DNA of 64,000 bases from Aeromicrobium endophyticum (GTDB taxonomy: Bacteria > Actinomycetota > Actinomycetes > Propionibacteriales > Nocardioidaceae). Positions 1 to 64,000 of the stretch are shown here, piece by piece (position 1 is the stretch's first letter; the number at the start of each line of letters is the position of its first letter). The notes beneath the pieces are model-generated. The model saw only the letters and a program-made list of their open reading frames with translations. It did not search any database and had not been told where the DNA came from. The stretch spans positions 1,054,001 through 1,118,000 of the forward strand of contig NZ_QUBR01000001.1 in the NCBI RefSeq assembly GCF_003586285.1, in the 5' to 3' direction. Both the position numbers and the translations under genes were made by a program.

Positions 1-1109
1 CCGGTGATGGCGTTGGAGACCGCGACCTGCCACGGCTCGGCGTGGAACGCGGCCATCATGAACATGCCGACGGCGGCGAGCACGGACCCGAAGACGACGA
101 CCGTCTTGGGGCCGATGCGCCGGGCGATGGGCGCGGCGACCAGGCCGGTCAGGAAGCTCATGATGGCCGACGGCAGCAGGATCATGCCCGACTCGGTGAT
201 GGTCGAGCCGAAGCCGTATCCGGCCGAGCTGGGCGTCTGGTTGAACTGCGGGATGAAGCCGAACGAGGCGTACATGCCGACGCCGAGCAGCAGGGCGACC
301 AGGTTGGTGGTCCACACGCCGGGCAGGCGCATCATCTTCATGTCGATCAAGGGGACGTCGACGACCAGCTCGACGCGCACCCACGCGACGGCGAGCACGG
401 CGGCGGCGATCAGCAGGCCGATGGTCTTGGCGTCGCCCCAGCCCCACTGCGGGGCCTGGCTGAGCGACAGCAGCAGGGCGACGAGCCACGAGGAGAGCAG
501 GATCGCCGGGACGATCGCGATGCGTCCCGGCGTGCGCACCGGCGACTCCGGCACCAGGACGGCGGCGACGACGGCGGCCACCGCGGTGACGATGAAGGGC
601 AGCCAGAACAGCCAGTGGTAGCTGAGCGCGGACGACAGCGGGCCGGCGATCACGATGCCGGCGCCGAAGCCGACGGCCAGCAGCGACGAGACGATGCTGA
701 CGGCGCCGCCGATCTTCTCGCGCGGGAACTCGTCACGGATGATGCCGAAGGCCAGCGGCAGCACGCCGCCGCCGACGCCCTGCAGCACGCGGGCGGCGAT
801 GAGCAGACCGATGGTCGGCGCGAGGGCCGCGGCGAGCGAGCCGATCGCCAGCGCGGCGAGCGAGATCACGAGCAGGCGCTGCTTGCCGTACGCGTCGCCG
901 AGGCGACCCATGATCGGGGTGAAGATCGAGGCCGACAGCAGGTAGCCGGTGAGCAGCCAGGTGACGGTGTTCTGGTCGGTGTTGAACTCGGTCTCGAGCT
1001 CGGAGAGCACGGGGATGGTCAGCGACTGCATCAACGTGTACGAGGCGACGGAGACGGCGAGGACGGCGAACGTCACCCAGTAGTGGGTGCGACGAGCGGT
1101 GGAGGGCAC
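1..1109 (-). CDS. MFS drug-efflux-type transporter (3' end beyond window)
   Basis: The reading frame encodes at least 369 residues with many hydrophobic helices, and continues past the left edge. Near the N-terminus it has the MFS motif A loop GRLGDAYGKQR after helix 2, preceded by VTWLLTGYLLSASIFTPIMG, which looks like the DHA2 (14-helix) drug/H+ antiporter group. It should export a small compound across the cytoplasmic membrane; the substrate is not readable. I place the start at GTG 1109 because an in-frame TGA lies just upstream; the Shine-Dalgarno is weak (GAAAGA). The gene follows the TetR gene on the same strand after 97 bases, so repressor control of the exporter is a reasonable inference. 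A possible own promoter has TAAGAT as -10, about 45 bases upstream. Confidence 0.85.
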   Translation of the reverse strand, partial: MPSTARRTHYWVTFAVLAVSVASYTLMQSLTIPVLSELETEFNTDQNTVTWLLTGYLLSASIFTPIMGRLGDAYGKQRLLVISLAALAIGSLAAALAPTIGLLIAARVLQGVGGGVLPLAFGIIRDEFPREKIGGAVSIVSSLLAVGFGAGIVIAGPLSSALSYHWLFWLPFIVTAVAAVVAAVLVPESPVRTPGRIAIVPAILLSSWLVALLLSLSQAPQWGWGDAKTIGLLIAAAVLAVAWVRVELVVDVPLIDMKMMRLPGVWTTNLVALLLGVGMYASFGFIPQFNQTPSSAGYGFGSTITESGMILLPSAIMSFLTGLVAAPIARRIGPKTVVVFGSVLAAVGMFMMAAFHAEPWQVAVSNAIT

Positions 1110-1206
1110 AGATGTGTCTTTCGAAAGTCATGGAGAGAGCAACGATTGCTTGCTGCAACCATCTTAGGTACGGCCGTGTTCCCGATCCCAGCGAACGTGC
1201 TCCGAC

Positions 1207-1770
1207 TCACGCTCCCCCGGCGACACCCTCGATCTCGGCGAGGACGACCCGGACCAGCGGCGCCATCCGTGTGGACCGCCGCCCCCCGGCCCACCGCTCG
1301 TACGCCAACCGGAACGCCAACACGCCCAGCTCGGCCGCCAGCGTCGCCGTCACGTCCGGCACGCCCCGCTCGCGGAGGCCGCCGGCCAGGACGCCCGCGA
1401 GCATCCCCATCTTCGCGAGCTCACGCTCCTGCAGCTCGGGGTGATCGGCGATGATGCGCGCCCGGTCGCGCGACCAGTCGGGACTGCTCGTGATGCCGTC
1501 GCACGCGTTCTCGACCGCCCGGGTCACGATCTCGATCGGGGTCAGGTCGGCGGGCGCCTCGGCGACGTCCTCGGTCATCCGGGCCGCGAGCCAGTCCCCC
1601 GCGAAGAGCACCTCGCGCTTGTCGGCGTAGTGCCGGAAGAACGTGCGCTCGGTCAGGCCCGCTCGTGCGGCGATGTCGGCCACGGTCGTGCGGTCGAAGC
1701 CCTGCTCGACGAAGAGCTCGCGGGCAGCCATGGCCAGGCGGCCCTTCGCATCCGGATCCCATCGACTCAC
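1207..1770 (-). CDS. TetR/AcrR-family transcriptional repressor
   Basis: The 187-aa protein has an N-terminal TetR helix-turn-helix at about residues 10-55 (AARELFVEQGFDRTTVADIA, then AGLTERTFFRHYADKREVL), the best conserved signature of the family. The C-terminal ligand-binding part is family-typical and gives no ligand clue. The GTG start lies 6 nt after a TAGGAT -10 box, so the mRNA is probably leaderless. Two 19-bp dyads lie in the divergent gap to the epimerase gene, and the nearer one sits immediately upstream of this -10 box, which predicts autorepression. The likely regulon is this gene, the downstream MFS exporter and the divergent epimerase, a common drug- or metabolite-response layout. 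Confidence 0.92.
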   Translation of the reverse strand: MSRWDPDAKGRLAMAARELFVEQGFDRTTVADIAARAGLTERTFFRHYADKREVLFAGDWLAARMTEDVAEAPADLTPIEIVTRAVENACDGITSSPDWSRDRARIIADHPELQERELAKMGMLAGVLAGGLRERGVPDVTATLAAELGVLAFRLAYERWAGGRRSTRMAPLVRVVLAEIEGVAGGA

Positions 1771-1776
1771 GGTCCG

Positions 1777-1782
1777 ATCCTA
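1777..1782 (-). promoter_or_regulatory. -10 box of leaderless tetR promoter
   Basis: TAGGAT on the minus strand, followed by 6 nt (CGGACC) and the GTG start. The spacing puts the transcription start at or next to the start codon. The upstream part of this promoter is covered by the first operator dyad. No good -35 hexamer is visible. Confidence 0.5.
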
Positions 1783-1785
1783 GGC

Positions 1786-1804
1786 GATGTCAGTAACTGA
1801 CATC
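1786..1804. promoter_or_regulatory. TetR operator candidate O1
   Basis: The sequence gatgtcagtaactgacatc is a 19-bp near-perfect inverted repeat with half-site GATGTCAG. It lies between divergent tetR and the epimerase gene and overlaps the upstream part of the tetR promoter. A second copy is centred 32 bp away. Binding by the adjacent TetR protein is inferred from position and symmetry. Confidence 0.75.
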
Positions 1805-1817
1805 ATCTGCTATCGTC

Positions 1818-1836
1818 GATGTCAGAGACTGACATC
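1818..1836. promoter_or_regulatory. TetR operator candidate O2
   Basis: The sequence gatgtcagagactgacatc repeats the O1 half-sites exactly; only two central bases differ (GA for TA). It lies 39 bases upstream of the epimerase start codon and just downstream of TATCGT (1811-1816), a possible -10 box for that gene, so it would cover the transcription start. O1 and O2 are 32 bp apart, about three helical turns, on the same DNA face. Confidence 0.75.
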
Positions 1837-1853
1837 ACTTGGCTCGGCTCCTC

Positions 1854-1868
1854 GAGCCTGTCGAAAGG
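1854..1868. repeat. Dispersed 15-bp repeat GAGCCTGTCGAAAGG, copy 1
   Basis: GAGCCTGTCGAAAGG is identical to a second copy at 4860-4874. Here it sits directly in front of the epimerase gene and its AAAGGA end supplies that gene's ribosome binding site. It resembles short intergenic repeats I associate with actinobacterial genomes; genome copy number was not checked. Confidence 0.6.
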
Positions 1869-1874
1869 ACCACC

Positions 1875-2774
1875 ATGCGCATCCTCCTCACCGGAGCCTC
1901 CGGCTTCATCGGCTCGGCCGTCGTGCCCGAGCTGCTCGCCGCAGGCCACGAGGTCACCGGCCTCGCCCGCACCGACGCCGCAGCGGCGACCATCTCCCAG
2001 CTGGGCGCCACGGCCGTCCGCGGCTCCCTCGACGACCTCGACGTGCTGCGGTCCGCGGCTGCCGACGCGGACGCCGTGATCCACCTCGCCTTCAAGCACG
2101 ACCTCGCGTTCTCGGGGCAGTTCGCCGCCGCAGCCGAGGTCGACCGCGTCGCGATCGAGACGCTCGGCTCGGCCGTCGGCGGCGACGACCCGGCCCTGGT
2201 CATCGCCTCGGGGCTGGCCGGGCTGTCATTCGGACGCCCGTCCACCGAGGAGGACGTGCCGACGGCCACGGGCCACGCCTCTCCACGCATCGCCGGCACC
2301 GAGGCCACGCTGGCTCTGGCCGACCAGGGCGTCCGGTCGTCGGTCGTCCGCCTGGCACCGTCGGTGCACGGCGAGGGCGACGGCGGTTTCGTCGCCAGGT
2401 ATGCCCAGATCGCCCGGGACTCCGGCTTCGTCGCCTACATCGGCGACGGGAGCAACCGGTGGCCGGCCGTGCACCGCTCGGATGCCGCGGCGTTGTTCCG
2501 CCTGGCCGTCGAGCAGGCGGCTCCCGGCTCGGTGCTGCACGGCTGCGCCGAGGAGGGCGTCGCGATCCGCGACCTCGCCGACGCGCTCGGTCGCCGCCTG
2601 GGCCTGCCGACCCGGTCGGTGTCGTCCGACGCCGCCGAGCAGCACTTCGGCTGGTTGGGCGGGTTCGTCGCCATGGACGCCCCCGCCTCCAGCGACATCA
2701 CGCGTCGAGCTCTGGGCTGGACGCCCACGGGCCCGACGCTCCTCGACGACGTCGAGGCCGGCCACTACGGCTGA
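1875..2774 (+). CDS. NAD-dependent epimerase/dehydratase (extended SDR)
   Basis: The 299-aa protein starts MRILLTGASGFIGSAVVPEL, a classic extended-SDR Rossmann motif TGxxGxxG for NAD(P) binding. The frame is open further upstream, but ATG 1875 fits best: it has AAAGGA 8 bases ahead and begins right at the first beta strand. A Tyr-x3-Lys pair is not obvious where expected, so the catalytic group may be atypical, as in several NmrA-like or epimerase-like relatives. The gene is divergent from tetR with two operators between them, so it probably acts on or in response to the TetR ligand. The precise substrate is unknown. Confidence 0.88.
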   Translation: MRILLTGASGFIGSAVVPELLAAGHEVTGLARTDAAAATISQLGATAVRGSLDDLDVLRSAAADADAVIHLAFKHDLAFSGQFAAAAEVDRVAIETLGSAVGGDDPALVIASGLAGLSFGRPSTEEDVPTATGHASPRIAGTEATLALADQGVRSSVVRLAPSVHGEGDGGFVARYAQIARDSGFVAYIGDGSNRWPAVHRSDAAALFRLAVEQAAPGSVLHGCAEEGVAIRDLADALGRRLGLPTRSVSSDAAEQHFGWLGGFVAMDAPASSDITRRALGWTPTGPTLLDDVEAGHYG

Positions 2775-2785
2775 CCCCACCCCCA

Positions 2786-2844
2786 AGATGTCGGCACTTC
2801 TTGCTGCTCACAGAGGCCTGCACCAGCAAGAAGTGCCGACATCT
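2786..2844. repeat. Long perfect hairpin, repeat family copy 1 (possible bidirectional terminator)
   Basis: Two perfectly complementary 21-nt arms (2786-2806 and 2824-2844) flank a 17-nt loop between the convergent epimerase and RCK genes. The outer core GATGTCGGCACTT and the right flank GCCGACATCTCGGG recur at 62950-63012 with a different loop, so this is a dispersed element rather than an ordinary terminator. No T-tract follows. It could end both convergent transcripts. Confidence 0.75.
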
Positions 2845-2863
2845 CGGGCGGGGCCTGCGGCGC

Positions 2864-4819
2864 TCAGCTCTCGGCCAGCACCACGACGCGGTCGGCGGGC
2901 TGGACGGCGAACGTCGCCGACTTGGCCGGGTTGACGTAGACGCCGAAGCCGGCCGACGCGTCGTCCGACTCGGCCGACACCCGGTAGCCCAGGGCCGTCT
3001 CGCCACGCTGTGCCGCCGCTGCGACGACCGTCGCGTACGAGACCGGCTCGCCGTCGAGCACGTAGTCGTGCACCGGGCGCAGGTAGATCTCGGCGCCGTC
3101 GGCGTCGAGCAGGTCCTGGAAGACCGCCTCGAGCCGGTCGTTCTCCGACAGCTGCGACAGGATCAGGCTGAGGATCTCGTCGCTCACGATGACGTCGTCG
3201 ACGTGGGCCACCTGCGCCAGCGCGCGGTTGCGGTCGTCGAGCATCTCGCTGACGACCGACGGCCGCTCGCCCTTCGCCCGGTCGCCGACGATCTCGCGCA
3301 GGTGCAGCAGCGTCACCAGCGTGCGGGCGTCGGCGCGCTGCACCGGCAGCTCGTCGGAGTAGCAGAGCACGATGATCTGGTCGTAGTCGGTGATGCCGTA
3401 GCGGTCGAGCGTGGCCCGGTCGGACGTGCGTCCGCGCGAGGTGGTGACGGTGAGGTTGGTCAGCGTCGGCACGTCCGGGGTGCCGAGCTCGGTCAGGATC
3501 TCGAGCGTCGAGCCCGGCTGCGCGTACTCGTCGAGCTCGCGAACGACGGTCGCGGCGCGCTCGTTCCAGCCGAGCATCAGCACCTTCGACGTCGACTCGG
3601 GCGCGACCGGTGCCGTGTTGATGCGCGAACGGTCGACGTCCGCCGAGCTGCGCGACGCGCCGGCGAGCACCGAGTCGTCCTCGGCCACCACGACCAGCTC
3701 GCTGTCGCCGACGACCGTGTCCATGGCGGGGTTGAGCTCGACGTAACCGTCGGGCGAGACCAGGCCGATGACGGACGCAGTCTCGTAGGCCGCGACGGCC
3801 TCGGCGAAGGTGCTGCCGCGCAGGGATGCGTCGGAGTGGAAGTAGATCTCGTCGCCGTCGAAGTCGAACAGCTCGGTGTAGACCGCCGCCGCCCCCGACT
3901 GCCGGGACGTCTGCACGATCAGCCGGGCGATCGTCTCGCGCTTGTCGACGATGACGGTGCGCTGGCCGCCGACGAGCCGGGCCGCCTCGAGGTTCTGCGG
4001 GTCCTGGATCTCCGCGACGATGTGGGGTCCGTCGCCGTCGTGCGTCAGCGCCAGCAGGGTCTTGATGACCTCGCTGTCGGGCTCGTCGCCGCCGGGCGAC
4101 AGCACGATGATCGAGCGGGCCAGGGAGTGGTTGGTCAGCGCGAGGTCGCCGAGGTCCAGCGCCGACCCGGTGCGGCAGACCACGCGGGTGCCGCGCAGGT
4201 CGTCGAGCTTCTCGCGGATCTGCTCCTCCATGTCGACCTTGTCCTGCTCGGCGAGGATCACGACGGCCGGACGCTTGCGGCTCTCGTTGGCGATCGACAG
4301 CTCGCGCACGATCGCGAACACCGAGTCGGACCAGCCGAGGATGACGGTGTGGTCCTTCTCGATGACGAGGGAGCGTCCGCGCCGCAGCTCGGCGAGCTTG
4401 TCGTCGATGCCGGTGGCGATGACGCCGATCAGCGCGCTGACGATGAACAGGCCGGCCACCGTCAGCACCAGCATCGTGACGATGTACCGCCAGGTGCCCG
4501 AGTCGCCCGCGACCGTGCCGGGGTCGAGGGTGTGGAAGAAGGTCGTGAGCACACGGCCGAGGAACCCGCCCTTGACGTTGCCCTGCCCCGGCTCGAGCCC
4601 GGTGATGGTCACGAACACCGCGAAGACCAGGATCAGGACGACCGTGACCACCGCGAGCCAGGCCACGAGCGCGGACGTGCCGCGGGCCATGGTGCCGTCG
4701 AACCAGTAGCGCAGCCTCGCGCCACGGGTGGGCTCGACCCGCGCCTTGCCCTGCTTGGTGTTCGACGTCTTCATGGCCTTGACGGTGCGCTGACGCATCT
4801 GTCGTCCGGTCTGTCCCAC
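2864..4819 (-). CDS. CASTOR/POLLUX-like RCK ion-channel protein
   Basis: The 651-aa protein has a basic N-terminus, two predicted membrane helices (about residues 47-69, SALVAWLAVVTVVLILVFAV; and about 110-135, YIVTMLVLTVAGLFIVSALIG) and a long cytoplasmic part with tandem RCK/TrkA-N Rossmann units. The first is at about 150-300 (HTVILGWSDSVFAIVREL) and the second at about 410-560 (KVLMLGWNERAATVVREL). This is the architecture of the CASTOR/POLLUX family, known from plant nuclear-envelope cation channels and found widely in actinobacteria without a defined role. The segment between helices (FFHTLDPGTVAGDSGTWRY) would form the pore loop. The GTG start at 4819 has AGGGG 7 bases upstream. It stands alone between a convergent epimerase and a divergent small ORF. 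Confidence 0.85.
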   Translation of the reverse strand: MGQTGRQMRQRTVKAMKTSNTKQGKARVEPTRGARLRYWFDGTMARGTSALVAWLAVVTVVLILVFAVFVTITGLEPGQGNVKGGFLGRVLTTFFHTLDPGTVAGDSGTWRYIVTMLVLTVAGLFIVSALIGVIATGIDDKLAELRRGRSLVIEKDHTVILGWSDSVFAIVRELSIANESRKRPAVVILAEQDKVDMEEQIREKLDDLRGTRVVCRTGSALDLGDLALTNHSLARSIIVLSPGGDEPDSEVIKTLLALTHDGDGPHIVAEIQDPQNLEAARLVGGQRTVIVDKRETIARLIVQTSRQSGAAAVYTELFDFDGDEIYFHSDASLRGSTFAEAVAAYETASVIGLVSPDGYVELNPAMDTVVGDSELVVVAEDDSVLAGASRSSADVDRSRINTAPVAPESTSKVLMLGWNERAATVVRELDEYAQPGSTLEILTELGTPDVPTLTNLTVTTSRGRTSDRATLDRYGITDYDQIIVLCYSDELPVQRADARTLVTLLHLREIVGDRAKGERPSVVSEMLDDRNRALAQVAHVDDVIVSDEILSLILSQLSENDRLEAVFQDLLDADGAEIYLRPVHDYVLDGEPVSYATVVAAAAQRGETALGYRVSAESDDASAGFGVYVNPAKSATFAVQPADRVVVLAES

Positions 4820-4859
4820 TGCATGCCCCTAGAGCTGAACCAACGACTCACCGCCCCTT

Positions 4860-4874
4860 GAGCCTGTCGAAAGG
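4860..4874. repeat. Dispersed 15-bp repeat GAGCCTGTCGAAAGG, copy 2
   Basis: Identical over 15 bases to 1854-1868; here it lies in the divergent gap upstream of the RCK-channel gene. Local context is CCTTGAGCCTGTCGAAAGGT, which adds symmetry (CCTT...AAGG). Confidence 0.6.
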
Positions 4875-5027
4875 TCGACGTCCCATCCTGGCGGAAACCA
4901 CAGGAGTGCGTGGTCGAATCACCAATGCCGGTGACGAAGGGCCGACGGCCGATGTGTCCGGGCTGTCCATGTGCGCGTCTGCGCCCGCCATGGCCTACCG
5001 TGGTGGTAGCCATCCGGAGGGAACGCC

Positions 5028-5183
5028 ATGACGTACGAAGCAGAGAAGAAGCGCCTCATCGAGGAGTTCGAGACTGTCGTGGCGACCATCCGAGCCGACT
5101 GGGGCCTGAAGGACAAGGGCCAGAAGTCCGAGGCCAAGCCCTCGCAGCAGTCGAGCGCTCCGCGCACCGTCGGCCGTCACTGA
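5028..5183 (+). CDS. Small hypothetical protein, 51 aa
   Basis: ATG 5028 follows GGAGGGAA with ideal spacing, one of the strongest Shine-Dalgarno sequences in the window. A TACCGT -10 box lies at 4996-5001. The product MTYEAEKKRLIEEFETVVAT continues to about residue 30 as an amphipathic, highly charged helix and ends in a Ser/Gln-rich tail (KPSQQSSAP). No membrane segment or cysteine is present, so a soluble, perhaps coiled-coil, partner-binding peptide is plausible. No family recognised. It is divergent from the RCK-channel gene. Confidence 0.6.
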   Translation: MTYEAEKKRLIEEFETVVATIRADWGLKDKGQKSEAKPSQQSSAPRTVGRH

Positions 5184-5243
5184 CCGCCGACATCCCGGGC
5201 CACGGCCCCGTCATGACCGTGCTGCTCGGTGCTCTACCCAGGC

Positions 5244-5375
5244 ATGCACGTACGCGATCTCCCCGCAGCGATCCTGGGTCTCATCACCGGGATCTTCTTC
5301 CTGACCGGCTTGGCCGTCGTCGAGGGCATCCGCGCCATCTCCCCGTTCGCACGCAGGTCGACCCCCTCCGCTTGA
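5244..5375 (+). CDS. Putative small membrane protein, 43 aa
   Basis: The frame begins MHVRDLPAAILGLITGIFFL and carries one hydrophobic helix (about residues 8-28) followed by a basic end (FARRSTPSA). The ribosome binding site is weak (AGGC), so expression may depend on coupling to the 51-aa ORF 60 bases upstream. It ends 16 bases before the stop of the convergent hydrolase gene. It may be spurious; the helix and position are the only support. Confidence 0.35.
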   Translation: MHVRDLPAAILGLITGIFFLTGLAVVEGIRAISPFARRSTPSA

Positions 5376-5390
5376 GAGCTCCGATGGGCT

Positions 5391-6179
5391 CTACCCCCTG
5401 ACGTCGTCGAAGACGCGGGGGTCGTGGGCCGTCACCACCGTGACGCCTGGTTCGGCGTCGAGCTCGCGCAGGGCCCGGTGGTTGCGGGCGATCGCCGCGC
5501 GGTCGCGACCCACCACCTGCTCGAACGCACGGAGTGCCCGGATCGACTGGAGGCCGTGCCCCGCGGGTGTGCTGTCGGCGTACGACGACGCGTCGAAGGC
5601 GGCGTCTCCGGCATGGATGGTCAAGCGTCCGTCGCCGGCATCGACGGCCACGGCTGCGTGCCCTCGGGAGTGGCCGGCCATGGGCACGAGCGTGATGCCC
5701 GGCAGCACCTCGTGCCCGGTCAGCCCCGCCCGCCACGCGTCGCCGCGGCCGGCGTGCAGCTGCCAGGCAGGACCGTGCGCCCACTGGGCCGGCCGGTACC
5801 GCCGGCGGTCGAGGACGTCCGGCGACGTGATCGCGGCGGCGTGCTCGTCGGCCGTGGTGTGCACCGTCGCCTGGGGGAAGTCCGACAGACCGCCGACGTG
5901 GTCGAAGTCGAGGTGGGTCAGGACGACGTGCGTGACGTCCGTGGCCGAGAACCCGCGCGTCTGCAGCTGGAGCACGGCCGAGGCCGCGGGGTCCATGACG
6001 GGCTTGAGCAGGTGACGCGACGGCCCCATCCGGCCCTTCGGATCGGCGTAGTCGTCGAGGCCGAGCCCGGTGTCGACGAGCACCAGCCCGTCATCGGTCT
6101 CGCACAGCAGGACGTGGCACACCAGGTGGCCGACCAGCGGCGGGGCGAACGAGCCGCAGCTCAGGTGGTGGACGCGCAT
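5391..6179 (-). CDS. Metallo-beta-lactamase-fold hydrolase (lactonase-like)
   Basis: The 262-aa protein has the Zn-binding motif HLDFDHVGG (HxDxDHxGG) at about residue 100, a downstream GHSRGHAAV histidine, a metal-bridging aspartate in HAGDAAFD, and a C-terminal TAHDPRVF histidine. This set and the length resemble quorum-quenching lactonases and related MBL hydrolases; the substrate is not certain. The start was chosen at MRVHHLSCGSFAPP: ATG 6179 has AGGA upstream, whereas the longer frame adds a low-complexity N-terminus. It lies 61 bases downstream of the membrane-tethered sigma-factor gene on the same strand and may be co-transcribed. Confidence 0.88.
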   Translation of the reverse strand: MRVHHLSCGSFAPPLVGHLVCHVLLCETDDGLVLVDTGLGLDDYADPKGRMGPSRHLLKPVMDPAASAVLQLQTRGFSATDVTHVVLTHLDFDHVGGLSDFPQATVHTTADEHAAAITSPDVLDRRRYRPAQWAHGPAWQLHAGRGDAWRAGLTGHEVLPGITLVPMAGHSRGHAAVAVDAGDGRLTIHAGDAAFDASSYADSTPAGHGLQSIRALRAFEQVVGRDRAAIARNHRALRELDAEPGVTVVTAHDPRVFDDVRG

Positions 6180-6240
6180 GCCGGTATCCTGCCTCATCCT
6201 CGGGCGGACGGGTGGTGGTCGCGGGCTTCCGCCCGGCGGA

Positions 6241-7764
6241 TCAGCGGGCGGAGTCGTCGACGACCACGCGGGCCGTGTTGTTGCCCGGGCGCGGGTCGTC
6301 ACCGCTCGCGCCGGCGAGCCTGACGACGGCCTCGAGCCTGCGCCCCGTCACCGCGACGGCCATCGTGGTGCGACCGTCGACCGGACCGTCGAAGGTGCAC
6401 AGCACGGTCGTCGCCTCCTTGCTCTCCCCCGCCGACGAGCTGCACGAGGGCGTCCTGCCGGTCTGGTCCTTCTGCACCTCGAACGACGCCAGGCTGCCCA
6501 CCTCGAAGCTGAGCCGGACCGACGGGCTGTCGGCAACGACGTCGGCCTGCAGCACGAAACCGCCAGAACCGGTGGAGTAGGCCGTCAACGCCCTGACCGA
6601 GAGGTCGGGCGGAACCTGCGTCGGCGCGGCGGTCGGTGCGATCGGATCGATCGTCCGGGCGGGTGCCGTCGGTGACGGGGTCGGGCGCGGCGCCGGACGG
6701 GTGGTGGTCGGCGACGGCTGCGGGACCGCGGGCACGGCCGGAGCAGCGGCAGGCGGGGACACGACCGGCGACGGCGTGGTCGCCTCGGGGCTGGCGGCCG
6801 CCGACGGCGCCGGTGCAGCCGACGGCGAGGGAACCGGGGGTGCCGCGACCGGGCCGCGAGCCTCGTCAGCCCCGGCCCACCACACGGCAGCGAGGACCGC
6901 GACGATCGCGGCGGCTCCGGCCACACCGGCCTGGGCGATCGTCCGACCCCGACCCGCGTGGACGGCTGTCATCGCAGCCCCTCCCGAGGCGGCCGTCGCC
7001 ACCGTGGGGACACCGACGACCAGCAGCGCCGCCGGCAGGTTCGCGGCCAGCCGCGAGTCGAGCATCGAGAGCTCGTCGTAGGCGCCGGCGCACGCCGAGC
7101 AGCCGGCGAGGTGCAGGTCGACCCGCGCCCGCTGCTTGGCCGGCACGCGCCCCTGGCGGTGCGCCGCCAGCAGGCTGCGCGTCGGACCGCAGTCCTCGTC
7201 GGTCGTCGGCAGCACGTGCCGCGCCAGGTACGCCTCGCGCAGGCTCTCCTTGGCCCGGTAGGTCAGCGCCGCGACACCGTTGGGCGTCATGCCCAGCAGC
7301 TTGGCCGTGACGCTGTGGGGATCCTTCTCCACCAAGGCGTGCCAGAGCACGAGCTGGTGCCGCTCGGGCAGCGAGTGGAAGGCCGACGCCAGCACCTCCG
7401 ACTCGTCCCTCAGCACTCCCTCGTCATCGGGGGACGAGACGGCGTCCATCACGCCCTCGTCGCCGACCCACACGTGCCGGCTGTCCTTGCGGACGTGGTC
7501 GACGTAGCGGTTGCGCACCGCGGTCATGAGGTAGGGACGGAACGCGACCTCGGGCCCGCGACCGTCACGGATGACCTGGAAGACCCGCACGAAGGCGTCC
7601 GAGGCGAGGTCCTCGGCGTCCGAGACCCCGGCCAGCCGGCGCGCGTACCGCACGGCGGCGGCCTGGTGCCTGACGAACAGCTCGCCCTCGGCGGCGGCGT
7701 CACCGCCGCGGACGGCCTCGATCAGCGCCGCGTCGGTGACCTCGTCGAGGTCGGAGACGGTCAT
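6241..7764 (-). CDS. ECF-type sigma factor fused to zinc-finger/TM/extracellular tail
   Basis: 507 aa. Residues ~22-90 form sigma region 2 (AEDLASDAFVRVFQVIRDGR; FRPYLMTAVRNRYVDHVRKD) and ~125-180 region 4 (SLPERHQLVLWHALVEK; TAKLLGMTPNGVAALTYRAK). After these comes an anti-sigma-like zinc finger, H218-x3-C222-x2-C225 (HLAGCSAC), a membrane helix at ~278-298, a Pro/Ala/Ser/Thr-rich spacer (301-385) and an ~120-aa extracellular domain with two Cys (441, 456). The sigma factor and its membrane restraint are therefore one chain, as described for large actinobacterial ECF groups with C-terminal extensions. The gene lies 67 bases after the LPSTG surface-protein gene, separated by a strong hairpin; no clear RBS is visible at the ATG. 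It likely senses an envelope or surface signal, perhaps through proteolysis. Confidence 0.87.
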   Translation of the reverse strand: MTVSDLDEVTDAALIEAVRGGDAAAEGELFVRHQAAAVRYARRLAGVSDAEDLASDAFVRVFQVIRDGRGPEVAFRPYLMTAVRNRYVDHVRKDSRHVWVGDEGVMDAVSSPDDEGVLRDESEVLASAFHSLPERHQLVLWHALVEKDPHSVTAKLLGMTPNGVAALTYRAKESLREAYLARHVLPTTDEDCGPTRSLLAAHRQGRVPAKQRARVDLHLAGCSACAGAYDELSMLDSRLAANLPAALLVVGVPTVATAASGGAAMTAVHAGRGRTIAQAGVAGAAAIVAVLAAVWWAGADEARGPVAAPPVPSPSAAPAPSAAASPEATTPSPVVSPPAAAPAVPAVPQPSPTTTRPAPRPTPSPTAPARTIDPIAPTAAPTQVPPDLSVRALTAYSTGSGGFVLQADVVADSPSVRLSFEVGSLASFEVQKDQTGRTPSCSSSAGESKEATTVLCTFDGPVDGRTTMAVAVTGRRLEAVVRLAGASGDDPRPGNNTARVVVDDSAR

Positions 7765-7775
7765 GCGCGCACCGC

Positions 7776-7812
7776 GGCCCCCGGGCGTGTGGTGCTCACA
7801 CGCCCGGGGGCC
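7776..7812 (-). terminator. Terminator of the LPSTG surface-protein gene
   Basis: Perfect 15-bp GC-rich arms (7776-7790, 7798-7812) with a 7-nt loop, 19 bases after the stop codon. No long T-tract, as usual in this group. It ends only 11 bases before the sigma-factor ATG, so it could also mask that start in read-through mRNA. Confidence 0.75.
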
Positions 7813-7831
7813 GTCGTCGAGGTGCTGACGG

Positions 7832-10800
7832 TCACGCGTGCTCCGTCGGCTTCACCTCACGGCGACGCCTCACCAGCACGGCGCCGCCGGCGATCAGCGC
7901 CAGACCACCGAGCAGCAGACCCAGCGCCGGACCGCCCGTGGAGGGCAGCACGCTGTTGCCGTCGTCAGCCTGGTCTCCGTCGTCCTTGACCTGGCCGCCG
8001 TCCGGCTTGTCGTCCTTGTCGTCCTTGTCGTCCTTGTCGTCCTTGACGTCACCGGGCACCGGGGCACACGCCTTGTCGGTGTAGGTGACGTCGTCGACCA
8101 CCAGCGTGGCCTTGTTGAGGAAGCCGGTGCCGGTCTCGGTGTTCTTGACCTTGCAGTCCTGCTCGGCCTTGGCGATCTTGGTGTCGACGTGGACGCCCAC
8201 CGTCACGGTGTAGACGTGCGTCGCACCGCCGGCGATCTTCTGGTCCGCCACGAGCACGGAGTCCTTCAGACCGTCGTAGGCCGGGTTGACCGTCACGCCG
8301 TTCGCGGTCGTGGCCGCCTTGGCCGACAGCACCTTGACGTCACCACCGAACGTCAGCTGGTCGTTGAGGCTGTACGTGCCCTCTGCGGTGCCGGAGTTGG
8401 CCACCGTCAGCGAGTACGTCACCGTCCCGTCGCGCTTGGCGTCCAGGACGCTCTGGCTCTCGACCTTCTTGTCGACCACGATCTTGACGTTGCGGTCGAT
8501 GACCACACCGGCATCCCACGTCGGGTCCTGCGAGTCGGGCGCGAGGGTGATCTCGGCCGTCTCGCCCGTCGTGGTGTCGGCGTCGGAGTCGACCGCGTCG
8601 TCACTGCCGGCGTTGCGGGTCGTGAACGTCGTGTTGGAGTTCAGCCCGTTCGGGTCGAAGACCACCTTGTACGTGCCCGACGCCAGACCCTTGAACGAGT
8701 ACTTGCCGTTGGCGTTGGTCGTGGTCGACAGCGACACGTCGTTGCCGTCCAGGTCCTTGCCCACCAGCTTGACCGGGAAGTCGGCCACACCCGGCTCGTC
8801 CGCGTCCTGCAGACCGTTCTTGTTCAGGTCCTCCCACACGAAGTCGCCGATGGCCGACTCGATGACCTTGATCTCGCGCGAGGCGGGACCGACCGGCTGC
8901 GTCACGCCGTTGGCGCGTCCCGAGGTGATGTTGTCGTACACGTCGCCTCCGGCGTTCTTGGACGGCGTCATGACGATGTTGACCGTCATGTCGTCACCGG
9001 GCGCGAACGCTCCCGCCCGCTTGAACCGCAGACCCGTGACCGCCGAGGCCGTCGTGGGGCAGTCGGCCGCCGTGCCGGCGCCGGACACCGGGGTGCCGCT
9101 GATCGCCGAGCACCACACCGTGGCACCCGTCGCACCGTTCGTCGGGTCGTTCGGGTCGACCTTCAGACCCGCAGCGGGGCTCGACGTGTACTGGATGTCG
9201 ATGCCGGTTCCGGCCGCGACCGTCGCCGACGTGAACGCCAGGCTTCCGGTGAAGTCGGTGTCACCCACGCCGTCGGCGGGCAGCACGTCGATCACGTCGA
9301 CGTCCGAGACGTTCTGCGGGGCGTCGACGTTCGCGAAGTCGACGGTCCACTTGAGCGTGCGCGGTGCGGCCACCCCGTCAGGGTTGACCTCGACGATGCT
9401 CTGCGGCGTCGACTTGGCGATCTTGATGCCGGTCGGCGTCACGATCTGGATCTGCGCCGATGCGTCACGAGCCGAAGCCGGCGACGGGTCCTGCTCCGAG
9501 CTGACCAGCGCGTTGTTGATGTAGTTGCCGTTGCGGACCGTGCCGAGGATCTCGACCGAGTAGACGATCGGGTCGACCGTCTCGTTGACCGTGTTGTCGC
9601 CCAGGTCCCACTTCACGTAGGTCTCCCCCGCGGCGCACTGCAGCTCCGCGCCCGCAGGCGATCCCTGCTGCACCAGCACCGGGGTGATCGGGTCACCCGA
9701 CGTCTCGCGCTTGGACGAGACGAACTGCTGGTACTTGGGCAGGCAGTCCTCGATGATCACAGGCGCCTTGGTCCCCGCGCTCACGTCGGCCGTGATCGTC
9801 GGGTTCAGGCGGTAGTCGACCTTCGACCCACTGCTGTACTGGGGCACCGCGGAGTCGCTGAAGACGCCCGTGGTCGGGTTCTTGACGTACTTCTTCAGAC
9901 GTGCCGTGACGCCTCCAACGAGAAGTCGGTCGCCCGCCGATCCCGAGTGGTTCGCCGGGTTGTACTTCGACGTGACGTAGCTCGACGAGGGGTCGGCCAG
10001 GATCTCCGGCAGCGTGTGCGTGCCGTTGACGATCTTCTGCGAGGCCCAGTTGGGGACGATGTCTCCGGAGGCGTTGGTCTTCTTGACCGTCATGCCCAGC
10101 GCCAGGTTCACGTAGAAGTAGTCGGTGTTGTACTTGTACTCGCTCGAGAACGAGATGCGCACGCGGTTGACGCCGCTGTAGACGCCGTCGGCCGAGACCG
10201 ACGCACCTGGGACTCCCTCAGGTGTGTTCGACCACGTGCCGGTCTCGCAGCTCGAATCAGCACCGCTGCCCGCTGGTCCGGACGAGTACTGGATCGTCAG
10301 ACCGGGGATGTCCGACACCGGAGCCATGAGTGCGTCATTGGGGTTGAAGTACGAGATCCAGGCAGCCTCGCCGCCGGACGGACGGTTGTTGCGATCGCCG
10401 CTCGACAGGGAGTTGACCTTGGTCAGCGCCAGCTTCGACTCGTCCCACACGTCGCACGCGAAGTAGCTGCGCGCGTTGGCCGTCCCCGAGTTCGGGACTC
10501 CGCCGTTGGCGCCGAAGAACAGGTTGCTCTGCACGACCTGACCGGGCACGACGACGGTGTTGCCGTCGAGCTTCTGGTTGGAGCCCGGAGGGCCCTGCCA
10601 GGCACCGAACCCCGGCGAGAACCGGTTGGGCGGCGTGTTGCCCTGCTGGCCCCAGATGCCCGAGAAGAACTTGTCGAAGCCTTCGCTGATCTTGACCTGC
10701 AAGGTCGCCTTGCGGTTGTTGTTGGCGAGCACCTCACCCGTGTTGGGGTTGCCGGCGATGTCGCTCATCGAGATGTCGGTGTAGGTGTTCTCGGTGGCCA

Positions 10801-12298
10801 GTGTCCAGGTGTTGCCGTCTGCACCGGCGACACCCAGGTCGGTGATCGCGTCGGAAGGGATCTCCAGGTTGACCTGACGACTGATGACGTAACCGGTGTC
10901 GGCCGGCAAGGCAGCCATGCTGCCGGTCAGGGTAGGAACGGTGTACGCGGTCGTGTCGGCGTCGGTGATCGTGATGTCCACCGGCGTGCCGAGACCGCCA
11001 GGTTGCACGCACGACAGGTTGCCGGAGTCGCGTACCGAGTTCTTGACGGTGTCACCGTTGCCTCCGCTGGAGTACGGGATGCCTCCCCAGAGGTTCTGGG
11101 TGCCCGGGCAGCTCTGCAGACGCGGGGCGTACTTCTGCAACGCTGCCGCCTCGGACCCGGCCTTGGTGATCGCGTCGGCCCACGCGGCAGCGCCGAAGTA
11201 AGTGGCAGGGCTGATGTCGTCCGTCATGGTGATCGGGGATGCCAGCGGAGAGGTCCCCTTGCCGCCGCCCGGGGCGGTGATCGTCAGCGGGTACTCCACG
11301 ATCCGGCACGACCGAGCGGCGTCGAACGAGCACGGACCGGCGACACGGCTGTAGAAGGGGCCGGCGTTCTCGTTCGCGGCGGTGCCGCGCTTCGAGACGT
11401 CGAAGTTGGCCTTGGCCGACACGATCTGGCTGACGCTCGGCGACGAGGCAGGAGTCGTGACCTGGTCGGTGGTGGCCGACGCCGTGAAGGGAGTCATGGC
11501 ATGCCCGTTGGGCATCTCGGGACGGACTTTCGAGAGGAACTCGTAGTTCAGCGCAGTGCCCTGCGTCTGGTCCGCGACGACGCACACGACCGTCTGGGTC
11601 GGCAGCGCCTGATACGAGGTCGAGGTCACGGGAACGGTAGGTGCCGGCAGGTTCGCCGGCGTCACCGACGAGCCGTCCAGGCAGAACGGCGGGAGCGAGA
11701 CCAGCTCCTGGCCCTGCGGCAGCGTGAACTTGATCTGCGGGTTGGTCTGGTCCTCGCCCTCGTACCGGACACCCACGCGATACGTGATCGTGTCGTTGGT
11801 GCGGATGACGTCGTTGGTCGCGCTCGAGTCGTGCCCGGCGGCGTCGTCGCCATCGAAGGGGCCCGTGCCCGTGGTCTGCGACAGGTCGACCGACAACGTG
11901 CCGTCGCCGATGGCCTTCGCGACGATCGACCTGGCGCGCTCGACGGCACCCGGCTCGCCCTGCGGCGTGGGCTCGGTCGGCACGTCGGCCTTGGGAGCGT
12001 CCTTGGTCTTGACGTCGGCCTTGGGCGCATCCTTGGCGCCGGACTCTGACGTGTCGGCGGGCTCGTGGGCTGCAGGGGCCTCGGGCGTGCTCTTGACGTC
12101 CAGCTCCGGTGTGTCGGTCGACGGAGTCTCTGTTGGGGCCGGCGTCGACGTGGTCGACGGGTCAGGGGTCTCGTCAGCCGCCACCGACGACGAGGCCACC
12201 AGACCCGACGACGCGAGCATCAACGCGAGCAGCGTCGACACCCCTAGACGTACGGCTGGGCGATGATTGCGCGGGTGCTTGCGGAGTCCAGGTGCCAC
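7832..12298 (-). CDS. LPSTG-anchored SdrD-type giant surface protein
   Basis: 1488 aa. GTG 12298 is preceded by GAGGA and opens a basic stretch and signal peptide (VSTLLALMLASSGLVASSSVA). A Pro/Thr/Glu/Lys-rich stalk follows (roughly to residue 120), then a long beta-rich region of isopeptide/DUF11-like folds. Near the C-terminus is an SdrD-B/Cna-B-type domain (GDFVWEDLNKNGLQDADEPG; NANGKYSFKGLASGTYKV), a last DUF11-like domain, a KDD repeat, the sorting signal LPSTGG, a membrane helix and RRRR. It should be linked to peptidoglycan by a housekeeping sortase, none of which is in the window. A strong hairpin follows the stop. The tethered sigma factor next door is a candidate regulator. Adhesion or aggregation is inferred from the architecture. 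Confidence 0.9.
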   Translation of the reverse strand: MAPGLRKHPRNHRPAVRLGVSTLLALMLASSGLVASSSVAADETPDPSTTSTPAPTETPSTDTPELDVKSTPEAPAAHEPADTSESGAKDAPKADVKTKDAPKADVPTEPTPQGEPGAVERARSIVAKAIGDGTLSVDLSQTTGTGPFDGDDAAGHDSSATNDVIRTNDTITYRVGVRYEGEDQTNPQIKFTLPQGQELVSLPPFCLDGSSVTPANLPAPTVPVTSTSYQALPTQTVVCVVADQTQGTALNYEFLSKVRPEMPNGHAMTPFTASATTDQVTTPASSPSVSQIVSAKANFDVSKRGTAANENAGPFYSRVAGPCSFDAARSCRIVEYPLTITAPGGGKGTSPLASPITMTDDISPATYFGAAAWADAITKAGSEAAALQKYAPRLQSCPGTQNLWGGIPYSSGGNGDTVKNSVRDSGNLSCVQPGGLGTPVDITITDADTTAYTVPTLTGSMAALPADTGYVISRQVNLEIPSDAITDLGVAGADGNTWTLATENTYTDISMSDIAGNPNTGEVLANNNRKATLQVKISEGFDKFFSGIWGQQGNTPPNRFSPGFGAWQGPPGSNQKLDGNTVVVPGQVVQSNLFFGANGGVPNSGTANARSYFACDVWDESKLALTKVNSLSSGDRNNRPSGGEAAWISYFNPNDALMAPVSDIPGLTIQYSSGPAGSGADSSCETGTWSNTPEGVPGASVSADGVYSGVNRVRISFSSEYKYNTDYFYVNLALGMTVKKTNASGDIVPNWASQKIVNGTHTLPEILADPSSSYVTSKYNPANHSGSAGDRLLVGGVTARLKKYVKNPTTGVFSDSAVPQYSSGSKVDYRLNPTITADVSAGTKAPVIIEDCLPKYQQFVSSKRETSGDPITPVLVQQGSPAGAELQCAAGETYVKWDLGDNTVNETVDPIVYSVEILGTVRNGNYINNALVSSEQDPSPASARDASAQIQIVTPTGIKIAKSTPQSIVEVNPDGVAAPRTLKWTVDFANVDAPQNVSDVDVIDVLPADGVGDTDFTGSLAFTSATVAAGTGIDIQYTSSPAAGLKVDPNDPTNGATGATVWCSAISGTPVSGAGTAADCPTTASAVTGLRFKRAGAFAPGDDMTVNIVMTPSKNAGGDVYDNITSGRANGVTQPVGPASREIKVIESAIGDFVWEDLNKNGLQDADEPGVADFPVKLVGKDLDGNDVSLSTTTNANGKYSFKGLASGTYKVVFDPNGLNSNTTFTTRNAGSDDAVDSDADTTTGETAEITLAPDSQDPTWDAGVVIDRNVKIVVDKKVESQSVLDAKRDGTVTYSLTVANSGTAEGTYSLNDQLTFGGDVKVLSAKAATTANGVTVNPAYDGLKDSVLVADQKIAGGATHVYTVTVGVHVDTKIAKAEQDCKVKNTETGTGFLNKATLVVDDVTYTDKACAPVPGDVKDDKDDKDDKDDKPDGGQVKDDGDQADDGNSVLPSTGGPALGLLLGGLALIAGGAVLVRRRREVKPTEHA
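8006..8045 (-). repeat. 9-bp tandem repeats coding KDD units
   Basis: cttgtcgtc repeated four times plus a partial copy inside the LPSTG protein gene, encoding consecutive Lys-Asp-Asp units before the sorting signal. Nine-base units keep frame, so slippage would only change the length of the acidic/basic spacer near the cell wall. Confidence 0.85.
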
Positions 12299-12529
12299 GA
12301 TTCGTCCTCGAATCTGAGCGCGCGACCTCAGCAGCCGCGACGAAGGGAGTTGTTGACTCCTATGAGACGGGCAGTACAGGCATCCATGACCGGACAAACG
12401 GGTGAAACAGGGATGGCTTCGGGGGTGAGAACCGGGGTGAGTCGACATCCGTCCACCGGGCCGACGTGGCGCGTCATCGAGGCGACGTACCCTGGCAGGC
12501 GATCACTGTGAGCTCGGGACGGGGACAGC

Positions 12530-12979
12530 ATGAGGATGCGCATCGCGATGGCCGGCGTCGTCGCGCTGGCCGGGACGCTCGCGGCGTGCGGCAGCAGCTC
12601 GGACGGCGACGACTACTGCCGACAGCTCAAGACGTCGGTGTCGGCGTTCGCGAACCTCGACTCCGGCAACTTCCCGGACGTCGTCAGGGCGTACCACCGG
12701 CTCGCCGAGGCGGCCCCGGACGAGGTCAAGGCCGACTGGCAGACGCTCGACACCACCATGACGGCCCTCGACAAGGCGCTCCGCGCGGCCGACATCACCC
12801 TCGGCGAGCTGCCCGGCACGCCCACACAGACGATGCCGGCGGGCGTCGACCCCGCGAAGGTGCGAGACGTCACCGCGGCGGCATCGAAGCTGCGCAGCCC
12901 CGCCTTCACGAAGGCGGCCACGGCCGTTCAGGAGCACGGCGAGAAGGTCTGCGGCGTCACCACGAGCGAGACGTCCTAG
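12530..12979 (+). CDS. Small secreted lipoprotein, unknown function
   Basis: 149 aa. MRMRIAMAGVVALAGTLAAC is a lipoprotein signal peptide with lipobox LAAC, so the mature protein begins at Cys20 and is anchored to the outer face of the membrane. After a Gly/Ser linker it is largely helical, with two further Cys (YCRQ and KVCGV) that could form a disulfide. A purine-rich RBS (GGGACGGGGACAGC) precedes the ATG; TACCCT at 12488-12493 may be the -10 box. It is divergent from the LPSTG protein and convergent with the LuxR gene, 13 bases apart. No family recognised. Confidence 0.82.
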   Translation: MRMRIAMAGVVALAGTLAACGSSSDGDDYCRQLKTSVSAFANLDSGNFPDVVRAYHRLAEAAPDEVKADWQTLDTTMTALDKALRAADITLGELPGTPTQTMPAGVDPAKVRDVTAAASKLRSPAFTKAATAVQEHGEKVCGVTTSETS

Positions 12980-12992
12980 CCGCCGCCACAAG

Positions 12993-15416
12993 TCAGTCGT
13001 GCAGCAGGCCCAGCAGGTGGCCGGCGGCGACCGCTTCGGAGCGGTTGGAGGCGCCGAGCTTGCGGTACAGGCCACGTGTCTGCGTCTTCACCGTGTTGCG
13101 CGAGACGAACAGGCGCGCCGCGATCTCGTCGACGGAGCTTCCCAGCGCCAGCGCGACCAGCACCTCGCGCTCGCGAGGAGTGAGCCGCACGAGCCCGATC
13201 GACTCGGGGTACGGATGGCGGATCTCGATCGCGCGCAGGTCGCTCAGCACGTCCGCGAGCGTCGGCACCGAGTGCTCGTACGTGCGGAGGAGCTCCACCG
13301 GCACCGTCGCGAACGGCGACAGCATGCCGAGGGGCACGGCGGCGTCCACCGCACGCCTCAGCAGCCCGCGGCTGACGTCCGTCTCGCCGATGCGGTCGTA
13401 CGACACCGCGGCCAGCAGCTGGGCCTCGACGCGCAGGCGGTGGAACGGGTGCGATCCGCCGGTCAAGGACGCCAGGATGTCGATCGTCCGGTCGTGCTGC
13501 CCGGTCAGGTAGGCCAGCCGGGCGCGGGTGACGGCACCGAACAGGTTGCGCTGCGGCACGTCCTCGAGCAGCCGGTTGGCCTCCGTCCCGCGACCGAGCG
13601 ACAGCAGCAGGTCGGCCTCGAACACGTTGAGCAGGCCGGCCGTGTCGGGCAGGCGGGCCGAGTCGACCAGGCGGGACGCGCGCAAGCGGTGCAGTGCTTG
13701 CAGCCGCCCGCCCCAGCCGAGGGCGCTTCGGCTCTCGGCGTAGGTCGCCCAGACGCGGACGACCTCGGGCACGTCCGCGAAGTCGCTCGCCGCGGTCTGG
13801 CGCACGGGCTGCGCGCGGGTCTCGAACGACATGAGGGTGTCGGCGAGGTCCATCGTGGTGGTCGGGAAGTTGAAGCGGGCCACGCTGGTCCGCAGCTCGT
13901 GGGAGTCATCCCGCGACCGCCGGGCGGCCTGGATGTCGCCGAGCACCGTGCTGATGAGGGCCTGGAAGCTGGCCGCCTCGTGACGGACGACCACGGCGCG
14001 CGCACCGTCGGACGACCGCACCACGTGCCGCAGCCGCGCCTCCGCCGCCACGATGTCACCGGCGGCGAAGGCCGTGATGCCCAGCTCGAGGATGAGCTGG
14101 GCGGCCGCGATGTGCTCGGGGCCCGACGCGTCGAGGGCCTGCTCGGCCAGCTCGACGGCAGCCGCGCTGGACGCCAGGGTCTGGGCTGCCAGACCGGCTC
14201 GGCGTCCGCCGATGACGCCGATCGTCTCGAGGTGCAGCCGCGCCTGGGTGTCGGACGGAGGGTTGCGCCAGCCGCCGCTGCGCTCGTCGCGGTCGCGCGG
14301 CGGTCGCAGGGCGATCGTGTCGTCGAGCACGCGCGCGATGGCCGAGCCCGAGCGCATGTGGTCGGGCAGCTCTCGTAGGGCGACCCGCAGCGACGACTCG
14401 TGGGCCTTGAGCAACATCCACCCGCTCTCGTCGAGGATGGCCTCCACCGTCCGCCAGCGCTCGCCGGCCACGGCCTGCGCGAGGGCGAGGTGCGGCAGGC
14501 CCAGGGTGCGGAAGGCCGCGACGACGGCGTCGTGCAGCTCGTCGACGTCGCCGATGTCGATGTGGTCGAGATCGTGCTTGAGGGTCTCGCGGGCCAGCGC
14601 CGGCATCCAGTAGATCGGCTCGTGGCCGTCGACCCACTGGTCGACGACGCCGATGCTCTCGAGGCTCTCGAGCATCCGACGCGGCGAGCCGTCCGGGTCG
14701 GCGGCACCGAGGGAGTCGGCGCTCAGGTGCTCGATGAAGGCCGCGCGTCGCAGGTCGATGCGCGCCCTGGGGTCGACGATCTCCGACATCAGGTGCCCCG
14801 CGAGGAAGCGCCGCACCCGGCCCTCCGACCACCACGTCGGCGTGCCCCCGGCGTTGCTGGTGACGAGCCCGATGCGGGCCAGCGCCGGCATGCCGCCGAT
14901 GGACGTGTGGATCGCGGCAGCGGCTCCGTGCGTCAGCTCCAGGCCGGCTCGAGCCGCGATGGCCGTGACGTCGTCGACGGTGAGTCGCAGGTCGGACATG
15001 CTGATGCGGCCGACATCGAGCTCGAGCTCGGCGGCTGTGAACCACGGCAGGTGCGTGCGCGAGCAGACGACCATGGTCAGCTCGGGGTGGTAGCGCAGGG
15101 CCCTGACGATCTCGGGGCCTGGCCAGTCGGTCCAGCCCTCGATGTGGTCGAGCACGATGACGGTGCGACCGGCAGGTGCGCGGTCGAGCTCCTCGAGCAC
15201 CGTCATCAGGTCGTCGACCGTGCTGCGCTGGCCGTCGAACCACTGCACAGGGATGCCGGAGTCCGCGATCTGGTGGGCCCACTGCAGGACGGCGACCGTC
15301 TTGCCCGACCCGCTCGGCGACCGCACCACGGTGAGCGGACGGTAGAGCCGGAGCAGGTCGACGATGCGCTGCCGCACGACGAAGTCGCCCATCCGAGCCA
15401 GTGCCGACTCGCTCAC
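12993..15416 (-). CDS. MalT-like LuxR-family ATPase regulator
   Basis: 807 aa. The N-terminal NTPase has Walker A SPSGSGKT (about residues 33-40) and a Walker B-like TVIVLDHIEG. A long helical repeat middle follows, then a C-terminal LuxR helix-turn-helix (LTPREREVLVALALGSSVDE, then AARLFVSRNTVKTQTRGLYRKLG). This is the MalT/LAL type: an ATP-dependent activator that oligomerises on an inducer. The start overlaps the stop of the 171-aa gene by ATGA-type coupling (15413-15416), so the two are co-translated. Several surface genes lie on both sides; direct control of them is speculation. Confidence 0.92.
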   Translation of the reverse strand: MSESALARMGDFVVRQRIVDLLRLYRPLTVVRSPSGSGKTVAVLQWAHQIADSGIPVQWFDGQRSTVDDLMTVLEELDRAPAGRTVIVLDHIEGWTDWPGPEIVRALRYHPELTMVVCSRTHLPWFTAAELELDVGRISMSDLRLTVDDVTAIAARAGLELTHGAAAAIHTSIGGMPALARIGLVTSNAGGTPTWWSEGRVRRFLAGHLMSEIVDPRARIDLRRAAFIEHLSADSLGAADPDGSPRRMLESLESIGVVDQWVDGHEPIYWMPALARETLKHDLDHIDIGDVDELHDAVVAAFRTLGLPHLALAQAVAGERWRTVEAILDESGWMLLKAHESSLRVALRELPDHMRSGSAIARVLDDTIALRPPRDRDERSGGWRNPPSDTQARLHLETIGVIGGRRAGLAAQTLASSAAAVELAEQALDASGPEHIAAAQLILELGITAFAAGDIVAAEARLRHVVRSSDGARAVVVRHEAASFQALISTVLGDIQAARRSRDDSHELRTSVARFNFPTTTMDLADTLMSFETRAQPVRQTAASDFADVPEVVRVWATYAESRSALGWGGRLQALHRLRASRLVDSARLPDTAGLLNVFEADLLLSLGRGTEANRLLEDVPQRNLFGAVTRARLAYLTGQHDRTIDILASLTGGSHPFHRLRVEAQLLAAVSYDRIGETDVSRGLLRRAVDAAVPLGMLSPFATVPVELLRTYEHSVPTLADVLSDLRAIEIRHPYPESIGLVRLTPREREVLVALALGSSVDEIAARLFVSRNTVKTQTRGLYRKLGASNRSEAVAAGHLLGLLHD

Positions 15417-15928
15417 GGTTGCTCCCTCACGCTCACGGCGGTTGCGCCGACATGATCATGACGGACAGCACGTGACAGCCTTGCACTGACCCTACCTATT
15501 TGACTCAGCCCTGTCTCCAATCCGCCCAGAGGGGCGAGCTCGCCGGCCGTGGTGAACCACCACAGCTCCGGCCGGGACGGGTGTCGCACCAGGATCGGAC
15601 GCGCGGACGTCAGGCAGTACTCACCGGCCGAGCCGAGGCCCAGTGTCGGCCTGCCGTGCACCGCGAGGTCGGCCGCGGCCAGCACGACGAGCTCGAGGTC
15701 GTCGGTCGTCAGGTGCAGCACCTCGGCACCCAGCCGCACCACGTGCAGGCCGTGGTGCCGCCAGCGGCGCACCGACGAGATCGTGCGCACGCCCACTCCC
15801 GGAGTGACCAGCCATCGTCCGCGGCGCCCGGACTGGATCTCGACCTCGGCGTGCAGCCCGAGCGCCGACAGGTCACGCGCCAGGTCGTCCAGCTGGGCGA
15901 CGTGGCGCCTCAGGTCACCGGCGCTCAT
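15413..15928 (-). CDS. Hypothetical protein coupled to the MalT-like regulator
   Basis: 171 aa, soluble, Arg/Leu-rich, with no signal peptide and one Cys (EYCLTSARP). The middle (GVRTISSVRRWRHHGLHVVR) and LHLTTDDLELVVLAAADLAV suggest an alpha/beta domain, but I do not recognise a family. The start has GGGAG 5-6 bases upstream, overlaps the 44-aa membrane ORF by 14 bases and its stop overlaps the LuxR start by 4. Tight coupling suggests it modulates or partners the regulator. Confidence 0.75.
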   Translation of the reverse strand: MSAGDLRRHVAQLDDLARDLSALGLHAEVEIQSGRRGRWLVTPGVGVRTISSVRRWRHHGLHVVRLGAEVLHLTTDDLELVVLAAADLAVHGRPTLGLGSAGEYCLTSARPILVRHPSRPELWWFTTAGELAPLGGLETGLSQIGRVSARLSRAVRHDHVGATAVSVREQP

Positions 15929-16049
15929 TCCGCTCCCTCAGGTAGTGGGCCAGCAGGGCGCCAGCGACGACGACGTTCGCCGCCACGACGGCGGAGACAA
16001 CCAAGATCCAGATCGGCACATCGGCTGGACGTGCGAGCGCTCCGTGCAT
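15915..16049 (-). CDS. Tiny membrane protein, 44 aa
   Basis: MHGALARPADVPIWILVVSA starts a product with one membrane helix (about residues 12-35, including AVVAANVVVAGALL) and a charged cytoplasmic end RERNERR. The stop lies 14 bases inside the following gene, which signals a genuine translationally coupled frame. It shares the AVVAAN core with the 61-aa ORF at 16316-16501. The RBS is weak. As first gene of a three-gene overlapping unit ending in a MalT-like regulator it could be a membrane anchor or sensor. Confidence 0.5.
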   Translation of the reverse strand: MHGALARPADVPIWILVVSAVVAANVVVAGALLAHYLRERNERR

Positions 16050-16149
16050 GACGCACTCGGTCAGACTTTCTCGGACGATTCGGTCGGACGGTCCGCATCG
16101 CGTGGTCGTCGCGTCCAGGACCTGACCTCGACGCGGCTAGGGTTGCACC

Positions 16150-16299
16150 GTGACTGTCCTGATCGTGTGCGGATGCGCCGTGGCGCTGATCGCCTTCGTC
16201 GTCCTGGTGGCGGCGCTGCGCTCGGGGGCGTCCGACCCCGGCTTCACGATCGAGTCCACCCAGTCGCGTCCCGACGACGACGAGAACCGCGCCGCCTGA
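16150..16299 (+). CDS. Tiny membrane protein, 49 aa, leaderless
   Basis: GTG 16150 lies 6 nt after TAGGGT (16138-16143), the same leaderless geometry seen at better genes here. The product MTVLIVCGCAVALIAFVVLV forms one membrane helix followed by a Ser/Asp-rich tail ending RPDDDENRAA. It lies between two other tiny membrane ORFs on the opposite strand. No family recognised. Confidence 0.5.
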   Translation: MTVLIVCGCAVALIAFVVLVAALRSGASDPGFTIESTQSRPDDDENRAA

Positions 16300-16315
16300 G
16301 CATCTGCCCAGCGTC

Positions 16316-16501
16316 CTAGCCAGCGGACGTCGTGCTCTCGAGAGACTCCCGGCTGACATGTGCGTGCCACAGCTCGACGATGTGGTGCAGCTGATCATCC
16401 CGCGTCGCCCGCACCTCGCTGCGGAAGCGGAGCACGAGGGCCAGCAGCAGAACAGCGTTCGCGGCGACAACAGCCGCGAACAGCCAAAGTACGACACTCA
16501 T
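16316..16501 (-). CDS. Small membrane protein, 61 aa
   Basis: MSVVLWLFAAVVAANAVLLL begins a single membrane helix, followed by a charged helical tail (FRSEVRATRDDQLHHIVELW) and a Ser/Thr end. The helix resembles that of the 44-aa ORF at 15915-16049 (shared AVVAAN), suggesting paralogues. The RBS is poor. It could be the first gene of the unit that leads to the 44-aa, 171-aa and LuxR genes, although 266 bases separate it from the next. Confidence 0.5.
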   Translation of the reverse strand: MSVVLWLFAAVVAANAVLLLALVLRFRSEVRATRDDQLHHIVELWHAHVSRESLESTTSAG

Positions 16502-16516
16502 GTCCGAAGCAACGAC

Positions 16517-16558
16517 GGCTCGGGTCGAAGGTGACGTGCTGTCCGTCGGACCCGAGCC
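16517..16558 (-). terminator. Terminator after the beta-helix/Ig giant gene
   Basis: GGCTCGGGTC (16517-16526) pairs perfectly with GACCCGAGCC (16549-16558), starting 11 bases beyond the giant gene's stop. This marks the end of the six-gene operon. Confidence 0.65.
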
Positions 16559-16568
16559 CGCGACGCCG

Positions 16569-19500
16569 TCAGCCCCTCGCCCGCACGCGGACGACGTGCA
16601 TCTTCTTGCCGACCTTGACGCCGAGGTTCCAGTACGTGCGGCCGCGCAGGTCCTTCATCGTCACGCCCAGGGCGTAGCGGTCGTGGCCTGCGGGACGCAT
16701 CAGGCCGCCAGGCTTGCGCGGCGTCCTCGGTGCGACCTCCGCCTCGTAGTACGTCGGCCTGCTGCCCGCCATCACGACCAGCGTGTAGGTGCGGCCTCGC
16801 TTGACGTCGTACGCGCCGTTGCGGAAGGTCGCACCGTCCAGCGTGACGATGCTGGTGCGGTAGCGGACGCTGCGCGAGCGCTGGTTGCCGGCCTTGTCGG
16901 TGGCCGTGGCGGTCACGGTCGTGACGGTGCCGCGCTTGCGCTGGGTGACCTTGCACGAGGCGACCCCCGACAGCGCGTCCTTGGCGGCACACGTGGCGCG
17001 CGGAGCCTTGCCGCCGTACACGCGGCCGCTCTTGACACCCCTGATCTTCAGCGTCGGTCGCTGGTCGTCGACGTTGATGCCGCCGACCACGACCGTGGCG
17101 ACGCCGCCGTCGGTGGACGCGATGGTGCGGGTCACCGACTGCCCGGCGCCCCGTCCGATCCGCACCGGCGAGGGGCAGGGCTCGGTGAGCTCGGCGCCGT
17201 TCGTGGTGCAGGTGAACGAGACCGTGACGGGTGCGCCGTACCAGCCGTAGCCGGTCTTGGCCCGCGCGCTCGCGACCGTCGCCGTGATCGTCGGGTCGCT
17301 GCGGGTCACCGACGTCGACGAGCCGGTGAACATCGTGTCTCCGTCGTAGACCGCGGCGACCTGGCGGGCCAGGCCGGTGGGCACCGCCTGCTTCAGGCGT
17401 GCGACGCCGTCGACGAGCGGTGCCGTGCCGATCTCGTCACCCCCGACGCTGAACGTGACGGTGCCGGTCGGCGTGCCCTGGCCCGGCGAGGTCGCCACGA
17501 CCTTCGCCGACACCGAGGCGGGGTCGACCGTGACCGACGTGGTGGTCGCGGCCTTGCCGACGACCTGGGTGACGACGTTCTCGCCTCCCGCGTAGCGGAC
17601 CGCGTCGGTCGGCACGAACGTCGCCTTCACCTGGTGGGACCCGGGCGCGAGGGGACGTCCGTCGGCGTCCCGCAGCTCGGGGCTCTTCGCCGTGCCGGAC
17701 GAGACGGCGACCGGTGAGCCGAGAGCGTCGCCGTCGACCGAGAACTGCACCGAGCCGACCACGGCGTCGCCGCCCACGTGCGAGACCGTCGCGGTGGCGG
17801 TCGCCGGCTGGCCGTAGACGGTCGGCGACTCCGATGTCGTGACGCCCACGGTCGTGGCGATGGTGCTGACCACGATCGTCTGCGTCAGCTGCGGGGCCGC
17901 GCTGTACGTGCCGTCGCCCGCCTGGTCGAAGGCGATGACACAGGTACCGGCGTGATCGAACGACACCACACCGCCGGCCAGCGAGCAGGCGCCGTCGGTC
18001 GTGCCCGAGCCGATCGACACCGCGACGGTGCCGCCGGGGGCGGTGGCCGCCGGGGTGTACGACTGACCGACGACGGGCGCGTCCGGGGCGATGGACGTGA
18101 CGGTGATCGCCTGCGCCGCCTTGACGACGTCGATGACCAGGGTCTGCTCCGTCGTGCCGGACGAGCTCTTCGCCGTCACCTTGACGCTGTAGCGATCCGC
18201 CGAGCCGGCGGCGGGCGTGCCCGACAGGGTCACCGAGCCGTTGCTGTTCTCGGTCGCGGTCACGCCGGAGGGCAGGTCGCCGTCGATGGTGAGCTTCGGC
18301 GCCGGGTACCCGGTGGCGGTGATCGTGAACGATCCCTCCGTGCCGACGGTGAGCTTGGCGCTGTCTTCGCTGGTGAAGGTCGGGACGGTCGTCACGCTCA
18401 CGGTGAGGGTCTGCTTGGTCGGCGGAGCACTGCCGTTGTCGGCCGTGACGACGACCGAGGCAGCGCCGCTGTCGCTCGCTGCCGGCTTGCCGGTCAGGGA
18501 GGCGGTGCCGTCACCGTTGTCGGTGAAGGTCGCCCACGAGGGCACGCCGCTGGCGGTCAGAGCCACGGACGTCGGGTACCCGCCCGCGGTCGTCACGTCG
18601 AAGCTGCCGGACTCGCCGGCGGCGAAGGTGGCCTGGTCGTCGCTGGTGATCGTCGGCGACTCCGTCACGGACAGCGTGAAGCTCTGCTGTCGCGAGCCCG
18701 CCGCGCTGGTGGCCGTCAGCGTCAGCGGGTAGCTGCCGCCGGTGCCCGCGTCAGGCGTGCCGGCCAGCGTCGCGGTGCCGTCGCCGTTGTCGGTGAAGGT
18801 GACGCCCTTCGGCAGGGAGCCGGTCTTGGCCAGCGTCCTCGCGGTCGGGTAGCCGGCGGACGTGGTGACGGTGAAGCTGTCGGCCTTGCCCGCGGCGAAG
18901 GTGGCGCCGTCGGCGCTGGTGATCGACGGAAGCTCGTTGACCGTGAGTGTGAAGGTCTGCGTCGCCGCCGGGCTGAAGCCGTTGGCGGCCCTCAGATCGA
19001 CCGTGAGCGTCCCACCGCTGCCCTTCGGAGCGGTGCCGGCCAGTGTCGCCGTGCCGTCGCCGTTGTCGGTCACCGTCAGCCAGGACGGGAGGGTGCTCGT
19101 GGCAGAGACCGTCGCGTCGGGCGTCCCTTCCGTCGCGACGGTGAAGGTGCCGGCCGTGCCGACGGCGAAGCTCGCGTGGTCGGTGGACGTGAACGAGGGG
19201 GCCGTGCCGACGTACAGGGTCGCGGCGGTCGAGGTCGCGGAGTCACGGGTGTTGGTGAAGACCGCGCGGTACTGGTTGCCGTCGTCGCCGCGCACCGCGG
19301 TGAAGGTGTACGTGGGGCTCGTTGCTCCAGCAACGTTGGTGAAGGACGCTCCCCCGTTGGTTGAGCGCTGCCACTGCACCGTGGGCGCCGGCGCACCGGA
19401 CGCAGCGGCCGTGAACGACACGCTCGTGCCGGGGGTGACCGTCTTGTCGGCCGGGTCGGTGGTCACGGAGGGCTTCTGGTCGACCCGGATCGTCAGCGTC

Positions 19501-21527
19501 TGCGTGCCGGCCGGCGTGCGGCCGTTCACGGCGGTCAGCGTGATCGGGTAGCTGCCGGCGGTGCCCGCGTCGGGCGTGCCGGCGATCGTCGCGGTGCCGT
19601 CGCCGTTGTCGGTGAAGGTCAGGCCGGCGGGCAGGGCACCTGAGCGGGTGATCGCCGTGACGGCCGGGAAGCCCGATGTCGTGACGGTGAACGAGTCGGC
19701 GCTGCCCACGACGAAGGCCTTCGTGTCGCTGCTGGTGAAGGACGCGGGTCCACCCACGGTCAGGGTCGCGGCCGTCGAGGTGGCCGGCTGGCCGACCCCG
19801 TTGGTCGCGACGGCGCGGTAGCGGTTGCCGTTGTCGGTGGCCGTCGTCGTGAGCGAGTACGTCGTAGAGGTGGCCCCGTCGATGTCGGCGTAGCCCGAGC
19901 CGCCGTCGGTCGAGCGCTGCCACTGCACGGTGGGCGCCGGGTAGCCGGCGGCGGCGACGGTGAACGTCGCCTGCTCCCCCACGGAGACCGAGGCGTCCGA
20001 GGGGTTCGTGGTGATGGTGGCCGGCCGCTGCACGACGACGTCGGCCGTCGTCGTGGCGTTGTCGAGCGAGGCGGAGACCGATCCGGCACCGCTGGACGTC
20101 GCGGAGCCGTACGACACGCTCGCCACCCCTCCGGAGAGGTTCGACGAGGACGCACCGACGGTCGCGGGGGTGGGCTTGGGGCTGCTCCACGCCACGGGGA
20201 GGCCGTCGAACGCGGTCAGGTCGCTCGGCGAGACGGCACCACCGGCGGAGTCGGCCAGCAGCGAGGCCTTGATCGTCGACGTGCCGTTCGGGCCGGTGAC
20301 CGTGGACGGCGACGCAGACGCCTTGACCACCAGGCGAGGGGTCACGTCCACAGCAGTGCCGTCGGAGGCGACGGTGTCGCAGCCGGCCGAGCCGGGCCCG
20401 TCGTTGCAGCCGAACCAGTTGAGCTCGGCGTCGACCGAGCCAGCTCCGGAGGCGGCGTGGACGGCCGTCCCGGTGGCAGCGACGTTGCCGGTCAGTCGGT
20501 TGTGCCGCAGCGTCGCCCGACCTCTGAGCACCTCGACCGCGCCGCCTCGGGCGCCAGCGCCTCCCTTGACCTCGTTGCCTGTGAAGGTCGAGCGAGAGAC
20601 CGTCAGCACGCCACCGTCCTGACGGATCGCGCCGCCGTCCGCCCGCGCGGTGGTGCCCGTCACGCTGTTGCCGACGAAGCGCGATGCGGTGACGGAGAGT
20701 GGCGTGGACGCCGGGCTCCCGACGGCGAGGCCACCGCCACCGTTGGAGACCGACTCGTTCGAGCTGGTCGCCTGGTTGGACGAGAAGGTCGTGCCCGTGA
20801 TGGTGAGCGACTCGCCACTGCCCTGCCCCTGCGCGTAGTACGCGACACCGGCGCCCGGGGAGCTGTAGGAGGAGTTGCCCGAGATCGTCGAGCTCGTGAT
20901 CGTCAGCGACCCGCCGATGAACTGGACGCCACCGCCGGGCTTGTTCGAGCTGCTCTGGTTGGCGGCGTTCGCGACGTTGCCCGTGATGACGCTGTTGGTG
21001 ATGCTGAGGGTGTCGGCAGCGGTCGAGTTGCCCGAGCCGCCGATGATGCCGGCGCCGCCGAAGGTGCTGTCGGCTCCGCCCGTGACGGTCACGCCGCTGA
21101 TGCTGACCGCGACGCCTCCGACGATGTTCGGGTCGAGGTCGAGCACGCGGCTCTTGCCGTCGCCGTCGATGATCGTCGACCCGGCACCGGCTCCGGCCAG
21201 CCTGACGTCCTGACCCACTGCCTTGCCGATCTGAAGCTCACCGCTGGCCAGCACGTACCGACCGGCCGGGACCGTGATGGTGGCGGTGCCGCCGATGTTG
21301 TTGGCCAGGCAGGTCGCCTCCCGCAGGCTCAACGGGCCTGAGGGTGCCGTCACCGACGTGCTGCCGCAGGCGCCCGCGTTGGCGGCGACGTCCGCGGTGG
21401 TGGTCACCGTCAGGCTGGTCGCAGCACTGGCAGGCGCCGCCCCGACGAGTGCGAGCGTTCCCGCCAGCAGGCACGTGACCAGCGTGGTGGTCAGGAGCTT
21501 CGTGGTAGGCGTGCGCTGTGCGCTCAT
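16569..21527 (-). CDS. Giant secreted beta-helix/Ig-repeat protein
   Basis: 1652 aa. ATG 21527 (MSAQRTPTTKLL) has AAGGA 8 bases upstream. After the signal peptide (CLLAGTLALVGAAPASA) comes a right-handed beta-helix (~40-370; PLSLREATCLANNIGGTATI and repeated SxxxGN turns), as in pectin-lyase-fold proteins and CSLREAI-containing adhesins. Then follow an invasin-like segment, two I-set-like Ig domains (each with VQWQRST), five He_PIG-type repeats (shared FTDNGDGTATLAGTPDAG), Big_3_5-type domains (TGTVTFSVGG) and a C-terminal domain with CAAKDALSGVASCKV. There is no LPxTG or C-terminal anchor, so it is secreted or loosely bound. It is the last gene of the operon with three tail-collar proteins; glycan binding or adhesion is inferred. 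Confidence 0.88.
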   Translation of the reverse strand: MSAQRTPTTKLLTTTLVTCLLAGTLALVGAAPASAATSLTVTTTADVAANAGACGSTSVTAPSGPLSLREATCLANNIGGTATITVPAGRYVLASGELQIGKAVGQDVRLAGAGAGSTIIDGDGKSRVLDLDPNIVGGVAVSISGVTVTGGADSTFGGAGIIGGSGNSTAADTLSITNSVITGNVANAANQSSSNKPGGGVQFIGGSLTITSSTISGNSSYSSPGAGVAYYAQGQGSGESLTITGTTFSSNQATSSNESVSNGGGGLAVGSPASTPLSVTASRFVGNSVTGTTARADGGAIRQDGGVLTVSRSTFTGNEVKGGAGARGGAVEVLRGRATLRHNRLTGNVAATGTAVHAASGAGSVDAELNWFGCNDGPGSAGCDTVASDGTAVDVTPRLVVKASASPSTVTGPNGTSTIKASLLADSAGGAVSPSDLTAFDGLPVAWSSPKPTPATVGASSSNLSGGVASVSYGSATSSGAGSVSASLDNATTTADVVVQRPATITTNPSDASVSVGEQATFTVAAAGYPAPTVQWQRSTDGGSGYADIDGATSTTYSLTTTATDNGNRYRAVATNGVGQPATSTAATLTVGGPASFTSSDTKAFVVGSADSFTVTTSGFPAVTAITRSGALPAGLTFTDNGDGTATIAGTPDAGTAGSYPITLTAVNGRTPAGTQTLTIRVDQKPSVTTDPADKTVTPGTSVSFTAAASGAPAPTVQWQRSTNGGASFTNVAGATSPTYTFTAVRGDDGNQYRAVFTNTRDSATSTAATLYVGTAPSFTSTDHASFAVGTAGTFTVATEGTPDATVSATSTLPSWLTVTDNGDGTATLAGTAPKGSGGTLTVDLRAANGFSPAATQTFTLTVNELPSITSADGATFAAGKADSFTVTTSAGYPTARTLAKTGSLPKGVTFTDNGDGTATLAGTPDAGTGGSYPLTLTATSAAGSRQQSFTLSVTESPTITSDDQATFAAGESGSFDVTTAGGYPTSVALTASGVPSWATFTDNGDGTASLTGKPAASDSGAASVVVTADNGSAPPTKQTLTVSVTTVPTFTSEDSAKLTVGTEGSFTITATGYPAPKLTIDGDLPSGVTATENSNGSVTLSGTPAAGSADRYSVKVTAKSSSGTTEQTLVIDVVKAAQAITVTSIAPDAPVVGQSYTPAATAPGGTVAVSIGSGTTDGACSLAGGVVSFDHAGTCVIAFDQAGDGTYSAAPQLTQTIVVSTIATTVGVTTSESPTVYGQPATATATVSHVGGDAVVGSVQFSVDGDALGSPVAVSSGTAKSPELRDADGRPLAPGSHQVKATFVPTDAVRYAGGENVVTQVVGKAATTTSVTVDPASVSAKVVATSPGQGTPTGTVTFSVGGDEIGTAPLVDGVARLKQAVPTGLARQVAAVYDGDTMFTGSSTSVTRSDPTITATVASARAKTGYGWYGAPVTVSFTCTTNGAELTEPCPSPVRIGRGAGQSVTRTIASTDGGVATVVVGGINVDDQRPTLKIRGVKSGRVYGGKAPRATCAAKDALSGVASCKVTQRKRGTVTTVTATATDKAGNQRSRSVRYRTSIVTLDGATFRNGAYDVKRGRTYTLVVMAGSRPTYYEAEVAPRTPRKPGGLMRPAGHDRYALGVTMKDLRGRTYWNLGVKVGKKMHVVRVRARG

Positions 21528-21555
21528 CGGTCGTCCTTGCATGGGAGTGGAGTGT

Positions 21556-22083
21556 TCAGGAGCGCGGCGGGAAGACGCCCTGCAGGGCGATGATGAAGTT
21601 CACGGCCACGTAGGGCGGCATGTTGTTGTGGGGGCGGCCGCCGCCGGCCGCACCCGATGCCACGGGCGACATCGGGGTCGTGGCATCGGCCGCGTAGACC
21701 TGTCGCGCGACGCGTCCGAAGCGCGGCTGCGCCCACGTGGCGTCGGCCGGCGACTCACGATCGCCCGAGGCCGACGACGCCTGGACACCGTGGCTGTGCG
21801 CGGGCATCTCGGACGTCAGCAGGGTGACCCGCTCCTCGCCACCGGTCTGGCCCAGGTCGTACAAGCTCAGTCCCTGACCCTGGCCCCTGGCGAGGGTGAA
21901 TCGTCCTCTGAGGTCGGGCAGCGCGAAGGTGCTCTTGCCGTCACCCCCGTAGGTCGTGCCGAGGAGCGAGAACAGCGCGGTGTTCTGGAAGATGGGCATC
22001 AGGTCTCCGTTGCACTGCGCCCACCCCTTCGGGGCGAAGTTGAAACCCACCTGCCGGATCTCGCCGACGAACGGATCGCTCAT
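21556..22083 (-). CDS. Phage-tail-collar domain protein 1 (MdpB-like)
   Basis: 175 aa. The N-terminal tail-collar signature PFVGEIRQVGFNFAPKGWAQ, then CNGDLMPI, LGTTYGGDGKSTFALPDLRG and the C-terminal NNMPPYVAVNFIIALQGVFP define the family, named for phage collars but mostly found in chromosomal genes of unknown role. A histidine motif MPAHSHGV is present. No signal peptide. It is the third of three tandem paralogues (10 bases after the second, 28 bases before the giant secreted protein). No phage structural genes are nearby, so it is not a prophage remnant. AAGGAGCTGTC provides the RBS. Confidence 0.92.
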   Translation of the reverse strand: MSDPFVGEIRQVGFNFAPKGWAQCNGDLMPIFQNTALFSLLGTTYGGDGKSTFALPDLRGRFTLARGQGQGLSLYDLGQTGGEERVTLLTSEMPAHSHGVQASSASGDRESPADATWAQPRFGRVARQVYAADATTPMSPVASGAAGGGRPHNNMPPYVAVNFIIALQGVFPPRS

Positions 22084-22093
22084 GACAGCTCCT

Positions 22094-22582
22094 TCAGTTC
22101 CTGCTCGGGAAGATGCCGGTCAGGGCGATCGCGTACGTGACGGGCAGGTGCGGCGGCATGTTCTCGTGGGGCTGGCTGCCACCGCTGTTGCCGATCGTCC
22201 CCGCCGCCATGGCCGTGTCGGCACCGTCGCCGTACGACCCGCCGTCCGCCCACAGGCCGCGGCGCGGATCGGCTGTCGTGGCACTGCCGCCCGCGGACAC
22301 GGCGTGGACGTGCTGGGGCATCTCGTCGACGCTCAAGGTGTGCGTATCGGAGCCGCCGGCCTGGCCGATGACGTAGTCGCCGCCGGCGTGCACCGATCCT
22401 CGGCCCTGCAGGTTGGGCAGGGCGAAGTTCGTGACGCCGTTGCCGCCGTACTGGACGCCGAGCAGCGAGAACAACGCCTGGTTCTGGTTGATCGGCAGCA
22501 GCTGGCCGTTGCACGCGGCCCAGCCCTTCGGCACGAAGTTGAAGGTGAAGGCCCTGATCTCGCCCATGAACGGTTCGCTCAT
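22094..22582 (-). CDS. Phage-tail-collar domain protein 2 (MdpB-like)
   Basis: 162 aa, paralogue of its two neighbours. It begins MSEPFMGEIRAFTFNFVPKG, WAACNGQLLPINQNQALFSL, then YGGNGVTNFALPNLQGR, MPQHVHAV and the C-terminal HENMPPHLPVTYAIALTGIF. Family, lack of signal peptide and operon position are as for the neighbouring collar genes; divergence among the three is mainly in the variable segment between the HxH motif and HENMPP, which may set binding specificity. Confidence 0.92.
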   Translation of the reverse strand: MSEPFMGEIRAFTFNFVPKGWAACNGQLLPINQNQALFSLLGVQYGGNGVTNFALPNLQGRGSVHAGGDYVIGQAGGSDTHTLSVDEMPQHVHAVSAGGSATTADPRRGLWADGGSYGDGADTAMAAGTIGNSGGSQPHENMPPHLPVTYAIALTGIFPSRN

Positions 22583-22607
22583 CGGGTTCCCCCTGTCGTC
22601 GGTGGTG

Positions 22608-23108
22608 TCATGTCGCGCTCGGGTAGATGCCGAAGAGCGAGATGATGTAGTTCACGGCCAGGTACGGCGGCATGTTCTCGTGGGGCTCGTTGCCGCCAAC
22701 GGACGACAGCGCCGAGGTCGACATGGGCACGTCAGGCCCCTGCGACGTGTACGGCTTCGCCCCCGACGCGGCCCACACGCGGTTGCCGGGCGCTTGGGCG
22801 GCGCCCTCCCTCGTGCTGGCTTGCGGCCGGTGCGAGTGGACCGGCAGCTGCAGGGAGTTCAGCGTCACGGTCTCCTGGCCGCCGGGCTGGCCCAGCGCCC
22901 GGCCGGGTCCTACTCCGACGGGGATGCGACTGCTCAGGTTGGGCAGGGCGAACGTCTCCTGCCCGTCTCCGCCGTAAGTCGTCCCGATCAGGTTGAACAG
23001 CACGTCGTTGTCGCTGATCGGCAGGAGCGAGCCGTCGCAGAAGGCCCAGCCGTTGGGGGCGAAGTTGCCGGCGAAGATCCTGATCTCACCGATGTAGGGC
23101 TGAGACAC
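22608..23108 (-). CDS. Phage-tail-collar domain protein 3 (MdpB-like)
   Basis: 166 aa from GTG 23108 (VSQPYIGEIRIFAGNFAPNG), chosen because AAGGAGCGACC precedes it; the longer frame overlaps GNAT coding sequence and has no family similarity at its N-terminus. The protein has FCDGSLLPIS, LIGTTYGGDGQETFALPNL, LPVHSHRP and HENMPPYLAVNYIISLFGIY. It is the first collar gene of the trio and overlaps the GNAT gene by 23 bases, so translation of GNAT and collar proteins is coupled. Confidence 0.92.
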   Translation of the reverse strand: MSQPYIGEIRIFAGNFAPNGWAFCDGSLLPISDNDVLFNLIGTTYGGDGQETFALPNLSSRIPVGVGPGRALGQPGGQETVTLNSLQLPVHSHRPQASTREGAAQAPGNRVWAASGAKPYTSQGPDVPMSTSALSSVGGNEPHENMPPYLAVNYIISLFGIYPSAT

Positions 23109-23625
23109 GGTCGCTCCTTCGATCGGACGCGCCTCGGCGCAGGTGCAGGTGGGTGCCGTCGGAGTCGACGACGTCGAAGCCGAGTGCCGTGTAGAGCGCT
23201 CGGGCGCCGTGGTTCGTGGCCCAGACACTGAGCACCACCGGGTGACCGTGCTCGTCGGCGGTCGCGATGACGTCGCTCAGCACGGCCGAGGCGATGCCGC
23301 GACGCCGGTGCTCGCGGCCGATCACGATGTCGACGACGCGGGTCTCGGAGTCGCCCGTCGCGACGACGACCCGGCCGACGTCGGTGCCGTCTGCGACGAC
23401 GACCTCGTGGCTCGCCGCCGGGTACGTGGCGGCGTAGTCGGCCAGCTGGGCGTTCACCTGCAGGGCGAGCAGGGGGCCGCGGACGTCGGCGGGCAGCGCG
23501 TCGAGGTCGGGGCGCGACTCGGCGAAAAGCCTGGCGACGAGCGCGTCGTCGGCGGTGGTGGCGGGACGGCGGACGATGCCGCCGGTCAGGGGCGAGGCGG
23601 TGACGACCACGTCAGACCGTTCCAT
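23086..23625 (-). CDS. GNAT-family N-acetyltransferase
   Basis: 179 aa. The acetyl-CoA binding signature is REHRRRGIASAVLSDVIATA (R/Q-x2-G-x-G/A type), preceded by beta strand TRVVDIVIG and followed by VLSVWATNHGARALYTALGF, the usual C-terminal GNAT motif. It overlaps the upstream DUF6916-like gene by 14 bases and the collar gene by 23, so it belongs to the operon; a role in acetylating a collar or surface partner is possible but only inferred. Confidence 0.9.
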   Translation of the reverse strand: MERSDVVVTASPLTGGIVRRPATTADDALVARLFAESRPDLDALPADVRGPLLALQVNAQLADYAATYPAASHEVVVADGTDVGRVVVATGDSETRVVDIVIGREHRRRGIASAVLSDVIATADEHGHPVVLSVWATNHGARALYTALGFDVVDSDGTHLHLRRGASDRRSDRVSALHR

Positions 23626-23998
23626 TGACGATCGCCTGCAGCGTCTTGTCGGGACCGACTGCAGAGACGAACAGGTCGTGGGTCGGGACGCCCCGCCGGC
23701 GAAGCGCGTAGATGCCGTCGTCCGGACGGTCGCCCTCCACCGGTTCGAAGATCAGCGCGTACGTCTGGGACCGCTTGGACGCCCCCGGCGCGGTCATGTC
23801 GTCGGCGTGGGTCAGTCGCAGTCGGACCGTGCCGCGGCGGTCGCTCGCCTCGAAGATCTCGCCGATCGACGACGCGTAGTCGGAACGTGACGGCGCTGCA
23901 GTCGCCGCGCCGCCCAGCACCGTGTCGAACCCGAGTGCCGCTGCTCCGAGGACGACGACGCCGCCTCGGATCACACCTCGGCGTGTCGCTTCTGTCAT
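23612..23998 (-). CDS. Tat-signal DUF6916-like protein
   Basis: 128 aa from ATG 23998. The N-terminus MTEATRRGVIRGGVVVLGAA has a twin-arginine pair and hydrophobic stretch ending near GGAATAAP, consistent with a Tat signal. The rest (IGEIFEASDRRGTVRLRLTH, YALIFEPVEG, IYALRRRGVPTHDLFVSAVG) resembles the small beta-rich domain I recall as DUF6916, often encoded beside tail-collar genes; this assignment is from memory. First gene of the operon. Its promoter must lie in 23999-24289. Confidence 0.7.
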   Translation of the reverse strand: MTEATRRGVIRGGVVVLGAAALGFDTVLGGAATAAPSRSDYASSIGEIFEASDRRGTVRLRLTHADDMTAPGASKRSQTYALIFEPVEGDRPDDGIYALRRRGVPTHDLFVSAVGPDKTLQAIVNGTV

Positions 23999-24289
23999 GT
24001 CCCCGAACCGCTCTCCTGGATGAATCGCTGCGAAACTAACACGCAGGAATGGGCCGCGGACGCGCTTTGGCAAGGCTGCCCCCACGCAGCAGTCCGATCG
24101 GCCGAAAATGGCTCGAACGAGCTATGTGGACCCGATGGCGGAGGACCATCGGCGCGCTGACGAGGAGGGTCCAACTGGAGCAACAGGCAGTGTTGACATC
24201 TTTACTCGCCAAGTACTGCCATCGAACGCCCGACACACACTGCTCGAGGTCCGGTAGCGTCGCGTCCATCACTACACATCGGAGAATCC
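23999..24289. other. Divergent intergenic region, 291 bases
   Basis: Separates the collar operon (minus) from the polysaccharide locus (plus). A perfect TTGACA lies at 24193-24198 with TACTGC at 24214-24219, but the 15-base spacer is short. TAGCGT at about 24255 is another -10 candidate for the methyltransferase gene. No small gene with a convincing RBS was found. Confidence 0.4.
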
Positions 24290-24982
24290 GTGAGTTCAGA
24301 TCGCTCGGTTCGCCGCCGCGCTAGACGCTTCCTGACCTATGCCCTTCACGAAACTGCACGAGACATCGACCTCGAGAGATACCGCCAGGCCGTCGAGTCC
24401 TCCGCTCACTTCGTCGATGAATACATGCCCCTGGTGACTGGCACTCGCGGGTCAAGCCCCGAGGCCGCCAAGCTCGCACTACTCGACTGGGCGCTCGACC
24501 AGTCACCTCAGGACGGCCTCGTCCTCGAGTTCGGCGTGGCCACCGGAGCGACGTTACGAGCGATATCTGCCAAGAAACTCCCGGCCCACGGGTTCGACTC
24601 GTTTGAGGGACTCCCGGAGGCGTGGCGCGGAGGCTTCGCCGAAGGCGCATTCGCACAGGATCTTCCGGAAGTAGGCGGAGCGGAGCTGCACAGGGGCTGG
24701 TTCGAAGATTCATTGCCTGAATTTCTTCAATCCCATCCCGGATCGATCTCCTTCGTACACATGGACGCCGACCTCTACTCGTCCACGAAGACCATCTTCG
24801 ATGCCGCCTTTGATCGATTCGTCCCGGGAACGATCATTCATTTCGACGAATACTTCAACTACCCCGGCTGGCAGCAACACGAGCACAAAGCCTTCAGGGA
24901 GTTTCTTGCTCGGTACGACGGGGAAGCCGAGTACATCGGATATAACGCCCTACACGAACAAGTCACTGTGCGACTGATGTGA
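24290..24982 (+). CDS. Class I SAM methyltransferase (TylF/macrocin-type)
   Basis: 230 aa. GTG 24290 has GGAGAATCC upstream. The SAM-binding strand is DGLVLEFGVATGATLRAISA (ExGxxxGxT), followed by AHGFDSFEGLPEAWRGG and a metal-site-like SFVHMDADLYSSTKTIFDAA, typical of TylF/macrocin O-methyltransferase relatives acting on sugars. It opens the polysaccharide locus and probably methylates a sugar hydroxyl of the repeat unit. Base composition is more AT-rich at third positions than in genes to the left, suggesting recent acquisition of this part of the locus. Confidence 0.85.
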   Translation: MSSDRSVRRRARRFLTYALHETARDIDLERYRQAVESSAHFVDEYMPLVTGTRGSSPEAAKLALLDWALDQSPQDGLVLEFGVATGATLRAISAKKLPAHGFDSFEGLPEAWRGGFAEGAFAQDLPEVGGAELHRGWFEDSLPEFLQSHPGSISFVHMDADLYSSTKTIFDAAFDRFVPGTIIHFDEYFNYPGWQQHEHKAFREFLARYDGEAEYIGYNALHEQVTVRLM

Positions 24983-25055
24983 TCGACGGGTTAGCGCTTG
25001 TAGATGAGCCTCGCGACGCAACCCCAGGACTGCCACTGCCACGCAGTCAGCAACA

Positions 25056-26375
25056 TCATCCAGCTGGCACAACGTGCGGCCTGCAGGGTGCAGGGGAATC
25101 TGAGTCAGATTCCTTCAACCGATAAATCACCGCGCGGCGGCTGCCTAAACCAGTGTTGGCCACACGCCGGAGAGACATGGTCTTGAGCGCCGTAGCCAGA
25201 ACAAGCCCGAGCAACAGCCACACGATCGGCGTGTACGTTGCGTTGGAAAACAGACTATTCACGAGCGCTACGACGAGCAGCTGCCCGGGAACGCTCCGTG
25301 CGCCGACCAACGCTGCAATACCAAGAAGAGCAATCAACGGTAGCGCCAAGAATTTGCTGTCGACCCACATGGCAAGAATCCAATTACTGCCGACATTGTT
25401 GTCAGCTACGCCGCCCAAGGTCAGCCGACCTGATACACCGACCCGTCCACTGGCACTCACGCCTTGGCCGTACCAGGGCGCCGTCTCCGCCAAGTAGAGA
25501 AGCCCTTGCGTCTGAGCTATCCGAGCCTGGCCGGATACATCACCATCTTGAGCTTGGACTGTCTGCGCCAACCGCCTGCCCAGGTCGCTCCGAAGCTGCG
25601 GACTCGCCGCCAGTCCGGCAGTACCTGCGACGAGCAGCAACGCGAGAAGGCCTGCGACGGCACGCCGCGGCGGCACGCTATCCGACCTTCGACGGACGAT
25701 GCTGATCACGAACATGAGTGCGACGCTGACTACCAAAGCTACCCACGCCGCGCGGGCAAAAGAGAAGACGAAGACCGCACCGTTGAGCGTGACAAGGACA
25801 TTCCGTCGCCAGCTCTCATCGAGAACACGCCATGCCAGGATCAACCCGATGGCCGCAAACAGCCCGAGCCAGTCGGGCTCGGGGTAGAACGCCATAGGTC
25901 GGCCGAGTCCCGACACGTCCGTGTGCCAGAGAGTCATCTGAATGACACCCGCGATCTGCAAGACACCCACGGCAGAGGCCGCAGTGCAGACACACAGGAG
26001 CCCGGCCAGCATCGACCTGGCGTGGGACTCGGTGGCAAACCCGGCGATGATGCCGCCAGAGGCGGCGAGTATGACGAGTTGGATCGCCAAGGTGTTGCTG
26101 TTGACGAGTTCACCATAGAGAACGCTGGATGCTGCAAGACCCGAAACACTGATCAGCAGAAGAAACGGGTTGAGGCTGTAACGCCTGCCCTGCAAGAAGT
26201 GCACCAAGGCCCACACGCCGACCAGGGCCGAGAAGACGTGCAGGCGTCCTAGCCGTGCGTCGACCAACCCCGCGGTCACCCCGATCAGGAAGGGCAGCAC
26301 ATGCTCTTTGCGGCTTGAAGTCAACGCGAAGACAACAACCGCGAAGAGTGCGGCCGCTGCCACTGCGAGCTCCAT
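25056..26375 (-). CDS. O-antigen ligase/Wzy-like polymerase
   Basis: 439 aa with about 11-12 hydrophobic helices and a large extracellular loop after the middle (ASPQLRSDLGRRLAQTVQAQ to VGSNWILAMW), the topology of the Wzy_C/O-antigen-ligase family. The motif GQGVSASGRVG and the preceding Arg-rich RLAQT resemble catalytic-loop positions. It would polymerise lipid-linked repeat units on the outer face of the membrane. ATG 26375 lies 6 nt after TAGGCT (26382-26387, minus strand), implying leaderless mRNA. It is convergent with the methyltransferase and divergent from the GT2 gene. Confidence 0.82.
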   Translation of the reverse strand: MELAVAAAALFAVVVFALTSSRKEHVLPFLIGVTAGLVDARLGRLHVFSALVGVWALVHFLQGRRYSLNPFLLLISVSGLAASSVLYGELVNSNTLAIQLVILAASGGIIAGFATESHARSMLAGLLCVCTAASAVGVLQIAGVIQMTLWHTDVSGLGRPMAFYPEPDWLGLFAAIGLILAWRVLDESWRRNVLVTLNGAVFVFSFARAAWVALVVSVALMFVISIVRRRSDSVPPRRAVAGLLALLLVAGTAGLAASPQLRSDLGRRLAQTVQAQDGDVSGQARIAQTQGLLYLAETAPWYGQGVSASGRVGVSGRLTLGGVADNNVGSNWILAMWVDSKFLALPLIALLGIAALVGARSVPGQLLVVALVNSLFSNATYTPIVWLLLGLVLATALKTMSLRRVANTGLGSRRAVIYRLKESDSDSPAPCRPHVVPAG

Positions 26376-26655
26376 CGAACCAGCCTACCCGTCGGTTACC
26401 GACCCAATTCGCGTCTGCCGCCTCTCATCCTGCCCACCTCTTGTAGCTCCCGACCGGTTGCCAGATGCTCTGGCCTCGACCTCGCCGGCGGACTCGTCAG
26501 TTGCCCAGGATCAATCCCGCGACGATCCGTCCACCATCGTTCGGTCGAGGGAAGCGTCACTCCGATTGGTGTCCCCATCGCAACGAATGAGTGGGACCGT
26601 AGTACCGGTCCCACATCGCGCGGGCCCAGGACACATTCCAGCTGAGGGGGAACAT
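26376..26655. other. Divergent intergenic region with a 24-bp dyad
   Basis: Holds the leaderless -10 box of the Wzy-like gene at its left end and, near the GT2 start, a perfect inverted repeat (26591-26614). Frames here are open on the plus strand but lack a start with RBS and have no family similarity, so I read it as non-coding. Confidence 0.5.
26591..26614. promoter_or_regulatory. Perfect 9-bp-arm dyad upstream of GT2/Wzx genes
   Basis: GTGGGACCG (26591-26599), 6-nt tagtac spacer, CGGTCCCAC (26606-26614). It is 41 bases before the GT2 start codon. It could be an operator or a 5'-UTR hairpin; the sequence alone does not decide. Confidence 0.45.
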
Positions 26656-27540
26656 GTGACAACAGCGGCAACGATCGTCACGTACAACCGGTCCGGTGAC
26701 CTCAGGGTCTGCCTGACAGCGATCAGTCGACTCGATCCGCCTGTTGACGAGGTGATCGTGATTGACAACGCCTCGACCGACGACACCGCTGAGGTCCTTG
26801 CCTCTGAGTTTCCCCATATCTCGGTCCACTCCGAGCCTCGAAACATCGGAGGTGCCGGCGGTTTCTCCGTCGCGCTCCAGCTGGCGATGGACCGAGGTCA
26901 CTCTCACGCATGGCTCATGGATGACGATGCGATTCCCACGCCGAGCTCCTACGGGCCCCTCCGCAGACTCATCGACGATCCGTCGATCGACCCCCAGCCT
27001 TCTTTTCTGGCCTCCCACGTCATACAGCCCGACGGTCGCGACTTGGCATCACACATCCCACCGTCCACTGACGACACGATTGAGGCGTCACGTGCCGCCA
27101 GGTTCGCTTGCGTACCTGTGCAGCACGCCTCCTTCGTAGGGGTCTTGATCAACCTGTCGTACGCGAGGAGAACCTTCCTACCGGTCGCTGAGTTCTTTCT
27201 CATCCTGGACGATCTGGAGTACACGTCGAGACTGGGAACTCTTGCGCCGGGATGGCTCGTTCCCGATAGCAGAATCATGCATCCTGACAAGAAGCTCTTG
27301 ACTCGCTACAACCCGCGCTGGTGGATGGGAGTCAGGAACTCCCTCTGGATCGTTCGTGACCGACGACTCGCCTCGGCGTACGTGCGTCGCGGCCGGCTTC
27401 GCGGGGTGGTGCGGCCGATCCTGTCAAGCGCCGTCAGGGCGCCTTCGAAGGCGCAGTTCTTGAAGCAGCTCTTCGACGTCATGGCCCAGGTGATGAGGCA
27501 ACCACCCAAGCTTCGGAGGCCTGCCGGGCGACAGGGATGA
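26656..27540 (+). CDS. Family 2 glycosyltransferase
   Basis: 294 aa from GTG 26656 (VTTAATIVTYNRSGDL), with GAGGGGG just upstream; the frame is open further but the GT2 fold starts here. The nucleotide-binding strand is EVIVIDNASTDDTAEVLASE and the metal motif is HAWLMDDDAIPTPSSY (DDD). The C-terminal half (WLVPDSRIMHPDKKL, NPRWWMGVRNSLW) resembles galactofuranosyl- and rhamnosyl-transferase-like GT2 enzymes. It transfers a sugar to the lipid-linked repeat unit in the cytoplasm. Its stop overlaps the flippase start by ATGA (27537-27540). Confidence 0.87.
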   Translation: MTTAATIVTYNRSGDLRVCLTAISRLDPPVDEVIVIDNASTDDTAEVLASEFPHISVHSEPRNIGGAGGFSVALQLAMDRGHSHAWLMDDDAIPTPSSYGPLRRLIDDPSIDPQPSFLASHVIQPDGRDLASHIPPSTDDTIEASRAARFACVPVQHASFVGVLINLSYARRTFLPVAEFFLILDDLEYTSRLGTLAPGWLVPDSRIMHPDKKLLTRYNPRWWMGVRNSLWIVRDRRLASAYVRRGRLRGVVRPILSSAVRAPSKAQFLKQLFDVMAQVMRQPPKLRRPAGRQG

Positions 27541-28754
27541 TCCGCAGAATCGGCAAGCTGGGCTGGTACGGCGCGTCCGTCTTCGCAACTGTCCTGGTCG
27601 GGGTGGTCTCCATCCCGGTCGTGATCAGTACGGCCGGGGCAGCAGCATGGTCGGGAGTGGCGACAGGTATTGCCGTTGGAAGCGCAGCCTCGGTGCTGGT
27701 CTCGTGGGGATGGCCCATATCCGGTCCTGCTGAGATCGCGCAGACTCCGTCAGACCACACCAAAGGGCAGATCTGGGTTGACTCTGTCGTAGCCCGGACA
27801 CCGCTGTTTCTCACTGCCTCCGTGCTGAGTTGCGGCGTTGTCGGCTTCGCCTCACCTCCGCACGTCTACGCTGCCATGGCCAGCGCCGTCTACGCTGCGA
27901 CGACAGGCCTCAGCTCGAGCTGGTACTTCGTCGGCCTCGGCGACCCGAAGCGGTTGTTCTTCCTGGAGAGCCTGCCCAGGCTGAGCGGCACGGTGATAGG
28001 CGTATCGCTGGTCTACACGACCGGGACGATCATCCTCATGCCTCTGACGCAAGTCGTCTCGGCACTCGGAGCCGTCTACCTCGTCTTCAGGTTTGTTCGT
28101 CATCAGCACCTTGAATCGTCGCCTGAAAGGCCCAGCGCAAGAACTACCCGTGACAGGCTGCGGTCTCAGTCTCCGTTGGTAGGCACTGCCGGAATGGCGG
28201 CAATTTACAGTGGCATGCCGATGATTCTCGTTGCGAAATTCGACCCCGCCGGCCTGGTTGCCTACGGCATGGCAGACCGTCTTCGCGGTTACGCGATCAT
28301 CGCCCTGACTCCCGTCGACCAGATACTTCAGGGTTGGGTTCCAAGGGGAGGGAGGGACGACCTGCGCAGGCGAATTCGTGTAGCTCTGCAGACGTCATTC
28401 GTACTGGCGATCTTCTGCGGCATCGGCTTCGCATTGCTTGCACGCCCGCTTGCCGACTTCCTGAGCGGAGGGAAGATCGCTGTTCCCACAGACCTTGTCG
28501 TACCCATCGCGATGATCTTGGCCGTCGTGACCATGTCGCACTGCGTCGGACTGGCATGCCTGATGGCGCTGGGCGCTCGGTCGGCGCTGCTGCATAGCAC
28601 GGGCATCGGCTTCTTCTTCGGAGTGCCGGCGGTAACGTTCGCGGCTCTTCACACCGGTGCCGTAGCTGTTGCGTGGACGATCCTTGCCATCGAAGTTTGC
28701 GTGTGCGCCTACCAGACGTCTGCCCTGATCCTGCGAATGCGAGAACTCGCCTGA
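27537..28754 (+). CDS. Wzx-like polysaccharide flippase
   Basis: 405 aa, about 11-12 hydrophobic helices, no large soluble domain. The N-terminus (YGASVFATVLVGVVSIPVVI) and internal GLSSSWYFVGLGDPKRLFFL resemble the polysaccharide-transport (MOP superfamily) proteins; WYFVG plus a downstream Arg is common to them. It should flip undecaprenyl-linked repeat units outward for the Wzy-like polymerase. Translation is coupled to the GT2 gene. Confidence 0.82.
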   Translation: MIRRIGKLGWYGASVFATVLVGVVSIPVVISTAGAAAWSGVATGIAVGSAASVLVSWGWPISGPAEIAQTPSDHTKGQIWVDSVVARTPLFLTASVLSCGVVGFASPPHVYAAMASAVYAATTGLSSSWYFVGLGDPKRLFFLESLPRLSGTVIGVSLVYTTGTIILMPLTQVVSALGAVYLVFRFVRHQHLESSPERPSARTTRDRLRSQSPLVGTAGMAAIYSGMPMILVAKFDPAGLVAYGMADRLRGYAIIALTPVDQILQGWVPRGGRDDLRRRIRVALQTSFVLAIFCGIGFALLARPLADFLSGGKIAVPTDLVVPIAMILAVVTMSHCVGLACLMALGARSALLHSTGIGFFFGVPAVTFAALHTGAVAVAWTILAIEVCVCAYQTSALILRMRELA

Positions 28755-28789
28755 TCCACCGGCGCTTCTGAAACGCTAGCGAGGTCAAG

Positions 28790-28820
28790 GGCCTCCCTGA
28801 GCCTCCGTGAAGGCTAGGCC
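28790..28820. terminator. Hairpin between convergent flippase and ugd genes
   Basis: AGCCT (28800-28804) pairs with AGGCT (28811-28815), extended by GGCCT (28790-28794) and AGGCC (28816-28820) across a five-base bulge. Position between two convergent stops supports a terminator role; stem strength is modest. Confidence 0.4.
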
Positions 28821-28841
28821 ATGGTGAAGGGTGACGCCGGG

Positions 28842-30014
28842 TCAGTCCGACCCGAAGAGGTCCCGCGTGTAGACGCGATCGCGGACATCCTCGAGCTCGT
28901 CCACACGGCGGTTGGCCACGATCACGTCGGACAGCTGCTTGAACTCGTCGAGGTCGCGGATGACCTGCGAGTGGAAGAACTCGTCTTCTGCGAGCTCGGG
29001 CTCGTACAGGACGACCTCGATGCCCTTGGCCTTCAGCCGCTTCATGATGCCTTGCACGCTGCTGGCGCGGAAGTTGTCGGAGCCCGACTTCATAATGAGG
29101 CGGTGGATGCCGACCACGCGGGGGTTGCGGCTCAAGATGTCGGTCGCGATGAAGTCCTTGCGGGTGCTGTTGGCGTCGACGATCGCGCTGATCAGGGTCT
29201 GCGGCACGTCCTGGTAGTTGGCCAGCAGCTGCTTGGTGTCCTTGGGCAGGCAGTAGCCGCCGTAGCCGAACGACGGGTTGTTGTAGTGCGTGCCGATGCG
29301 CGGGTCGAGGCCGACGCCATCGATGATCTGCCGCGACGAGAGGCCGTGGCTGATGGCGAACGAGTCGAGCTCGTTGAAGTAGGCGACGCGCATGGCGAGG
29401 TACGTGTTGGCGAACAGCTTGATCGCCTCGGCCTCGGTCGGCTCGGTCAGCAGCACCGGGCAGCCCTTCTCGGCGGCACCCTCCATCAGCAGGTCGGCGA
29501 AGCGTTGGGCGCGGTCGCTCTGCTCGCCCACGACGATGCGCGACGGGTGCAGGTTGTCGTACAGCGCCTTGCCCTCGCGCAGGAACTCCGGCGAGAACAC
29601 GATGTTCTCGGTGCCCAGACGAGCACGGGCATCGAGCACGAACCCGACGGGGATCGTCGACTTGATGACCATCGTGGCGTCCGGCGCCCGCTTCGTGACG
29701 TCGGCGATGACGCTCTCGACCGTGCGGGTGTTGAAGTAGTTGGTCTGCTCGTCGTAGTCGGTCGGGGTGGCGATGACGACGAACTCGGCGTCGGCGTAGG
29801 CGATGGCCGGATCGTTGGTGAACGTCAGCCGCAGGTCGTCGCGCCCGAGGAACTGCTCGATCTCGGCGTCGTGGATGGGACTCTTACGCTGCTCGAGCAG
29901 TCGCAGCTTGCGCTCGTCGATCTCGAGGCCGACGACGTCGTGGTGCTGCGACAGCAGCACGGCGATGGACAGCCCGACGTAGCCGAGCCCGACAACTGCG
30001 ATCTTGGTGGTCAC
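28842..30014 (-). CDS. ugd: UDP-glucose/GDP-mannose 6-dehydrogenase family
   Basis: 390 aa with all family domains: N-terminal Rossmann [20 protein letters not shown], the substrate stretch [40 protein letters not shown], the [20 protein letters not shown] helix with its catalytic-site Lys/Asn, the catalytic cysteine in [15 protein letters not shown], and a C-terminal domain. It oxidises UDP-glucose (or a related nucleotide sugar) to the uronic acid with two NAD+, giving an acidic sugar for the polymer. UDP-glucose is the most likely substrate but not provable here. GTG 30014 follows TAGGCT by 6 nt. Confidence 0.9.
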
Positions 30015-30020
30015 CCGGTC

Positions 30021-30047
30021 AGCCTATTGCGTTGCCTGCAAGGTCAA
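30021..30047 (-). promoter_or_regulatory. ugd promoter, leaderless
   Basis: On the minus strand TTGACC (30042-30047), a 15-base spacer and TAGGCT (30021-30026), then 6 nt to the GTG start codon. The -10 and start geometry matches other genes in the window; the spacer is short. Confidence 0.5.
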
Positions 30048-30097
30048 GGAAACAGTCGCGTGACGACGTCTGCACCACTCAGCCGGTCTGTCAGCCG

Positions 30098-31180
30098 TCA
30101 ACCCTCGTGGAGCCACCGGTCCGCGGCGACCCGCGCGTGCTCCTTCGGGAGCGAGGCGATCACGCCCGACGGGTCGAGCGGCGCCCGCAACGCACTGATG
30201 ATCGCCGCGGCCAGCTCCGGCGGGCCCGAGCGGGCGTCGACGACGTGGTGCCCGTGCTCGGCAAGCCATGGCGCGAGCCCCGTCTCGGAGGTCGTCACCA
30301 CGGTCCGCCCCAGCGCCAGCCCCTCCTCGATCGGCAGGCCGATCTGTTCGCGCCACCGCCCCGAGCGCTGCGACGGCACGACGACCACCGACACCGCCGA
30401 GAGCAGTTCGGGAACGTCGCCGTACGGCACCTGCCCCACGAAGGTGCGCGAGGTCGTGCCGGCATCGCTCGACCATGCTGCGACCTTGTGCTCGAGAGGC
30501 CCCGCTCCGGCAATGACCAGCGTCGCCTCAGGCTCAGCCTGCTCGACCAGGCTCCACGCTTCGATCAGGTGCTCGATGCCCTTCCGGGCGTCCAGGTGAC
30601 CTACGAAGGCTGCCGAGAGAGGTCGCACCTCGCTCACCGATGACCCGGCCCTCGCGGCGGCCGGAAGACCGAGGACGACCGACGACTCCACCCCGGTGAA
30701 GAAGGGCAGCTTGCGATACACCTCGGCTGCACCTGGCGTGCCGAAGACCACGCGTTCGTAGAACACGCGGACGCACAGACCCATCAGCAGGCTGATCATC
30801 CATCGCACGGGGGCGACGGGGTGGGACGCCCCGAACACCACCGACACGAGGTCGTTGTTCTCGATGGCGTAGGTGCGCGCTCGCCGGTTCGTGAGCCGCA
30901 TCCACCCGGACAGGCGCCATGCCGCCAAGATCATCAGATTCGTGGGAAGGAATCGGATCCAGAGTGGCTCTGGCACCTCCAGCACCGACGCAGGCGTTCG
31001 CAAGGTCCTCCACACCGCCTGGGCCCGGCTCACCCGGATGAAGCTGTCCGGGATCGTCGTTCCGTTCAGGTCGTAGTTGGTGCCGAAGTACCAGGTCTCG
31101 GCCGGGACGAACGCTTGATCCTGCGCGACCTGGACAGCGCGCAGCTCCGGAAGTACCCGGATCCTGTGAGGCGAGGGCAT
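30098..31180 (-). CDS. Glycosyltransferase (GT4-like), tandem paralogue A
   Basis: 360 aa. The start MPSPHRIRVLPELRAVQVAQ was chosen because it aligns with the start of the paralogue next door; the SD is poor. The C-terminal GT-B half has SAAFVGHLDARKGIEHLIEA, ATLVIAGAGPLEHKV and RSGRWREQIGLPIEEGLALG, with the acidic GLPIEEGLALG in the nucleotide-sugar site. The N-terminal half (PAETWYFGTNYDLNGTTIPD, VPEPLWIRFLPTNLMILAAW) is shared only with the paralogue and not a common GT4 form. Likely acts on the exopolysaccharide repeat unit. Confidence 0.85.
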   Translation of the reverse strand: MPSPHRIRVLPELRAVQVAQDQAFVPAETWYFGTNYDLNGTTIPDSFIRVSRAQAVWRTLRTPASVLEVPEPLWIRFLPTNLMILAAWRLSGWMRLTNRRARTYAIENNDLVSVVFGASHPVAPVRWMISLLMGLCVRVFYERVVFGTPGAAEVYRKLPFFTGVESSVVLGLPAAARAGSSVSEVRPLSAAFVGHLDARKGIEHLIEAWSLVEQAEPEATLVIAGAGPLEHKVAAWSSDAGTTSRTFVGQVPYGDVPELLSAVSVVVVPSQRSGRWREQIGLPIEEGLALGRTVVTTSETGLAPWLAEHGHHVVDARSGPPELAAAIISALRAPLDPSGVIASLPKEHARVAADRWLHEG

Positions 31181-31290
31181 CGTGAAACCAATACGGCGAT
31201 GGGAGTGGGAGTGTGTAGCGACCGCTTGCGAGACCCTACCCGCGCCAAGCCCCATGGCCGATCTATGCGAGAGCGTGTCTCTTCACGAGA

Positions 31291-32376
31291 CTAGCCTTCT
31301 TCGCGATGCAGCCAACGGTCGGCAGTGATCCTGGCATCCTCCGCCGGCAGCGACTGCAGCACCTCGTCGCGAGCAAGCGGATGAACCAGCGCCGCGACGA
31401 CGGCGTCGGCCAGCTCGGCGTCCCCCGACCCTGCCGGGATGACGAGATGGCGGTGCTCGGCGAGCCAGTCCGCGAGCCCCGTCTCCGTCGTCGTCACGAT
31501 CGTCAGCCCGACGGCCAACCCCTCCTCGATCGGCAGGCCGATCTGCTCGCGCCAGCGTCCATCGCGACGCGACGGAGCGACGACGACCGAGGAGGACCGA
31601 AGGATGTCGCTGACCTGCTCGTGAGGGAGCTGCCCGACGTAGCGCCGTGACCGAGGCTTCTCGCGAACCCAGCTCGTCACGCGCTCGTGCAGCGGCCCGC
31701 TCCCGACGATGGTCACGGAAGCCTCAGGGCATTCGTCCTCGACCCGGCTCCAGGCGCGCATCAGCTGGTCGACGCCCTTCCGTCCACTCAGCTGCCCCAC
31801 GAACACGGCGGCCATGCTGCTTCGACCCGTGTCGGCAAGCGGCGAGACCGAGGCCGTGGGCAGCGCCAGGACAGTCGTCGACTCCACCCCCGCGAAGAAC
31901 GGCAGCCGGCGATAGATCGCCTCGGCGGCCGGCGTGCCGAAGACCACTCGCTCGTAGAACAGCCGGACGAAGACACCCATCAGCAGGACGACCAGCCAGC
32001 GCACGAGGACCGGTGGTCGTCGAGCTCCGCAGACCACCGCGATCGCGTCGTTGTTCTCGATCGCGAAGGTGCGAGCGCGACGGTTCTTGAGGCGACAAAA
32101 TCCAGAGATCCTCCACGTCATCACGAGCAGCGAGTTGATCGGAAGGAACCGCACCCAGAGCGGCTCGGGAACCTCCAGGACGGCGGCACGGGTTCGCAGC
32201 AGGCGCCAGGCCGCGGTCGCCGCGTTGACGTGGACGAAGCGGTCAGGGATCGCCGTTCCCTCGAGGTCGTAGTTGGTGCCGAAGTACCACGTCTCGGCCG
32301 GCGCCATCTGCGTCTCACGCTCCACCTGGACGGCCCGCAGCTCGGGGAGCACACGAATCCGCTCGACGGGCCTCAT
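31291..32376 (-). CDS. Glycosyltransferase (GT4-like), tandem paralogue B
   Basis: 361 aa, same layout as paralogue A: MRPVERIRVLPELRAVQVER, PAETWYFGTNYDLEGTAIPD, AVFVGQLSGRKGVDQLMRAW, SVTIVGSGPLHERV, GRWREQIGLPIEEGLAVGLT. The two proteins are clearly related along their whole length but well diverged, so the duplication is not recent and the two may add different sugars or linkages. ATG 32376 lies 6 nt after TAGCCT (32383-32388, minus strand), so its mRNA is probably leaderless; paralogue A is likely read from the same transcript (110 bases between them). Confidence 0.85.
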   Translation of the reverse strand: MRPVERIRVLPELRAVQVERETQMAPAETWYFGTNYDLEGTAIPDRFVHVNAATAAWRLLRTRAAVLEVPEPLWVRFLPINSLLVMTWRISGFCRLKNRRARTFAIENNDAIAVVCGARRPPVLVRWLVVLLMGVFVRLFYERVVFGTPAAEAIYRRLPFFAGVESTTVLALPTASVSPLADTGRSSMAAVFVGQLSGRKGVDQLMRAWSRVEDECPEASVTIVGSGPLHERVTSWVREKPRSRRYVGQLPHEQVSDILRSSSVVVAPSRRDGRWREQIGLPIEEGLAVGLTIVTTTETGLADWLAEHRHLVIPAGSGDAELADAVVAALVHPLARDEVLQSLPAEDARITADRWLHREEG

Positions 32377-32604
32377 CGGTGAAGGCTAGGGCACCCCGGG
32401 GCCTCGCATGCCTCGAATCGATCCACCGGCGAGCATCGCGAGGAGCAAACCCTGTGACCTCTGTCTCCCCTGCCGCGGGGATCCCTAACTGACGCGGAGG
32501 GATTGTGCGGTTCGGCGATTCTCGCCTGTTCCAGCCCCTAGAGTTGCTGACGCTGAGAGTCACGAGTGGGAGCAGTGCCTCTTTAAAAAGCTAGGGAGAG
32601 AGCT

Positions 32605-34149
32605 TTGAGCCAATCGACCGCGCATGCGCATGCGGTGCGAGGGGACATCGCGTCGTCGCGCCCGGAACCCGACGACGCCGTCCCTGCCCTCGATCCCGCC
32701 AAGCCCCCTATCCGTCACCGCGGCCCCGAGTGGCGCAACACGTACGCGACCCGGGCAGCGGTCACCGATGCCATCGTGCTGGTCCTGGCCACCGCCGTCG
32801 CCACGGTGTGCCGCTTCGGCTTCGAGCCAATCAGGTCCGCAGGCCACTACTCGTCCACGTACCTGCTCATCAGCGCGATCATCGCCGTCAGCTGGTGGCT
32901 GGCCCTGACGCTCTACGGGACCCGTGAGCCCAAGATCGTGGGCGAGGGCGTGGACGAGTACCGCAGGATCATCCGGGCCACCTTCGTGACCTTCGGGTGC
33001 GTCGCCATCGTCTCGTTGCTCATCAAGTCCGATCTCTCCCGCGCCTATCTCGCCGTCGCATTCCCGCTCGGGCTCGTCGGGCTCCTTCTCGGACGCAAGC
33101 TGCGGCGCAAGTGGCTGGCCAAGGAGCGCCAGTCGGGCCGGCGCACCTCCAACGTCCTCGTGATCGGCGGAACTCGGACGGCCAAGCACATCACCGCGAC
33201 CATCGACAGGTCAGGCACCAGCGGATACCGCGTGACCGGCGTGTGGGTACCCGACCGGCTCGAGAGCCTGAACGAGTGGCTCGACCTACCGGGCCGCTTC
33301 GTCCCCGTGCTCGGGACATCGCGCACCCTGGCGGACGCCCTGGTCATCTCGGACGCCGACACGGTCATCGTCTCCGACACCGAGCACCTCGGCCACGACG
33401 GTCTGAAGTCGCTGGCCTGGGAGCTCGAGGGGGCCGACATCGACCTGATGGTGTCGCCCAACGTGATCGACGTCGCCGGCCCGCGCATCCATCTGCGTGC
33501 CGTGGCCAACATGCCGCTCCTGCATCTCGAGGAGCCTCGCTACGCGGCGGCCTCGAGGTGGGGCAAGGTGGTCTTCGACCGGTCGTTGGCCACTCTGGTG
33601 CTGCTGGTGTTCTCGCCCTTGGCTGTCGCCGTCATGATCGGCATCAAGCTGACGAGCCGCGGCCCCGTGTTCTACCGGTCCACTCGCGTCGGTGTCCGCG
33701 GCGAGACGTTCGACATGCTGAAGTTCCGCACGATGGACGTGGGAGCCGACCAGCGGACGTCCGAGCTGTTGTCGAGCAACGACGGCGCAGGCCCGCTGTT
33801 CAAGATGAAGGACGATCCTCGGGTCACCAGTGTCGGTCGCCTGCTGCGGCGCTACTCGATCGACGAGCTGCCCCAGCTGATCAACGTCCTCAAGGGCGAG
33901 ATGAGCATGGTCGGCCCGCGACCTCCCCTTCCGTCAGAGGTCGAGGCCTACGAGGGCAACATCGGAAAGCGCCTGCTCGTCCGCCAGGGGATCACCGGGC
34001 TCTGGCAGGTCAGCGGGCGATCCGATCTCACGTGGGAGGAGTCGGTTCGTCTCGACCTCGACTACGTCGAGAACTGGTCCATGGCCCGCGACCTGCAGAT
34101 CATCTGGCGGACGGTTCGAGCAGTCATGCAGACGAAGGGTGCGTACTAG
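32605..34149 (+). CDS. Initiating polyprenyl glycosyl-1-phosphate transferase (WbaP/CpsE type)
   Basis: 514 aa. After a disordered N-terminus come four to five membrane helices (32740-33130), a CoA-binding-like Rossmann part (SNVLVIGGTRTAKHITATID), another helix (SLATLVLLVFSPLAVAVMIG) and the C-terminal catalytic domain with FYRSTRVGVRGETFDMLKFR, TMDVGADQRT, DELPQLINVLKGEMSMVGPR and QGITGLWQVSGRSDLTWEES, hallmarks of sugar-phosphate transferases. It loads the first sugar-1-phosphate onto undecaprenyl phosphate. TTG 32605 with AGGGAGAG upstream. The stop overlaps the next GT start (TAGTG). Confidence 0.92.
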   Translation: MSQSTAHAHAVRGDIASSRPEPDDAVPALDPAKPPIRHRGPEWRNTYATRAAVTDAIVLVLATAVATVCRFGFEPIRSAGHYSSTYLLISAIIAVSWWLALTLYGTREPKIVGEGVDEYRRIIRATFVTFGCVAIVSLLIKSDLSRAYLAVAFPLGLVGLLLGRKLRRKWLAKERQSGRRTSNVLVIGGTRTAKHITATIDRSGTSGYRVTGVWVPDRLESLNEWLDLPGRFVPVLGTSRTLADALVISDADTVIVSDTEHLGHDGLKSLAWELEGADIDLMVSPNVIDVAGPRIHLRAVANMPLLHLEEPRYAAASRWGKVVFDRSLATLVLLVFSPLAVAVMIGIKLTSRGPVFYRSTRVGVRGETFDMLKFRTMDVGADQRTSELLSSNDGAGPLFKMKDDPRVTSVGRLLRRYSIDELPQLINVLKGEMSMVGPRPPLPSEVEAYEGNIGKRLLVRQGITGLWQVSGRSDLTWEESVRLDLDYVENWSMARDLQIIWRTVRAVMQTKGAY

Positions 34150-35324
34150 TGCGGCTCACGCGACGCCGGTCGTCGACCAAGAGCGTGGCCATCATCGGCA
34201 CCCGCGGCTATCCCAGCTACTACGGCGGTTTCGAGACGGCCGTGCGACACATCTCCCCACACCTCGCCTCGCGCGGGTGGGACGTGTCCGTGTACGGACG
34301 CCCGGGGCAGACCCGACCCGACGACGCGGGGTTCGACCCTCGCGTGAGATCGGTGATCACCCGGGGCCTCGACTCCACCTCGCTCAGCACGCTCAGCTAT
34401 GGCCTGACGGCGTGCGTGCACGCGTTCTTCCGCAAGCCGGACGTCGCCCTGGTCATGAACGTGGCCAACGGCTTCTGGCTTCCGCTCCTCAGGCTTCGCG
34501 GGATACCCACCGTGGTCAACGTGGACGGGATCGAGTGGCACCGCGCCAAGTGGGGACGCCTGGCCAAGGCCATGTTCCGCTGGGGCGCCACGTTCACGGC
34601 CAAGTTCGCCGATGAGCTGGTGTTCGACGCCGAGGCGATCGCCGACTTCTGGCTGCGGGAGTTCGGGCGCACCGGCACCTTCATCCCGTACGGCGGAGAG
34701 ACATCAGAACCTCTCCCCGTCGAGGACGGCCTCACGTCTCGGCGCTACGCCTTGATGGTGGCCCGCTTCGTCCCGGAGAACACCATCAGCGAGTTCGTCG
34801 AGGCCGCGAGCGACATCTCGCGCGACTACGACGTCGTGCTCGTCGGCTCGGCCCCCGAAGGCAGCCGACTGCACGCAGAGGTCTCAGAGCTCGACGGAAG
34901 CAATCCCCGCGTGCACTGGTTGGGCCACGTCAACGACGACCGCCGGCTCTACTCGTTGTGGCAGCACTCGGGCGCCTACTTCCACGGTCACAGTGTCGGC
35001 GGGACCAATCCCGCCCTCGTGCAGGCAATGACGCTGGGCGCGCCCGTCGTCGCCCGCGACACCGTGTACAACCGCGAGGTGCTGGCCGACGCGGGGCTCT
35101 ACTGCTCGCCGGAGCCCGCCGCGATCGCCGATGTCGTCCGGCACATGATCGAGAACTCGTCGGAGTACCGTCACAAGGCTGCCGAGCGTGCCGCCGACGC
35201 GTACACGTGGAGTGGCGTCAACGACGCCTACGAAGCAGTCCTGCTCGACCAGCTCGACGCAACCGCTGGCCAGTCATCTCCGACAGCGCCGTCCCGACGC
35301 GTTCGACGTAGGCCTCGAGGCTGA
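34149..35324 (+). CDS. DUF1972-type glycosyltransferase (rhamnosyltransferase-like)
   Basis: 391 aa. The N-terminal motif VAIIGTRGYPSYYGGFETAV is the DUF1972 signature of CpsF/WchF-like second-step glycosyltransferases; VNVDGIEWHRAKWGRLAKAM and the C-terminal GTNPALVQAMTLGAPVVARD complete a GT4-like GT-B fold. The family often adds the second sugar (rhamnose) to the lipid-linked first sugar, which fits its position immediately after the initiating transferase (one-base overlap). GTG start with AAGGG about 10 bases upstream. Its last 107 bases overlap, in the opposite strand, the end of the next glycosyltransferase gene. Confidence 0.87.
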   Translation: MRLTRRRSSTKSVAIIGTRGYPSYYGGFETAVRHISPHLASRGWDVSVYGRPGQTRPDDAGFDPRVRSVITRGLDSTSLSTLSYGLTACVHAFFRKPDVALVMNVANGFWLPLLRLRGIPTVVNVDGIEWHRAKWGRLAKAMFRWGATFTAKFADELVFDAEAIADFWLREFGRTGTFIPYGGETSEPLPVEDGLTSRRYALMVARFVPENTISEFVEAASDISRDYDVVLVGSAPEGSRLHAEVSELDGSNPRVHWLGHVNDDRRLYSLWQHSGAYFHGHSVGGTNPALVQAMTLGAPVVARDTVYNREVLADAGLYCSPEPAAIADVVRHMIENSSEYRHKAAERAADAYTWSGVNDAYEAVLLDQLDATAGQSSPTAPSRRVRRRPRG

Positions 35325-36252
35325 ACGTCCTGCGCCAGTAGTCGCGGATGCGCTCCGCCCGAGCGGGGTCCGTCACCGCTCGATCGACGATCTGCGGCAG
35401 CAGAGCGCGATCGGCGTCGATCGTCGAGACGAACTCTCCGTCCACGTAGCCGTCCATGCCGCGTGAATCGGTCGCGACGACAGCGACTCCGGCCTCCAGC
35501 GCACCGACCATCACCATGTGGCCTGCGGCCCGGTGGCCGGCCTTCAGAGGAAGGAACACGACGTCCGCCGCGGCGACCTGGCGGCCGAAGTCATCGGCCG
35601 AGAGCCAGCCCGTCCTCGTCACGGACGAGATGGTCCCTGCCCACTGGGCGGGCTCACCGCCATCAGCGATGACGAGGTGGACGGGCGTCTCTTCACGGCG
35701 GACCTCTTCCTCCAGCGCGTGCATCGCGGCAGGGTCGCGGTCCGACGAGCCGCCGACGAACACGCGAACCGCGTCCGAGGGCTGACCGGCGTGCTTCGGG
35801 TAGCCGAGGGTGTTGCCGTACCGCACCGCGATGGCCTGCCCGCCAGCCTCGGACCACTCCGCGGCTTCGAGGACGGCGAGGGTCACCACCGGCCGATCCC
35901 GGATGATCGCCCGCAGCAGGCGGTGGCTCCTGGATCCGACCTCTGCGTAGACCCCCGTCACGGCGACGCGTCTCGCGCCGGTCGCGACGAGGGCGACGGC
36001 GATCCACGGGTTCGCGGCCAGGTACGGCCCTCCGCGGCCGAGCAGCCGGGCCTTGACCGCGATGACCAGCGAGTCCAGCCCGAGCCCGAGCGCTCGAGAC
36101 CCGAACCGGTAGCCCGAAGGCGTCGCCCACCCGCCACGCACGACCGCCTTGACGAAACCCGAGCGCAACCAGACGCCGTCTCGCTCAGGATCGGCGGCTC
36201 CCAAGGCGACCAGCGTGAGCTCCCGCTCGCTGCGACCCCTAGCGCTACCCAT
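35218..36252 (-). CDS. Glycosyltransferase, GT-B-like
   Basis: 344 aa from ATG 36252 (MGSARGRSERELTLVALGAA). Features are the N-terminal VIAVKARLLGRGGPYLAANP, central VRVFVGGSSDRDPAAMHALE and the C-terminal donor-site part AAADVVFLPLKAGHRAAGHM followed by VGALEAGVAVVATDSRGMDG, the usual GT4-like E-containing motif. Its start overlaps the stop of the fused glycosyltransferase upstream by 8 bases, so the two are coupled. The 3' end overlaps the opposite-strand glycosyltransferase by 107 bases. Specific sugar unknown. Confidence 0.8.
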   Translation of the reverse strand: MGSARGRSERELTLVALGAADPERDGVWLRSGFVKAVVRGGWATPSGYRFGSRALGLGLDSLVIAVKARLLGRGGPYLAANPWIAVALVATGARRVAVTGVYAEVGSRSHRLLRAIIRDRPVVTLAVLEAAEWSEAGGQAIAVRYGNTLGYPKHAGQPSDAVRVFVGGSSDRDPAAMHALEEEVRREETPVHLVIADGGEPAQWAGTISSVTRTGWLSADDFGRQVAAADVVFLPLKAGHRAAGHMVMVGALEAGVAVVATDSRGMDGYVDGEFVSTIDADRALLPQIVDRAVTDPARAERIRDYWRRTFSLEAYVERVGTALSEMTGQRLRRAGRAGLLRRRR

Positions 36253-38116
36253 CGGCCCACCGGGACCAGTCCGCGACAGCTCGCGAACGCCACCTCGCCG
36301 CCAGACCTTCTGCGTACGAGTCGTCCATGTCGAGCCCCCTGCGTATCGCCCTGGTCCAGCCGTCGGGCTCGTCGGTATCCACCAGCAGCGGAGAGCCCGT
36401 GCCGAGGAGATCGTCGAGGCTGGTGCCGCTGGGCCCCACGACCAGCGTGGACTGCTCGAGGCAACGAAGGGCGATGCCGCTCTGGAAGAACCGGCGATAC
36501 GGGATGACGACCACCTGGGCGTCGGCGATGAGATGGTCCAGCTCGGCCTCCGGGACGAAGCGGGCGTCGACCGTCCACCCCTGCACGTCGGGCCACCCGC
36601 GGCCGACGATCTCGAGTCGTGCGTCCGCTCCGATCTGCTGCGCGATCCGCTCGAGCGCCTCGACGTCGCGATCGCGCTTGTACTGGCCGAGCACGCGGAT
36701 GGCCGGTCGGACGTGGTCGGCCCTGTCGGCACGGACCCGCTCGAGCATCGGGTGCGGGAGCAGCTCGCTGCGGAACCTCGGCAGGTGGTCGGCGAGCACG
36801 TCCTGCGCCTGAGAGCTGTGAGCGATCACGCCGACTCGCCGGGCGAAGGCGGTGGCCAGCCGCCTGCTCGTCCGTCCGTAGCCGACGGCACCGACCAACG
36901 GATCGGGATCGTGGATCACGATGCTCGCGCGGCCCGTGACGACTCGGAGCACGAGCAGGTCCAGGTAGCCGAGCACCGGCCACGTGACGATGACGCGAGC
37001 CGACGACCGTTGTGCCCGCACGCTCGACCTCGCGCTCAGCAGCAACGACAGGTAGTCGCGGACCCAGCGGAGCCGAGACTTCGACGACGCGGAGGGTTCG
37101 TCCGTCGAGAAGATCTCCGACCTCACCCCCCCGGCGCCGAGGGTGTCGCTCAGCTCGGCCGCGTAGTGCGCGAGCGCTCCTCCGAGCGGGTTGACCACCG
37201 CCACGTACGGCACCTCGTGCGAGACCTGTCGGCCGGGAAGGGGTCGATCGACGTAGCCGCGCAGCAGTGGCCCGACGCTGGTCAGGTCACGGCGCTTGAT
37301 GATGTCGGCCGCTGCGCGTCGGGCGAGCACCAGGGGGATGGCCGCCGAGCGCGCCGTGGCCGCCCGCCTCTTGTAGAGGAGCCGGAGGTTGCGGGCGAAG
37401 TAGAACGGAGGCACCCCACCCGAGCTCTGCCAGACCACGGCGGACGGGACCCAGATGGTCCCGCGCCCGCGCGAACGCAGTCGAAGGTGCAGCTCGGTCT
37501 CCTCCATGTACAGGAAGAAGGCCTCGTCCGGCCGGTTGTCCCTGATGTCGGGCCACCGGTAGACGACGAAGGCGCCGTCCACCCAGTCACGCGCCTGCGG
37601 CCCGGTCGCGCGGAGATCCTCCGGACGACCCCGGTGGCTGTGGTGTGCGGGCAGCTGCAGCCACCGGGACAGGTACCCGCCGGCAGACCAGACGACCGTC
37701 TCTCCCGACGCCTCGTCGGTCGTCACCAGCGTCGGGCCGGCCACAGCGGCGTCGTCCGTGTCCTTCAAGGCGCGCACGAGCTCGGGCACTGCCCCCGCTC
37801 GCGTCCTCACCTCATGCGTGGCGACGAGGAAGAACTCCCACCGGTCGTGCTGGGCGCGGAAATGATCGATCGCCACGTTGATCGCCGCTGCGTACCCGCG
37901 GTTCGTCTCGTAGACGACCTCGACGCCGTCGGGAAGACCCGCCTCCAGCGCTGGCCGGTCGCCCGGTCGCTCGCTGTTGTCCACCACCAGCAGGTTGCTG
38001 GTCAGCACCCCTTCGCCGACGAGGGCTGCGACGGTCCCGGCCACGGTCGCCAGGCTGTTGTGGTGGATGACCACCGCGCACACGAGACCCAGGTCGGGTG
38101 GGACGACGCCCTTCAT
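36245..38116 (-). CDS. Two-domain glycosyltransferase (GT2 plus GT4-like fusion)
   Basis: 623 aa from ATG 38116 (MKGVVPPDLGLVCAVVIHHN), with GAGG about 10 bases upstream. Residues ~8-290 are a GT-A/GT2 enzyme (SNLLVVDNSERPGD; FFLVATHEVRT; WVDGAFVVYR; EAFFLYMEETELHLRLRSRG, a rhamnosyltransferase-like EExE/H motif). Residues ~305-623 are a GT-B/GT4-like enzyme (VVNPLGGALAHYAAELSDTL; RASIVIHDPDPLVG; IRVLGQYKRDRDVEALERIA; VVIPYRRFFQSGIALRCLEQ). One chain therefore carries two catalytic centres, likely adding two successive sugars. Either half could have lost activity; the motifs of both look intact. Confidence 0.85.
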   Translation of the reverse strand: MKGVVPPDLGLVCAVVIHHNSLATVAGTVAALVGEGVLTSNLLVVDNSERPGDRPALEAGLPDGVEVVYETNRGYAAAINVAIDHFRAQHDRWEFFLVATHEVRTRAGAVPELVRALKDTDDAAVAGPTLVTTDEASGETVVWSAGGYLSRWLQLPAHHSHRGRPEDLRATGPQARDWVDGAFVVYRWPDIRDNRPDEAFFLYMEETELHLRLRSRGRGTIWVPSAVVWQSSGGVPPFYFARNLRLLYKRRAATARSAAIPLVLARRAAADIIKRRDLTSVGPLLRGYVDRPLPGRQVSHEVPYVAVVNPLGGALAHYAAELSDTLGAGGVRSEIFSTDEPSASSKSRLRWVRDYLSLLLSARSSVRAQRSSARVIVTWPVLGYLDLLVLRVVTGRASIVIHDPDPLVGAVGYGRTSRRLATAFARRVGVIAHSSQAQDVLADHLPRFRSELLPHPMLERVRADRADHVRPAIRVLGQYKRDRDVEALERIAQQIGADARLEIVGRGWPDVQGWTVDARFVPEAELDHLIADAQVVVIPYRRFFQSGIALRCLEQSTLVVGPSGTSLDDLLGTGSPLLVDTDEPDGWTRAIRRGLDMDDSYAEGLAARWRSRAVADWSRWADG

Positions 38117-38373
38117 GACGCCGTACCTCGCCGCAACCACACGACCACGCGAAGCGTCATGACGAGCAACCTGTGTCTCGATTCCGGCCAGTTGGATACG
38201 ACTTGTCGGCCAGGCTACTGACCATCGGGCGCTCGTGGACACACACGGGGCCACGAGCGCCGTGACGTGAGTCTCGTGTGCGCACGGTCGTCCGAGTCAT
38301 CCTGCGTCGACCGCGCTCGGGATAGACTCGGTGGCCGTGACCCGTACCGGCTCACCTCCCGGATGGAGTACTT
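38117..38373. other. Divergent intergenic region upstream of the Wzz/kinase gene
   Basis: Contains a 10-bp-arm hairpin (38229-38260) and a possible -10 box TAGACT (38323-38328) for the Wzz/BY-kinase gene, with no good -35. No coding signal otherwise. Confidence 0.45.
38229..38260. other. Perfect 10-bp-arm inverted repeat
   Basis: GCGCTCGTGG (38229-38238) and CCACGAGCGC (38251-38260) around a 12-nt loop. It is between divergent genes, so a terminator is unlikely; an operator or 5'-UTR structure is possible. Confidence 0.45.
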
Positions 38374-39756
38374 GTGGACCTGCGCGACTATCTGAGGGTC
38401 ATCCGCGCTCGGTGGGTGTTGATTGCGGCCACCGCGCTCGTGACCGTCGCGATCGCGGCCGTCCTGACGTGGCAGGCCACGCCGCAGTACTCGTCGTCCG
38501 CGCGGATGTTCGTCTCCACGCAGGGCTCCACCGAGGATGCCGGCCAGGCCAACCAGGGCGGTCAGTTCTCGGTGCAGCGGGTGAAGTCGTACGCAGATCT
38601 CCTGACCGGTCAGGAGATCGCGCGGCGGGTCGTCGAAGACCTCGACCTCGACGAGACGCCGGCCGCACTGGCCGGCCAGATCTCGGCAAGCACGAAGCTC
38701 GACACAGTCATCCTCACCGTGACCGTCACCGATCCCGACCCGGCGCGCGCGAAGATGCTGGCCAACGGCGTCGCCAAGGTCTTCGTCACCTACGTCGCCG
38801 AGCTCGAGACGCCGCCCGGCAAGGACGAGGCCACCATCAAGGCCACTGTCGTCGATCCCGCGTCGGAACCGTCCACCCCCATCTCGCCGCGTCCGGTCCG
38901 CAACATCGGGCTGGGCCTCATCCTCGGTCTGATGCTCGGCGCCGGCATGGCCGTCCTGCGCGAGACGCTCGACACCACGATCAAGTCGACGAAGCAGCTC
39001 GAGGCTCTCGTGCCGGCTCCCATCCTCGGCGCGATCAGCTACGACACAGCAGCGGTCGACACTCCTCTCATCACGGAGCTCGACACCTACGCTCCTCGCG
39101 CCGAAGCATTCCGGGTGCTTCGCACCAACCTGCAGTTCATCGACCCCGATGCCCACCACAAGGTCTTCGTGGTCACCAGCTCCTTGCCCGGCGAGGGCAA
39201 GACGACCACTGCCGCGAATCTCGCGCTCGCGCTCGCCGAGGGCGGTGAGAAGGTCGTGCTCGTCGAAGGAGACCTCCGTCGGCCGAAGGTCGCCGAGTAC
39301 CTGCGCCTGGAGTCGGCGGTGGGCCTCACGACCGTCCTGATCGGCAAGCTGTCGCTCGAGGACGCGATCCAGTCGACGGCCAATGAAGACCTGGCCGTCC
39401 TCACGAGCGGCTCGACGCCGCCCAACCCCGCCGAGCTGCTCAAGTCGGGCGCCATGGCGAGCCTCATCGCCTCGCTGCGCGAGACCTACGACATCGTGCT
39501 GATCGACGCCCCGCCACTGCTGCCCGTGACCGACGGCGCACTGCTCGCGGCCCAGGCCGACGGCGCACTGCTCGTCGTCCGCCACGGCAAGACGACGACC
39601 GACCAGGTGACGCTCGCCGTCGAGCGGCTCGAAGCCGTGGGCGCATCGCCGGTCGGGATCATCTTCAACATGACGCCGGCCAAGGGTGGCGGCGGCTACG
39701 GGTACGGGTACGGATACGCGCCGGAGGGACCCTCGTCCCGGACGTCGACCACGTAG
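38374..39756 (+). CDS. Wzz/BY-kinase fusion (polysaccharide co-polymerase)
   Basis: 460 aa. Residues ~1-200 are a Wzz chain-length determinant with two membrane helices (WVLIAATALVTVAIAAVLTW; NIGLGLILGLMLGAGMAVL) around an extracellular part. Residues ~225-450 are a bacterial tyrosine kinase: Walker A SSLPGEGKTTTAANLALAL, Walker A' VVLVEGDLRRP, Walker B YDIVLIDAPPLLPVTD. The tail GGGGYGYGYGYAP carries the tyrosines expected to be autophosphorylated. It controls polymer length and export with the Wzx/Wzy proteins. GTG 38374 has GGAG upstream. A long palindrome begins at its stop codon. Confidence 0.92.
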   Translation: MDLRDYLRVIRARWVLIAATALVTVAIAAVLTWQATPQYSSSARMFVSTQGSTEDAGQANQGGQFSVQRVKSYADLLTGQEIARRVVEDLDLDETPAALAGQISASTKLDTVILTVTVTDPDPARAKMLANGVAKVFVTYVAELETPPGKDEATIKATVVDPASEPSTPISPRPVRNIGLGLILGLMLGAGMAVLRETLDTTIKSTKQLEALVPAPILGAISYDTAAVDTPLITELDTYAPRAEAFRVLRTNLQFIDPDAHHKVFVVTSSLPGEGKTTTAANLALALAEGGEKVVLVEGDLRRPKVAEYLRLESAVGLTTVLIGKLSLEDAIQSTANEDLAVLTSGSTPPNPAELLKSGAMASLIASLRETYDIVLIDAPPLLPVTDGALLAAQADGALLVVRHGKTTTDQVTLAVERLEAVGASPVGIIFNMTPAKGGGGYGYGYGYAPEGPSSRTSTT

Positions 39757-39785
39757 ATCTCATGTGACTTAGGTCACATGAGATC
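39756..39785. promoter_or_regulatory. 30-bp palindrome with a perfect CRP/GlxR-type core
   Basis: Arms 39756-39768 and 39773-39785 are perfectly complementary (13 bp, loop TTAG). The centre, TGTGACTTAGGTCACA (39763-39778), matches the actinobacterial CRP/GlxR consensus TGTGANNTANNTCACA at every fixed position. It starts at the last base of the Wzz/kinase gene, so it might instead be a terminator, but there is no T-tract and the extended match is striking. The next gene starts 188 bases downstream. Confidence 0.6.
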
Positions 39786-39973
39786 GGGCTCTAACGAGCG
39801 AACCACGCTCAAGTTACGACTGATCTGTCGGGCAACGAGGATACGCCGTGTTTCGCGGCCGTGAAATCTGTCTTCTCTGGTGCGCGTATGGACTTTCGTC
39901 CCCTAGGCTTGGCACAGAATTTCACCCCTCGCTTCACCCCCACCTGGCACTCATGCCAAAGACAAGGACAACC

Positions 39974-40357
39974 ATGAAGAAGATTCTGATTGCGTTCATC
40001 GCATCGATCGCTCTGGTTCTCGGCACGGGAGCCTTCGTGGGCAGCGCCTCGGCCGCTGACTACCCCAGCACCGTCCCCACCAAGCCGTCGGTGCCCAAGA
40101 CCAAGACGGTCGAGCCGGGCGAGACCTTCAAGGTCACCATCAAGATCAAGGCCGGCAACGCCAAGGTCAACGGCACCCTGACCGTCAAATACAACGGCAA
40201 GACCTACAAGGTCAAGGTCCGCAAGGGCGTCGCCAAGTTCAAGGGCAAGGCGCCCAAGAAGGTCGGCAACAAGACGATCAAGTACACGTTCAAGCCGTCG
40301 AAGGGCTCGGTCTACAAGAAGAGCACCGGCAAGAGCAAGCTCCGGGTCCGCAAGTAG
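39974..40357 (+). CDS. Secreted lysine-rich Ig-like small protein
   Basis: 127 aa from ATG 39974 (AAGGACAACC upstream). The signal peptide MKKILIAFIASIALVLGTGA ends at about SASA/ADYP, residue 27. The mature ~100 residues contain 26 Lys and only three acidic residues, and fold-wise resemble a single Big_3_5-type Ig repeat (TVEPGETFKVTIKIKAGN; VNGTLTVKYNGKTYKV; KTIKYTFKPSKGSVYKK). A secreted polycation encoded next to the genes for an acidic polysaccharide could bind or crosslink that polymer; this is inference. A strong terminator follows. TAGGCT (39904-39909) is a possible -10 box. Confidence 0.82.
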   Translation: MKKILIAFIASIALVLGTGAFVGSASAADYPSTVPTKPSVPKTKTVEPGETFKVTIKIKAGNAKVNGTLTVKYNGKTYKVKVRKGVAKFKGKAPKKVGNKTIKYTFKPSKGSVYKKSTGKSKLRVRK

Positions 40358-40384
40358 TCATCGAACGCTCGGGCGTTCATCACA

Positions 40385-40416
40385 GGAGTGGGGCTGCCGT
40401 TCGGCAGCCCCACTCC
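40385..40416 (+). terminator. Rho-independent-type terminator
   Basis: Perfect 14-bp GC-rich stem (40385-40398 with 40403-40416), 4-nt GTTC loop, followed by TTCGTGT. It closes the lysine-rich protein gene, 28 bases after its stop, so the DUF4012 gene needs its own promoter or read-through. Confidence 0.85.
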
Positions 40417-40451
40417 TTCGTGTCTGAGGCATCAACCAGGGAGTCAAGACC

Positions 40452-42233
40452 GTGAGCAAGCCCCGCAGCACACCGACAGCCGCGACCAGACGCCGCGGGC
40501 TGCAGGTCGCGCTCGTCGCGGTCGGCGTGCTGGTGGTCGTCGGCCTCGGCCTCGCCGTCTACGGCTACACCCAGCTGTCGTCCGCGCGCGACGACATCGA
40601 CGTCGCCACCACCAGCGCCTCCGAGCTGCAGTCGGCGCTCGAGTCGGGTGACCAGCCCGCTGCACGGAGGTCGCTCGAACAGCTGCAGGGCAGCATCGGC
40701 GACGCCGACTCCACCCTCTCGGGTGCCATCTTCTCCGTAGCCGCGAAGCTGCCGGTCGCCGGCAAGAACGTCAAGGCCGCCCGCACCGTCACCTCGTCGC
40801 TCCGCACGGTCGCCGACGACGGACTGCCGCCTCTGGTCGACATCGCCGACCAGTTCAACGGCAAGACCTTCAACCCTGCCGGCGGCACGATCGACGTGGG
40901 CGCCATCGCCGCCATCGGGCCCAACGTCACGACGTCCGCACGGGTGATCGACGCGGCATCGGCCGAGGTCGGCGCGATCGACGCCTCGCAGCTGACCGGT
41001 TCGCTGCAGGGACCCGTCGAGGACGTGCAGGACAAGCTCTCCCACGCAGCCACGGTGGCCCAACGGGCGACCACCGCCTCGTCCGTCGTCCCGCAGATGC
41101 TGACCGGCAAGCACTCGTACCTGCTGCTGTTCCAGAACAACGCCGAGATCCGCGCGACCGGCGGCCTGCCCGGCGCCTATGCCGTGCTCGACGTCGACAA
41201 CGGCAAGATCTCGCTCGGCCCGCAGGGCTCGGGCGCCTCCATGGGCGACCTCCCGTACAAGGCCACGCCGATCTCGCAGGAGGAGACCGACCTCTTCGAC
41301 ACCAAGCTGGTCAGCGACTTCCGCGACGCCAACTTCACGCCCGACTTCCCACGGGCGGCCGAGATCGACACCACCATCCTGGCCCGCGAGAAGGGCGTCG
41401 ATGTCGACGGCGTGCTGTCGATCGACCCCGTGACGCTCTCCTACGTGCTCGAGGGCATCGGCCCCATCACCCTCGACGACGGCTCGACCCTCACCGCGGC
41501 CAATGCCGTCGACGTGCTGCTCAACGGGGTCTACGTCAACCTGCCGGAGGCAGACGCCCAGGACGCGTTCTTCGCCTCCGCCACCGAGAAGATCTTCGAC
41601 AAGGTGCTGGCGGGGCAGGGTGACCCCACCGCCCTGCTGAAGGCCCTGACCCGCGCTGCGAACGAGCGACGTGTACAGGTGTGGACGAAGGACGCGGCGA
41701 TCGCCGACCGGCTCGGCAGCTCCGCCGTCGCCGGCCGGTTGCCCACCGGCAAGGACGCTGCCCCCGCCCTCGGCTTCTACCTGAACGACGCCACCGGCGC
41801 GAAGATGCAGTACTACCTCGACTACGACATCGACGCCACGGCGACGAAGTGCTCGGCGTCCGGCGTGCAGACCTACACCACGTCAACGTCGTTCACGTCG
41901 TCCGCGCCCGCCGACTCCGCACAGCTGCCCGACTCCATCAAGGGACCCGGCTTCGGCGCCGAGCCCGGGTCGATGCTGATGAACTACTACATCTACGCAC
42001 CCACCGGCGGCACGGTCACCTCGGCGACGATCGACGGCGACGACGTCTCGTACCCGCTCAGCCAGGACGGCCGCGGCGTCGACCTGGTGACGGTGCAGGT
42101 CGACCCGGGCCAGACCGTGACCGTCAAGGCCACGATCGTCTCGGGCACAGGCCAACGGGGGCCGGCGAAGCTGCTGGCGACCCCCTCGATCAAGCCCGGC
42201 TCGAAGAGCACGGTCGTCCGCAGCGCCTGCTGA
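40452..42233 (+). CDS. DUF4012 membrane-anchored protein
   Basis: 593 aa. One N-terminal membrane helix (GLQVALVAVGVLVVVGLGLA) with a short basic cytoplasmic end, then a helical region (~45-200) and the DUF4012 domain (about 215-500: YLLLFQNNAEIRATGGLPGA; VDGVLSIDPVTLSYVLEGIG; GVYVNLPEADAQDAFF). The family has no proven biochemical role, but is frequently encoded near exopolysaccharide genes in actinobacteria and is extracellular. GTG 40452 has GGGAG about 9 bases upstream. Probably a polymer-assembly or cell-wall factor. Confidence 0.85.
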   Translation: MSKPRSTPTAATRRRGLQVALVAVGVLVVVGLGLAVYGYTQLSSARDDIDVATTSASELQSALESGDQPAARRSLEQLQGSIGDADSTLSGAIFSVAAKLPVAGKNVKAARTVTSSLRTVADDGLPPLVDIADQFNGKTFNPAGGTIDVGAIAAIGPNVTTSARVIDAASAEVGAIDASQLTGSLQGPVEDVQDKLSHAATVAQRATTASSVVPQMLTGKHSYLLLFQNNAEIRATGGLPGAYAVLDVDNGKISLGPQGSGASMGDLPYKATPISQEETDLFDTKLVSDFRDANFTPDFPRAAEIDTTILAREKGVDVDGVLSIDPVTLSYVLEGIGPITLDDGSTLTAANAVDVLLNGVYVNLPEADAQDAFFASATEKIFDKVLAGQGDPTALLKALTRAANERRVQVWTKDAAIADRLGSSAVAGRLPTGKDAAPALGFYLNDATGAKMQYYLDYDIDATATKCSASGVQTYTTSTSFTSSAPADSAQLPDSIKGPGFGAEPGSMLMNYYIYAPTGGTVTSATIDGDDVSYPLSQDGRGVDLVTVQVDPGQTVTVKATIVSGTGQRGPAKLLATPSIKPGSKSTVVRSAC

Positions 42234-42259
42234 CCCAGAGCTCTGCCGCAGCGAACTCC

Positions 42260-42288
42260 GTGACTCGTCGGCCTGCGACGACTACGAT
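42260..42288 (+). promoter_or_regulatory. Leaderless promoter of the 78-aa gene
   Basis: GTGACT (42260-42265), 17-base spacer, TACGAT (42283-42288), then 5 nt to GTG 42294. The hexamers and spacing are the most regular sigma-70-type promoter read in the window. Confidence 0.6.
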
Positions 42289-42293
42289 GGACG

Positions 42294-42530
42294 GTGCGTT
42301 CAGCACCTTGCGCGGACCTAGGAGAGAAGGGCACCCGCACCATTCCCGCCAGAATCGACCAGCTGCTCGTCGCCGCGATCGTGGACGACCCGACGGTGCA
42401 GATCGTCTACACCACCGCCGTGACCCCCGACTCGTACTCCCGAGCCATCGAGGACGGGCGCATCGTGTTCTACGTGCACCCGATGCACCAAGCGGTCGTC
42501 GAGTCCATCGTGAGCGGGCAGAAGAGGTAG
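42294..42530 (+). CDS. Hypothetical small protein, 78 aa
   Basis: GTG 42294 follows a well-formed promoter by 5 nt and has no RBS, so leaderless translation is likely. The C-terminal 55 residues (RIDQLLVAAIVDDPTVQIVY, FYVHPMHQAVVESIVSGQKR) look like a small alpha/beta domain; the first 20 residues could be over-predicted if a later start is used, since AGGAGAGAAGG occurs inside (about 42319). No family recognised. It ends 4 bases from the stop of the convergent BNR-like gene. Confidence 0.55.
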   Translation: MRSAPCADLGEKGTRTIPARIDQLLVAAIVDDPTVQIVYTTAVTPDSYSRAIEDGRIVFYVHPMHQAVVESIVSGQKR

Positions 42531-42534
42531 CCCG

Positions 42535-43437
42535 TCAGGGCTGCATCCACTCCAGGCCGTTGTTGGCGCTGCTGTAGACGTCTTGGTCGACCACCGCGAA
42601 CAGCGAGCTCGAGGTGGCGGCGATGGCCCGGGCTGGCTCGCCCGAGATGCAGCCGCCCGGGGTCCACGTGACGCCCCCGTCGGTCGTGCTGAACGCGTTG
42701 GCGGCGCAACCATTGAAGCGGGCCAGCGCGAAGCCGGCGCTCGGTGTCAGGAAGGTGCTGACGCGGACGTTGTCGAGACGGCCCAGCGGGACCCAGGTCT
42801 TGCCGTCGTCGCCCGAGCCGACGATCGATCCGTCCGCGCACGAGACGCGCCCCGACCGGTCGGTCACCTGGCTGATCGAGGTGACGACGCAGCCGTCGGC
42901 GGGCTTCGAGCTGCGATCGGGGGTGACGACCGTCGCCGGGTCGTCGGGACGCGGGTACCAGAGGTCGACGTCGTCGGCCGGCGTCCAGCTCTTGCCGCCG
43001 TCGGAGCTGACGACCTGCCGCACGTCGCAGTCGGGCGTCGTACCGACGACCGAGATCGAGGACGCGTCCTTGGCGCGCACGGCGAGGATCGTGGTGAGCC
43101 CGGTCTGCGCCGTGGCGAAGTCTGCGCCGCCGTCGGTCGAGACCTGCACGGTGGCAGCCGGATCGGTGCATCGCCCGCGGGTGCCGTAGACGATCGTGCC
43201 GTCGTTGGCAGCCGACATCGCGACGGCCTCGGCGGCCGAGAACTCGTACGGCAGCTGCTGCGACGCGCCGGCGCTCGACGCGGCCGACGGCGACGGAGTG
43301 GGTGACGCCGAGGCCGTGGCGCGGGGGGCCTCGGATGCGGACGGCGTCCCGTTGACATGCCTCACGGCACCCACGACCAGGATGACGTCCACCACCACGA
43401 AGACGGCCAGGAGCAGGCGCTGCACGAGGGGACTCAC
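42535..43437 (-). CDS. Secreted BNR/sialidase-like beta-propeller protein
   Basis: 300 aa from GTG 43437 (VSPLVQRLLLAVFVVVDVIL), which begins a signal anchor; TAGGCT lies 7 nt before the start (leaderless). A Ser/Pro/Ala-rich linker (PRATASASPTPSPSAASSAG) follows. The rest holds repeated Asp-box-like motifs: QVSTDGGADF, VSSDGGKSWTP, VGSGDDGKTWVP, FSTTDGGVTWTP and YSSANNGLEW, typical of BNR beta-propellers in sialidase-like and photosystem-assembly-like proteins. Several paired Cys suggest disulfides. No catalytic sialidase residues recognised; perhaps a sensor or binding protein. Confidence 0.8.
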   Translation of the reverse strand: MSPLVQRLLLAVFVVVDVILVVGAVRHVNGTPSASEAPRATASASPTPSPSAASSAGASQQLPYEFSAAEAVAMSAANDGTIVYGTRGRCTDPAATVQVSTDGGADFATAQTGLTTILAVRAKDASSISVVGTTPDCDVRQVVSSDGGKSWTPADDVDLWYPRPDDPATVVTPDRSSKPADGCVVTSISQVTDRSGRVSCADGSIVGSGDDGKTWVPLGRLDNVRVSTFLTPSAGFALARFNGCAANAFSTTDGGVTWTPGGCISGEPARAIAATSSSLFAVVDQDVYSSANNGLEWMQP

Positions 43438-43538
43438 GCGTCCGAGCCTAGTCGTTGCGCCCACCCCGGCAGTCCCACGTGTCGCAGCAGACACATGGCA
43501 TCCGTGGCCGCCCACCACCTGCTCACTACGCTTGGGAG

Positions 43539-43967
43539 ATGCGTTCACGCCTGCTCCTGCTCGCCGCCGGAGCCTACGTGTCCGCCCTCGCACTCATCGG
43601 GTTGTGGAAGACCCCGGTCGACCGCAACATCGCGGTCGTCGACCTGGCGCCCGTCTCGTGGACGATCGCTCGCCTCGGCCTCACGCCGTGGGAGGGATAC
43701 GACCTGATCGAGTTCACCGCCAACATCGCCCTGTTCGTCCCGCTGGGCGTGCTGCTGCTGATGTGGTGGCGTCGCGGCGGGTGGCTGCACGCCACGGCGG
43801 TGGCCTTCGCGACGAGCCTGATGATCGAGGTGCTGCAGCAGCTGCTGCGGCCGGAGCGGTACGCGAGCGCCAGCGACGTCGTCGCCAACACCCTCGGTGG
43901 CGCCGTCGGCGGCCTGCTGGTCGTGGCGGGCCGGCGACTCAGCCGGCGTCAGCCCGTCGCGTCATGA
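43539..43967 (+). CDS. VanZ-like membrane protein
   Basis: 142 aa with four hydrophobic segments and the VanZ hallmark pattern: LAPVSWTIARLG, EFTANIALFVPLGVLLLMWW, TSLMIEVLQQLLRPERYASA, SDVVANTLGGAVGGLLVV (conserved N...FxPLG, E..Q and D...N..G). VanZ-family proteins have been linked to teicoplanin tolerance and cell-surface lipid handling; the role here is unknown. ATG 43539 lies 6 nt after TACGCT (43527-43532), implying leaderless mRNA. Its last 29 bases overlap the convergent GGDEF gene. Confidence 0.85.
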   Translation: MRSRLLLLAAGAYVSALALIGLWKTPVDRNIAVVDLAPVSWTIARLGLTPWEGYDLIEFTANIALFVPLGVLLLMWWRRGGWLHATAVAFATSLMIEVLQQLLRPERYASASDVVANTLGGAVGGLLVVAGRRLSRRQPVAS

Positions 43968-44988
43968 GGTCGTCCGCGATCACCGCGGTGCGCGAGCCCG
44001 TCCGCTTCGCCGTGTAGAGCGCGCGGTCGGCGGCACCGAACACCTCGGACATCGACACCGTCGACGTCTTCGTCAGCACGATGGCGGCGATGCCGGCCGA
44101 CAGACCCGTGAGCGACGCGATCGTGGAGACGTCGCGGCACAGCACGTTGACGACCTGTTCGACCATGCCGACGTCGCGCCCGGAGACCAGGACGGTGAAC
44201 TCGTCGCCCCCGGCGCGGGCCACGACGCTGGACTTCAGCGGCTCGAACGCCCCCGCGAGAGCTGCCGCTGCGGCTCGGATGACCCGGTCGCCCGCCGCGT
44301 GGCCCAGAGTGTCGTTGACCAGCTTGAGCTCGTTGATGTCGATCGCGACGATGGCGATGTCGCGAGCCGCCTCGTCACCGAGGTCGAACAGGCCCGCCGC
44401 GTGCTCGTCGAGCGCGCGGCGGTTGAGCAGGCCCGTGAGGGGGTCGTGGAACGCCAGCTGTTGCAGGTTCGCTTCACGGATCGAGCTCGAGACGGCGGCC
44501 GCCAGGATCGCCGCCAGCACCTCGGCGTACGCGACGGCGTCCTGGTCGAACGCCGAGTGGCCGACGTGCCGTGTCGCGTGCAGCTCGCCCCACGCCTGAC
44601 CGTCCACGACGATCGCCGTGGTCAGGGATGAACCCTTGCCGACTCGGGCGAGGTGGGCGCGCTCGCGATCGGGCAGGTCCGGGTCCTCGATGCTGACGAC
44701 CGAGCTCATGCGCTTGAGCATCGTGGACGTCAGGCGGTCGTCACCGGCGATGGCGTACGTCTCGTCGTCGGGCCAGCGCTGCTCGCCCGGTGCTAGATCG
44801 CCCACGTTGATGATCGTGCGGATCGCGTGGCCCTCGGGCACGATCGCGCTGATCGATACCGTCGCGGCGCCAATCGCGACGCACGCCTGCTCGGCAGCCG
44901 TCTCGAGGACGTCGTCGAGCTCCTGCCGGCTCGCGAGCAGGTGAGCCATCGTCGCAAGACTCTGCAGACCACTCGTCGCCTTGCCCAT
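43939..44988 (-). CDS. GAF-GGDEF diguanylate cyclase
   Basis: 349 aa. An N-terminal GAF domain (about 10-165; LDDVLETAAEQACVAIGAAT, GKGSSLTTAIVVDGQAWGEL) senses an unknown small ligand. The GGDEF domain (~175-340) has FHDPLTGLLNRRALDEHAAG, IDINELKLVNDTLGHAAGDR and the active-site ARAGGDEFTVLVSG, an intact catalytic GGDEF. The I-site RxxD is not at its usual place (VSGRDVGM lies close). It should make c-di-GMP, which often controls polysaccharide export, next to an EPS locus. RBS GGAG 5 bases from the ATG; TAGTCT upstream may be the -10. It overlaps VanZ by 29 bases at the 3' end. Confidence 0.92.
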   Translation of the reverse strand: MGKATSGLQSLATMAHLLASRQELDDVLETAAEQACVAIGAATVSISAIVPEGHAIRTIINVGDLAPGEQRWPDDETYAIAGDDRLTSTMLKRMSSVVSIEDPDLPDRERAHLARVGKGSSLTTAIVVDGQAWGELHATRHVGHSAFDQDAVAYAEVLAAILAAAVSSSIREANLQQLAFHDPLTGLLNRRALDEHAAGLFDLGDEAARDIAIVAIDINELKLVNDTLGHAAGDRVIRAAAAALAGAFEPLKSSVVARAGGDEFTVLVSGRDVGMVEQVVNVLCRDVSTIASLTGLSAGIAAIVLTKTSTVSMSEVFGAADRALYTAKRTGSRTAVIADDLMTRRADAG

Positions 44989-45157
44989 GGGTCTCCGTCA
45001 GTCTTGCTCGGCCGTACCTGTCCCGATCCGCAAGACTACCTGTGAATACTGAACATCGGGGCCGAAGTCGGACGATCGCCCTAGGTTGGCCTGCGGGTGG
45101 GTCGACGACGTCGTGTTCGAGGCATGCCGCCGCTCGGCGGCCACGCCCAACCCCCGC

Positions 45158-45221
45158 GGGCGGTGCACCCGCCACCGTACGAGCCCGAAACTCGCCCGAA
45201 ACGGTGGCGTACGCACCGCCC
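45158..45221. repeat. Long imperfect inverted repeat
   Basis: GGGCGGTGC and CGCCACCGT (45158-45166, 45170-45178) pair with ACGGTGGCG and GCACCGCCC (45201-45209, 45213-45221); only the three bases between the paired blocks mismatch. The loop holds CCCGAAACTCGCCCGAAA, with a doubled CCGAAA. No gene spans it. Possible REP-like element or structured RNA. Confidence 0.55.
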
Positions 45222-45239
45222 GGCAGGGGGACGCGAGAA

Positions 45240-45271
45240 AGCCCCCGACCGGCATGAACCTGTCGAGGGCT
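45240..45271 (-). terminator. Terminator after tRNA-Ser(GCU)
   Basis: On the minus strand AGCCCTCGAC pairs with GTCGGGGGCT (one U-G pair), 12-nt loop, followed by TTTCT, starting 9 bases after the tRNA 3' end. A conventional terminator for the tRNA transcript. Confidence 0.75.
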
Positions 45272-45280
45272 TCAACGTGG

Positions 45281-45367
45281 CGGAGGTGGCGAGATTTGAA
45301 CTCGCGAGAGGTTTAAACCTCAACCCGCTTAGCAGGCGGGCGCACTAGGCCACTATGCGACACCTCC
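45281..45367 (-). tRNA. tRNA-Ser(GCU)
   Basis: 87 nt. Acceptor arms GGAGGTG/CACCTCC, discriminator G, long variable arm typical of serine tRNAs, T-arm GCGAGTTCAAATCTCGC and anticodon loop CTGCTAA giving anticodon GCU (reads AGC/AGU). CCA is not encoded. A terminator hairpin follows directly. Confidence 0.95.
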
Positions 45368-45615
45368 CCCGCCGCACGCCGAAACGTGCAACCGGAACAG
45401 GATAGCGACCGCCAGGGCTCCGCCGCGAATCGGCCATCGTTTCCAGCGGGACGGGTGGCCTGTGGAGAGCCGAGAGTCATCGAGATCGAGATGTCCGCAG
45501 GCTGCTGTAGCGTCGAAGCGGGACGCTACTGAGCCCCGATTCATACTGCTATTGCAGCAAAACAGTTTCGCGCGTCTCTTGCGTTCAGCTCTCTCCCGTC
45601 GGTATAGTCGAACAC
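45368..45615. other. Intergenic region with the DUF222 promoter
   Basis: Between the tRNA 5' end and the DUF222 gene. Apart from the promoter at its right end I see no gene, hairpin or repeat. Local AT content rises near 45540-45575. Confidence 0.5.
45579..45608 (+). promoter_or_regulatory. Leaderless promoter of the DUF222 gene
   Basis: TTGCGT (45579-45584), 18-base spacer, TATAGT (45603-45608), 7 nt to ATG 45616. TATAGT is the closest -10 match to consensus among the leaderless starts noted here. Confidence 0.65.
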
Positions 45616-46902
45616 ATGTTCGAGCCGCTCATTCCCGTCGCGAAGGCACTCGCTGTCGTCCGGCTGGACGCCTATGGCTCGCTCGATCCCGCGCAGCAGC
45701 TGGCGGCCTGCGAGCAGCTCGCCCGGTTGGAGGCTCGCGTCAAGGCGCACCAGCTGGCGGCAGCGCGTGCAGCCGATGCGTCGAAGGCCGCCAAGAGCGT
45801 CGGCGCGACCTCCACGGGCGCCGCGCTCGCGAACTCGTTCGGCGGCGACCCCTCCGCGGCAGCACGGCTGCTCAACCAGGCCAAGAAGGTCAAGCCCGGC
45901 TCGGCCACCGAAGAAGCGCTGGCCCAGGGTGAGGTGTCGCTGGGGCAGGCCGAGCTGATCGCCGACAAGCTCGAGGCTCTTCCGGACGGTGCTACCGAGG
46001 CCCAGCGCGAGGGCTGCGAGACCCAGCTGCTCGACGACGCCACGAAGCTCTCGCTCAAAGATCTCGGCCGCCGGGCCGACCGCATCAGCGACACCTTCGC
46101 CGACGCAGACGACGTCGACGCCGCCGAGGACGAGATCGTGCGCAACCGCGAGGCGGAGGCGCGCAAGAAGTCGTACTTCTGGATGGCCGACCGCAAGGAC
46201 GGCACCTACAAGGGTGAGTTCGTCATCCCCGAGGCCCAGGCCGAGATGCTCAAGAACGCCCTCGAGGCGCTCAACGCACCCCAGGTCAAGCACGACGACC
46301 CTGCAGCGGCCGTCTACGACGCGCCCCCAACCTACGGCCAGCAGCTGGCCGAGGCCTTCTGCACCTTCATCGAGCACATCCCTGGCGGCGGCCTCCCCCA
46401 GACCGCGGGCGTCGGCGTCACCGTGAGCGTGACGATCGAGCTCAAGTCCCTCATCGACGGGCTCAAGGCCGGCACCCTCACCACCGGGTGCCGCGTCAGC
46501 GCCTCCGAGGTACGCCGCATGGCGTGCGAGCAGGCCATCCTGCCCATGGTGTTCGGCGGAGAGCCGCTTCCGCTCGACTGCGGACGCGAGAAGCGCCTGT
46601 TCAACCGTGCCCAGCGCCGAGCGGCCGAGGCCCGCGACGGCGGATGCACCTTCCCGGGCTGCAGTCGTCCGCCCTCCTGGTGCGTCGGCCACCACGCCCG
46701 CAAGACCTGGGCCGCTGGCGGCACCACCGACCTGCGCGACATGGTGCTGATCTGCCCGCACCACCACCGCATCGTCCACGCCCAGGACTGGGACATCGTC
46801 TTCGCCGACGACGGGCATCCCGAGTACATCCCACCGGCGAGCATCGACCCGCGGCGACGGCCGGTACGCAACCACCGGTTCCGCGCCGACCAAGCGGCGT
46901 AG
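45616..46902 (+). CDS. DUF222 / HNH endonuclease-domain protein (13E12-like)
   Basis: 428 aa. The helical DUF222 region covers roughly residues 20-320 (LEARVKAHQLAAARAADASK; VSLGQAELIADKLEAL; ETQLLDDATKLSLKDLGRRA) and the C-terminal HNH nuclease has DGGCTFPGCSRPPSWCVGHH, then WAAGGTTDLRDMVLICPHHH with the Zn-type CxxC pairs and catalytic histidines. This family (13E12 REP in mycobacteria) is multicopy in many actinobacteria; its function is unclear, possibly a mobile or DNA-modifying nuclease. No insertion-sequence ends are seen around it. It starts 7 nt after a TATAGT -10 box. Confidence 0.92.
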   Translation: MFEPLIPVAKALAVVRLDAYGSLDPAQQLAACEQLARLEARVKAHQLAAARAADASKAAKSVGATSTGAALANSFGGDPSAAARLLNQAKKVKPGSATEEALAQGEVSLGQAELIADKLEALPDGATEAQREGCETQLLDDATKLSLKDLGRRADRISDTFADADDVDAAEDEIVRNREAEARKKSYFWMADRKDGTYKGEFVIPEAQAEMLKNALEALNAPQVKHDDPAAAVYDAPPTYGQQLAEAFCTFIEHIPGGGLPQTAGVGVTVSVTIELKSLIDGLKAGTLTTGCRVSASEVRRMACEQAILPMVFGGEPLPLDCGREKRLFNRAQRRAAEARDGGCTFPGCSRPPSWCVGHHARKTWAAGGTTDLRDMVLICPHHHRIVHAQDWDIVFADDGHPEYIPPASIDPRRRPVRNHRFRADQAA

Positions 46903-46933
46903 CGCTCACCCACACCCGGCACCGCCGGCCACA

Positions 46934-46958
46934 CCACCGATCCCAGCAGGGACGGTGG
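46934..46958. terminator. Terminator between convergent DUF222 and PH-like genes
   Basis: CCACCG-a-TCCC pairs with GGGA-CGGTGG around AGCA; outward bases ACAC and GTGT may extend the stem. Located 32 bases after DUF222 and 24 before the PH-like stop, suited to terminating both transcripts. Confidence 0.6.
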
Positions 46959-46982
46959 CGTGTCCGCGGCGCTTCGGTGCGC

Positions 46983-47438
46983 TCAGGCGTCGGGGTCGGC
47001 GTCTGGATCGAAGCGGCGGTAGCCGTTGGCCGCGTTGAGGCGGTCGTACACGTCACGCACGAAGTCGGTGCCGCGCGCGCCGAGGTGCGCCAGCGAGAAG
47101 ACCACCGACCCCTCGTCGGTGCGGGTGAACACGAGCTGACCGCCACCGATGCTGACGTCGTCGACCTCCGACCACGCCAGCCGCACCGGCTTGCCCGTCA
47201 GCGGGCCGCCCAACCGCACGCCCTGGGCGTCAGCACGCACCACGGCCGGGGGCAGCAGGGCCAGGCGCACCGCGTTGAGCAGCAGCGCCACCGCCAGCAC
47301 CCCGATCCACTCCCACACGACGAAGGCCAGCATCGCCGCGAGACCGGCACCGACGACCTGCACCCCGACCGACCCCAGCACGAAGCGTCGGTCGAGACGG
47401 TACGTCGTGGCGGCAGAGGGAGGCGTGGTCTCGGACAT
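46983..47438 (-). CDS. Small membrane protein with PH-like domain
   Basis: 151 aa from ATG 47438 (MSETTPPSAATTYRLDRRFV). Two adjoining hydrophobic helices (VLGSVGVQVVGAGLAAMLAF; WEWIGVLAVALLLNAVRLAL) are followed by a beta-rich cytoplasmic domain of the bacterial PH kind (VRADAQGVRLGGPLTGKPVR, LAWSEVDDVSIGGGQLVFTR) and a helix (FVRDVYDRLNAANGY). Function unknown. GGAG lies 4-5 bases before the ATG, so leader or leaderless translation are both possible. Divergent from nothing close; the tRNA-Ser(UGA) lies 69 bases upstream. Confidence 0.75.
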   Translation of the reverse strand: MSETTPPSAATTYRLDRRFVLGSVGVQVVGAGLAAMLAFVVWEWIGVLAVALLLNAVRLALLPPAVVRADAQGVRLGGPLTGKPVRLAWSEVDDVSIGGGQLVFTRTDEGSVVFSLAHLGARGTDFVRDVYDRLNAANGYRRFDPDADPDA

Positions 47439-47507
47439 CGCTCCATTGTCTCGCGCCACCCGCCGCGTCACCCCACGGGGCACGACGGGTGGCACCAGAC
47501 CTTGCGG

Positions 47508-47596
47508 CAGAGGGGGCGGGATTCGAACCCGCGGCTGACATCGCTGCCAGCGAGCGCTTTCAAGGCGCTTCCGATCGGCCGCTCCGGCACCCCTCC
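47508..47596 (-). tRNA. tRNA-Ser(UGA)
   Basis: 89 nt. Acceptor GGAGGGG with CCCCTCT (G1-U wobble), discriminator G, long variable arm, T-arm GCGGGTTCGAATCCCGC, anticodon loop CTTGAAA giving UGA (reads UCA/UCG family). CCA not encoded. It lies downstream of the polytopic membrane gene on the same strand, 70 bases away. Confidence 0.95.
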
Positions 47597-47666
47597 TCGA
47601 CGCAGCCCCGAAGCGCCGCGCCGTGAACGATTATCACACCGCGAGGGCCGATCGGCGCCACCGGTT

Positions 47667-48722
47667 CTACTTCAGGGGCGCAAACCGCGGAGGCTCGACG
47701 CGGACGATCTCCTCGATGGCGCGCGCCGCGCGCGCCGACCGCTGGCGCATGACGTAGCGCCGCGCGAGCAGGCCCACGCCGAGTCCGAGCACCGCTGAGT
47801 AGAGCGTCGAGAGGGCGATGTAGCTCGGGAACGCCCCCGGCGTCACCAGCGACGTCGACAGCACCGCCGTGCCGATGACCGCGAACACCAGCACCCACCA
47901 GCCCTCACGCCGCTTGGAGCGCAGGGAGACGCCGACGACGAGCGCCGGGAAGCCGATGAACACCTCCACAGGGCGCGGGACACCCTCGAAGGTCCGCCGC
48001 GACCACGTGACGATGTCGCTGAAGGCGTTGACCAGGATGTCCGAGCCGTGGCTGCGCACGAAGCTGCTGTAGGCCAGCACCAGCATCAGCAGGATGGCCG
48101 CACCGGCCAAGATGACAAGATTCTGCCGGCCCAGGCCGTGCAGGCCGGCGCCCAGGTTCCAGACCAGCGTGATGGCCAGCCCCAGCGCGATCGCGATCAC
48201 GAGCAGGTTGAAGCGCTGGTAGTTGACCGGCGCGTTCCACGCGGCGACCGCCGTGGTGCCGCTCAACGCCACCAGGATCGTCAGGACGAACTCACGCAGC
48301 ACCGCCACGACCGAGTCGGCAGGCCGGGTCACCAGCACGGCCCACACCGCCGACAGCACCGCCGTCACCGCAGCCGCCGAGGCCAGCAGCAGATTGGTCT
48401 CGACGAACACCGCGAGTGCCCCGAGCAGCGCCGTGATGGGCACCCACAGGCGCATGTGACCACCGCCGCGGTGCGTCAGGCCGATCGCGTAGACCACCAT
48501 CAGCAGGGCGGCCGACGGCCGCTGGACCCAGCCCGGAGCACCGACCGCGACGACCGCGGTCAGCGTGCCGGCGAACCCCAGCACCCACAGGCCGAGGACC
48601 CCGCCCATGATCAGGCGGACCGTGCGCGCCGACTCGATGCGCGGCTCACGCGTGGGGAGGTCGTACTCGGGGAGCACCGAGGCATCGAGGCGGCGGCGTC
48701 CACCCTGTGCGGCGGGGCTCAT
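47667..48722 (-). CDS. Polytopic membrane protein, unknown
   Basis: 351 aa from ATG 48722, whose first bases overlap the amidase stop (ATGA, 48719-48722), so translation is coupled. About eight hydrophobic helices (VRLIMGGVLGLWVLGFAGTL, WVPITALLGALAVFVET, ALGLAITLVWNLGAGLHGLG, NLVILAGAAILLMLVLAYSS and others), with a basic C-terminal tail (RQRSARAARAIEEIVRVEPP). No family recognised; it is not a clear transporter. The coupling to a nitrilase-type enzyme suggests a shared role, for example export or anchoring of its product. Confidence 0.75.
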   Translation of the reverse strand: MSPAAQGGRRRLDASVLPEYDLPTREPRIESARTVRLIMGGVLGLWVLGFAGTLTAVVAVGAPGWVQRPSAALLMVVYAIGLTHRGGGHMRLWVPITALLGALAVFVETNLLLASAAAVTAVLSAVWAVLVTRPADSVVAVLREFVLTILVALSGTTAVAAWNAPVNYQRFNLLVIAIALGLAITLVWNLGAGLHGLGRQNLVILAGAAILLMLVLAYSSFVRSHGSDILVNAFSDIVTWSRRTFEGVPRPVEVFIGFPALVVGVSLRSKRREGWWVLVFAVIGTAVLSTSLVTPGAFPSYIALSTLYSAVLGLGVGLLARRYVMRQRSARAARAIEEIVRVEPPRFAPLK

Positions 48723-49540
48723 GACGGGAGGGAGCTCTTTCGGGAGGCGGCAGGTCGTGGTGGTGCGAGTCGCCGGTTGGCGAGTGACGGGTTGACATCC
48801 CTCGTGCGCGCCACGTCGTCGGCGGCCAGGTCTGCGCGGAGGATCTCGGAGCCTGAGTCGGCCTCGACCACGATAGAGCCCCACGGATCGGCGACCAAGG
48901 AATGGCCGGTGTATCGATCGCCACCCTGGGCCGCGGCCACGACGTGCACGGTGTTCTCGATGGCCCGGGCCTGCAGCAAGGTGCGCCAGTGGTCGAGCTT
49001 GTGGTCGCCGGCGACCCAGGCCGCCGGGACGACCAACGTCTCGGCGCCCGCGTCGACCAGCTCGCGCGCCAGCTCGGGGAACCGCAGGTCGTAGCAGGTC
49101 ATCAGGCCCACCGGACGGCCGGCGACGTCGATGACGACCGGCTCGATCTCGCCGGGCAGGAGTCGGTCGGACTCCTTGTAGCCGAAGGAGTCGTAGAGGT
49201 GGATCTTGCGGTACGTCGTGCGCAGCGACCCGTCCGGGCCGACGGCGACGAGGGTGTTGAACGGCAGGTCGTCGCCGGTGCGCTCGAACATCCCCGCCAC
49301 GATCGTCGTGCCCAGGCGCCTCGCCTCGGCGGCGATCAGCTGGACGAACGGCCCGTCGAGGGGCTCAGCCGCGGCGGCCAGGTCGTGGTCGGCCGCGCCG
49401 AAGTCGTGCATCGACGCCTCCGGCAGCACGACCAGGTCGAGCGCGTCGTCGGCGGTCAGACCGGCCAGCTGAGTCGAGATGTGTTCACGGTTGGCAGCCG
49501 AGTCGATGTCCGCTGCGAGCTGGACCAGGGCGACACGCAT
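48719..49540 (-). CDS. Nitrilase-superfamily amidase (carbon-nitrogen hydrolase)
   Basis: 273 aa from ATG 49540 (MRVALVQLAADIDSAANREH). The catalytic triad is visible: Glu41 in DLVVLPEASMHDF, Lys in TTYRKIHLYDSFGYKES and Cys in VGLMTCYDLRFPEL (Nit/omega-amidase-like spacing). It hydrolyses a C-N bond of an amide; the YDSFGYKESD loop recalls Nit-type amidases acting on keto-acid amides or deaminated glutathione, but the substrate is not settled. Its RBS (AGGATGG) lies in the 3' arm of a terminator-like hairpin of the giant gene upstream. Coupled by 4-base overlap to the membrane-protein gene. Confidence 0.9.
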   Translation of the reverse strand: MRVALVQLAADIDSAANREHISTQLAGLTADDALDLVVLPEASMHDFGAADHDLAAAAEPLDGPFVQLIAAEARRLGTTIVAGMFERTGDDLPFNTLVAVGPDGSLRTTYRKIHLYDSFGYKESDRLLPGEIEPVVIDVAGRPVGLMTCYDLRFPELARELVDAGAETLVVPAAWVAGDHKLDHWRTLLQARAIENTVHVVAAAQGGDRYTGHSLVADPWGSIVVEADSGSEILRADLAADDVARTRDVNPSLANRRLAPPRPAASRKSSLPS

Positions 49541-49541
49541 A

Positions 49542-49580
49542 CCGGCCATCCTGTCAGGTCGGACCTGAGAGGACGGCCGG
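49542..49580 (-). terminator. Terminator-like hairpin after the DUF11 giant gene
   Basis: CCGGCC (49542-49547), TCCT and TCAGGT pair with ACCTGA, AGGA and GGCCGG (to 49580); two mismatches break the stem, CGG is the loop. It lies in the 50-base gap before the amidase gene and includes the amidase RBS in one arm. Confidence 0.65.
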
Positions 49581-49590
49581 CACACGAGGC

Positions 49591-52500
49591 TCAGCCGCGG
49601 TGGCTTCCGCTCGGCCGCCGGACCATGGTGGCACCGGCCAGCACGAGCACCAGCCCCACGAGCAGCACCCAGAACGCCGGTCCACCCGTGTCGGGCAGCA
49701 GCCCGTCCGGGCCGATGCCGTCGTCATCGTCCTTGACGTCGGGGGCGGTCACGGTGGCTCCGTTGCTCATGACCTTGCCGCCGCGGGACTCGTCGCCACC
49801 GACCACCGACGCCACGTTGACGATCTCGGAGCCGTCGGACGCCGTGATCTGGGTGTCGACGACGAGCTCGGCCCGCTGTCCCACCGCCATCGCACCAGCG
49901 TGGTCGCAGGTGACCGTGCGGCCCGACAGCGCGCACGTCCAGCCCTCGCCCGTCGCGCCCTTGAACGCCAGCCCCTTCGGCAGGGCGTCGGTGACCACGA
50001 CCGGGGCCACCGTCTCGGTCGGTCCCGTGTTGGTCACGACGATCGACCACAGCGCGCGGCCGTCGCGATCGCTCTTCAGCGACTTCTTGATCGTCAGCAC
50101 GGCGCTGCCCGCGACCGGAGCCGAGACCGACGACGTGTTGTCGTCCGGGTCGGTGTCGACCGAGGTCGAGGCGACGGAAGCGGTGTTGGCGACGGTCGGG
50201 TAGGCCGCCGCACCGACGTCGACCGTGAGCGCGATGGTCTCGGTGGCGTCGACCGCGAAGCTGCCGTCGCGGGTGCAGGTCACGACCTGATCCGCGACAC
50301 CGCACGCCCAGCCGGCCGCCGTGGCCGAGACGTAGGTCAGGCCGGCGGGGAGCCGATCGGTGACGGTGACGACGCCGGGATCGGCGGTCGGGCCGTCGTT
50401 GCGCACCGTCAGGGAGTACGAGCCGCGCTCGCCCACGCGCAGCGAGCCCTCGAGCTTCTTGGTGACGGCCAGGTCGACCTTGGCCGGGACGACGACCTCG
50501 TCGGACGCGCTGTCGTTCTTCGGGTCGACGTCGTCGGACGACGTGGTGACGCTCGCGACGTTGGTGACGCCCGGGTACGCGCTGGGCGTCACCGTGGCGA
50601 CGATCGTCAGCGGCGGAGCCGTCGCACCCGGGGCGAGCGGCGCGTCGAGGGTGCAGGCACCCGCGGCGCACGTCCAGTCGGTGCCCTCGGCGCTGACGAA
50701 CGTCAGCCCCTTGGGCAGGGCGTCGGTGACCTCGACGTCGCGGGCCTCCGACGGGCCGTCGTTGGTGACCTCGACCTCGAACGACAGGTCCTTGCCGACC
50801 TCGACCGGACCCGCGTGGGTCTTGGTGATCGACAGGTCGACCTTGTCGGCGGGCGTCACGGTGTCGTCGTCGCTGTCGTTGCCGGGCACCGGGTCGGTCG
50901 TGCCCGACTCGACCTCGGCCGAGTTGACGAGCGTCCGACCCGACTGGTCGGCGGCGACGTCGACGAGCATCGAGAGCGTGGGCGCCTTCTCACCCGCGAC
51001 GAGCGAGCCGCTGGGCTCGAGCGTGCAGACGACGTCCTGTCCGCCGGGGGAGACAGGGCCGGCCAGGCACACCCACGCGTCGTTGGACGACAGGTACGTC
51101 ATGCCCGCCGGCAGGTGGTCGGCGATGGTGACGGGGCCCTTCGCGTCGGACGGGCCGAGGTTGCGCACCGCCAGGTCGAAGGTCGCACTGGTGCCCGCGA
51201 CGGGGGTGCCCGTGTGCGACTTGACCAGCTCGAGGTCGGCGCTCGTCGTCGTGGTGACGGCGGCGTCGTCCTCGTTGTCGTCCTCGTCGTCGCCCGGGGT
51301 CGACGTGACGACCGACGCGGTGTTCGTCAGCTTCGTGTCAGCCGCGACACCGCTGCCGACCGTCGTGACCACGGTGATCGACGGTGCGTCACCTGGGGCC
51401 AGCACGCCACGCGTGCACGTCAGGGGCTCAATCTTGCAGTCCCAGCCGTCGCCCGAGATCGACTCGACCGTGACGCCGGAGGGCAGCAGGTCGGAGACCG
51501 CGATGCTGTCGGCATCCGACGGGCCCTCGTTGGAGACGTCGATCGTCCACGTCACCTTGTCGCCGGCGTGGACCGTCGAGACGGCCGCGGACTTGGCGAC
51601 CTTCACGTTGGCCCGGTCGACGATCGTGGTGTCGTCGGCGTCGGTGTCGTTGTCGGGCTCGGGGTCGGCGTTGGGGCCGCTGACCGCGACGTTGTTGACG
51701 ACGGTCGCGGGTCCGGCGTCGGCCTTCACGTCGAACGTCAGCTGGAGCGAGCGCGAGGCGCCGTCGACGAGGCCGTCCTCGTGGGTGCACGTGACGGTGC
51801 CGGCCTTCTCCTCGCACGACCAGCCCGCGCCGGATGTGCTCTTGTAGGTCATGCCGGTGGGCACGGTGTCCTTGACGACGATGGGGCCTGCCGTGTCGGA
51901 CGGACCCTCGTTCGTGACCTTCACGCCGTACGTGATCGACTCGCCGGCCGTGGCGTCGCCCGTGTGGGTCTTGACGACCGCGAGGTCGGAGACGAGGTCG
52001 GGCGTGTTGAGGTCGGTGTCGGTCGAGCCGGTCGGGTCCTCCGTCGCGACGGCCTTGGCCGCGTTGACGATCTCGCCGGTGTGCCCGGAGGCGACGTCTA
52101 CCGTGATCTCGACGCTCTTGGTCTTGCCGTCGCCGACGTCGACCGAGCCGTCGAGATCGCACGTGACGACCTGCCCGACCGCGGCGCACGTCCAGCCGTC
52201 GCCCCCGCCGCTGACGAAGGTCAGGTAGTCGGGCAGCTCGTCGGTGACCGTGACGCCGGTGGCGGTCGACGGCCCAGCGTTGGTGACGCCCAGGACGTAC
52301 GTGGCCGGCGAACCGGCGACGGCCTTGCCTGTGCCCTTCAGCGACTTCTGCAGCGACAGGTCGGCGGTGCGCGTCGGCGTGCCGGTCGCGTCGTCGGTGT
52401 CGTTGTTCTCGGCCTGGGGCGTGCTGGGCTGGGGCGTCTTGCCCGAGACGGTGGCCGTGTTGACGACCTTGTCCGTCCGCGACGCCGCCACCGCGGCGAC

Positions 52501-55500
52501 GACCGTGATCTGGCCTGCGGCCGTCTGGCCGACGGCCGGCAGGTCGGCCGAGCGGGTGCAGGTCACGACGCCGGCGGCGTGCGAGCAGTCCCAGCCGTCG
52601 CCCTTGGCCGACACGTACGTCGTCCCGGTCGGCAGCGTGTCCTTGACCGTGATCGGACCGCGCGAGGTCGACGGGCCGGCGTTCGAGACGTCGAGCGTCC
52701 ACGTCGCGTCCTGGCCGGCGGTGATGATGCCGGTCAGGTTCTTGACGATCTTCAGGTCGGCCCTGGCCGTGACGCCGACCGTCTCGGTGTCGGAGTCGTT
52801 GTCGGGCTGCGGGTCGTAGGTGCGGCCGGAGACCTTCGCGGTGTTGACCAGGTCGGTGCCAGGCGCGATGTCGGAGTCGATCGTGCCCGTGGCCGTGAGG
52901 TCCGCGGCCGATGCGCCGGACGCGATCGACGCCGTGGCCGTGCACGTCCACACCGTGGCGGACGACGAGCAGCTCCAGCCGGTGCCGCTCAGCGAGAAGT
53001 CGGTGACGCCGTCGGGCACGGTGTCCTTCACGACGGCACCGACCGCGGGGTCGCCGCCGTTGTTCTTGACGGCGATCTTCCAGCTGAACGCCTCACCCGC
53101 GACAGGGGTGCCGACCGCGGTCTTCGTGACGGCCAGGTCGGCGGAGTGGATCCTCGCCTTGGCCGTGGCGGGGCCGGCGACGTACGAGCCCTTGCCGCTC
53201 GCGGTGGCGCCCGTCTGGTCCTCGGCATTGATCGTCACCGTGTTGGTGTGCGCCTTCGACGAGCCGGCGCCTGCATCGGTGAGGGCTCCGGTCTGCGGCG
53301 TGGCCGTGTAGGTGATGACGATCTTCTCGCCGGCGGCCAGGCCCTTCGAGGCCAGGTCGTTCCACGAGACCGTCTGCGGGTCGCCCGCGTCGTCGGTGCT
53401 CGGCGGCAGGGGCTGCGCGGGCGCCGATCCGACCTTGACCTGCGCGGAGTCGGCGTCGAGCGACCAGCTCTTGGGCAGCACGTCGGTGACGTCGACCTTG
53501 TAGGCCGGCGACTGACCGTCGCTCGTGACGACGATCTCGAAGTTCTGGGGCGAGCCGACGTACGAGACGTCGCTCCCGACGACCCGCTTGGTGACCGACG
53601 TGTGCGGCAGCTGCGGCGTCACCGAGGCCGTCGCGCTCGGCCCCTCGTAGGTGCGACCGTCGGACGGAAGGCTGGCGAACGACGCGACCTTCGCCGTGTT
53701 CACCAGCACACCGCCGGTGAGCTGGGCGCTGGGCGCGAGCGTCGCCTGGTAGGTGAAGGTCCTGGGGCGAGCAGCACCGCTCCCGATCGTGAGGACCGTG
53801 GCCGGCCACACGATCGTGCGGGTGCCGGCGACGTAGACGCCGCCACTGGCCTCGAGGGAGTCCAGGTCGACGATCACCCCATCCGGCACGACGTCGGTCA
53901 CGATCGCGTTGTACGCGTCGCTGACGTTCGTGCCGGCAGGGTTCCACGCCTTGACGGTGTAGGTGAAGGTCTCGCCGGGGGCAGGTGCGGCGTTGCTGAC
54001 AGCCTTGGAGACCGCGGTCTTGGGCTCCTGCACGGTGAAGGTCGCCGCACCGGAGGTGACGGACTTGTCCTGCACGCGGCCGCCCAGCACCGGATCGGCC
54101 AGGTCGGTGAGGTCCCAGCTCACCGTCGCGGTGTTCGCCATGGGCTTGCCGGCCTTGTTGCACTTCGGGTCGGAGGTCGAGGCGCAGTTGTCGCCGTTCA
54201 CCAGTGCGGTGAACGTGACCTTGACCGTGCGCTCCTTCGTGGACGAGTCGAGGTCGCCGAGCAGCCAGCCGACCGTCTGCGCGCTCGCCGTCATCGGGGC
54301 GCCCGACGAGGGCAGGGTGCAGTCGCCGTCGGAGTCGCTGCAGGTCACGCTCGTGGTCTGGACGCTCGAGGCGTCGATGCCGAGCGGCAGCAGGTCGGAG
54401 ATCAGCGCGTTGTAGAACTTGGCGTTGGCGGGCAGCGTGGCCTCGACGGTGTAGGTCGCGCGATCACCGATCGTGCGCTGCGACTGGGCGACCTTCTTGG
54501 TGATCGACGCCGCCGGCACGGTCAGCGTGGCGTTGGCACTGCGGGTCAGGACCTCCTCGACGGTCTTGTCGTTGAGCGAGTTCGACAGCGAGCTGCCCGT
54601 CACGGTGGCGACGTTCTTGTACGTCTGGCCGCCGGCTGCGTCGAGGTTGACCCTGACCGTGTAGGTCAGCGACTTGGTCTCGCCCGCCTTGATCGTGTCG
54701 GTCTGCCACGTGATGGTCGTGCCCGTCCCGGGCACGCCCTGACAGGCGTCGTTGGCCACGGTCGCGGCCTGGGAGGCCTCGGCCGGCAGCACCGTCACCG
54801 TCAGTCCGGCGGGCACGCAGTCGACGACCTGCGAGTCGTACAAGGTCGGACGCCCGGCGGCGTTGGACGCCTTGAGCACGTACTCGCGGCTCTGGCCCGC
54901 GCCGGGAGCGCTGTCCTGCGCCGGCGTCGTGGTCAGCGCCTTGGTGATCGCCGGCGACGGGTGGATCGGCGTGACGGACGACGTCGCGGTGACGTTGGCG
55001 ACCTTGGGGCTCGTGGTGCTGACGGTCGTGGTGCTGCCGAAGGTCGCGGTGTTGCCGAGAGCGGTCGTCCCGGTGTGGCTCGGCGTGATCTTGGCCTTGA
55101 TCGTGACCTCGAAGACCTGCGCAGCGTTCGTCGAGTTCGTGAAGGTCGCCGGCAAGGCCAGGCGGCCGGAGCTGGCGGTGAAGTCGCTGCCGGTGGGCAG
55201 ATCACCCGATGCCGGCAGCGTGCCGTCGGCGGAGTACTTCGCGGCGGCGCTGACGAAGGTCAGACCCGTCGGCAGCGGGTCGGTGAGGACGCCGTTGTAG
55301 ACCGTCGTCCTGGCCGGGACGCTGGCCCGGATGGTGTAGTCGACCGTCTCGCCGGGCACCGCCTGGTTGGCAGCGTTGTTCGTGTCGGTGACGGAGGTGC
55401 TGCTCTTGGTCAGGCCGACGGCCGGCAGGGAGACCGCGGCCGGGTCGCTCGCGGCGGCGGCGTCGTAGACCGTGGGCAGCACCAGGGTGTCGACGTTGCT

Positions 55501-58179
55501 GGCCGGGTAGTGCGTGATGCCGGCGGTGCCGAGGTTGGTCGGGGTCGTGAACGAACGGACGTACGCGGTGTTGGTGTAGCTCGTGCCGACGCTCGTGGCG
55601 GTGGGCACCGTGACGTCGTAGGTGACGCTCGTCCTGCCCGACGCCGCGACGGTCGCCGGGAGCACCCAGCGGATCGCGCTCAGGGTCGCCCGGGCCGAGA
55701 ACATGGGGTGCCCCGTGGCGCCCGGGTCGGTGCAGGTGCCGCCGTCGGTGACGGCGGAGACCGTCGCACACGTGAAGGGCGCGGGCAAGACGTCCCAGAC
55801 CTCGACGTCGCCGATCGGCGTGGTGCCGCCGTTGACGGTGTCGACCTTGAAGCGCAGCACGTCGCCGTGCTTGGTGACCTGGCTGTTGGCGTAGGCCGTG
55901 TACGGGCTCTTGGCGACCTGCTTGTCGATCGTCACCGGGGGGACGGGCGGCACCTGGAAGTCGGCGAGGTCGCGCAGCGACGACACGCGTCCGGCGCGGT
56001 CCGTCCAGCGCAGCTTGGCCAGGTTGCCCTGCACGTCGACGGTGCTCTTGGTGTTGGGCTGCACGATGGCGCTCAGCCGGAAGGCGAACACCTGGCCCTT
56101 GGCGACGTACCGCTGGGCGCCGACGTCCGTGCCGGGGTGCAGCGATGCGGTGCCCGCCGTCAGGGCCGTCTCGATGTCGGCGACCTTGTCGTTGAGCTCG
56201 ACCGTGTTGACGCCCTGGACGAGCTTGAACGAGTCGGCCTCGTACTTCAGGTTGTCGGGCAGGTAGTCGGTGACGACGGGGACGCGCGTCGAGGTGTTGC
56301 TCGGGAAGGTCACCCGCACCTGGAAGCACACGCGGGAACCGACCGTGAACGGCGCGTCGCCCGCGGCAGCCTGCGTGTCGAACCAGTTGCCGGTCGAGCT
56401 GCTCGTCCACGTGGAGTCGTCACAGCTGTGGGGGGCGGCCGTGTTGCGCAGGATGCGCTTGTCGAGCGTCGGCGAGCCCGAGTCGAGGGTGGCCTCCGAG
56501 ACGTCCTTGACCGACTGCGTGCCGGTCGCGCCGGTGGCGGCCACGGGGGTCGTCGTGCCGGTCAGGGCGACCTTGTTGGTGTAGGAGTCGCCGGCGGACG
56601 TCTGCTCGTCGCCGGTGTTGTACGTCGTGCGCATGCGCGCCTTGTAGCTGATCACGCGCTGGCGATCGGCGGCCGTGAGGTCGAAGGCCTTGAACGTCAC
56701 GACGAACATGCCGTCGACGAAGTCGACGGTCTTGATCGCGTCGTTGCTGCCGGCCGGGGCGCACTGCCCCGAGCCGGCCTGGTCACGGGCGGTCTGCGTG
56801 TAGGTGCTCGCCGGCGCGTCCGACGGGCACAGGCCGTCGGGCAGGGTGTCGACCAGCGTGATGTCGGAGCCGTCGGTGTACTCGCTGGTGCGCACCGTCA
56901 GGTCGTACTGCACCTGGCCGCCCTGAGCGAAGGCGTCCGCGTCGCGGATCTTCTTCGCGACGGCGATGTCCTCGGACGTCACGGTGACGGAGTCGGTCGC
57001 GCTGACCGGGATGTTGGTCTGGCCGGCGCGGTTCAGGCCCTGGTAGGCGCCGGAGGCCATCGCCCGGTTGGTCAGCCCGATCTCGGAGCCGGTCTCGCGC
57101 GTCAGCGCGCCGGTGTTGTTGTCGAGGTTGGCCGTGGCGGTGAATCCCGCGGCCGGCATGACGTTGCTGCGCAGCGGGATGCCGGCCGCGTACGTGATGG
57201 TCGTGGTGGCGCTCGGCGCCAGGTCGGTGGGCAGCTTCCACTCGACGCGCGTGTAGACGCCGGCCGGGTAGCCGGTGGGGTTGTTGACGGTCGTGACCGA
57301 GCGCGGAGGCAGGCAGCCGTCGCCGGTCGTGATCACCGGGGTCTGCGTCAGGCTCGCAGCCCCGGGGTACTCGCGACCCGAGCTGTTGTCGACGCCGCCG
57401 CAGCCGAGGAACTCCAGCCCTGCCGGGAGGTAGTCGACGACCGTGACGTCGTTGGTCGCCATCCTGGCGTTGTTGGTGACCTTGAGCGAGTACCTCGTCG
57501 GACGGTCGTGCACGCCGCGCACGAGCTCGTGCTCCGAGCTCGGCTCGGACTTCTGCAGCTGCAGCGCCGTGACGGTGGTGGTGGCCGTGCCGGCCGCCGA
57601 GCTGATCGCGGCGTTGGCGACCAGGTCGCCCCGGGCACTGAACTTGGCGAGGTAGCGCTCGTTCTTGCTGACGTAGCCGGTGGCCTCGTTGGTGACCTGC
57701 TCGCCGACGCGGTACGCATCGGCGTCGGGCTGCACCTGGTAGGTCAGCGTGACGTCCGAGCCGTCCGGCAGGTCGGCGACGTTGCTCCAGATGAGGATCG
57801 TGCGCCCGGTCGGGAGGTTGTCGCTGCCCAGCTCGGCGATCTGCTGGGGATCGCCCAGGCCCTTCGGCGCGGACGTCGACACGTACGCGACGCCCTTGGG
57901 CAGGACGTCGCGGAAGGAGAGGTTGTACTGGACGTCGGCGTCGTCGTCCTTCGGGTTCGTCGCCGTGACCGAGTACGTGATCGGCGCACCGACCAGCACG
58001 CTCGCCGGTGCCGACTTGTCGAGCCGGATGCTCACCGGTGCCGCAGCGGCGGGCTGCGCGGTCGCCACGACCGACACCCCCGACACCGACAGCAGCGCCG
58101 CCATCGCCACCACGACCTGGCGGCGGGCAAAAAAGAAGCGCCGCGAGCGGCGCGAGAAACCAACGAACTGCACAGTCAT
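49591..58179 (-). CDS. 2862-aa LPDTG-anchored DUF11-repeat giant surface protein
   Basis: ATG 58179 has GGGAG about 7 bases upstream; GTG 58185 is too close to that SD. Signal peptide RRQVVVAMAALLSVSGVSVV, ending near AQPAAAAP. The long N-terminal half holds fimbrial isopeptide/DUF11-like beta domains (recurrent TVVDYLPAGLEFLGCGG and LTYVSAxA-type strands). The C-terminal ~1100 residues (about 49.8-53.1 kb) hold nine DUF11 repeats of ~120 aa, each with LPxGxxYVS-x-G-x-GWxC and a second Cys after VxCT, probably a disulfide. The end GLLPDTGGPAFWVLLVGLVL plus RRPS is a sortase signal. Likely an extended stalk adhesin. No sortase is in the window. Confidence 0.92.
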   Translation of the reverse strand: MTVQFVGFSRRSRRFFFARRQVVVAMAALLSVSGVSVVATAQPAAAAPVSIRLDKSAPASVLVGAPITYSVTATNPKDDDADVQYNLSFRDVLPKGVAYVSTSAPKGLGDPQQIAELGSDNLPTGRTILIWSNVADLPDGSDVTLTYQVQPDADAYRVGEQVTNEATGYVSKNERYLAKFSARGDLVANAAISSAAGTATTTVTALQLQKSEPSSEHELVRGVHDRPTRYSLKVTNNARMATNDVTVVDYLPAGLEFLGCGGVDNSSGREYPGAASLTQTPVITTGDGCLPPRSVTTVNNPTGYPAGVYTRVEWKLPTDLAPSATTTITYAAGIPLRSNVMPAAGFTATANLDNNTGALTRETGSEIGLTNRAMASGAYQGLNRAGQTNIPVSATDSVTVTSEDIAVAKKIRDADAFAQGGQVQYDLTVRTSEYTDGSDITLVDTLPDGLCPSDAPASTYTQTARDQAGSGQCAPAGSNDAIKTVDFVDGMFVVTFKAFDLTAADRQRVISYKARMRTTYNTGDEQTSAGDSYTNKVALTGTTTPVAATGATGTQSVKDVSEATLDSGSPTLDKRILRNTAAPHSCDDSTWTSSSTGNWFDTQAAAGDAPFTVGSRVCFQVRVTFPSNTSTRVPVVTDYLPDNLKYEADSFKLVQGVNTVELNDKVADIETALTAGTASLHPGTDVGAQRYVAKGQVFAFRLSAIVQPNTKSTVDVQGNLAKLRWTDRAGRVSSLRDLADFQVPPVPPVTIDKQVAKSPYTAYANSQVTKHGDVLRFKVDTVNGGTTPIGDVEVWDVLPAPFTCATVSAVTDGGTCTDPGATGHPMFSARATLSAIRWVLPATVAASGRTSVTYDVTVPTATSVGTSYTNTAYVRSFTTPTNLGTAGITHYPASNVDTLVLPTVYDAAAASDPAAVSLPAVGLTKSSTSVTDTNNAANQAVPGETVDYTIRASVPARTTVYNGVLTDPLPTGLTFVSAAAKYSADGTLPASGDLPTGSDFTASSGRLALPATFTNSTNAAQVFEVTIKAKITPSHTGTTALGNTATFGSTTTVSTTSPKVANVTATSSVTPIHPSPAITKALTTTPAQDSAPGAGQSREYVLKASNAAGRPTLYDSQVVDCVPAGLTVTVLPAEASQAATVANDACQGVPGTGTTITWQTDTIKAGETKSLTYTVRVNLDAAGGQTYKNVATVTGSSLSNSLNDKTVEEVLTRSANATLTVPAASITKKVAQSQRTIGDRATYTVEATLPANAKFYNALISDLLPLGIDASSVQTTSVTCSDSDGDCTLPSSGAPMTASAQTVGWLLGDLDSSTKERTVKVTFTALVNGDNCASTSDPKCNKAGKPMANTATVSWDLTDLADPVLGGRVQDKSVTSGAATFTVQEPKTAVSKAVSNAAPAPGETFTYTVKAWNPAGTNVSDAYNAIVTDVVPDGVIVDLDSLEASGGVYVAGTRTIVWPATVLTIGSGAARPRTFTYQATLAPSAQLTGGVLVNTAKVASFASLPSDGRTYEGPSATASVTPQLPHTSVTKRVVGSDVSYVGSPQNFEIVVTSDGQSPAYKVDVTDVLPKSWSLDADSAQVKVGSAPAQPLPPSTDDAGDPQTVSWNDLASKGLAAGEKIVITYTATPQTGALTDAGAGSSKAHTNTVTINAEDQTGATASGKGSYVAGPATAKARIHSADLAVTKTAVGTPVAGEAFSWKIAVKNNGGDPAVGAVVKDTVPDGVTDFSLSGTGWSCSSSATVWTCTATASIASGASAADLTATGTIDSDIAPGTDLVNTAKVSGRTYDPQPDNDSDTETVGVTARADLKIVKNLTGIITAGQDATWTLDVSNAGPSTSRGPITVKDTLPTGTTYVSAKGDGWDCSHAAGVVTCTRSADLPAVGQTAAGQITVVAAVAASRTDKVVNTATVSGKTPQPSTPQAENNDTDDATGTPTRTADLSLQKSLKGTGKAVAGSPATYVLGVTNAGPSTATGVTVTDELPDYLTFVSGGGDGWTCAAVGQVVTCDLDGSVDVGDGKTKSVEITVDVASGHTGEIVNAAKAVATEDPTGSTDTDLNTPDLVSDLAVVKTHTGDATAGESITYGVKVTNEGPSDTAGPIVVKDTVPTGMTYKSTSGAGWSCEEKAGTVTCTHEDGLVDGASRSLQLTFDVKADAGPATVVNNVAVSGPNADPEPDNDTDADDTTIVDRANVKVAKSAAVSTVHAGDKVTWTIDVSNEGPSDADSIAVSDLLPSGVTVESISGDGWDCKIEPLTCTRGVLAPGDAPSITVVTTVGSGVAADTKLTNTASVVTSTPGDDEDDNEDDAAVTTTTSADLELVKSHTGTPVAGTSATFDLAVRNLGPSDAKGPVTIADHLPAGMTYLSSNDAWVCLAGPVSPGGQDVVCTLEPSGSLVAGEKAPTLSMLVDVAADQSGRTLVNSAEVESGTTDPVPGNDSDDDTVTPADKVDLSITKTHAGPVEVGKDLSFEVEVTNDGPSEARDVEVTDALPKGLTFVSAEGTDWTCAAGACTLDAPLAPGATAPPLTIVATVTPSAYPGVTNVASVTTSSDDVDPKNDSASDEVVVPAKVDLAVTKKLEGSLRVGERGSYSLTVRNDGPTADPGVVTVTDRLPAGLTYVSATAAGWACGVADQVVTCTRDGSFAVDATETIALTVDVGAAAYPTVANTASVASTSVDTDPDDNTSSVSAPVAGSAVLTIKKSLKSDRDGRALWSIVVTNTGPTETVAPVVVTDALPKGLAFKGATGEGWTCALSGRTVTCDHAGAMAVGQRAELVVDTQITASDGSEIVNVASVVGGDESRGGKVMSNGATVTAPDVKDDDDGIGPDGLLPDTGGPAFWVLLVGLVLVLAGATMVRRPSGSHRG

Positions 58180-58209
58180 CTTCACTCTCCCGGAGTAGAT
58201 GAAACCAGA

Positions 58210-58286
58210 CCAAAGTCCCGGTTGAAAAATAATCGGACACCTTGTCCCGAATTTGGTCGGGACGAACTATGCCGTCTAGTCCCAAA
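58210..58286. promoter_or_regulatory. Cluster of GGGAC boxes upstream of the DUF11 giant gene
   Basis: Read on the minus strand: TTTGGGACTAGA (58275-58286), TTCGGGACAAGG (58240-58251) and CCGGGACTTTGG (58210-58221). A dyad GTCCCGA-N6-TCGGGAC spans 58244-58263. These resemble half-sites of DosR/DevR-type response-regulator boxes (TTSGGGACTWWAGTCCCSAA), though no complete DosR box is present. No obvious core promoter could be assigned. Confidence 0.4.
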
Positions 58287-58347
58287 GAACTACGTATCGG
58301 CTCCGCCCGCGTGGCGAACGTGCCCCAACGACCGCTACCGTCATCAG

Positions 58348-59322
58348 ATGCGCGCTGTCACTGCTCCCACCCCGGGCGGCGTCGATGCCCTCCGGGTCGT
58401 CGACCGTCCCATCCCCGAGCCCGCGCCCGGTGAGGTGCTGATCCGCGTCACCGCGGCCGGCGTCAACCGGGCCGACCTGCTCCAGCGGCAGGGCCACTAC
58501 GATCCGCCGCCCGGCGCGACGGACGTCCTGGGGCTCGAGTGCGCGGGCGACATCGTGGCCGTCGGCGACGGCGTCACCGACCTGCAGCCCGGCGAGCACG
58601 TGTGCGCCCTGCTCAGCGGCGGCGGCTACGCCGAGTACGTCGCCGTCCCGGCCGGACAGGTCGCGATCGCCCCGGGTGGCGTGACGCTGACCGAGTCGGC
58701 CGGCCTCATGGAGGTCGCCGCGACCGTCTGGTCGAACGTCTTCATGATCGGCAGGCTGCAGCACGGCGAGACGCTGCTCGTCCACGGCGGCGGCAGCGGC
58801 ATCGGCACCATGGCGATCCAGCTGGGCAAGGCGTTCGGCGCCACGGTCGTCGTCACGGTCGGCTCGGAGGAGAAAGCGGCGTTCTGCCGCGAGCTGGGCG
58901 CCGACCTGACGATCAACTACCGCGAGCAGGACTTCGTCGAGGAGATGGCGAAGGCCGATCTGCGCGCCGACGTCATCCTCGACATCATCGGCGGCAAGTA
59001 CCTCGCGTCCAACGTCGCCGCCCTCGCGACCGCCGGTCGCCTGGTCGTCATCGGCATGCAGGGCGGCGTCAAGGCCGAGCTCAACCTCGGTGCCCTGCTC
59101 GCCAAGCGCGCCGCGGTGATGGCGACGTCGCTGCGCGCGCGTCCGGTCTCGGAGAAGTCGGCGATCGTGTCGGCGATGGTGGCCCAGGTGTGGCCGCTCG
59201 TCACCGACGGCACCGTCCGGCCGATCATCCACGCGACCTACCCGCTCGAGGACGTCCAGAAGGCGCACCAAGAGCTCGAGGACTCCTCCCACGTCGGCAA
59301 GGTGCTGCTCACGCTGGCATGA
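58348..59322 (+). CDS. NADPH:quinone oxidoreductase (MDR zinc-free type)
   Basis: 324 aa. MRAVTAPTPGGVDALRVVDR and GEVLIRVTAAGVNRADLLQR open the GroES-like domain; the Rossmann motif is HGGGSGIGTMAIQLGKAFGA with GSEEKAAFCRELGADLTINY. No structural or catalytic Zn cysteines are visible, as in the QOR/PIG3-like group, which transfers hydride from NADPH to quinones or enones. ATG 58348 lies 6 nt after TACCGT (58336-58341). Its stop overlaps, by ATGA, an upstream ATG of the Bpa frame, so these two genes are transcribed together or nearly so. Confidence 0.9.
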   Translation: MRAVTAPTPGGVDALRVVDRPIPEPAPGEVLIRVTAAGVNRADLLQRQGHYDPPPGATDVLGLECAGDIVAVGDGVTDLQPGEHVCALLSGGGYAEYVAVPAGQVAIAPGGVTLTESAGLMEVAATVWSNVFMIGRLQHGETLLVHGGGSGIGTMAIQLGKAFGATVVVTVGSEEKAAFCRELGADLTINYREQDFVEEMAKADLRADVILDIIGGKYLASNVAALATAGRLVVIGMQGGVKAELNLGALLAKRAAVMATSLRARPVSEKSAIVSAMVAQVWPLVTDGTVRPIIHATYPLEDVQKAHQELEDSSHVGKVLLTLA

Positions 59323-59336
59323 CTAGGGTGGACGAC

Positions 59337-59840
59337 ATGAGCGAGCAGCAGCCAGACGTCATCGGCTCCGACGGGCAGGCCGTCGCCCTGCCCCCGTCGG
59401 GCACCCCGCTGGGCGACCTGGTCGAGCAGCCGGCCAAGGTCATGCGCATCGGCGCGATGATCCGCCAGCTCCTCGACGAGGTCAAGGCCGCGCCGCTCGA
59501 CGAGGCCAGCCGCGGCCGCCTGCGCACGATCCACCTGCAGTCGGTCGAGGAGCTCAAGGACGGTCTGGCGCCCGAGCTGGTCGACGAGCTCGAGCGGCTC
59601 AGCCTGCCGTTCGAGAGCGAGACTCCGAGCGAGGGCGAGCTGCGCATCGCCCAGGCGCAGCTGGTCGGATGGCTCGAAGGGCTCTTCCACGGCATCCAAG
59701 CGGCGCTCTACGCGCAGCAGGTGCAGGCCCAGTCGCAGCTGCAGACCATGAGGTTGGCGCTGCCGGGTCCAAACGACACCAAAGGTAACGATTCAGACTC
59801 TTCAGGCGAAAACGGTTCCTCAGGGGGCATGTACCTCTAG
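59337..59840 (+). CDS. bpa: Bacterial proteasome activator (Bpa-type, DUF2587)
   Basis: 167 aa. The helical core VMRIGAMIRQLLDEVKAAPL, ELERLSLPFESETPSEGELR and AQAQLVGWLEGLFHGIQAAL matches the Bpa/PafE family, whose dodecameric ring opens the actinobacterial 20S proteasome without ATP. The C-terminus ends GMYL; in mycobacterial Bpa the last residues GQYL dock into the proteasome alpha ring, so the terminal YL is kept and Q is replaced by M. The tail is Asp/Ser/Gly-rich before that. ATG 59337 lies 7 nt after TAGGGT; ATG 59319 is an alternative 18 bases upstream. No proteasome or Pup genes are in the window. Confidence 0.88.
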   Translation: MSEQQPDVIGSDGQAVALPPSGTPLGDLVEQPAKVMRIGAMIRQLLDEVKAAPLDEASRGRLRTIHLQSVEELKDGLAPELVDELERLSLPFESETPSEGELRIAQAQLVGWLEGLFHGIQAALYAQQVQAQSQLQTMRLALPGPNDTKGNDSDSSGENGSSGGMYL

Positions 59841-59931
59841 CATGGCCGTGATGTGACCTACGACGCATGCGCAGGAGTGTCGCCGGCCGAGGAGCGTCGC
59901 ATCGCAGGACCGAGTGCGAAGAGGGAGCCCC

Positions 59932-60492
59932 ATGACCGTGACGGTCGACGTCGTCAGCCCGCCGTGTGCCACCGAGCCGGAGGTGTACCACGACGAGCAG
60001 CTGCATGCCCCGCCCTCGCGCGCTGATCTCAGCTCCGCCGACTGGGAGCGGCTCAACGTGAAGCGTGCCGCTGCCCACCGTCAGTGCGCCGGCTGCCCGA
60101 TGATGGTCGACTGCCTGTACCGCGCCGTGGTCGAGGTCGACGTCTCCGGATTCGTCGCCTGCACCACCGAGGACGACCGCGCCGAGATCCGTCGCCAGCT
60201 CGGCATCGAGATCCAGCAGTCGTCCACCACGCCGTACGGCACCGCGCGCGTCGGCAGCGGTCCCGTCAGCCACGACGCCGTCATGGCCGCCCGCCAGGCC
60301 TACCCCAAGGACACGTGCCACCAGCTGGCCGAGCGGCTCGACTGCTCGACGTCCACGGTCAAGCGCCACCTGCGCCGCGCCCGCGAGCAGAAGCTCGTGC
60401 AGGGTGCGGCCGTCACGGCCGCGGTCCGGGCGCCGTCCGTCGACGCGGTCCTCGACTGCTTCGACCAGCTCGAGTCGAGCCGCGTGGCCTGA
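59932..60492 (+). CDS. WhiB-like iron-sulfur regulator with C-terminal HTH
   Basis: 186 aa. The four cluster-binding cysteines are C12, C52, C55, C61 (PPCATEP; QCAGCPMMVDCLYRAV), the C-x39-C-x2-C-x5-C variant, in place of the common shorter first spacing. The usual G[VI]WGG turn is replaced by GFVACTTEDDR, so contact with the sigma factor may differ. A second half (~115-160) is a helix-turn-helix (ARQAYPKDTCHQLAERLDCS, STVKRHLRRAREQ), unusual for short Wbl proteins. It likely senses redox or NO through a [4Fe-4S] cluster. ATG has GAGGGAG upstream. A strong terminator follows. Confidence 0.88.
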   Translation: MTVTVDVVSPPCATEPEVYHDEQLHAPPSRADLSSADWERLNVKRAAAHRQCAGCPMMVDCLYRAVVEVDVSGFVACTTEDDRAEIRRQLGIEIQQSSTTPYGTARVGSGPVSHDAVMAARQAYPKDTCHQLAERLDCSTSTVKRHLRRAREQKLVQGAAVTAAVRAPSVDAVLDCFDQLESSRVA

Positions 60493-60503
60493 GGCACCAC
60501 GCG

Positions 60504-60537
60504 CAGGGCCGGCCCAGCACTCGCTGGGCCGGCCCTG
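60504..60537. terminator. Bidirectional terminator between WhiB-like and phosphatase genes
   Basis: Perfect 15-bp GC-rich stem (60504-60518 with 60523-60537) and 4-nt loop ACTC, 12 bases after the WhiB stop and 14 before the convergent phosphatase stop. Flanks lack long T-tracts. Confidence 0.8.
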
Positions 60538-60550
60538 CTGCTGGCTGCGG

Positions 60551-62389
60551 CTACCGGCGAGCGGTCACCTTCCTGGTCGCCGTCGCACCCGCATGGGTCT
60601 GACCGTCGGACGGCGTGAACGTGGCGTTCACGACGACCTTGCGGGTCTGTCGCTTCGAGATCGTGCCGGTCCGGACCGTCTTCGCGACGCCGGCCCGCAC
60701 CGTCACGTACCGCGTGCGCACGACGTCTCCCTGCCTCACGACCAGTCCGACGACGCCGTCCTGCGATGCCGTGACGCGCACGGTGCCGGCCCGGCCCTTG
60801 CGGAACGACGTGGCGCCCACCGAGACCGACGTGCTGTGCTTGCCCGCCGACGGCGGGCTCGAGACGACGGGGGCGGGATCCTCCAAGGGCGGCACGGTCA
60901 TGCCGGCCTCGGTGACGAACTTGCGTCCCGCGTCGGACTTGTTGACCGTGAACTCGTCGTACACGTCACCGACGGCCAGGTCGGTGGTCGCCGACGGCGT
61001 CTTCTCGGCGATGTAGGACTTGTAGTGCAGGGCGTTCTTCGACACCGAGACGACCTGGTACGTCGAGAAGTCCTCGCCCTTCTTGACCTGCGTCGCGCCG
61101 TTGTGGGTCCAGACGTTCTTCTCGTCGGTCTCGAGGTCGTAGTGCTTGGCGCCGGAGTTCGACACGACGTAGACCGGGCCGTCGGTGATGCCGGGGGTCG
61201 AGGTCTTGTTCGCGTTGTTGAAGCCGCGCGAGTACACGTGGTCGTGCCCCATCTGCACCAGGTCGATGTCGTGCTTCTGGAAGACCGGCACCCAGGCCTT
61301 GCGGATCGCCTCCTCGTCGCGACCCTCCGCGGCGCTGTAGACGGGCTGGTGGAAGGTGACGACATTCCACTTCGAGGGCGTCTCCGACAGGATGTGGTCG
61401 AGCCACCGGGCCTGGTAGTCCAGCCACAGCGCCTCGCCCTTCTCCTCCGACGCCATCGGGCAGTCGGCGCCCGCGCAGGCCGGCAGGTCGTCGGGCACCA
61501 GGAAGCCGGCATTGGCCGTCGCGTTGATCGTGATGAACCGGACGCCCTGGTAGTCGGTGAAGTACACCGTCTCGGCGGCGAACTCCGACCAGTGGTCGAA
61601 CAGCGCACGGTACTGCTTGGCGACCGGGGTGTCACCGACCGCCAGCTCCGCCAGGTCGCCGATCGTGTCGTCGGCCGGCTGGTTCAGCGGGTACTCGAAG
61701 TGCGCCTTCCAGGAGAGCAGCTTGTTGTCGCCGGAGTACTCGTGGTTGCCCGGAGCGGCCATGACGTTGGTCGTCGCGCCGGCGGTCTCCATGCCCTTGA
61801 ACCAGTTCTGCCACTGCGTGTTGTTGTCGGCCTTGTCGATCAGGTCGCCCGCGTGCACCGAGCCGATCGCGTCGGGCGCGGTCTTCTGCGCCTGCTTGAC
61901 GACGCTCGGCCACGTGGTGTCGAGGCCGATCTGGGCATCGCCGTAGTAGATGTAGTCGAACTCCTTCTCGTCCGGGTCGGCCGTCTCGAAGTCGTGCCAG
62001 TCGCTCCAGTCCGAGCCTGATGCGACGCGGTAGCTGTAGTCGGTCGCCGGCTTCAGGCCCGTGACGGTCGCCGAGAAGTGCGGGAACGCGTTGTTGACCG
62101 CCTTCTGCTGCTCGTAGCCCTTGACCACGCGTGCGGAGCCGCCCGCACTGGGGCGGATCTGGACCTTGGCCGTGCTGGCGGTCTCGGTGGCGCCCTGCCA
62201 CGTGATGTTCTGCGAGGTCTCGGGCGTCTCGGTCGGGGTCAGGATGACCCGGGTCGGCTTCGGCGCCTCGTCGGCGGCCTGGGCGATGGTCGGTGCTGCC
62301 AGCACGCCGCACGCCAGCGCGGGGGCGACGAGCAGCGAGGCGGTGCGCAGTCGGCGGCGGCCGATCGCGAGGGGCTGATTCAGGGGCAC
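60551..62389 (-). CDS. Secreted purple-acid-phosphatase-like metallophosphoesterase
   Basis: 612 aa. Signal peptide LRTASLLVAPALACGVLAAP to AQAA, then an Fn3-like N-terminal domain (ITWQGATETASTAKVQIRPS; TDYSYRVASG). The catalytic domain shows the five metal motifs: FDYIYYGDAQIG, VHAGDLIDK, NVMAAPGNHEY, WNVVTFHQPVYS, and QMGHDHVYSRG. A C-terminal ~100-aa domain rich in Arg/Thr/Val (RKGRAGTVRVTASQ) ends the protein without an anchor. It should release phosphate from extracellular phosphoesters, with a binuclear metal site. GTG 62389 has AAGGA upstream. Divergent from the YjbQ-like gene. Confidence 0.92.
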   Translation of the reverse strand: MPLNQPLAIGRRRLRTASLLVAPALACGVLAAPTIAQAADEAPKPTRVILTPTETPETSQNITWQGATETASTAKVQIRPSAGGSARVVKGYEQQKAVNNAFPHFSATVTGLKPATDYSYRVASGSDWSDWHDFETADPDEKEFDYIYYGDAQIGLDTTWPSVVKQAQKTAPDAIGSVHAGDLIDKADNNTQWQNWFKGMETAGATTNVMAAPGNHEYSGDNKLLSWKAHFEYPLNQPADDTIGDLAELAVGDTPVAKQYRALFDHWSEFAAETVYFTDYQGVRFITINATANAGFLVPDDLPACAGADCPMASEEKGEALWLDYQARWLDHILSETPSKWNVVTFHQPVYSAAEGRDEEAIRKAWVPVFQKHDIDLVQMGHDHVYSRGFNNANKTSTPGITDGPVYVVSNSGAKHYDLETDEKNVWTHNGATQVKKGEDFSTYQVVSVSKNALHYKSYIAEKTPSATTDLAVGDVYDEFTVNKSDAGRKFVTEAGMTVPPLEDPAPVVSSPPSAGKHSTSVSVGATSFRKGRAGTVRVTASQDGVVGLVVRQGDVVRTRYVTVRAGVAKTVRTGTISKRQTRKVVVNATFTPSDGQTHAGATATRKVTARR

Positions 62390-62527
62390 GGGAATCCTTC
62401 GAGTCGGAACGGCAAGGCCTCCAGTCAGTCAGAACCGCCGCAACACGAGGTGAACGACGACGACGTGGGGGGTGGTTGCCTGGTGACCGTTGCGAGAACG
62501 CTTGCAGCCACCGGGCAGGATCGATCC

Positions 62528-62932
62528 ATGGACAGCATCACGATCGACGTCCGCACCGGTGGCTCGTCCGTCGTGCACGACCTCACCCGCGACTGCGCCG
62601 CGTTCTGCCGCGACCGCGGCGACGGCCTGCTGCACGTGTTCGTGCCGCACGCCACCGCCGGCGTCGCGATCATCGAGACCGGCGCGGGCAGCGACGACGA
62701 CCTGCTCACGGCCCTCGACGACCTGCTGCCGCGTGACGACCGCTGGGTGCACCAGCACGGCACGCCCGGGCACGGCCGCGACCACGTGGTGCCGGCCTTC
62801 CTCGCCCCGTCGATGACGGTGCCCGTGCTGGGCGGACGCATGACGCTCGGCACGTGGCAGTCGGTGTGCCTCGTCGACACCAACGTCGACAACCCCGACC
62901 GCCAGGTGCGCCTCAGCTTCCTGGCGGGCTAA
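62528..62932 (+). CDS. UPF0047/YjbQ-family protein
   Basis: 134 aa, close to the family's usual 130-140. Conserved parts are DGLLHVFVPHATAGVAIIET, DRWVHQHGTPGHGRDHVVPA, FLAPSMTVPVLGGRMTLGTW and QSVCLVDTNVDNPDRQVRLS. Members bind a metal or small cofactor and have thiamine-phosphate-synthase-like activity reported for YjbQ; the physiological role is not settled. ATG 62528 has AGGA about 9 bases upstream. The dispersed hairpin (62950-63012) follows its stop. Confidence 0.87.
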   Translation: MDSITIDVRTGGSSVVHDLTRDCAAFCRDRGDGLLHVFVPHATAGVAIIETGAGSDDDLLTALDDLLPRDDRWVHQHGTPGHGRDHVVPAFLAPSMTVPVLGGRMTLGTWQSVCLVDTNVDNPDRQVRLSFLAG

Positions 62933-62949
62933 CCTAGGCCCCACACGTC

Positions 62950-63012
62950 CGAGATGTCGGCACTTATGTGCCTGATTCCGGGTCGATCCCGTACACAAGT
63001 GCCGACATCTCG
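62950..63012. repeat. Hairpin repeat family copy 2
   Basis: Perfect 16-bp outer stem (62950-62965 with 62997-63012) holding the same GATGTCGGCACTT core as 2786-2844 and right flank GCCGACATCTCGGG, but a different, larger loop. Between the YjbQ-like stop and the DUF559 gene. Sequence conservation of the outer stem with variable loop suggests a mobile or REP-like element. Confidence 0.7.
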
Positions 63013-63102
63013 GGTGTCCCCAGGGCCTGCGGCCCTTCACGACCATCCACAGCACGCAGGGACGGCGTGGCGTGCAGCCCTCCCCGCAGGTGTCGTGGAC
63101 GG

Positions 63103-64000
63103 ATGCTCCTTCTTCTCCGACAACCATTCACCCGCCGCCAGGCCCGTGCCGCCGGCATCACCGATGCGCAGCTGCGGGGCGTCAGGTTCAGGCGGCTCTT
63201 TCGCGGGGTCCACGTCGCAGCCGACGTCGAGGTGACGCCCGAGCTGTGGATGCGCGCCGCAGTGGTCGCCTCGCCGCGCGATGCCGTCCTGAGCCACCTC
63301 ACCGCCCTCAGGCTCTACGGCCTGGAGCTTCGAGCGCTGTTCCCGCTCCACGTCTCGACCCGCACCCGCACGCACACCCGCCAGAAGGGCATCCGCCCTC
63401 ACCAGCGTGCCGCTCCCATCGCGACGAGGTCCGTGCGGGGACTGCCGGTCACGTCCCCGCTGCGGACCCTCGTCGACATCGCCACCAAGGTGACGACGAT
63501 CGAGCTCATCACAGCGGCGGAGCACCTCGTCCACCAAGGACTCGTCACGACCGCGCAGATCGGCGAGTACGCGACGGCCCGGCACCTCGACGGGGTGCAG
63601 CGGCTCCGGCGAGTGCTCGGGCGCATCCGCGAAGGCGTCGAGTCACCGCGCGAGACGATGTTGCGGCTCATGATCGTCTTCGCCCACCTGCCGGAGCCAC
63701 GCTGCAACGTCGACATCCGCGAAGCTGGAGGCTCATTCATCGCCCGGGGCGACCTCGTCTACGACCGGTTCCGGCTCGTCGTCGAGTACGACGGCTGGTA
63801 CCACGAGCGCAGCGCGGCCCAGCGCCAACGCGATCTGGGCCGACGCGAGCGCCTGGAGGCCGCCGGGTGGCGTGTCATCGTCGTCACGTCGGACGACATG
63901 AGGTCTCCCGAGCTGCTGGTCGGCCGCGTCCACCAGGCGTTGGTGTCACGCGGATACCTCGGCCCACGCCCGGTGTTCTCCGTCATGTGGTCACGCTGGT
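63103..64000 (+). CDS. DUF559 (Vsr-like nuclease fold) protein, truncated by window end
   Basis: At least 299 residues from ATG 63103 (MLLLLRQPFTRRQARAAGIT), running off the right edge. The N-terminal part (LRGVRFRRLFRGVHVAADVE, DAVLSHLTALRLYGL) resembles the winged-helix and AbiEi-like segments found before DUF559. The C-terminal part has LVVEYDGWYHERSAAQRQRD and AAGWRVIVVTSDDM, the PD-(D/E)xK nuclease-like core of the DUF559/Vsr family. Such proteins are frequent single genes in actinobacteria, with a suspected DNA-repair or defence role. The RBS is weak; no partner gene is visible. Confidence 0.8.
   Translation, partial: MLLLLRQPFTRRQARAAGITDAQLRGVRFRRLFRGVHVAADVEVTPELWMRAAVVASPRDAVLSHLTALRLYGLELRALFPLHVSTRTRTHTRQKGIRPHQRAAPIATRSVRGLPVTSPLRTLVDIATKVTTIELITAAEHLVHQGLVTTAQIGEYATARHLDGVQRLRRVLGRIREGVESPRETMLRLMIVFAHLPEPRCNVDIREAGGSFIARGDLVYDRFRLVVEYDGWYHERSAAQRQRDLGRRERLEAAGWRVIVVTSDDMRSPELLVGRVHQALVSRGYLGPRPVFSVMWSRW

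Follow-up and report, generated by a model that had tools for sequence, protein, structure and literature searches.

The gene at 6241..7764 on the minus strand of the window, a stretch of 64,000 nucleotides from Aeromicrobium endophyticum, encodes a 507-aa protein (P0001) in which an ECF sigma factor, a zinc anti-sigma domain, a membrane helix and an extracellular domain are joined in a single chain. We consider it somewhat better than even (about 55%) that P0001 is a self-inhibited, membrane-tethered ECF sigma factor, most likely the dedicated regulator of the LPSTG-anchored giant surface protein encoded next to it, and that it senses the adhesin layer. Within this reading we infer that P0001 is inhibited in cis and released by proteolysis, and we likewise infer what its signal is and that it targets the giant.

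The initial annotation had described a sigma factor, an HxxxCxxC finger, a membrane helix and an outer domain with a Cys pair in one chain, and all of these elements were found on the minus strand. Sigma region 2 (aa 29-96, 7477..7680, minus) scores 47.9 bits with Pfam PF04542 (Sigma70_r2, cut-off 24). Region 4 (aa 125-175, 7240..7392, minus) reaches 15.2 bits with PF08281 (Sigma70_r4_2), below the cut-off of 25.7, and TIGR02937 (sigma70-ECF) covers aa 25-178 with 65.5 bits against a cut-off of 42.9. Having regions 2 and 4 without the others, P0001 is by these matches an ECF (group IV) sigma factor. The zinc motif C192-x25-H218-x3-C222-x2-C225 (7090..7191, minus) reads HLAGCSAC at residues 218-225 with the further Cys at 192, and zf-HC2 matches aa 195-226 with 23.4 bits (cut-off 22.2). 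The four ligands are invariant (4/4) across the 15 rows of alignment A1, and by motif scan 48/48 fused copies of the genus contain H-x3-C-x2-C and, before it, a further Cys; the domain qualifies as a zinc anti-sigma (ZAS/zf-HC2) domain. Hydropathy gives one strong membrane segment at aa 276-294 (6883..6939, minus; mean 2.18), and a single-sequence model of the full-length protein, of low confidence (pLDDT 47), has a helix at 277-299. A second, weaker hydrophobic segment (aa 239-261, 1.6-1.7) more plausibly forms the final helix of the anti-sigma domain. Read from the sequence, an Arg-rich stretch precedes the membrane helix and an acidic stretch follows it, which fits a cytoplasm-in, wall-out orientation. 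Beyond the membrane lie a Pro/Ala-rich linker (aa 299-385, 6610..6870, minus; 30% Pro over aa 299-390) and an extracellular DUF11-type beta-sandwich with Cys441 and Cys456 (6256..6609, minus), assigned by profile comparison and a fold model.

Such a fused architecture, together with a proposed proteolytic release, has been published for ECF48, ECF52 and ECF53, including SCO4117 (PMC8999054, section 3.5.3; PMC5826349), and for this reason the headline idea on P0001 is not new. Truncated SCO4117 retains activity and switches on its own gene, and its release by proteolysis was proposed (PMC5826349). This ECF52 protein of Streptomyces coelicolor resembles P0001 in joining an ECF sigma factor to a zinc finger, a membrane segment, a Pro-rich stretch and an extracellular domain (PMC5826349; PMC8999054). 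However, its outer domain is a carbohydrate-binding module whereas that of P0001 is a DUF11-type adhesin repeat, and its gene adjoins atrA whereas the P0001 gene adjoins the LPSTG giant. P0001 possesses the zinc finger, the membrane segment and the Pro-rich extension that define ECF52, but we did not file it there because the C-terminal carbohydrate-binding module is missing. ECF48 and ECF53 share with it the fused zinc domain, one to two membrane helices and the occurrence in Actinobacteria, while linkage to anchored adhesins, which P0001 has, is not stated in the section 3.5.3 account of these groups (PMC8999054). In IutY of Pseudomonas putida (ECF243) a sigma factor is likewise fused to a membrane anti-sigma, and it is freed by regulated intramembrane proteolysis; it differs from P0001 in belonging to another family and to a Gram-negative siderophore system (PMC8999054). 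No link between a fused ECF sigma factor and a sortase-anchored protein was found in the literature searched by title and start of abstract, a scope outside which the main ECF classification papers fall, so that an earlier mention is possible. Within that literature, two features may be new: the DUF11-type sensor, and the repeated occurrence of these sigma genes beside anchored giants.

The sensor domain resembles adhesin repeats. Its Cys pair (Cys441/Cys456 in P0001) is invariant in 27/27 aligned sensor domains, and an HMM of these 27 domains, run against 9915 ORFs, had a sole non-sigma match at E<0.1, the giant encoded at 49591-58185 (E 1e-23); among the same ORFs it did not match the adjacent giant, P0002. 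Comparison by hhalign of the sensor-domain alignment with an alignment of the DUF11 repeats of the giant at 49591-58185 gave 96.6% (E 5.5e-10), where ten decoys, two reversed and eight column-shuffled, gave 0.9% at most. This second giant of the window (minus strand, 2864 aa) has an LPDTG anchor (LPXTG-type), 15 DUF11 stretches and pilin-like domains. P0001 alone does not match PF01345 (DUF11), which does match 3/27 sensor domains, and the assignment of its sensor as a DUF11-type adhesin repeat is accordingly one at profile level only. A single-sequence model of the domain is all-beta with an Ig-like fold (pLDDT 73). Its structural matches at Z 9-11 include integrin calf domains, which are the best, and, lower, SdrG, SdrD, Bbp and pilins; the scores of cohesins and cellulose-binding modules fall only slightly below, so that the fold names no ligand. 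A sequence search of the PDB with the sensor profile returned 0 matches and no Pfam CBM was found in P0001 at E<=1; sugar binding is still conceivable given the fold-level likeness of the model to some CBMs. A Trp before the first Cys, present in most sensor domains, is missing in P0001, which is thereby among the 18/48 fused copies whose last 130 residues do not contain the W-x-C...C pattern.

That the sigma gene directly follows a giant surface protein, as noted initially, was confirmed: a gap of 67 nt separates it from P0002 (7832..12298, ORF to 12448, minus), which scores 115 bits with SdrD_B and carries the LPSTG anchor. The giant counts 1538 aa as an ORF and 1488 aa from a GTG at 12298. 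The latter is more likely to be the real start, a GAGGA lying 6 nt upstream of it that is conserved in the sister genome G008, so that the listed ORF probably begins with 150 nt of upstream DNA. This region (12299..12448, minus), aligned with G008, contains a CGTCTCATAGGAGTCAAC block and three TCACCC repeats, spaced 12 and 23 nt, which are conserved in G008 while their flanks differ; it is the probable promoter/operator of the giant. The order giant-hairpin-sigma is kept in this one sister genome, where the homolog of the giant is 77% identical. A search of 5000-13500 for sigma-70 promoters gave none, and by eye no GGAAC/CGTC-type promoter with acceptable spacing lies upstream of the giant and the sigma gene. 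A promoter common to the two genes was not found either, so that the sigma factor is only a putative regulator of the giant. Elsewhere in the window, positions 16569-22582 (minus) encode a 1657-aa protein with Ig-type domains, and this gene is followed by two short proteins that by eye resemble phage tail-collar (Mdp-like) proteins.

Relatives of P0001 occur in 31/32 genus genomes searched. A first set of 16 genomes, its own included, had them in 15/16 (41 places, E <= 1e-10), and 16 further genomes had them in 16/16 (35 places, E <= 1e-20). Fused copies of 400 aa or more number 48, each of which has the complete zinc motif: 23 core, 4 EPS-locus and 21 accessory copies. The core copy sits at a fixed genomic place and the class was defined by neighbours recognised from short peptides, which we take, from their sequence, to be AroA, HisN-like and SRAP proteins. 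The EPS copies adjoin, by eye, a Wzz-like gene. L009, L060, L142, L145 and similar copies of the fused sigma factor form another type with a fixed place, beside Wzz-like and flippase-like genes, and several relatives of this type stop soon after the zinc motif, without a membrane helix. An apparent split between sigma and anti-sigma parts in L070 (G014) was considered as a natural fission and dropped, since the frame changes in the middle of region 4 and was read as a frameshift.

Linkage to surface proteins was counted for proteins of at least 350 aa with an LPXTG-like or C-terminal anchor. One lies within 3 kb of 9/21 accessory copies versus 2/40 random same-genus windows (p 0.0006), a comparison in which the control windows were not cleaned of false LPXTG matches as the foreground was and in which the inclusion of L139, L141 and L143, accessory copies that resemble the EPS type, lowers the linkage. 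The match removed from the foreground was IPLAA, near L047, in an 839-aa membrane protein that is by eye a cation ATPase. Within 300 bp the counts are 5/21 and 1/40 (p 0.016). The remaining 12/21 accessory copies are not beside anchored proteins. The nine linked copies (that of the window, L046, L047, L061, L144, L074, L146, L149 and L150) represent six lineages, and counted by lineage the linkage is 6/12 versus 2/40 random windows (p 0.001), the twelve lineages having been grouped by eye from the tree. The class rules were changed once: a narrower set of core markers, without an EPS class, was widened after the first counts had been seen, which moved three second-set accessory copies to the core and two to the EPS class. 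Under the earlier narrower rule the second set alone gives 4/15 (p 0.04); without any class split the linkage is 9/48 versus 2/40 (p 0.05), and the initial test had given 5/25 versus 2/40 (p 0.07). The curated model TIGR01167 draws a weaker picture: of the 42 anchors that it detects in the first 16 genomes, one lies within ~10 kb only of the copies in G000, G008 and G009. In a tree of the first 250 residues of the fused copies, made by a quick method and with some long branches, 6/9 surface-linked copies fall in one clade (support 98), the window and G008 copies are paired (support 100) and L047 stands apart. Surface linkage needs 3 changes on this tree versus a shuffled mean of 8.6, and 0/500 shuffles were as low.

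Outside the genus, a plasmid search gave 95 records, of which six regions were opened. An Arthrobacter alpinus plasmid (L022) carries two fused copies beside SpaA-type proteins, a class C sortase and a pilin, and the Paenarthrobacter OM7 plasmid (L024) has the same set of SpaA-type protein, class C sortase and pilin. On the unannotated Arthrobacter StoSoilB13 plasmid (L023) the Paenarthrobacter SpaA protein has a homolog 0.6 kb away, so that class C sortase and pilin accompany two of the three. These relatives share the architecture of P0001 and stand beside SpaA-type surface proteins, but are about 36-39% identical to it in the sigma/zinc part, and the outer domains of the A. alpinus copies look different. 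In A. alpinus, the SpaA-type protein whose gene immediately precedes the sigma gene matches the giant P0002 (29% over aa 780-1180, 3e-14). Two Streptomyces regions have no SpaA, sortase or pilin neighbour in their annotation, and in an unannotated Nonomuraea region the queries matched the sigma factor only. Outer domains outside the genus differ, with a ricin-type domain seen by eye and LamG given by annotation. L025, from Nonomuraea gerenzanensis, is a 791-aa fused relative whose chain continues beyond the Pro-rich part in a long additional C-terminal region, a kind absent among the genus copies. The initial annotation had suggested surface sensing from the adjacency of sigma gene and giant; a single adjacency is weak alone, and it is the pair kept in G008 and the recurrent linkage, extending to the pilin operons of Arthrobacter and Paenarthrobacter, that support the suggestion.

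In the mechanism that we favour, the zinc anti-sigma domain of P0001 would act in cis to keep the cytoplasmic sigma domains inactive, and the membrane helix and Pro-rich linker would place the DUF11-type adhesin repeat in the cell wall. A signal at the DUF11 domain might then free the sigma factor by way of site-1 and intramembrane proteolysis, a conformational change being the less likely route, and the sigma factor would activate a small set of surface genes, with the giant first among the candidates. The earlier proposal of a membrane-tethered sigma factor that awaits proteolysis or a conformational signal agrees with the anatomy and with the published ECF52-type model (PMC5826349, PMC8999054).

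The same protein, activated in the same way, could instead sense the state of the envelope or its polysaccharides and govern a broad regulon like that of SCO4117, which is pleiotropic (PMC5826349), the adjacency to the giant being incidental and the giant being under a LuxR-type gene. We hold this clearly less probable than a dedicated regulator, yet it deserves serious weight. None of the 23 core copies (0/23) and none of the four EPS copies (0/4), which have the Wzz-like neighbour, is beside an anchored protein. The LuxR-type regulator (GerE, nSTAND/MalT-like; 12993..15416, minus) is the main competing regulator of the giant and a real rival: it adjoins the giant here and apparently in G008, where an 834-aa ORF, matched by position only, occupies the corresponding place, and the TCACCC repeats upstream of the giant resemble an activator operator. 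A LuxR-type gene also adjoins a broken 55% homolog of P0002, with an LPXTG protein, in L027 (NZ_LR594676.1, Variovorax sp. PBS-H4 plasmid 2), a record without a fused sigma factor near the giant homolog; labelled Betaproteobacteria, it may be actinobacterial DNA in a wrong record. An incidental adjacency, however, accounts poorly for the enrichment of accessory copies beside anchored giants and for the giant-sigma order kept in G008.

Activation could also be conformational, an outside ligand loosening the zinc domain from the sigma factor while P0001 stays in the membrane, as was mentioned as an alternative for ECF52 (PMC5826349, Discussion). We think this improbable, because RNA polymerase would have to be drawn to the membrane by a sigma factor tethered there, and IutY, the one characterised fused case, is cleaved (PMC8999054).

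Between the giant and the sigma gene lies a hairpin (7775..7813, minus; 7775-7791/7797-7813) with a perfect stem and a 5-nt loop, whose region folds with z = -5.66. It had been annotated with a 15-bp stem ending 11 nt before the ATG; the hairpin is there, but its stem has 17 bp and ends 10 nt before the ATG. As noted initially, the sigma gene has no visible RBS, an SD-like motif being absent from the 25 nt that precede the ATG at 7764. No T run follows the hairpin, which therefore falls outside the classical definition of an intrinsic terminator (GC-rich hairpin plus T run), and terminator-like matches in 5000-13500 equal the shuffled mean. The window contains four perfect hairpins with a stem of at least 11 bp and a loop of 3-10, and 4/4 are intergenic. 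Since it belongs to this class of U-less hairpins located 3′ of stop codons, the one at 7775..7813 looks like an ordinary terminator, probably that of the giant. In G008 the stem shows one compensatory pair change (G-C to A-T), two loop changes and zero broken pairs, and is again close to an SD-less sigma start. That the hairpin also gates translation of the sigma gene, which would be made only under special conditions, could draw on this compensatory change and on a stable stem so near an SD-less ATG, but it is very unlikely, as the three other long perfect hairpins are intergenic and U-less too, one of them between convergent genes, and the pattern was matched in only 2/49 genus genomes; the control of sigma translation suggested earlier is thus not supported.

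Fused ECF sigma factors occur widely among actinobacteria; the example given in the review and in the SCO4117 paper is a carbohydrate-binding one, and the sections concerned name no proven ligand (PMC8999054; PMC5826349). The recurrent pairing with anchored adhesins and pilins and the adhesin-type sensor provide a concrete, testable ligand and target for one branch of these proteins. More tentatively, P0001 and its kin might be a branch of their own among the fused ECF sigma factors, one that uses a copy of the adhesin repeat as sensor and travels with pilins and sortase-anchored giants. Embedded through its DUF11 domain in the adhesin layer, such a protein would report assembly, binding or tension of the adhesins and adjust their expression in a one-protein feedback loop. 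A fused sigma factor may in this way monitor and control the anchored surface layer, and, if true, this would reveal a way in which a single protein could link transcription in Gram-positive cells to the state of their sortase-built surface layer.
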